Assembly: GCA_016934975.1 (NCBI GenBank)
Contig: JAFGRV010000163.1
Location: forward strand, 1-35,346
Origin: Spirochaetales bacterium
GTDB lineage: Bacteria > Spirochaetota > Spirochaetia > SZUA-6 > JAFGRV01
Length of the DNA: 35,346 nucleotides
Direction: 5' to 3'
The position numbers were made by a program, and so were the translations under genes. Within the stretch, counting starts at the first letter, position 1. Each line of letters begins with the position of its first letter. The notes under the pieces were generated by a model. It saw nothing but the letters and a program-made list of their open reading frames with translations, had not been told where the DNA came from and ran no database searches. Of this stretch, positions 1 through 35,346 are shown in pieces.

Positions 1-75
1 ATGACCCTGACGACGACAAGAACCATAGGAAAGGAAACTGAAAAACAGGCTGTTGATCAGATGGCCAATCGTTAA
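1..75 (+). CDS. 3' end of an upstream gene (partial, unidentified)
   Basis: Frame 1 is open from the window edge to TAA at 73-75 and reads as a hydrophilic tail ending KQAVDQMANR. Too little is left to name a family. The ATG at base 1 may be chance, since the window edge could cut a longer gene. Frame 3 is also open up to TGA at 39-41 and could instead be the real tail, so the frame choice is weak. Confidence 0.35.
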   Translation: MTLTTTRTIGKETEKQAVDQMANR

Positions 76-235
76 AATAATTTTTAATTGTATTTTTTTT
101 TACTAATTTTCCTTGTGATTTTCTCACTTTTAAGGGGGTAATAAAATTGCATCAGATATTCCGGTGAACTGTCTGCCTCAATTGGCTAAAAATGGGGGGA
201 TTTTTAAATATAGCTTATGCAAATAAAAATAAATT

Positions 236-1576
236 ATGAAGAAAAGTATCAAAAACTTAGTGATTATTATTTTAATCGTTTTAATAGTGCTCTTAGCTTT
301 TTTACTGTATCTCGGACATTTATACCATGACGGCACGGAAAGGATACATGAAAGTCAAATCATCCCTGAATTTATTACTGAACCGGAAATAATAGAAAAA
401 AGAGAAGCCGATTGGCCTTCATGGCGGGGACCTGATTGTAACGGAAAAAGCAATACAAAAAATATTAAGAAAGATTGGACATCCGGACTTAAAAAAGTAT
501 GGGAAGTAGATTATCTTTGCCAGGGTAAGCGTTCTGTAACCTGGTCTGCTCCGGTGATAAAAGGGAATAGACTTGTCGTTATGGGTAGAGATAATAAAAA
601 TGATCTTGTATTCTGTCTCAATGCTGATAATGGGGAATTAATATGGAATAATTTTTATGCAGGAAAAGTGAAAAACTATCATCATGGTATTGGACCACGG
701 GCAACCCCTTTTATAGATGAAGACCGGGTATATACGTTCGGACGTAGCGGCGATCTTGCATGCTGGCAGCTTTTGGATGGTAAATTACTCTGGAAAAAAA
801 ATATTTATGAGAATGGCGGTGATAGCCCGATGTATGGAGATTCATCATCACCGATTGTTTATAATAATGAAGTAATTGTCCAGGGGGGGGGTGTATCAAT
901 AGCTTCGGCATATAATAAGATGACCGGAGAATTATTATGGAAAGCTGAAGAAGGAATTACAGGTTATGCATCACCGGTAATTTTAAAAAATACAAATGAA
1001 TTAAGTCTTTTAATTTTTTATGGTAACGGTATTGCCAGGTTAAATCCCGAAGATGGTAAAACAATATGGTCTGTACCGTGGAAAACGTTTAATAATAATA
1101 ATGCATGTACACCCGTCGCCGAAGGTAATTATATTTTTATTACTTCATTATATTTGGGTTGTCAGATGCTAAAGACGAAGGGTAAAGAAGTCGAAATTTT
1201 ATGGACAAATAAAACAATAGCTTCCTTTCATTCCGATGCTATTATTCATAATGGATACATTTATACTTATACAGGAGAAAGCTCTCAGAATAGAGGAGAC
1301 TTTAAATGTGTTGAACTTGAAACAGGTAAGGAGGTGTGGAGTACGGGAAAAGCAGGATGGGGAACCGTTGTATTTGTTGATGGATATTTATTATGCATGG
1401 ATATTAAGGGTAATTTATATTTAATAGAACCATCTCCCGATGAATTTAGAATTGTTACGGAGTTTAAGAATTCTCTTGGCAAAATTAAGACCCCGGCATG
1501 GACAATACCTGTTATAGCGAATGGAAAAATGTATATTCGCTATTTACATAATCTTGTCTGTTACGATCTGACATAA
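236..1576 (+). CDS. Membrane-anchored PQQ-binding-like beta-propeller protein
   Basis: 446 residues. Residues about 7-27 form a strongly hydrophobic stretch after MKKSIKN, a signal anchor or uncleaved signal peptide, so the bulk should lie outside the cytoplasm. WPSWRGP at about residue 60 is the usual opening of WD40-like PQQ propeller proteins. Repeated DxxxGxxxW-like blade signatures appear near residues 129, 179, 227, 270 and 360 (NADNGELIW, LLDGKLLW, NKMTGELLW, NPEDGKTIW, ELETGKEVW). The family includes BamB-like scaffolds and quinoprotein-like enzymes. No cytochrome or clear catalytic site is seen here, so a structural or binding role is more likely than a dehydrogenase. The start lacks a clear Shine-Dalgarno sequence (AT-rich stretch just before the ATG); it was chosen because it places the hydrophobic anchor at the N-terminus. 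A 349-bp spacer and a promoter separate it from the next gene, so it is probably not part of the PKS operon. Confidence 0.8.
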   Translation: MKKSIKNLVIIILIVLIVLLAFLLYLGHLYHDGTERIHESQIIPEFITEPEIIEKREADWPSWRGPDCNGKSNTKNIKKDWTSGLKKVWEVDYLCQGKRSVTWSAPVIKGNRLVVMGRDNKNDLVFCLNADNGELIWNNFYAGKVKNYHHGIGPRATPFIDEDRVYTFGRSGDLACWQLLDGKLLWKKNIYENGGDSPMYGDSSSPIVYNNEVIVQGGGVSIASAYNKMTGELLWKAEEGITGYASPVILKNTNELSLLIFYGNGIARLNPEDGKTIWSVPWKTFNNNNACTPVAEGNYIFITSLYLGCQMLKTKGKEVEILWTNKTIASFHSDAIIHNGYIYTYTGESSQNRGDFKCVELETGKEVWSTGKAGWGTVVFVDGYLLCMDIKGNLYLIEPSPDEFRIVTEFKNSLGKIKTPAWTIPVIANGKMYIRYLHNLVCYDLT

Positions 1577-1637
1577 AGGATAAACAAAAGAGTTGTTAGT
1601 GTCTATCGTGTTCTAATCATTATTTAATATTAATGTC

Positions 1638-1666
1638 TTGACATTTAATATAATTATTGCTATTAT
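1638..1666 (+). promoter_or_regulatory. Sigma70-like promoter upstream of the DUF3108-like gene
   Basis: A perfect -35 box TTGACA (1638-1643) is followed, after exactly 17 nt, by TATTAT (1661-1666), one mismatch from TATAAT. Transcription would start near 1673, giving a leader of about 250 nt before the ATG at 1926. The direct repeats at 1790-1850 fall inside that leader. Confidence 0.6.
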
Positions 1667-1789
1667 CCCCTGTCTTCAAGTAGATTATAGATAGACTGAA
1701 AATAATATAATATGGCAGATTGTCTTAGAGGGCAGCAAAGTATTAAAGGATTAGTGAAAGACGACTAATTGTCATTATGCAGTCTTCAG

Positions 1790-1850
1790 CTTCGTTGAAT
1801 CCAAATATATTTTTAAAATAAGGTATATTTTAACTTCGTTGAAGTCAAAT
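1790..1850 (+). repeat. 17-bp imperfect direct repeat (two copies)
   Basis: Copies at 1790-1806 and 1834-1850 both begin CTTCGTTGAA and end CAAAT. They match at 15 of 17 positions and start 44 bp apart (about four helical turns). They lie between the predicted promoter and the start of the gene at 1926. A binding site for a regulator or a chance duplication are both possible. Confidence 0.45.
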
Positions 1851-1925
1851 TTGGAATACATATGCCTTAATATAGAAGAGTATACATTTTAGAAATTTAA
1901 TTAAAATAAGGAGAATAGTCTAAAT

Positions 1926-2744
1926 ATGGAAAAGAAAACGAATAAGGGTGGATCAGTAAAGATGTCGCCTTTAGAGCCAAATCAATCACTGGATATTCCT
2001 GATGGTGAATATTTGCATTATGTAAATTATGTTGATGAAAAAAAGCATGCGGATTTTTATCTGGTGACTAAGAGAGAAAAAAATGATAAAGGTGATTTAT
2101 TATATCGTGTACATTTTGATATTATCAATGTTTTAGACAACAAAAAACTACCGACAAAATATACCGATTGGGCAGCATTTCTTGTAATTGATCCGCGGAT
2201 TGGTTCGGTTATCGAATCCGGCGGGACTTTATTGCCAAATGATATGAAGAATTGGATTAGAATCGCCGGGCTTACTTCCTGGCAGTATAAAATGAACAAT
2301 GATCATACATTAGTTAATTTTAATTATAAGAAATCAGAAAAAAATAAAATAATTGAGAAGAATTTTAAAATTAAGACCACCCCGAAGGTTCCCACAGGGG
2401 GCTTATGGATGTCTATGTTCTTTATATATAGAATGTTGAATATTCAGGATGGAAGATATATGCACCTTGTAAATCCTTTTTTCTTTGAAAATAGTACCTG
2501 GCCTTTTGAGCTCAGATCTATGAAACAGGAAACTGTAAAAACTAAAGCAGGTAGTTTCGATTGTACAAAATATATTGCCTGCCGCGGTCGAATGTTTCCA
2601 ATGAGTATTTTCAAAAAAGATTTTGTGCCGGTACCGAATTTACCTTACTGGGTTGAGAATTCAGAGAGAAGGTTAGTTATAAAAGAAAGCACAATGGCGG
2701 GTAATTCAGGTGATTATGTGCTTGAAGATATTTCTAGAAAATAA
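1926..2744 (+). CDS. DUF3108-like protein of unknown function
   Basis: 272 residues, with no evident signal peptide or membrane segment. The C-terminal half carries ETVKTKAGSFDCTKY (about residues 202-216) followed by PYWVENSERRLVIKES. This is the pattern of DUF3108-type domains, in which 'vkTpaGtFdc.k' is followed by a 'W......r.lvk.e' strand. The family has a lipocalin/DUF-like beta fold with no established enzyme activity. The start is supported by AAGGAGA at 1908-1914, 11 nt before the ATG. The gene is preceded by its own promoter and followed by a 660-bp spacer, so a functional link to the PKS is not shown. I infer the family from two short motifs only. Confidence 0.6.
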   Translation: MEKKTNKGGSVKMSPLEPNQSLDIPDGEYLHYVNYVDEKKHADFYLVTKREKNDKGDLLYRVHFDIINVLDNKKLPTKYTDWAAFLVIDPRIGSVIESGGTLLPNDMKNWIRIAGLTSWQYKMNNDHTLVNFNYKKSEKNKIIEKNFKIKTTPKVPTGGLWMSMFFIYRMLNIQDGRYMHLVNPFFFENSTWPFELRSMKQETVKTKAGSFDCTKYIACRGRMFPMSIFKKDFVPVPNLPYWVENSERRLVIKESTMAGNSGDYVLEDISRK

Positions 2745-2830
2745 AGCTATTTAAAAATAAAGAATTGATATTTACTTACTATTTATGCCGGAAATTATGT
2801 TGAGGTTATACCTTAGTATAGTTTTAAACC

Positions 2831-2845
2831 ATCATAAATTATGAT
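2831..2845. repeat. 15-bp palindrome
   Basis: ATCATAA and TTATGAT are exact reverse complements around a single central A. It is not followed by a T tract, so it does not look like a terminator. It lies about 130 bp upstream of the -35 box of the PKS promoter and could be an operator, or chance in AT-rich DNA. Confidence 0.35.
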
Positions 2846-2973
2846 AATGCGGGGGAAAAAATTGTTAACGAAAGTTATGAGATATTGTATCGGATTGTGA
2901 ATTCCACACTCTAATATTACCTTAGTATTTGTACTACATTTTTTGTCGGGAAGATAAAAAAATCAAGATCGTA

Positions 2974-3002
2974 TTGAGAATGCTCTATACTTGGGTTATA
3001 AT
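2974..3002 (+). promoter_or_regulatory. Sigma70-like promoter of the PKS operon
   Basis: TTGAGA (2974-2979, five of six matches to TTGACA) is followed after 17 nt by a perfect TATAAT (2997-3002). It is the best promoter-like sequence upstream of the biosynthetic genes. Transcription would begin near 3009 and leave a leader of about 395 nt before the ATG at 3405, long enough for post-transcriptional control. Confidence 0.6.
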
Positions 3003-3004
3003 AA

Positions 3005-3289
3005 ATACAATGGAAGGCCGCATGTCTAAAAATTATATACATGTGTTTTGCGATTCCACCAAAGCATATGGTTTCTGAAGCAATTGGGACTTAACAATAT
3101 AAACCCGAGTAAGAAAGATGTTTAGTTATTTCCCCAATTGATGAAAATAGTAATGGGGAAGTCTTTGTTATAACTAAAATCGTATTTTAGTGAAGCCGGA
3201 ATATTTACTATAACCGGAATGGTACCTCCTGATATTAAAAATCAGGAAATTAAAAAAATTGTCAGCATAATTGGCTGAAAATGAAGAAA
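3005..3289 (+). pseudogene. Possible decayed gene fragment (unidentified)
   Basis: Several stop-bounded pieces in shifting frames read smoothly in order. One ends CFAIPPKHMVSEAIGT (about 3044-3091). A short one reads NINPSKKDV. The next reads CLVISPIDENSNGEVFVI (about 3119-3172). The last ends IFTITGMVPPDIKNQEIKKI and runs on to TGA near 3277. Joined with frameshifts they would form one continuous polypeptide of roughly 80-90 residues. I do not recognise the family. Either this is a decayed gene, or the frames shift because of sequence errors, or the impression is chance. It lies downstream of the predicted promoter and would be part of the operon leader. Confidence 0.3.
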
Positions 3290-3404
3290 TAATACGTTAA
3301 TATATAAATAATCAAGTAAGATTTCTTTATATATTAAAGGCTCCTATGGGGCTATTAATACACCCACTTATGATGGGAATAATTGAATAAATTAGGAAAG
3401 AAAA

Positions 3405-6400
3405 ATGAAAGATATTGATCCATTAGATATTGCAGTAATTGGAATGAGTTGTTATTTCCCTGAAGCTGATAATATCGAACAATTTTGGAACAATCTGAAA
3501 AATGGGATTTGTTCGGTAAAATTTTATTCTCAGCAGGAATTATTAGAACGCGGAGTTAATAAAAATTTTTTAAATCATCCGGATTATGTAAAAGCTTCTC
3601 CCTATTTTTCCAGAGCAAGATTGTTTGACGCAGGTTTTTTTAAAATTAATCCCGGTGAAGCTAATATTCTGGATCCCCAGCGTAGATTGTTTTTTGAGAA
3701 TTGCTACCATGCTCTGGAGGATGGTGGATATGTGCCGGAAAAATATTCCGGGAAAATTGGCGTTTTTGGTAGTACCGGGATAAATTTTTATGGTTTGGAC
3801 CTCATAGCGAATAAAGAATTACTCAATACGGTGAGCCCTTTGCAGATAATTACCAGCAATGAGAAAGATGGTCTCCCTACACAAGCATCCTACCTTTTAG
3901 ATCTTACCGGGCCCAGTGTTAATGTCAATTGTACCTGTTCATCTACTCTTGTTGCCATCCATCTCGCCAGGCAGTCATTACTTCTGGGAGATTCGGATAT
4001 GGTTTTAGCCGGAGGAAGTACAGTAATTCTTCCTGAAAATGAGGGATATTTCTACGAACGTGATGGGATCCTGTCCAAGGATGGATACTGCAGGGCATTT
4101 GATGATGATTCAAGCGGCACATTATGGGGCAGCGGCACCGGAGTTGTTCTTTTGAAAAGATTGAGTGATGCGGTTCAAGATGGAGATAACATCAGGGCGA
4201 TCATTAAAGGATCGGCGATTAATAATGACGGTTCAAAAAAAGTCGGCTATACTGCACCGAGCCTTGAAGGACAATCAGAAGTGATTGTACAGGCATATGC
4301 GTCTTCCGGAATTTCTCCGGAAACAGTCAGTTATATTGAGGCTCATGGAACAGGTACAAAAATTGGTGATCCCATAGAAGTCAAAGCATTAACAAAAGCA
4401 TTCAGAGAATATACTGATGCGAAAAATTTCTGTGGATTAGGGTCGGTAAAAACCAACTTTGGTCATTTGGGAGCATCGGCGGGAATAGCAAGTTTTATAA
4501 AAGCTGTTTTAGCATTAGATAATAAACAAATACCTCCCAGTCTTCATTTTAAGACACCAAATAAAAGTATAGATTTTGAAAACTCACCTTTCTATGTCAA
4601 TACCGAGCTTAAGGATATGAAAAACCAAAAATCTCCTTTAAGATTTGGGGTCAGTTCTTTGGGAGTCGGCGGGACTAATGCTCATATCATACTTGAAGAA
4701 GTTGCAAAGGAATTTAAGGAAAGTATCACGAAGGAAAGTAAAGATTCTGTTATTATCTTATCAGCAAGAAATGAGAAACAATTAAATGCAAGCAAAATGA
4801 ATCTTGTTCATTTTCTGGAAAATAACAAAGATATTTCTCTCAGGAATTTATCTTTTACTTTGCAGAATGGCAGACGGAATTTTAAAAATAAAATGGCGGT
4901 AACGGCTGCAACGGTAGAAGAAGCTATAAAAAAATTAAAAAGTGATAATTCAGCCGGGATTATCACTGAGTCCGATTATCCGGAAAAAATATCCGCTGCG
5001 GATAATGAAATAAAAAATAAATTGGTTAAATGGTTTAAAGATGAAGATGTTGACTGGTACACTCTTTATAAAGATGAAAAACCCAGAAGAATAAGTCTGC
5101 CTGCCTATCCTTTTGAAGAAAGCACTTATTGGATAGAATCAAACAGGACCGATTCTATAGCTACCGAGGAAGATGATACCCTGGCTCATAGAACGGATAA
5201 TATGGCGGATTGGCTTTATTATCAAAGCTGGAAACAAACGAGTCTTCCGCCGGCATTCTCCGGAAACACGGGAGATAAAAAGAACTATATTGTATTTGTC
5301 GATACAGATAAATTGGGTTCTGATGTCGGTCAAAAATTAGAATCTATGGGAGATAAAGTCATATATGTTTATCCGGGTAAGAAGTATGGCAAGAAAGAAA
5401 ATCATTCTTATGAAATAAACCCGGAAGATCCCGAATCATTTCAGAGTTTAATTAAAGATTTAATTGGAAATAATCTCGTCCCCGATTCTATTTTACATTT
5501 TTATGGCTTAAATGGGGGGTCAAAAAATAATGTTTTATCACAGGTGAAATCGGTTTTTTCATTCCAAAAATACGGATTAGTTTTTTTAACAAACCTGGTT
5601 AAAACAATAGTTTCCAATAAGATTGTAAAAAAAATCGACCTTATATCCGTGGTAAATAATGTATATAATATTCAGGGGAATGAAGATATATTTGCCGAGA
5701 AATCAACCATACCGAGTGCTTTAAAGGTAATTCAGCAGGAATATCCCAATTTTACCAGCCGGGTAATTGAAATAAATTCTCATTTCTTAAAGAATCCGAA
5801 TCGGACAACACTCATGGTAAATGAACTGTTGTCAAAGAACACGGATATAATCTGTTCTTATCGTGGAAATATGAGGTGGGTACTTGGATATAATAAAATT
5901 GTCATTGAAGCAGAAAATGAGAAAAAATCAGTTTTTAAAAAGAATGGTGTATATTTTATCTTTGGCGGAACAACTGGTGGGATACCGTTTATTTATGAAT
6001 ATATAAATAAGACATATGACGCGAAGTTGATTCTTCTGGATGATTTTTACCTTCCCCCGGAAAAAGAGTGGGATAAATGGCTGGAAGAAAATGGTGCTAA
6101 TGAATACAACTCCTTAAGGATCAAGACGGTAAAAAAATTAAAATCCTTTGGCGTTGAATTTATAGATGGTGTCGATATTTTATCCGTCGCCGGCAAGGTC
6201 AAAGCGGAAAAGAAGATAAAAGAGTTTGAGAAAAAATATGGTAAGATTAATGGAATCATTCATGCTGCCGGAGGGTATGCGGCCGGACGGATAGCTCCTC
6301 TTAGTGAATCATATGATATCCTTAATAATCAATTAGGGATGTATAACCTGGCATCCATCGGGGCTTCATTAATAATAATCAATGATATATTTAAAAACAG

Positions 6401-7079
6401 GGATCTGGATTTCAGATATTTGTGGGCTTCTTTAAGCACGGTATTGGCAGGACCGGCATTTTTAACCTATGCTGCTTCTGATTCCGTTGCAATTACCGCG
6501 GCTTTACGTGCAAACAGCTATCTAAAGCAACCATGGGGTGTCATCTGCTGGGATTCTCTTGAGTCCGAATGGTTTGAAGATCTTGTGGAAGAGAGAATGA
6601 AGATTGCGTATGATGTGACCCATGATAGGATTGCCGATGGTTTAATAACAACAGATGAAGCTAATAAATGCCTGGAAATATTATCCGGGGTGAATGCACA
6701 ATTCAATCCAATTATTACTTCATGTTCGGATTTGTATAAGCGTTATAATATCTGGATTAAAAGAGATTATGCATTAAGAACAAAAAAAGGTACACATAAC
6801 GCAGTATCAAAATCGAGACCAAACCTAACAATTCCCTATGAACCGCCGCAAACTGAACTGGAAAAATCAATTATTGATATTATGGAACAACTGTTAAATA
6901 TTAAAGGTATAGGACGGAACGATAATTTTTTTGAATTAGGCGGTAATTCTCTTATAGGTATTCAATATGCCTCTAAAATCCGGGAAATAAGTAAAGTTGA
7001 TTTGGGAATGGACAAAATTTATGAATATCAAAGTGCTGCAAATATTGCTGAATTCATTGAAAAGGGAAGTAATGAGTGA
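3405..7079 (+). CDS. Trans-AT type I polyketide synthase, KS-KR-ACP
   Basis: 1224 residues. A ketosynthase occupies about residues 5-435 with an intact triad: Cys178 (CTCSST), His314 (EAHGTGT) and His354 (NFGHLGASAG). A post-KS flanking region ends in LPAYPFEESTYW (about residues 565-576). No acyltransferase follows, the hallmark of trans-AT enzymes. A ketoreductase spans about residues 600-1125, opened by YYQSWK. Its NADPH loop is degenerate (FGGTTGGIP from 853). Ser1009 and Tyr1022 are in place, but the usual catalytic Lys region reads NNQLG and the Tyr motif is YAASD rather than YAAAN, so activity is doubtful. A carrier domain follows with the NRPS-like motif ELGGNSL and Ser1182 as the phosphopantetheine site. 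AGGA seven nt upstream supports the start. Thirteen nt separate the stop from the thioesterase gene, so the two are surely co-transcribed. It may make or extend a short starter chain for the C/FkbH protein downstream. Confidence 0.9.
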   Translation: MKDIDPLDIAVIGMSCYFPEADNIEQFWNNLKNGICSVKFYSQQELLERGVNKNFLNHPDYVKASPYFSRARLFDAGFFKINPGEANILDPQRRLFFENCYHALEDGGYVPEKYSGKIGVFGSTGINFYGLDLIANKELLNTVSPLQIITSNEKDGLPTQASYLLDLTGPSVNVNCTCSSTLVAIHLARQSLLLGDSDMVLAGGSTVILPENEGYFYERDGILSKDGYCRAFDDDSSGTLWGSGTGVVLLKRLSDAVQDGDNIRAIIKGSAINNDGSKKVGYTAPSLEGQSEVIVQAYASSGISPETVSYIEAHGTGTKIGDPIEVKALTKAFREYTDAKNFCGLGSVKTNFGHLGASAGIASFIKAVLALDNKQIPPSLHFKTPNKSIDFENSPFYVNTELKDMKNQKSPLRFGVSSLGVGGTNAHIILEEVAKEFKESITKESKDSVIILSARNEKQLNASKMNLVHFLENNKDISLRNLSFTLQNGRRNFKNKMAVTAATVEEAIKKLKSDNSAGIITESDYPEKISAADNEIKNKLVKWFKDEDVDWYTLYKDEKPRRISLPAYPFEESTYWIESNRTDSIATEEDDTLAHRTDNMADWLYYQSWKQTSLPPAFSGNTGDKKNYIVFVDTDKLGSDVGQKLESMGDKVIYVYPGKKYGKKENHSYEINPEDPESFQSLIKDLIGNNLVPDSILHFYGLNGGSKNNVLSQVKSVFSFQKYGLVFLTNLVKTIVSNKIVKKIDLISVVNNVYNIQGNEDIFAEKSTIPSALKVIQQEYPNFTSRVIEINSHFLKNPNRTTLMVNELLSKNTDIICSYRGNMRWVLGYNKIVIEAENEKKSVFKKNGVYFIFGGTTGGIPFIYEYINKTYDAKLILLDDFYLPPEKEWDKWLEENGANEYNSLRIKTVKKLKSFGVEFIDGVDILSVAGKVKAEKKIKEFEKKYGKINGIIHAAGGYAAGRIAPLSESYDILNNQLGMYNLASIGASLIIINDIFKNRDLDFRYLWASLSTVLAGPAFLTYAASDSVAITAALRANSYLKQPWGVICWDSLESEWFEDLVEERMKIAYDVTHDRIADGLITTDEANKCLEILSGVNAQFNPIITSCSDLYKRYNIWIKRDYALRTKKGTHNAVSKSRPNLTIPYEPPQTELEKSIIDIMEQLLNIKGIGRNDNFFELGGNSLIGIQYASKIREISKVDLGMDKIYEYQSAANIAEFIEKGSNE

Positions 7080-7092
7080 TATTGATTAGTAG

Positions 7093-7857
7093 GTGAAGAT
7101 GAAAAGTGATCAGTTAATTAAAAGATATAACTCAAGTTCAAGAAATAAAATCCGCATGTTTATCTTCCCCTTTGCCGGTGGCAGGGCATCGGCTTTTAAG
7201 AAATGGGAAGAATTTCTCGCACCGGAAATTGAGATATGCCCTTTGCAATTACCCGGAAGAGAGGAGAGATATTATGAAACCCTCTATCAGCATGTAGATG
7301 AATTAATGGGGGAAATGAAAAATGCAATTGTGGATTATATCGATCTCCCCTATGTATTTTTTGGTCATAGTATGGGAGCTTATTTATGTTATGAAGCTTG
7401 CCGTGTTATTGAAGATATGGATTTCCCATTACCGATGCATGTTTTTTTAACAGGAGCCAGCCCGAAAATAAAAAAAATTGATGACAGTATAAAAAATGAC
7501 ATTGATGATGAAACCCTGTTATCCGATTTAAAGAAATTTGACGGTATTCCTGCCGAAGTTTTAGAAGATGATACTTTATTAAAAATGTTTCTAAAGATCA
7601 TTCGCGCCGATTTATCGATTTTAAAATCTACGTTTAAAGGAAGTGATTATAAATTCAGCATGCCTATATCAGTGTTTGGCGGAGACTCCGATTATTATGT
7701 GAATCCGGATGAGCTAAAAGGCTGGGATAATTTTACAAAAGCGTATTACAGTCTTTTTATTTTACCGGGAGGACATTTTTTTATATTTAAAGAGAACGAA
7801 AAACTGCTTTCTCACATTAATAGAGAATTGAAATATTTAGCTTTTCAAAATAAATAA
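7093..7857 (+). CDS. Type II thioesterase (editing hydrolase)
   Basis: 254 residues, the usual size of free-standing alpha/beta-hydrolase thioesterases that clear stalled or misprimed acyl groups from PKS/NRPS carrier proteins in the cytoplasm. The N-terminus has FPFAGGRASAFKKW and QLPGRE, typical of the GrsT family. The catalytic triad is visible: Ser93 in GHSMG, Asp200 in GGDSDYYV, and His228 in PGGHFF. The GTG at 7093 gives the longest frame; the ATG at 7099, two codons later and just after AGGTG, is an equally good start. It lies 13 nt after one PKS gene and 18 nt before the next, in one operon. GHSMG here should not be mistaken for an acyltransferase GHSxG; the size and the other motifs rule that out. 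Confidence 0.92.
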   Translation: MKMKSDQLIKRYNSSSRNKIRMFIFPFAGGRASAFKKWEEFLAPEIEICPLQLPGREERYYETLYQHVDELMGEMKNAIVDYIDLPYVFFGHSMGAYLCYEACRVIEDMDFPLPMHVFLTGASPKIKKIDDSIKNDIDDETLLSDLKKFDGIPAEVLEDDTLLKMFLKIIRADLSILKSTFKGSDYKFSMPISVFGGDSDYYVNPDELKGWDNFTKAYYSLFILPGGHFFIFKENEKLLSHINRELKYLAFQNK

Positions 7858-7875
7858 TGACGGAGCGATTAAATT

Positions 7876-10800
7876 ATGGATATTGAAAACCGGGGAATTA
7901 TTTTAAATAACATAAACTCAATTATCGAAGAAAAAGCCGGAATGAAATTTGAGACCCAATCTAATTTTCTAGATTTAGGCGGGAATTCAATTGTGGCAGC
8001 CCAGATAATCGGTGAAATAAATCAGATTTATGGTGTTGATTTGCAGGTAAGTGCCATGCTGGATGCGGTAAACATCGGCGGTTTTATTGATACCGCCATC
8101 GAGGAAGTGCTTACTAATGGAACTCTTGATACTGATGATGCATTAAATAAAAATCGTGATACGGATGAGAAAGATAATAAATGGCCATTGACATCCGACC
8201 AGGAAAGAATTTGGTTTTTAGACAAAATAAATCCTAAAAATCCCGCTTTTAATATATATGTTGCTTTGAGAATTAAAGGAAAATTTAATTATGAAATTTT
8301 GAATCAAAGTGTCAATTACCTTTTAAGCCGGCATAAACTATTAAGAGCCAGATTTGTAATGGAAGAGGGCAGGATTTACCAGATAGTGGAGGCATTGGAA
8401 AATATTGTCGTTCCTGTTGAAGATATAAACGAGGCTGAAATTAATGAAAAGTTAATGAATGAAGCATCAATTGGAATGGATATCTTAAAAGGAAATCTTA
8501 TTAAAACAAAAGTATTTCAACTTAATGAGAATGACAGAATCCTGTTTATGAATATTCATCATATTATCAGTGATGCATGGTCACTTGGCATTCTGATGGA
8601 TGATCTTATGAAAAAGTATTCCATGATTGCATCGGGATACGATGGGGAAATTGACAAACTTACATATGATTATCTGGATTTTATACATCATCAGGCCGGT
8701 ATATTGGAAAAAAATAAGAAAAATCAGGTTGATTTCTGGAAAGATAATTTAAAGGATGTTCCTACTCAGATAAATTTACCCTATGATCTGAAAAGGCCGG
8801 AGGTATTAACCTACCGGGCCGGGCATATCCGGTTTGAATTAAAAAGCGAATTAGTGGATTTATTAAAAACTATTACTAAGGAATATAAAGTTACTATTTT
8901 TAATTTTCTCTATTCGTCATTTACCGCCTTGCTTTATAAAATCTCCAATCAAAAAGAGTTTTTAATCGGGTGCCCTATTGCTAACAGGAAACTTTCCGAT
9001 TTCAATAAAATAGTCGGATTCTTTACAAATACCCTGGTCATGAAAAATAAGTTTTCTCCCGACCTCAGCTTTACGGAAGAGATGAAACAGAATCATGAAA
9101 CCAGTAATAATGCGTTCAGTAACTCAGACGTACCTTTTATAGATATTGTTAAAAATGTTTCAGACACACGTGAATATAATTATAATCCGCTTTTTCAGAT
9201 TATGTTCAGCTTGCTGCAAAGCGCTGAATTCCCGGTTACAGAAGAAACCACTATTGAGTATGTTGATTTATTTTCCGGTTATTCAGACTATGATATATTT
9301 TTAACTATGGAGGTAGGTGCTCATAGTATAAAAGGTTCATTTAATTATTCGAAGGATGTTTTTCTTGATGATACCGCACAATCAATTATATCGGGATTTG
9401 TTACTATTATTGAACAGATTATAAAAAAACCGGATATTCTCATAGATGAATTGGCTATTACCGATGATTTACAAAAAATCGTTGAAAATTTTAATATACG
9501 AAACCATAAACAACAGATTGTTATTTCTTCTACTTTTTCTGATCAGCCTATAAAAGATATCGTATCATTCTGGATGAATAAGCTTGACCTCCCTTCTTCT
9601 GTTCTTCTGGCTGATTACAACACTGTATTTAATCAGTTACTGGATACTCAACAATTAATGATGAAAAATAATGACGGAGTAAATATTATTCTCGTAAGAT
9701 TGGAAGATTGGGTCCGGTATAAAAGTGGTGAAAAAAAAGAAGAAATAGTGAGTATTTGCGATCAATTTATCAGTTCTTTGGAGAAGGCTATTAATAGTTT
9801 TTCTGTTCCTGTCATACTCAGTGTTCTCCCCTCAAGTAAAAATTCACCTTTAATTGCAGATGATGTTGTTGAATCTCTGACTGATAAAATAATAACTACT
9901 TTTGAACATAATAATAAAATACATATTTTAAAAACAGAAGAAATATATTCTCATTACCCGATGGATGATATTTTTGATGAGGTAACGGATAAGCAAGGGC
10001 ACATGCCTTTTACCGTTGATTTCTATAAAGCCCTGAGTACAGCAATTGCCAGAAAAATATATGGGATAAAAAAACAACCCTTTAAAGTGATTATCCTGGA
10101 TTGTGATAACACTTTATGGAAAGGCGTTGTTGCAGAAGATGGTATTGAAAATATTGAAATTGATCCTCCCAGAGTTCTATTTCAAAAATTAATGGTAGAA
10201 CAGCAGCAAAAGGGGATGTTGTTATGTCTTGTAAGCAAGAATGAAGAATCGGATGTTTTAAAAGTATTTCAGGAAAAAACCGGAATGATTTTAAAAGAAA
10301 ATCATATAGTTCGAATAAAAGCAAATTGGCAGCCGAAATCTCACAATATAAAAGAGATCGCCAGTGAATTAAATCTGGGTCTGGATAGTATTATTTTTGT
10401 TGATGATAATCCCGTCGAATGTGCGGAAGTGTCCGGTGCTCTTCCTCAAGTGCTTACCATACCTTTTCCCGTTGATCCGGAAGGCATTAACGACTTGATA
10501 ATACATGGCTGGTTCTGGGATCATCTGACAATAAGTGAAACAGATAAAAACCGTACCGCAATGTATAAAGAAGAGATGACACGTAAAAATGAAATTGCAA
10601 AACATATAACCTTTGAGGAATTTTACAATTCTCTTCAGTTGGAAATTGATATACAGGATATTAAAGAGGAAGATATTCAAAGAGTGAGTCAATTAACTAT
10701 TAGAACAAATCAGTTTAATACGACAAAAATCGTAAGAACAGAGAATGATATTTCTCAATTTCTTTCGGATGAGAAGAATAAATGTCTTGCCGTAAGTGTC

Positions 10801-11592
10801 AGCGACCGCTTCGGCTCATATGGATTAGTCGGGGCTGTGTTTTGCACCCTTTCGGAAAAAGAATTAAAAGTCGATTCTTTAATTCTCAGTTGCAGAACTT
10901 TGGGAAAAGGTGTTGAGCATAGAATGCTTAATAAAATTTCTGAAATCGCCATTCAACATAATGTGGATCAGATTCTCATTCCCTTTTATACCACGGACCG
11001 AAACAGACCGGTCTTAAATTTCCTTACCGGTATAGAATGTCAAAACAAAGAGAAGCTGGAGAACGGGGACCTCTTTTATTATTCGGCAAAGCAGATGATT
11101 GATTTGAAGTTTGATCCTTCGGCTAATGATAAAGTCGGGGAACAGGAAGAAAAAAAGGAAATTATTTATAAAAGTAAGAGACGGGTTGATAATAAGATAT
11201 TACTGGAAATAGTAAATAAATACAGTCAAATTAAAAATATTAATATAAATTCATCAACGTTAAAACGATTTAAGAATTCCAATGCAAAACCTGAAAATGA
11301 GGTTCAGGAAAAAATTATTTCACTCGCAAAGGAAGTCTTACATATTGAAGATATTGGGATTGATGTTAATTTTTTTGAATTAGGGGGGTATTCAATTCAG
11401 TTGGTTCAACTTCTAAGTGTTATTCAAAAAGAATTTGAATGTACTATTGAAATAACAGATTTGTTTCAATATACAAATATTCGAAAATTAGCCGACTATT
11501 TAACACATGGAGAATCTGACAGGAAATTAAAAGAAACGAAGAAAAGGGGAGAGATGCAGAGACAGAGGTTGCTCAATTTAAAAAGGAAGTAA
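7876..11592 (+). CDS. Hybrid carrier-condensation-FkbH-carrier protein (ACP-C-FkbH-ACP)
   Basis: 1238 residues. The first carrier domain (about 1-80) has DLGGNS with Ser38. A condensation domain (about 103-540) opens WPLTSDQERIWFLD and has the intact active site HHIISDAWS (His228, His229, Asp233), resembling LCL-type C domains. An FkbH-like domain (about 555-1090) follows. Its HAD core reads LDCDNTLWKGVVAEDG (Asp742, Asp744) with VDDNP at Asp843-Asp844, and the C-terminal acyltransferase-like part contains SCRTLGKGVEH (Cys1006). FkbH-type enzymes take 1,3-bisphosphoglycerate, dephosphorylate it and load a glyceryl unit on a carrier protein. A second carrier domain has ELGGYS with Ser1173. GGAG (7862-7865) precedes the ATG by 10 nt. 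With the C domain set between two carriers, the natural inference is that it joins an acyl group from one carrier to the glyceryl (hydroxyl) unit on the other. No adenylation domain is present, so an amino acid substrate is not indicated. Confidence 0.88.
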   Translation: MDIENRGIILNNINSIIEEKAGMKFETQSNFLDLGGNSIVAAQIIGEINQIYGVDLQVSAMLDAVNIGGFIDTAIEEVLTNGTLDTDDALNKNRDTDEKDNKWPLTSDQERIWFLDKINPKNPAFNIYVALRIKGKFNYEILNQSVNYLLSRHKLLRARFVMEEGRIYQIVEALENIVVPVEDINEAEINEKLMNEASIGMDILKGNLIKTKVFQLNENDRILFMNIHHIISDAWSLGILMDDLMKKYSMIASGYDGEIDKLTYDYLDFIHHQAGILEKNKKNQVDFWKDNLKDVPTQINLPYDLKRPEVLTYRAGHIRFELKSELVDLLKTITKEYKVTIFNFLYSSFTALLYKISNQKEFLIGCPIANRKLSDFNKIVGFFTNTLVMKNKFSPDLSFTEEMKQNHETSNNAFSNSDVPFIDIVKNVSDTREYNYNPLFQIMFSLLQSAEFPVTEETTIEYVDLFSGYSDYDIFLTMEVGAHSIKGSFNYSKDVFLDDTAQSIISGFVTIIEQIIKKPDILIDELAITDDLQKIVENFNIRNHKQQIVISSTFSDQPIKDIVSFWMNKLDLPSSVLLADYNTVFNQLLDTQQLMMKNNDGVNIILVRLEDWVRYKSGEKKEEIVSICDQFISSLEKAINSFSVPVILSVLPSSKNSPLIADDVVESLTDKIITTFEHNNKIHILKTEEIYSHYPMDDIFDEVTDKQGHMPFTVDFYKALSTAIARKIYGIKKQPFKVIILDCDNTLWKGVVAEDGIENIEIDPPRVLFQKLMVEQQQKGMLLCLVSKNEESDVLKVFQEKTGMILKENHIVRIKANWQPKSHNIKEIASELNLGLDSIIFVDDNPVECAEVSGALPQVLTIPFPVDPEGINDLIIHGWFWDHLTISETDKNRTAMYKEEMTRKNEIAKHITFEEFYNSLQLEIDIQDIKEEDIQRVSQLTIRTNQFNTTKIVRTENDISQFLSDEKNKCLAVSVSDRFGSYGLVGAVFCTLSEKELKVDSLILSCRTLGKGVEHRMLNKISEIAIQHNVDQILIPFYTTDRNRPVLNFLTGIECQNKEKLENGDLFYYSAKQMIDLKFDPSANDKVGEQEEKKEIIYKSKRRVDNKILLEIVNKYSQIKNININSSTLKRFKNSNAKPENEVQEKIISLAKEVLHIEDIGIDVNFFELGGYSIQLVQLLSVIQKEFECTIEITDLFQYTNIRKLADYLTHGESDRKLKETKKRGEMQRQRLLNLKRK

Positions 11593-11919
11593 CGTGCTCG
11601 TCTCTTTTTATGTTTTTAATTCCATGATTACTGGCAGCTGGTTAAGCTTGAAAGGTTGATTGCAAATTAAGCGAAAACTTCTTTGGCTCTATGACAGGTG
11701 TCCGGAAGAAGTATTACTTAAAAGCAGATTTGGCACAATATACCCGGAAGGTGGGTGTGGTGTAGCTGTGCCCTTGAAAATGAACCATAACTGGCATCAG
11801 GCAAAATAGTAGAGGGTATGGATTTATTAGACTATACAATCGGGACCGCCCCGGCGTCATATTGTTCAAATAAGAATTAAATCAAATGAAATTGCCCTAA
11901 AGTCTATTGATTCAAGGCA
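11593..11919 (+). other. 327-bp spacer inside the PKS operon
   Basis: This gap interrupts an otherwise tightly packed operon. One frame stays open from about 11581 to TAG at 11808-11810 except for a single TGA near 11656-11658. The stretch after the TGA reads as about 50 residues and includes RCPEEVLLKSRFGTIYPEGG. I do not recognise it. A 20-codon frame (11818-11880) follows, without a convincing ribosome site. No clear promoter or terminator is seen, so read-through into the megasynthase gene is likely. Confidence 0.5.
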
Positions 11920-14900
11920 ATGATATTTGAATTTCATGTTAATTTTAAAGAGGATGTATATTCTATGAAAAAGAATAAAAGCGAAAACAAATCAAAAGAC
12001 ATTTCAAGTCATTCACCCAAGGGGAAACGTTTGGAATTGAAGGGATTAAGCTTAAAAGAATGTGTGCAATGGGATTTGAAAAAGCTTATAAGTACGATGC
12101 TTGGGATTTCACGGGAAAATATAAATTTGGATACTAATCTATCCGAGCTTGGTTTTGATTCGATTAAATTGGTGGAATTTGCTAAAGTTTTAAGCAATGA
12201 TTTTATATTGGAAATCACCCCTTCTATTTTTTTTGGATATTCCACTCTTGAAAAATTAAGTGACTATTTTGTCGTGGAACATCTAAAAGCAATGGAAGAG
12301 TTTTACAAGGAAAATCTTGTGGATGAGAAGATTGATGAGGAGATTTCCGAACCTGAACAGGATAAAAAGATCATTCATGAAAAACAAAATCAAAAAAGAA
12401 CAGGATCTGCGGCTAAAAGTAATTTTAATAAAGATTTAGAACCGATTGCAATAATAGGAATGAGCGGCCGGTTTCCGAATGCCTATAATATTGATGAAAT
12501 GTGGAGGATTATTGTTGAAGGAAGAGATGTTGTAAGAGAAATTCCGGCAGATCGATTTGACTGGAAGTTATTTTACGATGAATCCGGCAATACTCCCGGG
12601 AAAACCAATTCAAGATGGCTCGGGTACATTCCAGGAGTCAGTGAATTTGACCACCGTTTCTTTCAGATTTCACCCCGGGAAGCGGAAGGAATGGATCCGA
12701 GACAGCGTCTTTTACTTCAGGAATCCTGGAAAGCATTGGAAGATGCCGGATATGGGCAGAAACAGATCAAGAACAAACATATAGGTATGTTTGTTGGGGT
12801 AGATCAGATTGATTACCGGCTTGGCAGCAATTTTGATGAAAATATTACATCCAATAATAACGCAATTTTAGCGGCACGATTATCGTATTTTTTAAATCTT
12901 TTCGGCCCCAGTATGGCAATAAATACGACCTGTTCATCCGGATTGGTCGCTGCGCATCAGGCGATTCTTAATTTACATCAAAGAGAATGTGATACGGCAA
13001 TTGCTGCCGGTGTTAATCTGATATTTACTCCGGAAGCATATATAAGAAGAACCCGGATGGGGATGCTGTCTCCCGACGGCAAATGCTTTGCCTTTGATAT
13101 GCGGGCAAATGGAATTGTTCCCGGGGAAGCGATAGTTGCAATTGTCCTTAAACGATTATCCCAGGCGGAAGCAGACAAAGATGCAATTTATGCCACCATC
13201 GAGGGAAGCTATATAAACTACGATGGTAAAACAAATGGTATCACAGCACCAAGCGGGATTTCCCAATCCAAACTTCTTAAATCATTATATGAAAAATATC
13301 AGTTGAATCCCGAAGATATAGAATACATTATTCCACATGGAACAGGGACGCGATTGGGTGATTCTGTTGAAATTAATGGGTTATATGATGCTTTTAAACA
13401 TTATACAAAAAAGCAAAACTTTTGCGCACTCACTTCTACGAAAACCAATTTCGGTCATACCTTTGCCGCTTCCGGCTTGTTAAGTCTGGTAAGCCTTGTA
13501 CAAGCCTTTTGTCATGAAACAATTCCAGCAAGTCTGCACTGTGAAAAGGAGAATGATTATATTCATTGGGCCGAAAGCCCGTTTTATGTAAATAAGCAGA
13601 ATAAAAAATGGCCGCAAAGTCTGGAAAAAAAACGGATGGGTGCGGTGAGTTCCTTTGGTATTAGCGGGACCAATGCACATATGGTGCTAAAAGACTATAT
13701 AAAAAAGGAAGTTGCCTATATTTCAATGGGTTATTTCCCCTATGTTTTGTTAGTATTTTCCGCAAAGAGTTATGATAGTCTTAATGAAAAAATAACGGAT
13801 ATGATAGAATTCCTGGAAAAGAATGATTTTACGAAACAGAATCTCCTGGAAATCAGCTACACATTATTGGAAGGCCGGCAGCATTTCAACTATCGTTGTG
13901 CGATTGTTGTTCGGGATATTCAGGATGCCGTTTATCTATTAAAGCAGGCAGGAAATAAAGAAAGAACACCCAATTTATTTCAAGGAAATGTTTCTCGTGA
14001 TTTTATCGGACTGGATGCGATAAAAGACCTCATTAAAAAACAAGGTGAAGCATTACAGGAGAAGAATGCGTCTAAATATAAGGAAAACCTTTATGTTTTA
14101 GCTGATTTTTATTGCCAGGGTTATGATCTCCACTGGGATGATCTCTATGGTGATAAAAAACCACACACGATTCATTTACCCACTTATCCTTTTGAAAAAA
14201 ATCATTTTGGAATAGAAGAAATGACCCTTCAGAAAAAAAAGGGATTAAGCCCTGTTTTTTCAAATTCAATGCATCCGTTAGTTCACCAAAATACTTCAAT
14301 TTTTTCCGAACAGCGATTTACCTCATTTTTCACCGGCTCGGAGATTTTCCTGAAAGATTATATTATAAGCGGGCAGAGAATCCTTCCCGCTCTTATTTAC
14401 CTGGAAATGGCAAGAGTTGCCATACATTCGGGATTGGGATTATTAGATGATATAGAGGAGATAGGATTAAAACTCAGCGATGTTGTCTGGTCTTCTCCCG
14501 TAGTTTTAGGTGAACAGGGGAAAGAGGTTCATATTGGTCTTTCTCTGGAAACGAATAAAGATATTATTTTTGAGATCTATGGAAATCCTCAGGAACCGGA
14601 TGTGAAACCGGTTATATATAATCAGGGTCATGCTCACCTGACGAAGATAGAAAAAATCTCGAAACTGGATATAGACGTTTTAAAGTCTGAATTGAACAGT
14701 AAAAGTATCAGTTTATTTCAATACTATGAAAACAGGAAAACCGAGGGAAACCAATATGCCCCGGGATTTCAGGGAATAGATCTTATATATTCGGGACCGC
14801 GGAAGGCGCTGGCAAAATTAACATTGCCTTTAAAGGCTTTTGAGTGCACTGATCAGTTTTGTATGCATCCGGCTATACTTGATGCTGCTCTCCATGCCGC

Positions 14901-17900
14901 AGGATTAATGGTCGTCGCCGGAGATCAAAAAAATAAAAAACACATGGAAGATTATTTACCGGTTCTGCCTTTTGCCCTGGAGGAACTGGAAATATTTAAA
15001 AGCTGCAGTTCTTCCATGTGGGCATTAATTAAACATCGTGACACAAGCATTACATCGCATAAAATGCACACGGTTAATATTAAGTTATGCGATGAAAACG
15101 GAAATGTATGTGTCCGTATGAATGGCTTTTCCTTTCTTATAGCCGATAGAGATATATCTTTTGATCATAAACCGGAAATCAAACAAGAAGAAAACAAAAG
15201 GAAACGGCAAACGACAGTTCAAAGCAACGATGTGACGGACCAGATGATTGAAGATCATGTGAAATCTATTCTTCAGGAAAATATTGCGGAAATATTAAAG
15301 ATGGAATCCGGAGAAATTCATGATGATTTGAGTTTCACTGAATACGGTCTTGATTCTATAATGGGAAGATCCCTCATAAAGTTAATTGATGAGCAATATG
15401 ATATAACATTAGATAATACAATACTGGTAAATTATAACAACATAAACGAATTGTGTCAGCAAATCATTAAAGAGCATAAAGATGCTTTGATTTCTTTGTT
15501 GGCAGGAAATAAGAGTGTACGGGATGAGGCTGATATAAAACTAAATCCTCCTGAACAAGATGAAATTTATATCTTTCCTGTCATTAAAAGTAAAATACAA
15601 AGAGACGGCAGTCAATTAGATGATTTAAAATTCTCTCTTGATGGTAAAGTAAAAAAAGCATCTCTTGCTTATTCTTTTATGCAGCATGATCCTGTTGCAA
15701 TTATCGGGATAAGCGGACGCTTTGCCAAGGCAGAGACCCTGGATGAGTTATGGAAACATCTGGCCAATGGTGATGATTTAATAGAAACCGTTACACGGTG
15801 GGATCTTTCTTCATATTATCCACAGTCTGCAAAATACTGTAATTACGGGAGTTTCATAGATAATATTGATCAATTTGATCACATGTTTTTTAATATTACA
15901 GGACTTGAGGCAGCCTATATGGATCCTCAGCAACGGTTATTTCTGGAGGAATCCTGGAAAGCATTAGAGGATGGGGGTTATGTCGGAGAGAGAGTTAAAG
16001 GACGTAAATGCGGAGTGTATGTCGGGTGCGCTTCGGGAGATTATGCTGATTTATTTAAAAATGATCCGGAGAATAATCCACCTGCCCAGGCTTATTGGGG
16101 TAATTCAGGTTCTATCATCCCTGCCCGGATTGCCTATTATCTGAATCTTCTGGGACCTGCCATAGCTATTGATACGGCCTGTTCAAGTTCGTTAGTAGCC
16201 ATTCATCTCGCCTGCCAGAGCCTATGGGCAAAGGAAACCGATCTGGCTTTAGCCGGTGGTGTCTTCATCCAATCCACTCCCGAGTTGTATATTTATGCAA
16301 ATCGAGCCGGTATGCTTTCACGAAAAGGACATTGCTATACATTTGACAATCGTGCAGATGGATTTGTCCCGGGAGAAGGTGTCGGAGTGATTCTCCTCAA
16401 ACGACTTCAGGAAGCTATAAATGATGGAGATCATATCTACGGGGTAATAAAGGGATCCGGACTTAATCAGGATGGTACATCAAATGGTATTACCGCACCA
16501 AATGTAAAATCCCAGGAACGCCTGGAACGGGAAGTCTATGATACCTATAATATCAAACCTGAAAATATCCAGATGGTAGAAGCTCATGGAACCGGTACGA
16601 TTTTAGGAGATCCAATCGAGTATAATGCGCTTACAAAAGCATTTAGAAAATATACGGATAAAAAAGAATACTGTGCCATAGGATCGATAAAGACAAATAT
16701 CGGGCATACAATCACCGCCGCGGGGATAGCCGGAGTGATGAAGATTCTTTTAGCATTAAAGCACAAGAAAATTCCACCTTCACTTCATTATGAGTCAGGC
16801 AATGAAAATATTCAGTTCAAAGGAAGTCCTTTTTATGTAAACACTCTTTTAAAAGAATGGAATGTTGATAAGGATTCCAAACGCTGCGCAGCTATCAGTT
16901 CTTTCGGATTCAGCGGTACAAATTCTCATATGGTTATTGAAGAAGCCCCGATTATAGAGAGGTCCGTGAGCGAAAAACCCGGGTATTTGATCGTGTTATC
17001 TGCCCGTTCTTTAGAACAATTACGGAAGCAGGCAGAGCAATTAATTCATTTTTGTGAAGTTGAATCCGATGCGTACTGCGGAGACATCAGTTTTACTCTG
17101 TTAATAGGTAGAAAGCATTTTAATCATAGATTATCATGTGTTGTACGCAGCCGGAAAGAACTTGTTAAATTCTTGAAAAAGTGGCTTGATAAAGGCAAGG
17201 TATTACAAATTTATTCTTCAAAGCTGGATGAGAATTTTCAAAGGGAGCAACCTTCCTTAAGAAAATATGGGAATGAATGTATACAAAACTGTCTTAAGAC
17301 CAATGATGTAAAAGAATATTTAGAGCATTTGTCTATGATTGCGGATTTCTATATTCAGGGATATTCCCTGGAATTTGAGAAATTATTTTCAGACAACCGC
17401 TATTCGATTATTTCTTTACCCACATATCCTTTGATGAGAGAACATAACTGGATACCTGAAACCGGCAATATTAATAAAAGAACGGTATCCACGGCGATTA
17501 CTGATATTATTCATCCGTTATTGCATCAAAACATTTCAGATTTTTCCGAACAACGGTTTATTTCCACTTTTACAGGATCGGAGTTTTTCCTGAAAGATCA
17601 TGTTGTAAAAGGCCGGCATGTTTTACCCGGAGTCGCATATCTTGAAATGTCCCGGATGGCTCTATCGACTGCTCTGGGTCATTTTATAGACCATGATAAA
17701 GAAATTATCTGTCTTAAAAGTATTGTCTGGATTCGTCCTATTACCCTGGATGATAAAGATAAAAAGGTTTTTATCAGACTGAATCCCCTTGATAATGGCG
17801 AGATTGCCTATGAGGTGTATTCGTACCCCGATGAGACTTCGACAGATGTCATTGTATATAATCAGGGACGCTCGGTAATAAGTTCGATTAAAGAATTCCC

Positions 17901-20900
17901 AACCCTGGATTTGAAAGTATTACAAGCCGGATGCAGCCCGGATGGTATCAATAAAATTCAATGTTATGACAAGTTTAAAAAACAGGGATTCGATTACGGA
18001 CCCGCACACCGGGGAGTTGAAGCCATATATCCCGGTAAAGATAAAATTTTAGCTAAATTATCATTACCTTCCTGTGTTATGGAAACTAAAAATCAATATT
18101 TTATGCATCCCAGTTTAATGGATTCTGCTCTCCAGGCTGCAACAGAGTTGGAGATTTTATCGGCTGATTCAGGATCATCACCTCAAAGGGATCCGTCTAC
18201 CCTTGTTCTCCCTTTTGCCATGCAGGAACTTGAAATCTTTGACAGGTCCGCATCCGTCATGTGGGCGCTCATTAAATACAGTGATTCATGTAAAAAAGGA
18301 GACAAGGTAAAAAAAATAGATATCGATTTGTGTGATGAAAACGGAAAGATTTGTGTCCGGATAAAGGAATATACATACAGAGTCCTCGAAGGCAACATCC
18401 CGGCAGGTAATGACGCTAAAAATGTTCATTATTCAGGTACGGATTCTCCAATGGTTGGAAATATTGTGCTTGCTCCGGTTTGGGATGCTTTTACGCCGGA
18501 AAAAGAAGAGGCGTTTCCGTCCCGGGAAGATCATGTCCTGATTATCGGAGAATCGGCAGACGATAGAAATGCTTTTCTTGAATATTATCCTAAAGCAGGT
18601 ATAGGAGAAATCAAACCGGGTGACACAATAGATGAAATAACGGAAAAACTGAAAAAACATGATTTTATAGAGCATGTTGTATGGATCGCACCATTCAAAA
18701 CATTAAAATCCTCCGGTCATGATGATTTGATTAAAGATCAAAATCAGGGAGTTCTTCAAGTTTTTAGATTAATTAAATCTCTTCTTTCCCTGGGATACGG
18801 AACAAAAGATATTGGTCTTACTGTGATTACCAGACAGGCTCTTCCTGTAGACAAAAATGATTCGGTTAATCCTGTTGATGCAAGTATCCACGGATTGATC
18901 GGTTCTACGGCAAAGGAATATCCGAAATGGCGGATAAGGCTCTTTGATCTTGAAGCTGATACTGATTTGCCCCTTCCCGAACTATTTACTTTACCGGCCG
19001 GGCGGCGGGGACATACGGTGGCTTACCGGGGAGGAAAGTGGTTTAAGCAGCAGCTCCTTCCATGTCAGCAGCCACCGGCAGAGAAGAAAATGTTTGCATC
19101 ACAGGGAGTCTATGTAGTGATAGGCGGTGCCGGTGATGTGGGGCAGGTCTGGACCGAATATATGATTCGAACATATCAGGCGCATATCATCTGGATAGGC
19201 AGAAGAGAAGAAAATGAAGCTATCCGGACTGCTATTGATTCTCTGGCAGCCCCCGGGCCTGCACCGTTATACGTCCAAGCCGATGCCTCGGATCATACTT
19301 CTCTGGATCGGGCTTATAATGAGATTAAACAACACCATCCGAAAATTAACGGTATTATACATTCCGCCATGTTTTTTTCCACTAAAAATTTGGAGGAAAT
19401 GGAAGAAGAAGAATTTAAAAAAGGACTTTCGGCAAAGGTCGATGTCTGTGTAAATATGGCAAAGGTTTTCGGAAATGAACCCCTGGATTTTATCCTGTTT
19501 TTCTCATCAATTATTGCTTTTATAAAAAATCCGGGTCAAAGCCATTATGCCTCGGGGTGTACATTTAATGATGCTTTTGCACATCAACTTTCAAAAGAAT
19601 GTAAAAGTCCGGTAAAAATAATGAATTGGGGATATTGGGGAGCCGGGAATGTCAAAGCTTCGGAAAGTGCGGACGTATTATCACAAATAGGCATAGGACT
19701 TATTGAATCCCCCGAAGCCATGGAGACTCTGGAAAAGTTGATTGCCGGACCAATGGATCAGATCGGCCTGATGAAGATTATTAAACCCCTGGCTGTGGAG
19801 GGAATGAGTACAGAGGAATTCATTGAAATTCGTAACGGCAACGTCATCAGACAAAAACGGCAGAAAGAACAGAAGGTCTCTCCCGTGCAAAAGGAAAGTA
19901 TATCTCCCCTCCCGGTGATGAAAAAAAGCGGGACGGCGGGAGGATCAAAACAGAAAGGGACGGCCTCCGGCGACTTGCTGAAAGAAAAAAGTACGGACTA
20001 CTTGAGAAAGATGGTGGGTGAAACCTTTAAAATTCCTTCTCACAGTATAGAATCCTCCGAACCCCTGGAGAAATATGGGATCGATTCGATTCTCATCGTT
20101 CAACTCACCAATGTTATAAGTGAAGTGTTTCCGGATGTCAGCACTACGTTGTTATTCGAATATCAGACGATTGATGCCCTGGCGGATCATTTTATAGAGA
20201 CTGACAGAGATTTGTTGATTTCATTGACAGGGCTGGATTCCGGTGGATCCGATGATAAGATTCAGGAAAAGGAAGAAATTCAAAGGGAAGACGATACCCG
20301 TGAGATGATAATCGAAAAACCGTCGGTGAAACAGAAAACAGGAATATCCTATGATTTACTAAAAGAAAAAACAACGGACTACTTGCGAAAGATGGTGAGT
20401 GAAACCTTTAAAATTCCTTCTCAAAACATAGAAGCTTCCGAACCCCTGGAGCAATATGGAATCGATTCGATTCTTATCGTTCAGCTTACGAATACAATAA
20501 GTGAAGTGTTTCCGAATGTCAGCACTACACTATTATTTGAATATCAAACGATTGATGCCCTGGCAGACTATTTTATTGAATCTGAAAAAGATTCGCTGAT
20601 TTCCATTATAGGATTAAAGGAGGATGAGTCTGCTGAAGAAGTCCGGCGTGAAGAATTGACACAAAGTGCCGGGAAGAAAACGCCTCCCGTCACGTCCGTA
20701 AATTATAGATCCCGATTCACGAAAATGAGTAAAACTCAAAAGGTTGATGAAAAAGAAGGTGATGAACATAAAGACAGAATCCCCGGGGTGAGTGATATCG
20801 CAATCATCGGGGTTTCGGGGCGTTATGCTCAATCACATAACATTGCCGAATTCTGGAAGAATCTGAAATCAGGGAAAGATTGCATTACTGAAATCCCCCG

Positions 20901-23900
20901 TGACCGGTGGGATTGGCGGGATTATTATGGTGAAGAAAAAGGGCAATTGGGAATAATATATTCCAAATACGGCGGATTTGTTGATGATGTGGATAAATTC
21001 GATCCTTCATTTTTTAATATTACTCCCAAAGATGCCGAAATGATGGACCCCCAGGAGAGATTATTCCTTGAAGTAGCGTATGAAAGCATCGAAGACGCCG
21101 GATATACACCTGTTACTCTTTGTAAGAGCAGAAAAGTCGGTGTCTTTGCCGGTGTCATGAATGCGGATTATCCTGTTGCCGCAAAATATTGGTCAATCGC
21201 GAACCGGGTATCTTATTTGCTTGATTTTCACGGCCCGAGCATGACAGTCGATACTGCCTGTTCTTCTTCATTAACCGCGGTTCATTTAGCCCTGGAAAGT
21301 CTCTATAGCGGGATTAGTGATGTTGCTATCGCCGGGGGAGTGAGTTTAACCCTGGATCCTAAACATTTTATTTATCTTTCGGCATGGACTATGCTTTCCC
21401 CGGACGGTAAGTGCAGAGCCTTTGGGGATCATGGAAACGGTTTTGTTTCGGGTGAGGGAGTCGGAACAGTTATTCTAAAACCATTATCCAGGGCGATCGA
21501 AGATAATGACCATATTTATGGAATTATCAAGGGGAGTATGCATAATGCCGGCGGTAAAACTAACGGATTTACCGTCCCCAATCCGAATGCTCATTATGAT
21601 TTAATCCTGGATGCACTAAAACGGGCAGGTGTAAATGCCCGGACAATCAGTTATATTGAAGCTCATGGAACAGGTACGGCGTTAGGAGATCCGATTGAGA
21701 TGGCCGGTATAACCCGGGCATTTGAGCATTACACCAAGGATAAGCAATTTTGTGCCATAGGTTCGGCAAAGTCGAACATCGGGCATTGCGAGAGTGCGGC
21801 GGGTATAGCGGGATTGACAAAAGTATTGCTTCAGCTTAAACACCGCCAGATTGTCCCTTCTCTCCATTCAAAAAACTTGAATCCTCATATCAATTTTAAA
21901 AATGTTCCCTTTGTGGTTCAACAGGAACTTGCGGAGTGGAAACGGCCGGTAATTCAGCTTAACGGGGAGAAAAAGGAGTATCCGCGGATTGCGGGTCTTT
22001 CCTCCTTTGGCGCCGGAGGTGCGAATGCTCATGTGATTATTCAGGAATATATCCCGGAAGACCGGGAAGAATCGAAAATAATAATTGATTCCAGGAACCC
22101 CGCGGTTATTGTATTGTCGGCAAAGAATGAAGCGAGGCTGAAAGAGCAGGTGCAAAGGCTGTTAACGGCGATCGAGGAAGAAGAAGTCTCCGAAAGCGAC
22201 CTTGCAAATATGGCGTATACTCTCCAGACAGGGCGAAGGATGATGGAAGAACGGATGGCATTGATCATCGGTTCGCTTGATGAATTAAAGCAAAAGCTGA
22301 AAGATTTTATAGAGGGGAATGAATTTATCGAGGGTCTTTTCCGCGGTAACCTTCGAAAAAATAAGGAAACAATTGCGGTTCTAAAAGCAGATGATGATAT
22401 GGGAAAAACCATTGATGCCTGGATAGCAAAGAAAAAGTATATAAAAATCGCGGAAGTCTGGGTTAAAGGCATGGTGATCGATTGGAATAAATTATACGGG
22501 GATGTAAAACCATACCGGATAAGCCTGCCGACATATCCCTTTGCAAGGGAACGTCATTGGATATCGGAAGAGGACATCAGGTTAAGTAATAAAAAACAGC
22601 CTCATATTTCGACCTTTATCCATCCGTTAGTGCATCAAAATACTTCCGATTTTTCTCAACAGCGTTTTACCTCCGATTTTACAGGGCAGGAATTCTTTTT
22701 ACAGGATCATATTGTTAACGGAAAGAAAATGTTACCCGGTGTGGCTTATCTTGAAATGGCTCGAAAGGCAGCGGAATACGCCCTCGGGGATGAGATTAAA
22801 AACAATAAAGATTCCGGGCTCAATCTTAAGAACATACTCTGGGAAAAGCCCATTATTGCGGATAATGAACCCGTAAAAGCGAATATCGGTCTTTCCTTTA
22901 ATCAAAGAGGTGAAATTGCTTTTAATATTTATTCCCAAATAGATGATAATTCGATTGATTCTCATTGCCGGGGAACAGTGAATGTATTGGTTTTTAGTGA
23001 TAATTCACATATCGATATAAAAGCAAACCTCGGGAAAAAATGGGATGCAATAATTTCTTCCGAAGAATGCTATAAATATTTTAATTCAATAGGATTGCAG
23101 TACGGAAGTGCTCACCGGGGTATTGATACTCTTTATGTATCGGCGAAAGAAATATTTGCAAAAATTACGTTACCTTCGTCATTACTTGAGAAAAAAAGTG
23201 ATTATGTACTCCATCCCTCAATCATGGATTCCGTTTTACAGGGAGCCCTCGGATTTAAAATGCTTGAGGGAACCAGGGGAATAATGGTGCCCTATTTTAT
23301 TAATGAAGTGAGTATTATTAATGAATGCTCGGAAACAATGTGGGCATCCATCGGTTATAGTAAGGAAGGAGTAGATAATCAATTTGATTTTAATATCTAT
23401 GATAATGAGGGAGAGCTGTGTGTCAGAATTAAAGGACTCACCCTTCGCGAATTGGCTGAAAAACGGAATAATGAATTTATTTTAATCGAACCGGAATGGA
23501 AAAGAGCAGAGTCTGTTGTTGATGCCATTGGAGTAACATATCAGCATCATCTGGTCTTTTTATGTGAACTTCCTCATATAAAAATAGAAGAGAATAATCC
23601 TTTGATTAAAGACGCTCAATTTTTTATCCTCGATTCCCGTGATAAACAAAAAAATATTGAAGAGCGATACCAGGATTACTTTATTACAATGGCCGGTCAT
23701 CTTAAAGAATTGATAAACAGGAAGTTTGACGGACAGCTTTTTATTCAATTAGTCTTTACAAGCAAAGACGATAACTCTCTTTTCTCCGGGCTTGGCGGGA
23801 TTTTAAAAACGGCGGCATTGGAACATACCAGGATAACCTGGCAAAGTATTGAATTGGAAAAGATTGATAATAATGAAAGTCTTGCACGAATACTCAAGGA

Positions 23901-26900
23901 GAATTGCGGATATAAAGAGAATTGTTCTATTCGTTATCAAAATAGTGAAAAATATATAAGGGTTTATAAAGAATTGAATGCAGCCGCCCGGGATACGGAA
24001 ATCCCATGGAAGGACGGGGGAGTCTATTTGATTACCGGTGGTATGGGTGGTCTTGGCCGGATATTTGCCCTCGATATTGCCGAAAAGGTACAGGAACCGG
24101 TTTTATTATTAACCGGACGCTCACCTTTCGATGAAAAAAAAGAGGAATGGCTTTCCGGATTTACGGAAAAAGGTGCAAAAGCAGAATATATCCAGGCGGA
24201 TATCGCCGTAAGAAGTGATGTTGAAAAAATCATGAAGGATATCAAAAAGAATCATGGCACCTTACATGGTATTGTTCACTGCGCCGGCGTATTACGTGAC
24301 AGTATGATTATTAAAAAAGACCTGAAGACCAGCCGCGATGTATTGAATCCGAAAGTCAATGGACTGATATATCTGGATGAATGCAGCAGGGAATTAAAAC
24401 CGGAATTATTTTTATTATTTTCGTCTATAGCCGCAATCCTTGGTAATATCGGACAAGTGGATTATTCCGCCGCGAATGGTTTTATGGATAACTATGCTTC
24501 TTATCGTAATCAGGAAGCCTTTCTAAACAAAGGCTATTGTAAAATTACCAGTATTAACTGGCCTTTATGGAAAAGCGGCGGTATGAATATCGATACCGGT
24601 AATGAAATCCTGATAATGAAAAAAAATGGCATTGTACCATTACATACTGAAAATGGCATAACAGCATTATATCAATTAATTTCTACCGGAAAAGAACAGG
24701 TAATGGTTCTTGAAGGGAATATCGGGAAAATAAAAGAGAATATTCTTGGGGATAAAGAAAAACCCGTGGTACCTGTTGTTCAAATGAAACGTGAGAACGA
24801 AGCGATCCCCGTTGAAGAACCGGAAGAAATCCCTGAACAGGGGAATGATACTGATGATCAATTACAAAGTATTCAAACCGGATTAATAAAACTTGTTTCG
24901 GATTTAATTAAAGCAAAAACTGAGGATATTGATATTGAGACGGATTTGAGTGATTATGGATTTGATTCCATTACTTTTACCGGTTTCACAAACCTGCTGA
25001 ACAAAGAATACAACCTTGAATTAAATCCCACGATATTTTTCGAATATTCGACACTTGAGTCTTTTTCAAAATATCTTAATAAGGAATATCCGCATCTTTA
25101 TAAAAGTGAGCCGAAGGAAAAGAAGATTACAATCCTGAAATCCAAAGAAGATTTAAAAACCGCGGATGATTTTAAAGTGGAAAAGGTTTTGAATATTTCT
25201 TCACGGTTCTCCCGTCAGATGCCGGGGAGCGGCGTTATTTCCGGTTTTGCCCCTGATACTATCACATCGGAACCTGTTGCAATTATCGGGATGAGCGGTA
25301 TTTTCCCGGAAGCAGATGATATTAATGAACTATGGAAGAACCTGTTAGAAGAAAAGAATTGTATAACCGAAATACCCGGGGACCGCTGGAGCTGGCGTCA
25401 ATATTATGGTGATCCCCACAAAGATAGAAATAAAACAAATATAAAATGGGGCGGATTTATAAAGGGTGTATATGATTTCGATCCGTTGTTCTTCGGAATC
25501 TCTCCGAGAGAAGCGGAAATGATGGACCCCCAGCAGCGTTTATTGATGATGTATGTCTGGAAAGCTATTGAAGACGCGGGATATGATTCCGAGAGAATAT
25601 CCGGCACAAAAATGGGTATTTTTATCGGAACGGCAAAGTCGGGATATGATAAAATAATTTCAACTGCAAAAACAGATATCGAAGGATTTTCCGCAACGGC
25701 CTTTGTACCTTCCGTCGGACCGAACAGGATGAGTTATTTTCTTAATATACATGGGCCGAGTGAACCGATCGAGACCGCCTGTTCAAGTTCTCTCGTTGCC
25801 ATACACCGCGGTGTAAGCGCGATGTTTGACGGCAGTTGCGATACGGCGATTGTAGGGGGAATTAACACTATATTGACTCCCGAATACCATATTAGTTTTA
25901 GCAAAAGCGGTATGCTTTCCGAAGACGGTCTCTGTAAAACTTTTTCAGATAAAGCGAACGGATATGTAAGAGGAGAAGGTGTCGGAATGCTTTTCCTGAA
26001 AAAACTGAAAAAAGCTGAAGAAGACGGAGATTATATTTACGGATTAATTCGCGGAAGTGCGGAAAATCACGGGGGACATGCGACTTCCCTGACTGCTCCA
26101 AATCCCATAGCTCAAAGAGATGTGATTGTGGATGCCTATAAAAAAGCGGGAATAGATCCGGAGACAGTGACTTATATTGAGACTCATGGAACCGGGACTG
26201 CTCTGGGTGATCCGATTGAAATAAATGCCTTGAAAATGGCTTTTAAACAGCTCCATGAGGATAATGAAACCGGATATGAAAAAACAGGGTATTGCGGGCT
26301 TGGATCAATAAAAAGCAATATAGGACACCTGGAATTATCAGCGGGGGTAGCCGGTATTATTAAAGTGTTGCTCCAGATGAAGTATAAGACACTGGTGAAA
26401 AGTCTGCATTGTGAAACAATAAATCCCTATATTCAGCTTGATGAAAGCCCCTTTTATATCGTACAGAAAAAAAGGGAATGGCAGACAATAAGCGATGAAA
26501 ATGGAAATACTCTTCCCAGGAGGGCCGGTGTCAGTTCATTCGGATTCGGCGGTGTCAATGCCCATATCATTTTAGAGGAATACGGGAATTCAATAACTGA
26601 TACACCACCGGAAAATGTAGAAAAACCGGTCCTTATCGTATTATCTGCCGGTAATGAAGAGGGATTAAAGAATCGTGTTCATAGTTTAATCGAAAATATT
26701 AAAGAACAGAAATACGGTGATGATAAGCTTGAAAATATAGCCTATACTTTACAGGTCGGCCGCAGGGCAATGGAAGAACGGTTGGCATTTACGGCAAATT
26801 CAATAGAAGAATTAATAAAGAAACTAAAGCTTTATGTAAATGGAAGTAATGAAAACGGAGAAATATATAAGGGACACATTGAATCAAATAAAGCCACATT

Positions 26901-29900
26901 GTCGTTATTTGCCGATGATGAAGACCTGAACAGTAATGTCGATAACTGGATTAAAAAGGGAAATTATAAAAAATTATTGAATCTCTGGGTCAAAGGATTT
27001 ATTTTTGACTGGGCAAAACTCTATGACGGCAGGAAAGTGAGAAAAATAAGTCTGCCGAGTTATAGATTTGCACGGAAACAATATAAGATTGAAGGTTCAT
27101 CTGACAATCTATTTGACAACATCATCTCGCATAAAACACTTCATCCATTGCTGCAGGAGAATATATCCAACATCAGAGAGCAAAAATTCAGTTCTCTCTT
27201 TTCAGGAGATGAGTTTTTTGTATCGGATCATAGAGTATACGGCAGGAAAGTATTGCCCGCAGCAGCCTATCTTGAAATGGCCAGATCTGCGATTGAGATC
27301 GGAACAGGAATCAACAGGAATTCAAATTGGGAAATGCGGTTAAAAAATATTGTATGGATACATCCTGTTGTTATCGGCGAGACATCAGCGCAATTACAGA
27401 CCCTCATTATTCCGGATAAAAATAATGAGCTCGAGTTTAACATTTATAGTGAAACTATTCCCGGAGATGTTGTTATCCATTGTCAGGGAAGGGCAATAAT
27501 TTCTTTTGAGAATGAAGAAGAAATCATCAACCTGAAAGAATTACAAGATAAAAAATGGATGGACGAGCTTTCATCCGGGGCTTGTTATACTCGCTTTAAA
27601 CACATTGGCCTCGATTATGGTCCGGGCTTTCAGGGAATCAAAACTATTTTTATCGATAAAAACAATGTCCTTGCAAAACTGGAAGCACCCGAATCTATTG
27701 TATCTCATTTAAAGGACTATTATTTACATCCTTCTCTCTTAGATTCGGCTTTTCAGGCATCAATCGGCATAATTGATAAAATCATTGCCCATGATCAGAC
27801 ACCGATACCCTTTGCCCTGGATGAATTGATTATAAAGTCCGGTATGAGTCAATCGATGTGGTCTCTCGTGAGTTTTGATGAAAATAATAGGAAACTTGAT
27901 ATTGATATTTATGACGATCGGGGGAAACTGTGCGTTTCCGCAAAGGGTTTATCTGTCAAGAGTATGGAAAATAGTGATAGTACAGGATTAATAATTCTTG
28001 AGCCGGAGTTAATTGAAAGAGAAGTAACTCCGGATATAAAGGAAATTGAGTATATCGACCGTTTGATTTTTCTATTAGACGGTGAAGAGGATCTTATTCA
28101 CAAGATTGGTGCTGAAATAACAAATGCCCGCTGTATCTCCATAAAACCGCCCTCGGATAAAAGCAGTATAGACCGGCGATACGAGTATTATGCAACTGAA
28201 CTCATCGGGGAAATACGAAAAATTATTAATGATAAACCAAAGGGCAATGTTCTGATCCAGGGTGTGGTTTCCGGGGAAAAAGATAACATGCTTTTTTCCG
28301 GTCTGCACATCATTCTCAAGACAGCCCGGATAGAAAATCCATTCATTAACGGACAATGTATAATCTTTGAAGGTAATGAAACTATCCATGAAATAGTGGC
28401 GGCACTGGAAGATAATGCAAAGAGTAATGTCCATACCTCTGTTTTTTATAAGAATAAAAAAAGATTTATTGAAGAAATGCGTGAATCTCAAATAAGTAAA
28501 GATAAGGTTGTCATACCGTGGAAAGAGAAGGGTGTTTATTTGATTACCGGCGGCACCGGCGGTGTCGGACGTTTATTAGCCGGGGATATCGCGGAAAAAG
28601 TTAAAAATCCCGTTATCATTTTATGGGGAAGAAGTGAATTAAATAAAGAAAAAGAGCTTTTTATCGCGGAAATGAAGGAAAAATCCGCAATTGTAGAATA
28701 TCATCAGGTAGATCTTGCATCCGGGGATGAAGTAAAAGAATCTATAAATACTATTACTAAAAAATACCATACCCTGGACGGTATTCTCCATTGCGCCGGT
28801 CTTCTTAATGATAAATTGTTACTGAATAAAGACAAAGAGGAAGCGGAATCAGTTCTCCTTCCCAAGGTGAAAGGATTGGTACATATTGATGAAGCGGTGA
28901 GGAATATTAAGCTTGATTTCTTTGTATTATTCTCATCAATTGTCGCGTGGTTCGGAAATGAAGGACAGGCAGATTATGCCGCTGCTAATGCCTTTATGGA
29001 TGCTTATGCAAAATACGGAAACCGGGATAAATCCCGGAAAAAATCCTCTCCAAAACTTTTATCTATCAACTGGCCTTTATGGAAAGAGGGAGGCATGCAA
29101 ATCGATGGCGAAAGAGAAACTATATTATTCGATAGAACCGGCCTTACGACCCTGACAACGGAAAACGCCTTTATTGTTCTTTACCATAGCATTATGACCG
29201 GTAAAAATCAGGTTATGGTATTGGAAGGCAATATTTCACGGATTAAGACGAAGCTGTTAGCCGGATCGTCGATGCAGACGGAAAAAATAAAGGAACCGGA
29301 TGAGGTGCATAAATCCGTACACTATACTGATGTTGATACAGATTCTTTTAAAAACAAAACGGTTAATTATTTTAAACAATTGTTATCATCAACAATCAAG
29401 CTCCCTGCCGGACAGATTAATCCTGCCGCTCCTATGGAGAAATATGGAATTGATTCGATTATGGTCTTGAAATTGACAAATCAACTTGAAAAAGTTTTCG
29501 GATCCTTATCGAAAACATTATTTTTTGAATATTCCAATATCAGCAGTCTGTCGGATTATTTCCTCCTTAATCATAAGAATAAATTAATTGAAATTTTGGG
29601 AGATTCTGAAAACGAGGCGGTCTTTGACGGAGGATCAGGTTTTGTTAATAAAATAGAAAACCAGGCTGATGTGAACTGGAGTAATAACCGTTTTATTACT
29701 CGCGATGTTCATCGGGATTCAACGATTGCACAGGAAGATATAGCTATTATCGGATTATCGGGACGCTATCCCGGGGCTCATGATTTGGAAGAGTTCTGGA
29801 ATAATCTTCAAAACGGTGTGGATAGCATTACTGAAATCCCCCTCAGCAGATGGGACTGGAAAGATTTTTTTGATGAGGATAAAAATAAACGGGGCAAATC

Positions 29901-32900
29901 TTATAGCAAATGGGGCGGATTTATTGATGGAGTTGATGAATTTGATCCATTATTTTTTAATATTACACCGAGGGATGCGGAGATTATTGATCCCCAGGAA
30001 AGAATTTTTCTCGAATGCGCGTATAAGACAATAGAAGATGCGGGATATACACGGGATAATATCACCCGGACTAATGACCCGGCCCTTGGGAAAAAGGTCG
30101 GTGTTTTCGTTGGGGTGATGTATGAAGAATATCAATTATTTGCCGCCCAGGAACAGAAATTGGGGAAAAATGTCGCTGTTAATGGCAACCCCTCTTCTAT
30201 CGCCAACCGTGTTTCATATTTCTGCAATTTCAATGGACCGAGTATGGCAGTCGATACCATGTGTTCATCTTCACTCACAGCCATACATCTTGCCTGTCAG
30301 AGTCTAAAAAATGGAGAATGTGAAGCAGCACTGGCAGGAGGGGTGAATATTTCCGTTCATCCGAATAAATATCTCCTTTTATCCCAGGGTAAGTTTGTAT
30401 CCTCGAAAGGACGTTGTGAAAGTTTTGGTAGAGGGGGCGACGGTTATGTTCCCGGTGAGGGAGTAGGGGCAGTATTACTAAAACCATTATCGAAAGCGAT
30501 TGAAGATAATGATCATATTTACGGCGTTATAAAAGGCAGTATGATAAATGCGGGTGGGAAAACAAATGGGTATACCGTACCAAATCCAGTACTCCAGGGA
30601 GAGGTGATAAAAGAAGCATTCTTAAGGTCACATATATCACCGCGGGATATTAGTTATATTGAAGCTCACGGGACGGGTACAATACTCGGGGATCCGATAG
30701 AAATATCAGGATTAACCAGGGCTTTCAGTACATTTACTCCGGATAAACAATTTTGTTCAATCGGTTCGGTTAAATCAAATATCGGGCATTGTGAAAGCGC
30801 GGCAGGCATAGCAGCTTTGACAAAGGTGTTGCTGCAATTACAGTATAAACAGATCGTGCCCAGTCTTCATTCCAAAGAATTGAATGTGAATATTAATTTT
30901 GCAGAAACTCCCTTTTTTGTCCAGCAGGAATTGACCGAATGGAAAAGCGATAAGCCGCGTTTAGCCGGCATCTCTTCTTTCGGAGCCGGGGGATCGAATG
31001 CGCATATCGTGATTCAGGAATTTGGTGATAATAAACGTGCCCATGATAAAAAGATTATTCCCCCGAAAAAACCGGTCATGATTGTGTTATCGGCAAAAGA
31101 TCCGGAACGGCTTAAAGAGAGGGCGGAAGCACTTTTAAGAGTAATTGAAAAAAACAATTATCAGGATAATAAACTTGTAGAAATTGCCTATACATTACAG
31201 GTCGGCCGTGAAAATATGGAAGAACGCCTCGCATTTACCGCCAGTCGTATTAAAGAACTCAAAAGTAAACTAAAATCCTTTTTATCCGCTGATACGAATA
31301 TGAGTGCCGGATTATATCGCGGCCAGGTCAAACAGTATAATGATGTGCTCTCTATGGTAACGATAGATGATGATATTCAAAATGCAATAGAGACATGGGT
31401 GGCAAAAGGAAAATATAATAAATTGCTGGAAATGTGGGTACAGGGTATGGAATTTGACTGGAATAAATTATACTCACGTAAGCCCCGAAGAATGAGTCTT
31501 CCCGCTTATACATTTGCCAGGGATACTTATTGGGTGGAAAGCAGCAGCGGGATAATTTCACCCACCACACAGATAAAAAGACCGCTAAAAAAAGAAAAAA
31601 TTAATCTCGTGAAAGAGTGGGAGCAAAAAGATATAATAAAGAGTGAAAATAATGTGGAAGGAACGGTTGTTGTTTTAGCGACAAAGGCAGTCTCGGAACT
31701 GGCTCATTCATTATTCAATAACCATGATGAGCTTCACCTTATTTATGTTCTCAACGATGATCAACAGGAAAAGGGAATAATTAATACAGATTACTATTCG
31801 ATTTCAGCGGGAGAAAAGTTATATCAGGAGATTAATGAGTTAAAAGATACGAGAATTCTGAAAGGTGTGATAGATATTACCGCACTGGATAATGATTATG
31901 AGGATTCTTTGGAAATAGAAAGGGGTAAAATACGATTCCTGCAAAAGTTGATAGAGAATAACAGACAGGAAGGGTTCACGTTGTTACAGATAACCCTTCG
32001 ATTAAATAACTACCGTATAGATACAACAACGATGCAGGGCTCCCGTTTATCCGGATTATATAAATTGATAAGTGCCGAATATAAGCAAATCGAATCAATT
32101 ACTATGGATTGTGATAATGCAGATATGAAGAATAATACACTTATAAAGCAGATAGAAACCGAATTCTTAAATAGAAGTAAAGATACTCCCGGTGAGTGCT
32201 GTTATAGAAATAATGTCAGATATGAACCGAAATTAAGGATTGAAAAAAATAATAAAAAATTCAAACCTGCTTATAAGAAAGAGGATGTCGTGATTGTCAC
32301 AGGCGGTTCCAGAGGGATTGGTGCCGAGATTGCAGACCACGCAGTGGAACAAGGTCTTAAGAATCTTGTTATTATGGGAAGAGAAGAATTACCCGAACAG
32401 GGTGAGTGGGAAAAAATAAGTAAAAATAATGAATCGGATAGTGTGTCCAAAAAAGTAAAAAAAATGCAATCACTTAAGGCAAAGGGTGTGAAAGTCAGGT
32501 ATTACTCAACATCTCTGGCGGATGAACAGGCTTTAAGAAAGATGATAACGGAAATTCATAAAAATATGGGTGCCATTACGGGAGTTTTCCATCTGGCGGG
32601 CTTAATAAGTAAGGAACCTGTATTTTTCAAAAAAGATATAGCTGATATGGAAAAGGTCTGTGAACCTAAGATAAAGGGACTCATAATGTTGAATCGTGTA
32701 CTTGAAAAAGAACCATTATCATTTTTTATATTGTTTTCTTCCATTTCAAGTGTAGTTCCGGCTCTTGCTGTTGGCCAAATGGATTATGCCATGGCAAACA
32801 ATTATATGGATTTTTATGCAATGAATCAGAATTCAGGAGGGAAAACATATTTTAAATCCATCCGATGGCCTGCCTGGGGTGAAACAGGAATGATATCCGA

Positions 32901-34965
32901 CTATATGGGTAATCAGCTGCCTCTTTATAATAATCTGGGACTTTTCTCATTAACAAATGAAGATGGTGTGGGATTTCTCGATGAAGCAATGACGGATCAA
33001 AATCCCCTCTCTACCCCCTGTATTGTGAATGAAAAATTGAGTATTCAGGATCTCCTGAAAAAAGAAATGAAGCAAGCTGCGAACATATCCCAAACAAAGA
33101 TGCCGGGTAAAATGAAAGAAAGCGTTTCCGGTGATATAACAAAGGCTATTGAAGATTGGCTGAAAGACATAATAATGGCCGAACTAAAATTAACCGATCA
33201 ACAGGTTGATAGAGAAAAACCCTTTGATGAATATGGCGTCGATTCAATTCTGATAGCCCAGATTGGGCAGGTTATCCAGACGCAATTGGGCAAAAACTTA
33301 TCCCCCGCATTAATTCTGGAATATCCGACTATTAAAAAGTTGTCTCACTATTTTATTACTCATCATTCCGGGGATTTAAGAATACTATTATCTGTTAAAG
33401 GAGAAGATGAGGCTTTTGAATCAGTAGAGATTTCTCAAGATAGTTTTATTGATGAAGAAAAGAGCATCCCGGTGTTTGGCGGTCAGGAAGATATCGCCGT
33501 GGTCGGATTGTCATGCCGTTTGCCGGGGGTCCAAACCAAAGATGAGTATTGGGAATTGTTAACGAAGGGCATTTCTGCGATAAAGCCCTTTTCCGGGAAC
33601 CGGTGGCCTTCCTCTGAAAATCGTGGTGACTATGGCGGGTGGATAACGGATATTGATATGTTTGATTCCGACTTTTTTAAGATAAAGGATGATGATGCGG
33701 CAATAATGGACCCCCAGGCACGATTAATACTTGAAGAAAGTTTAAAAGCAATTTATGACGCGGGTTATAAGCATAATGAATTATCAGGTAAAAATATCGG
33801 GGTGTATGTCGGAGGCAGGGCCTGGCAAAATTTTGATCCGGAAGCTATTTTACAGGCTCATAATCCTATTTTAGGTGTGGGACAGAATTATTTGGCAACC
33901 AATATCTCAAGGTATTTTAATTTTACCGGACCCAGTCTGGTTCTCGATACTGCCTGTTCTTCCGGATTAACCGGAATGTCTATGGCGGCAGAACTATTAA
34001 GAAACGGAAAGCTTGATATGGCCATGGTCGGGGCGGTAAATCTTATACTCAGTCCTTTTGTTTTTGATTTCTTTAGAGCAAGAAATATCCTTAGTAAAAC
34101 AGGGGAATTTCATATTTTTGATAAACGGGCAGGAGGAGAAGTCCTTGGTGAAGGGGCCGGTATTGTAATAATAAAAAGATTGAAAGAGGCGCTAAAAGAC
34201 GGCAATAAGATTTATGGTATCATAAAATCAATTGCCGTAAATAATGACGGGCGTACCTTAGGTCCCGGCTCGCCGAATCCGGATGCCCAGAAAGATGTTA
34301 TGCGTCAGGCTTTGATTTCAAGCGGCAAACAAATAGAGGATATAGGTTATATTGAGGTGAATGGCGGTGGATCGCCGGTAACGGATACTATAGAAATAAA
34401 GGCTATAAATGATATCTATAAATTGGATAATATGAACTTTAAACCCTGTGTTTTAGGTTCTATAAAACCGAATATCGGTCATTTGCTGCTTTCTTCGGGA
34501 TTGGCCGGATTTATTCGTTGTATCCTTAGTTTACACCATAAAAAGATCCCGTCATTTTTATCGGCGATAGAAAGTGTCGATTACTTTGATTTCAAATCAT
34601 CCCGTATCCGCTTCAATAGAGAGACAATAGACTGGGATGCAGCACCCGGCCGGAAACGCACGGCATGTCAGAATTCCTTTCCCGATGGAGGAACCAATTG
34701 TCATGTCATTATGGAAGAATTTGTCCCCGGCGGGGAATATGAGCAGCGGTATGCGTCCCTTCCGGTTCCGTTACTTCATAAAAAAAGATTTAAAATTAAC
34801 TCAACAAACCTTTCCGGCAAACAGGAATTAAAATCAAAAGGCTTGAACGAAACGCCGATAAGTATTGTTGATTTTAAAAAGAGATATAGCCGCGTGCATA
34901 AAGACGAGGGTGTTGAAAAAAAGAAAGAACAATTAGAAAATATTTGGGGAACATATAATGAATAA
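11920..34965 (+). CDS. Trans-AT polyketide megasynthase, six ketosynthases
   Basis: A single uninterrupted frame of 7681 residues. Domain order is ACP (Ser81); KS1-DH1-ACP; KS2-DH2-KR-ACP-ACP; KS3-DH3-KR-ACP; KS4-DH4-KR-ACP; KS5-KR-ACP; KS6. No module contains an AT. Each KS except KS6 is followed by the flanking subdomain ending LPxYxF, typical of trans-AT synthases. No methyltransferase, enoylreductase or thioesterase is present. The ATG at 11965 (MKKNKSENK), preceded by AGAGG 11 nt upstream, is at least as likely a start as the ATG at 11920, which has only AAGG just before it. The stop overlaps the next gene by 8 nt, so translation is coupled. The protein elongates a chain received from the upstream FkbH protein and should introduce conjugated double bonds. 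DH1 and KS6 lack a catalytic residue; details are given under the module entries. Confidence 0.93.
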   Translation: MIFEFHVNFKEDVYSMKKNKSENKSKDISSHSPKGKRLELKGLSLKECVQWDLKKLISTMLGISRENINLDTNLSELGFDSIKLVEFAKVLSNDFILEITPSIFFGYSTLEKLSDYFVVEHLKAMEEFYKENLVDEKIDEEISEPEQDKKIIHEKQNQKRTGSAAKSNFNKDLEPIAIIGMSGRFPNAYNIDEMWRIIVEGRDVVREIPADRFDWKLFYDESGNTPGKTNSRWLGYIPGVSEFDHRFFQISPREAEGMDPRQRLLLQESWKALEDAGYGQKQIKNKHIGMFVGVDQIDYRLGSNFDENITSNNNAILAARLSYFLNLFGPSMAINTTCSSGLVAAHQAILNLHQRECDTAIAAGVNLIFTPEAYIRRTRMGMLSPDGKCFAFDMRANGIVPGEAIVAIVLKRLSQAEADKDAIYATIEGSYINYDGKTNGITAPSGISQSKLLKSLYEKYQLNPEDIEYIIPHGTGTRLGDSVEINGLYDAFKHYTKKQNFCALTSTKTNFGHTFAASGLLSLVSLVQAFCHETIPASLHCEKENDYIHWAESPFYVNKQNKKWPQSLEKKRMGAVSSFGISGTNAHMVLKDYIKKEVAYISMGYFPYVLLVFSAKSYDSLNEKITDMIEFLEKNDFTKQNLLEISYTLLEGRQHFNYRCAIVVRDIQDAVYLLKQAGNKERTPNLFQGNVSRDFIGLDAIKDLIKKQGEALQEKNASKYKENLYVLADFYCQGYDLHWDDLYGDKKPHTIHLPTYPFEKNHFGIEEMTLQKKKGLSPVFSNSMHPLVHQNTSIFSEQRFTSFFTGSEIFLKDYIISGQRILPALIYLEMARVAIHSGLGLLDDIEEIGLKLSDVVWSSPVVLGEQGKEVHIGLSLETNKDIIFEIYGNPQEPDVKPVIYNQGHAHLTKIEKISKLDIDVLKSELNSKSISLFQYYENRKTEGNQYAPGFQGIDLIYSGPRKALAKLTLPLKAFECTDQFCMHPAILDAALHAAGLMVVAGDQKNKKHMEDYLPVLPFALEELEIFKSCSSSMWALIKHRDTSITSHKMHTVNIKLCDENGNVCVRMNGFSFLIADRDISFDHKPEIKQEENKRKRQTTVQSNDVTDQMIEDHVKSILQENIAEILKMESGEIHDDLSFTEYGLDSIMGRSLIKLIDEQYDITLDNTILVNYNNINELCQQIIKEHKDALISLLAGNKSVRDEADIKLNPPEQDEIYIFPVIKSKIQRDGSQLDDLKFSLDGKVKKASLAYSFMQHDPVAIIGISGRFAKAETLDELWKHLANGDDLIETVTRWDLSSYYPQSAKYCNYGSFIDNIDQFDHMFFNITGLEAAYMDPQQRLFLEESWKALEDGGYVGERVKGRKCGVYVGCASGDYADLFKNDPENNPPAQAYWGNSGSIIPARIAYYLNLLGPAIAIDTACSSSLVAIHLACQSLWAKETDLALAGGVFIQSTPELYIYANRAGMLSRKGHCYTFDNRADGFVPGEGVGVILLKRLQEAINDGDHIYGVIKGSGLNQDGTSNGITAPNVKSQERLEREVYDTYNIKPENIQMVEAHGTGTILGDPIEYNALTKAFRKYTDKKEYCAIGSIKTNIGHTITAAGIAGVMKILLALKHKKIPPSLHYESGNENIQFKGSPFYVNTLLKEWNVDKDSKRCAAISSFGFSGTNSHMVIEEAPIIERSVSEKPGYLIVLSARSLEQLRKQAEQLIHFCEVESDAYCGDISFTLLIGRKHFNHRLSCVVRSRKELVKFLKKWLDKGKVLQIYSSKLDENFQREQPSLRKYGNECIQNCLKTNDVKEYLEHLSMIADFYIQGYSLEFEKLFSDNRYSIISLPTYPLMREHNWIPETGNINKRTVSTAITDIIHPLLHQNISDFSEQRFISTFTGSEFFLKDHVVKGRHVLPGVAYLEMSRMALSTALGHFIDHDKEIICLKSIVWIRPITLDDKDKKVFIRLNPLDNGEIAYEVYSYPDETSTDVIVYNQGRSVISSIKEFPTLDLKVLQAGCSPDGINKIQCYDKFKKQGFDYGPAHRGVEAIYPGKDKILAKLSLPSCVMETKNQYFMHPSLMDSALQAATELEILSADSGSSPQRDPSTLVLPFAMQELEIFDRSASVMWALIKYSDSCKKGDKVKKIDIDLCDENGKICVRIKEYTYRVLEGNIPAGNDAKNVHYSGTDSPMVGNIVLAPVWDAFTPEKEEAFPSREDHVLIIGESADDRNAFLEYYPKAGIGEIKPGDTIDEITEKLKKHDFIEHVVWIAPFKTLKSSGHDDLIKDQNQGVLQVFRLIKSLLSLGYGTKDIGLTVITRQALPVDKNDSVNPVDASIHGLIGSTAKEYPKWRIRLFDLEADTDLPLPELFTLPAGRRGHTVAYRGGKWFKQQLLPCQQPPAEKKMFASQGVYVVIGGAGDVGQVWTEYMIRTYQAHIIWIGRREENEAIRTAIDSLAAPGPAPLYVQADASDHTSLDRAYNEIKQHHPKINGIIHSAMFFSTKNLEEMEEEEFKKGLSAKVDVCVNMAKVFGNEPLDFILFFSSIIAFIKNPGQSHYASGCTFNDAFAHQLSKECKSPVKIMNWGYWGAGNVKASESADVLSQIGIGLIESPEAMETLEKLIAGPMDQIGLMKIIKPLAVEGMSTEEFIEIRNGNVIRQKRQKEQKVSPVQKESISPLPVMKKSGTAGGSKQKGTASGDLLKEKSTDYLRKMVGETFKIPSHSIESSEPLEKYGIDSILIVQLTNVISEVFPDVSTTLLFEYQTIDALADHFIETDRDLLISLTGLDSGGSDDKIQEKEEIQREDDTREMIIEKPSVKQKTGISYDLLKEKTTDYLRKMVSETFKIPSQNIEASEPLEQYGIDSILIVQLTNTISEVFPNVSTTLLFEYQTIDALADYFIESEKDSLISIIGLKEDESAEEVRREELTQSAGKKTPPVTSVNYRSRFTKMSKTQKVDEKEGDEHKDRIPGVSDIAIIGVSGRYAQSHNIAEFWKNLKSGKDCITEIPRDRWDWRDYYGEEKGQLGIIYSKYGGFVDDVDKFDPSFFNITPKDAEMMDPQERLFLEVAYESIEDAGYTPVTLCKSRKVGVFAGVMNADYPVAAKYWSIANRVSYLLDFHGPSMTVDTACSSSLTAVHLALESLYSGISDVAIAGGVSLTLDPKHFIYLSAWTMLSPDGKCRAFGDHGNGFVSGEGVGTVILKPLSRAIEDNDHIYGIIKGSMHNAGGKTNGFTVPNPNAHYDLILDALKRAGVNARTISYIEAHGTGTALGDPIEMAGITRAFEHYTKDKQFCAIGSAKSNIGHCESAAGIAGLTKVLLQLKHRQIVPSLHSKNLNPHINFKNVPFVVQQELAEWKRPVIQLNGEKKEYPRIAGLSSFGAGGANAHVIIQEYIPEDREESKIIIDSRNPAVIVLSAKNEARLKEQVQRLLTAIEEEEVSESDLANMAYTLQTGRRMMEERMALIIGSLDELKQKLKDFIEGNEFIEGLFRGNLRKNKETIAVLKADDDMGKTIDAWIAKKKYIKIAEVWVKGMVIDWNKLYGDVKPYRISLPTYPFARERHWISEEDIRLSNKKQPHISTFIHPLVHQNTSDFSQQRFTSDFTGQEFFLQDHIVNGKKMLPGVAYLEMARKAAEYALGDEIKNNKDSGLNLKNILWEKPIIADNEPVKANIGLSFNQRGEIAFNIYSQIDDNSIDSHCRGTVNVLVFSDNSHIDIKANLGKKWDAIISSEECYKYFNSIGLQYGSAHRGIDTLYVSAKEIFAKITLPSSLLEKKSDYVLHPSIMDSVLQGALGFKMLEGTRGIMVPYFINEVSIINECSETMWASIGYSKEGVDNQFDFNIYDNEGELCVRIKGLTLRELAEKRNNEFILIEPEWKRAESVVDAIGVTYQHHLVFLCELPHIKIEENNPLIKDAQFFILDSRDKQKNIEERYQDYFITMAGHLKELINRKFDGQLFIQLVFTSKDDNSLFSGLGGILKTAALEHTRITWQSIELEKIDNNESLARILKENCGYKENCSIRYQNSEKYIRVYKELNAAARDTEIPWKDGGVYLITGGMGGLGRIFALDIAEKVQEPVLLLTGRSPFDEKKEEWLSGFTEKGAKAEYIQADIAVRSDVEKIMKDIKKNHGTLHGIVHCAGVLRDSMIIKKDLKTSRDVLNPKVNGLIYLDECSRELKPELFLLFSSIAAILGNIGQVDYSAANGFMDNYASYRNQEAFLNKGYCKITSINWPLWKSGGMNIDTGNEILIMKKNGIVPLHTENGITALYQLISTGKEQVMVLEGNIGKIKENILGDKEKPVVPVVQMKRENEAIPVEEPEEIPEQGNDTDDQLQSIQTGLIKLVSDLIKAKTEDIDIETDLSDYGFDSITFTGFTNLLNKEYNLELNPTIFFEYSTLESFSKYLNKEYPHLYKSEPKEKKITILKSKEDLKTADDFKVEKVLNISSRFSRQMPGSGVISGFAPDTITSEPVAIIGMSGIFPEADDINELWKNLLEEKNCITEIPGDRWSWRQYYGDPHKDRNKTNIKWGGFIKGVYDFDPLFFGISPREAEMMDPQQRLLMMYVWKAIEDAGYDSERISGTKMGIFIGTAKSGYDKIISTAKTDIEGFSATAFVPSVGPNRMSYFLNIHGPSEPIETACSSSLVAIHRGVSAMFDGSCDTAIVGGINTILTPEYHISFSKSGMLSEDGLCKTFSDKANGYVRGEGVGMLFLKKLKKAEEDGDYIYGLIRGSAENHGGHATSLTAPNPIAQRDVIVDAYKKAGIDPETVTYIETHGTGTALGDPIEINALKMAFKQLHEDNETGYEKTGYCGLGSIKSNIGHLELSAGVAGIIKVLLQMKYKTLVKSLHCETINPYIQLDESPFYIVQKKREWQTISDENGNTLPRRAGVSSFGFGGVNAHIILEEYGNSITDTPPENVEKPVLIVLSAGNEEGLKNRVHSLIENIKEQKYGDDKLENIAYTLQVGRRAMEERLAFTANSIEELIKKLKLYVNGSNENGEIYKGHIESNKATLSLFADDEDLNSNVDNWIKKGNYKKLLNLWVKGFIFDWAKLYDGRKVRKISLPSYRFARKQYKIEGSSDNLFDNIISHKTLHPLLQENISNIREQKFSSLFSGDEFFVSDHRVYGRKVLPAAAYLEMARSAIEIGTGINRNSNWEMRLKNIVWIHPVVIGETSAQLQTLIIPDKNNELEFNIYSETIPGDVVIHCQGRAIISFENEEEIINLKELQDKKWMDELSSGACYTRFKHIGLDYGPGFQGIKTIFIDKNNVLAKLEAPESIVSHLKDYYLHPSLLDSAFQASIGIIDKIIAHDQTPIPFALDELIIKSGMSQSMWSLVSFDENNRKLDIDIYDDRGKLCVSAKGLSVKSMENSDSTGLIILEPELIEREVTPDIKEIEYIDRLIFLLDGEEDLIHKIGAEITNARCISIKPPSDKSSIDRRYEYYATELIGEIRKIINDKPKGNVLIQGVVSGEKDNMLFSGLHIILKTARIENPFINGQCIIFEGNETIHEIVAALEDNAKSNVHTSVFYKNKKRFIEEMRESQISKDKVVIPWKEKGVYLITGGTGGVGRLLAGDIAEKVKNPVIILWGRSELNKEKELFIAEMKEKSAIVEYHQVDLASGDEVKESINTITKKYHTLDGILHCAGLLNDKLLLNKDKEEAESVLLPKVKGLVHIDEAVRNIKLDFFVLFSSIVAWFGNEGQADYAAANAFMDAYAKYGNRDKSRKKSSPKLLSINWPLWKEGGMQIDGERETILFDRTGLTTLTTENAFIVLYHSIMTGKNQVMVLEGNISRIKTKLLAGSSMQTEKIKEPDEVHKSVHYTDVDTDSFKNKTVNYFKQLLSSTIKLPAGQINPAAPMEKYGIDSIMVLKLTNQLEKVFGSLSKTLFFEYSNISSLSDYFLLNHKNKLIEILGDSENEAVFDGGSGFVNKIENQADVNWSNNRFITRDVHRDSTIAQEDIAIIGLSGRYPGAHDLEEFWNNLQNGVDSITEIPLSRWDWKDFFDEDKNKRGKSYSKWGGFIDGVDEFDPLFFNITPRDAEIIDPQERIFLECAYKTIEDAGYTRDNITRTNDPALGKKVGVFVGVMYEEYQLFAAQEQKLGKNVAVNGNPSSIANRVSYFCNFNGPSMAVDTMCSSSLTAIHLACQSLKNGECEAALAGGVNISVHPNKYLLLSQGKFVSSKGRCESFGRGGDGYVPGEGVGAVLLKPLSKAIEDNDHIYGVIKGSMINAGGKTNGYTVPNPVLQGEVIKEAFLRSHISPRDISYIEAHGTGTILGDPIEISGLTRAFSTFTPDKQFCSIGSVKSNIGHCESAAGIAALTKVLLQLQYKQIVPSLHSKELNVNINFAETPFFVQQELTEWKSDKPRLAGISSFGAGGSNAHIVIQEFGDNKRAHDKKIIPPKKPVMIVLSAKDPERLKERAEALLRVIEKNNYQDNKLVEIAYTLQVGRENMEERLAFTASRIKELKSKLKSFLSADTNMSAGLYRGQVKQYNDVLSMVTIDDDIQNAIETWVAKGKYNKLLEMWVQGMEFDWNKLYSRKPRRMSLPAYTFARDTYWVESSSGIISPTTQIKRPLKKEKINLVKEWEQKDIIKSENNVEGTVVVLATKAVSELAHSLFNNHDELHLIYVLNDDQQEKGIINTDYYSISAGEKLYQEINELKDTRILKGVIDITALDNDYEDSLEIERGKIRFLQKLIENNRQEGFTLLQITLRLNNYRIDTTTMQGSRLSGLYKLISAEYKQIESITMDCDNADMKNNTLIKQIETEFLNRSKDTPGECCYRNNVRYEPKLRIEKNNKKFKPAYKKEDVVIVTGGSRGIGAEIADHAVEQGLKNLVIMGREELPEQGEWEKISKNNESDSVSKKVKKMQSLKAKGVKVRYYSTSLADEQALRKMITEIHKNMGAITGVFHLAGLISKEPVFFKKDIADMEKVCEPKIKGLIMLNRVLEKEPLSFFILFSSISSVVPALAVGQMDYAMANNYMDFYAMNQNSGGKTYFKSIRWPAWGETGMISDYMGNQLPLYNNLGLFSLTNEDGVGFLDEAMTDQNPLSTPCIVNEKLSIQDLLKKEMKQAANISQTKMPGKMKESVSGDITKAIEDWLKDIIMAELKLTDQQVDREKPFDEYGVDSILIAQIGQVIQTQLGKNLSPALILEYPTIKKLSHYFITHHSGDLRILLSVKGEDEAFESVEISQDSFIDEEKSIPVFGGQEDIAVVGLSCRLPGVQTKDEYWELLTKGISAIKPFSGNRWPSSENRGDYGGWITDIDMFDSDFFKIKDDDAAIMDPQARLILEESLKAIYDAGYKHNELSGKNIGVYVGGRAWQNFDPEAILQAHNPILGVGQNYLATNISRYFNFTGPSLVLDTACSSGLTGMSMAAELLRNGKLDMAMVGAVNLILSPFVFDFFRARNILSKTGEFHIFDKRAGGEVLGEGAGIVIIKRLKEALKDGNKIYGIIKSIAVNNDGRTLGPGSPNPDAQKDVMRQALISSGKQIEDIGYIEVNGGGSPVTDTIEIKAINDIYKLDNMNFKPCVLGSIKPNIGHLLLSSGLAGFIRCILSLHHKKIPSFLSAIESVDYFDFKSSRIRFNRETIDWDAAPGRKRTACQNSFPDGGTNCHVIMEEFVPGGEYEQRYASLPVPLLHKKRFKINSTNLSGKQELKSKGLNETPISIVDFKKRYSRVHKDEGVEKKKEQLENIWGTYNE
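12050..12290 (+). other. Domain: N-terminal ACP of the megasynthase
   Basis: About residues 45-123, with the phosphopantetheine motif LGFDSI and Ser81. It is a PKS-type carrier (GxDS), unlike the GGxS carriers of the two upstream proteins. No catalytic domain precedes it on this polypeptide, so it must be loaded from another protein, presumably the FkbH protein, or complete the module begun there. Confidence 0.85.
12439..15500 (+). other. Module 1: KS1-DH1(inactive)-ACP
   Basis: KS1 is about residues 174-590 with Cys338 (NTTCSSG), His473 (IPHGTGT) and His513 (NFGHTFAASG). The motif after the first His is GDSVE rather than GDPIE. DH1 (about 784-1077) keeps the fold, the FTG motif and Asp988 (HPAILDAALH), but the HxxxGxxxxP motif reads YIISGQRILP, with Tyr814 in place of the catalytic His. 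No ketoreductase follows. The ACP has YGLDSI with Ser1146. As seen, the module should add one ketide and leave the beta-keto group, unless a KR acts in trans. Confidence 0.85.
15691..20616 (+). other. Module 2: KS2-DH2-KR-ACP-ACP
   Basis: KS2 has Cys1421 (DTACSSS), His1556 and His1596. DH2 (about residues 1864-2157) has an intact HVVKGRHVLP (His1894) and Asp2068. The KR (about 2181-2645) has GGAGDVG at 2402, Ser2530 and Tyr2543, with a Lys in LSAKVD; the Tyr motif is YASGC, so the usual Asn is Cys. The LDD-type motif of B-type KRs is absent (HSAMFFST). Two near-identical ACPs follow with Ser2723 and Ser2850. The expected outcome is an alkene if KR and DH both act. Confidence 0.85.
19972..20616 (+). 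repeat. Tandem ACP duplication in module 2
   Basis: Two 88-residue carrier domains (19972-20235 and 20353-20616) repeat at a 381-nt offset and are identical at 73 of 88 residues by my count, both with YGIDSILIVQLTN. DNA similarity extends through most of the unit. The linker between them is not repeated. This is a recent internal duplication; tandem ACPs usually raise flux in polyketide assembly. Confidence 0.9.
20794..25100 (+). other. Module 3: KS3-DH3-KR-ACP
   Basis: KS3 has Cys3114 (DTACSSS), His3249 and His3289 (SNIGHCESAAG). DH3 has HIVNGKKMLP (His3597) and Asp3770. The KR has GGMGGLG at 4040, Lys in NPKVNG, Ser4169, Tyr4182 and an intact YSAAN. It carries LRD where B-type KRs have LDD. 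The ACP has YGFDSI with Ser4350. All needed residues are present, so an alkene (E by the usual B-type rule) is expected. Confidence 0.88.
25270..29600 (+). other. Module 4: KS4-DH4-KR-ACP
   Basis: KS4 has Cys4621 (ETACSSS), His4756 (ETHGTGT) and His4803. DH4 has HRVYGRKVLP (His5104) and Asp5275. The KR has GGTGGVG at 5544, Lys in LPKVKG, Ser5673, Tyr5686 and YAAAN, with LND at the B-type position. The ACP has YGIDSI with Ser5846. It should form a second consecutive alkene. Confidence 0.88.
29737..33370 (+). other. Module 5: KS5-KR-ACP
   Basis: KS5 has Cys6115 (DTMCSSS), His6250 and His6290, and is closely similar to KS3. No DH lies between KS and KR. The KR has GGSRGIG at 6795, Lys in EPKIKG, Ser6941, Tyr6956 and YAMAN; the B-type LDD motif is absent (HLAGLISKE). 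The ACP has YGVDSI with Ser7109. On its own it gives a beta-hydroxy group, probably dehydrated by the DH on the next protein. Confidence 0.87.
33490..34965 (+). other. Module 6 start: non-elongating KS0 and C-terminal tail
   Basis: KS6 spans about residues 7191-7602. Cys7346 (DTACSSG) and His7521 (NIGHLLLSSG) are kept, but the usual HGTGT motif reads NGGGS, replacing the first catalytic His with Asn7481. Such KS0 domains accept and pass on the chain without condensation. After the KS, about 60-80 charged, probably helical residues end the protein (RYSRVHKDEG, KKKEQLENIW). This tail is where a docking element to the DH-first protein downstream would sit. Confidence 0.82.
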
Positions 34966-35346
34966 AACATTATTTTTAAATTTATCTATTAACCATCCAA
35001 TTATTAAAAATCATAGAATTTTCGGACAATCTCTTATGCCCGGCCTGGCATATATTGATTTGCTCTATCAACTGGCAATCAATGAATTGAATCTGGATTA
35101 CCGGGATTACTGCTTAAAAAAGATGTATATATTAAAACCGCTCATTGTAAGTAAAGAGAAGTCTGAAAAGATTAAAATAGTTTTTACCAAAAAGCAGGAT
35201 AATTGGATGATTAGTGTGGAAGGAGCGGATGATGCTGATAAAAAAGAGAATATATATATTTCCGCGGAGCTTCATAAAACAAGAATTCAATTCGAAAATA
35301 ACCTGGATATTGATTCTGTTATAAAAAAGAGTACTCGTAAAACCGA
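34958..35346 (+). CDS. PKS protein beginning with a dehydratase domain (partial, 3' end beyond window)
   Basis: 129 codons are present before the window ends. The ATG at 34958 overlaps the preceding stop (ATGAATAA), and GGGGA stands just upstream. Translation opens MNKTLFLNLS and reaches HRIFGQSLMP, the HxxxGxxxxP motif of PKS dehydratases, with His19 as the catalytic base; PGLAYIDL follows as in the hot-dog fold. There is no ketosynthase in front of it, so the DH completes the module whose KS ends the previous protein. The second catalytic residue (Asp) and any later domains lie outside the window. Confidence 0.85.
   Translation, partial: MNKTLFLNLSINHPIIKNHRIFGQSLMPGLAYIDLLYQLAINELNLDYRDYCLKKMYILKPLIVSKEKSEKIKIVFTKKQDNWMISVEGADDADKKENIYISAELHKTRIQFENNLDIDSVIKKSTRKT

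Follow-up and report, generated by a model that had tools for sequence, protein, structure and literature searches.

A putative glycerate-esterifying condensation-FkbH module in a trans-AT polyketide gene cluster of a spirochaete

The window analyzed here, a stretch of 35,346 nucleotides from a Spirochaetales bacterium, encodes a protein of 1,238 amino acids in which a condensation (C) domain directly precedes an FkbH unit, with both lying between two carrier domains, T1 and T2. We consider it likely that this protein is a glycerate-esterifying NRPS-like module, in which a chain from T1 is esterified to a glyceryl unit on T2 and the product is then taken up by a ketosynthase (KS). The window is the whole of contig G000:C242, part of a fragmented genome of 6.8 Mb. 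Four matches to FlaA, a family of flagellar sheath proteins typical of spirochaetes, occur in this genome and none were obtained from 14 control genomes, so that the host is very probably a spirochaete.

Architecture and active sites of the C-FkbH protein

The gene (positions 7,876–11,592, plus strand like the other genes of the window described here) starts with ATG. Pfam and NCBIfam profiles bear out the carrier-C-FkbH-carrier order of the preliminary description, and no AMP-binding domain, i.e., no adenylation domain, was found in the protein. The C domain (residues 101–533; 8,176–9,474) matches the Condensation profile PF00668 with an E value of 2.7e-84, is likewise identified by trees, structural model and fold match, and carries the motif H228-H229-I-I-S-D233-A-W-S. 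PP-binding profiles matched in two stretches, which correspond to T1 (7,876–8,100), with Ser38 in DLGGNS, and to T2 (11,308–11,502; PF00550 at residues 1145–1209), the presumed carrier of the glyceryl and acyl-glyceryl groups, with Ser1173 in ELGGYS. FkbH (residues 737–1075; 10,084–11,100) combines a HAD-IIIC phosphatase with a GNAT-fold transferase and is recognized by TIGR01686 at residues 737–1053 with 299.7 bits versus a curated cut-off of 146.65. All eight catalytic positions checked, D742, D744, T746, S787, K821, D843, D844 and C1006, are kept and are near-invariant across 87 homologues; the C motif and the FkbH core are thus as intact as had been stated before. Residues ~543–732, between the C and HAD domains, form the N-terminal extension of FkbH (NEX, residues 543–732; 9,502–10,071), which is conserved in the 87 homologues, has a fold match to 3slr and was absent from the preliminary description. 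The T1-C-NEX-FkbH-T2 architecture is far beyond chance.

AlphaFold models built from homologue alignments were confident for the FkbH part as well as for T1-C (pLDDT 92.1 and 92.5, respectively). The FkbH model has fold matches to the BF1531 phosphatase fragment, MDP-1-type HAD phosphatases and GNAT acyltransferases, as would be expected of a bifunctional phosphatase/acyltransferase. Over its full length, the T1-C model superimposes on LgrA PCP-C with TMq values of 0.83–0.87 in most LgrA entries, which include substrate-donation and condensation states, while other PCP-C didomains reach about 0.75. Since the overlay is best on LgrA PCP-C, T1 would plausibly act as the donor carrier and T2 as the acceptor.

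Phylogeny of the C domain and proposed esterification

A tree of 192 C domains, which holds no experimentally proven ester-forming C domain, places the window C domain in the L-clade (LCL/SgcC5-like) with a support of 99 (100/100 in the careful tree), separate from the clade that contains post-epimerase C domains, from starter-like C domains and from E domains. The same clade takes in all but one of the FkbH-linked C domains (56/57), scattered among amide-forming C domains. Most known ester-forming C domains (SgcC5, VioA, CesAB, VlmAB, FkbP and BurF) belong to the LCL/SgcC5 group (PMC12304814; PMC10212144). A grouping with inactive or purely amide-forming clades, which had been named as evidence against an ester, was not found; the domain sits in a mixed clade. 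Because this clade mixes amide- and ester-forming enzymes and the exact sister of the domain is unstable, the phylogeny permits ester formation but neither proves nor refutes it. The window C domain has a long branch (2.0). Its grouping with FkbH-linked C domains (81/94 in the careful tree) was lost once long branches were dropped, and a position as sister of the C domains at one homologous locus (L062, see below) was not rejected (AU p 0.35). In the FkbH tree the window likewise occupies a long branch with unstable position, so that a shared origin with other C-FkbH modules is neither demonstrated nor excluded. The stronger argument for an ester comes from the acceptor, which, if FkbH loads glyceryl, offers hydroxyls and no amine.

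We propose the following sequence of events. As inferred from its family, FkbH would transfer the glyceryl group of 1,3-bisphosphoglycerate, a unit of three carbons drawn from sugar metabolism, to the conserved Cys1006, remove the phosphate and hand the glyceryl unit to T2. The donor on T1 would be an acyl or polyketide chain, either a β-ketoacyl chain from the adjacent KS-KR0-T protein (KR0, degenerate ketoreductase; see below) or a chain provided by a trans-acting loader encoded off the contig. One of the hydroxyls of glyceryl-S-T2 would then attack the donor thioester in the L-clade C domain, giving an O-acyl-glycerate ester on T2, and the acyl-glyceryl thioester would most likely be passed to a KS of the pathway, be it in the large trans-AT PKS or in KS-KR0-T. 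Stalled carriers may be cleared by an editing thioesterase. FkbH substrates are not distinguishable by sequence, and lactyl is possible besides glyceryl; bryostatin provides an example of lactyl as FkbH substrate.

Gene neighborhood and potential donor

The gene for the C-FkbH protein is preceded by two others. The first encodes the KS-KR0-T protein (3,405–7,079; 1,224 amino acids), for which domain profiles reveal a KS with intact C-H-H, a degenerate KR and a PCP-like carrier, and the second a type II thioesterase with GTG start (7,093–7,857; PF00975, 2.9e-34), probably the editing enzyme. With 14 bp between the KS-KR0-T and thioesterase genes and 19 bp between the latter and the T-C-FkbH-T gene, the spacing is operon-like. 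The gene for a PKS of 7,681 amino acids starts 328 bp downstream of the T-C-FkbH-T gene (11,920–34,965). Its domain profiles give the order ACP-KS1-DH(inactive)-ACP-KS2-DH-KR-ACP-ACP-KS3-DH-KR-ACP-KS4-DH-KR-ACP-KS5-KR-ACP-KS0, and KS modules without AT as well as a RhiE-like linker after the KS identify it as a trans-AT PKS. No discrete acyltransferase gene is present on the contig, which ends inside the cluster and cuts the next PKS gene after its start (34,958–35,344), a portion that opens with a DH (PF21089, 1e-9).

For the large PKS, translation may begin with the ATG at 11,965 instead of at 11,920, as the former has a better ribosome-binding site, with the RBS-like AGAGGATG before it. In the DH (14,272–15,135) of the first PKS module, which has no KR, Tyr replaces the catalytic His (KDYIISGQRILP). 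In the stretch 33,490–35,344, a last KS with NGGGS in place of HGTGT, and hence without the histidine, is followed by a gene that begins with a DH, an arrangement corresponding to a split dehydrating bimodule. Promoter and terminator scans gave results close to chance level. The genome contains several multi-modular trans-AT PKS and NRPS contigs (C317, C303, C337, C122 and C363); no end overlaps joining the PKS contigs C317, C303 and C337 to C242 were found.

The KR of KS-KR0-T reaches 21.6 bits, against a Pfam KR cut-off of 22.6, whereas the large PKS has four KRs with scores of 128–160 bits. Its catalytic Lys is replaced by Gln, Asn by Asp, and the Rossmann glycines are altered. Due to these losses the KR is probably inactive, and the protein would consequently supply a β-ketoacyl chain. 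The KS of the same protein falls into a well-supported group (100/100) with cis-AT and PKS/NRPS hybrid KSs, which includes the KS placed after T-C-FkbH-T in L062. For the KS-KR-ACP protein, named in the preliminary description as one source of the acyl chain, the donor would, with the KR degenerate, probably be a β-ketoacyl group. It counts against simple charging of T1 from KS-KR0-T that this protein is separate from T1 and already ends in its own T.

Homologous modules in public genomes

An FkbH-centered alignment, run once against 84,980 species genomes, yielded 80 loci. C domains directly before NEX-FkbH number 57, the window included, and occur in Acidobacteria, Cyanobacteria, Pseudomonadota, Bacteroidota, Bacillota, Verrucomicrobia, Chloroflexi and other phyla. 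C-NEX-FkbH-T is thus a widespread building block, and in the relatives both NRPS and PKS modules feed it, the latter lying immediately 5' of C-FkbH in L037, L046, L048, L049, L059, L063, L071 and others. A KS-AT-KR-T gene stands beside the C-FkbH-T gene in L046, L048 and L049, and the Paenibacillus loci L059 and L066 encode KS-T-C-FkbH-T with a discrete AT gene close by. Modules similar to that of the window are found at both ends of assembly lines. In L062, T-C-FkbH-T is followed by KS-AT, which, judged by domain order, would be polyketide extension of an acyl-glyceryl unit. A trans-AT line ends in a C-FkbH-T module in L065, and in Paludifilum halophilum (L063, 5,199–11,711) and Paenibacillus bouchesdurhonensis (L073, 5,127–11,780) KS-AT-T-C-FkbH-T comes last, with neither KR nor thioesterase. 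Tetronate genes were not recognized next to the terminal C-FkbH-T loci. Halalkalibacter urbisdiaboli encodes KS-T-C-NEX-FkbH-T-R (L071, 5,973–13,001) and a cyanobacterium C-FkbH-T-R (L039, 6,765–12,677), in both cases with intact FkbH residues. These two are BurF-like line-ups that retain the FkbH parts lost from BurF, and they are candidates for glycerate-derived butenolides.

Two loci, L009 of the sister genome G001 and L025 of G131, encode NEX-FkbH-carrier-KS without a C domain. FkbH-T directly before a KS is a known loading module, and the window protein could by the same logic provide a plain glyceryl (or lactyl) starter, its C domain being idle or a structural or transfer element and no ester being formed. 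While the HHxxxDA present here instead of HHxxxDG would suit an idle domain, HHxxxD is intact, and alanine or other residues occupy that position in other FkbH-linked C domains as well as in those of NRPS modules. Moreover, the entire T1-C part would be superfluous, and we regard a plain starter as quite improbable.

Tandem C-FkbH modules are present in L055 (3,615–12,632), L060 (3–19,166) and L049 (7,785–16,769), which suggests two consecutive glycerate units. Such modules, together with the lack of a visible dedicated loader for T1, can be cited for the idea that FkbH charges both carriers and that the C domain makes a glyceryl-glycerate dimer, i.e., an oligoglycerate ester. Yet the donor in VioA and ComK is a fatty acyl chain and there is no sign of FkbH serving an upstream carrier, so that a dimer appears very improbable.

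Position of the module in the assembly line

The starter role assigned to the module in the preliminary description is neither upheld nor refuted. Gene order fits, the window encodes no alternative loader of the large PKS, and L062 provides a precedent. On the other hand, KS1 and the leading ACP of the large PKS look like an internal split-module junction: KS1 is 63% identical to a KS on contig C337 that follows KS-DH-KR-ACP, and the leading ACP-KS1 (ACP at 11,920–12,267) resembles the internal ACP-KS junction there. On the strength of this resemblance, the leading ACP has probably been split off from the end of a different module, and the likeness to C337 speaks against a KS1 tuned to acyl-glycerate. 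Contig C337 also has a thioesterase end and an HMGS/ECH/KS β-branching cassette.

The probably inactive KR and the terminal homologues speak for a terminal module. A β-keto donor and a glycerate ester would be set up for tetronate closure, and we therefore retain a reading in which KS-KR0-T performs the last elongation and keeps the β-keto group, the C domain esterifies the chain to the 2-hydroxyl of glyceryl-S-T2, and Dieckmann closure of the acidic α-carbon on the T2 thioester releases a 3-acyl-5-hydroxymethyl tetronate. The degenerate KR predicts the required β-ketoacyl donor, the T-C-FkbH-T protein has no terminal thioesterase, and homologues in which a KS without KR precedes T-C-FkbH-T are last in L063 and L073 (no thioesterase) and in L065 and stand before a reductase in L071. 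By gene order, however, T-C-FkbH-T precedes and does not follow the large PKS, no dedicated cyclase was seen, and the adjacent thioesterase resembles common type II enzymes. In addition, a Dieckmann tetronate has been experimentally excluded for BurF, and known tetronate pathways use FabH-like enzymes. Taken together, tetronate release by the window module is unlikely. On the incomplete contig, no FabH-like condensing enzyme accompanies FkbH and ACP. A thiotemplated tetronate route without a FabH-like enzyme, in which a KR-less PKS step is combined with T-C-FkbH-T and the ester cyclizes and releases the tetronate, would be the oxygen counterpart of tetramate-forming PKS-NRPS modules; that such a route exists we rate as rather improbable. 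If terminal, β-keto-fed versions do make tetronates or butenolides, these rings would be predictable from sequence and could be checked in the cultured strains found here.

Comparison with known systems

Esterification of glycerate is not a new idea, as VioA and, by proposal, ComK use C-FkbH-T for acyl-glycerate esters. The module of the window is new as to host and pathway and not as to principle. Glyceryl on T2 with an ester made by the C domain, as proposed in the preliminary description, stands as the best chemical reading, with VioA and BurF as precedents, but lacks novelty in principle. As in VioA-type modules, the C domain lies directly before FkbH, a carrier follows FkbH, an adenylation domain is missing, HHxxxD is present and the C domain belongs to the LCL/SgcC5 clade of known ester-forming C domains.

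Vioprolide VioA (FAAL-ACP-C-FkbH-T) forms a fatty-acyl glycerate ester, according to accounts of the work of Auerbach et al. 2018 (in PMC8949500, PMC13122637 and PMC12397197). It shares with the proposed function of the window module a C-FkbH-T unit without A domain, FkbH-loaded glycerate and an acyl-glycerate ester made by the C domain. VioA itself was not found in the sampled Myxococcota genomes. In VioA the donor is a fused FAAL-ACP and the product passes to an NRPS, while the window combines a carrier beside KS-KR0-T with a trans-AT PKS. No FAAL is encoded in the window; the fused FAAL-ACP donor is a feature of VioA and ComK that is dispensable for C-FkbH-T in general. Corramycin ComK (FAAL-ACP-C-HAD(FkbH)-T), for which an acyl-glycerate ester has been proposed and not reconstituted (PMC10099666), resembles the window module in its line-up and differs by its fatty acyl starter and NRPS continuation. 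In malleicyprol BurF, the C domain makes an ester and its His is required (PMC12304814). With the window module as proposed it shares an ester-forming C domain beside NEX, a donor from a PKS and the trans-AT setting; BurF, however, has kept NEX alone, without phosphatase and transferase, receives its acceptor from elsewhere and ends in a reductase. FkbH-T loading modules of trans-AT PKSs, such as L009 and L025, likewise place NEX-FkbH-carrier before a KS but have neither C domain nor donor carrier. On the donor side, a PKS module directly feeding C-FkbH-T is seen in L046/L048/L049 and L059/L066, of which the first three differ by the presence of a KR, and L046, L059 and L066 by NRPS continuation. 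Measured against these systems, the window module would extend glycerate-esterifying modules to a spirochaete trans-AT polyketide line.
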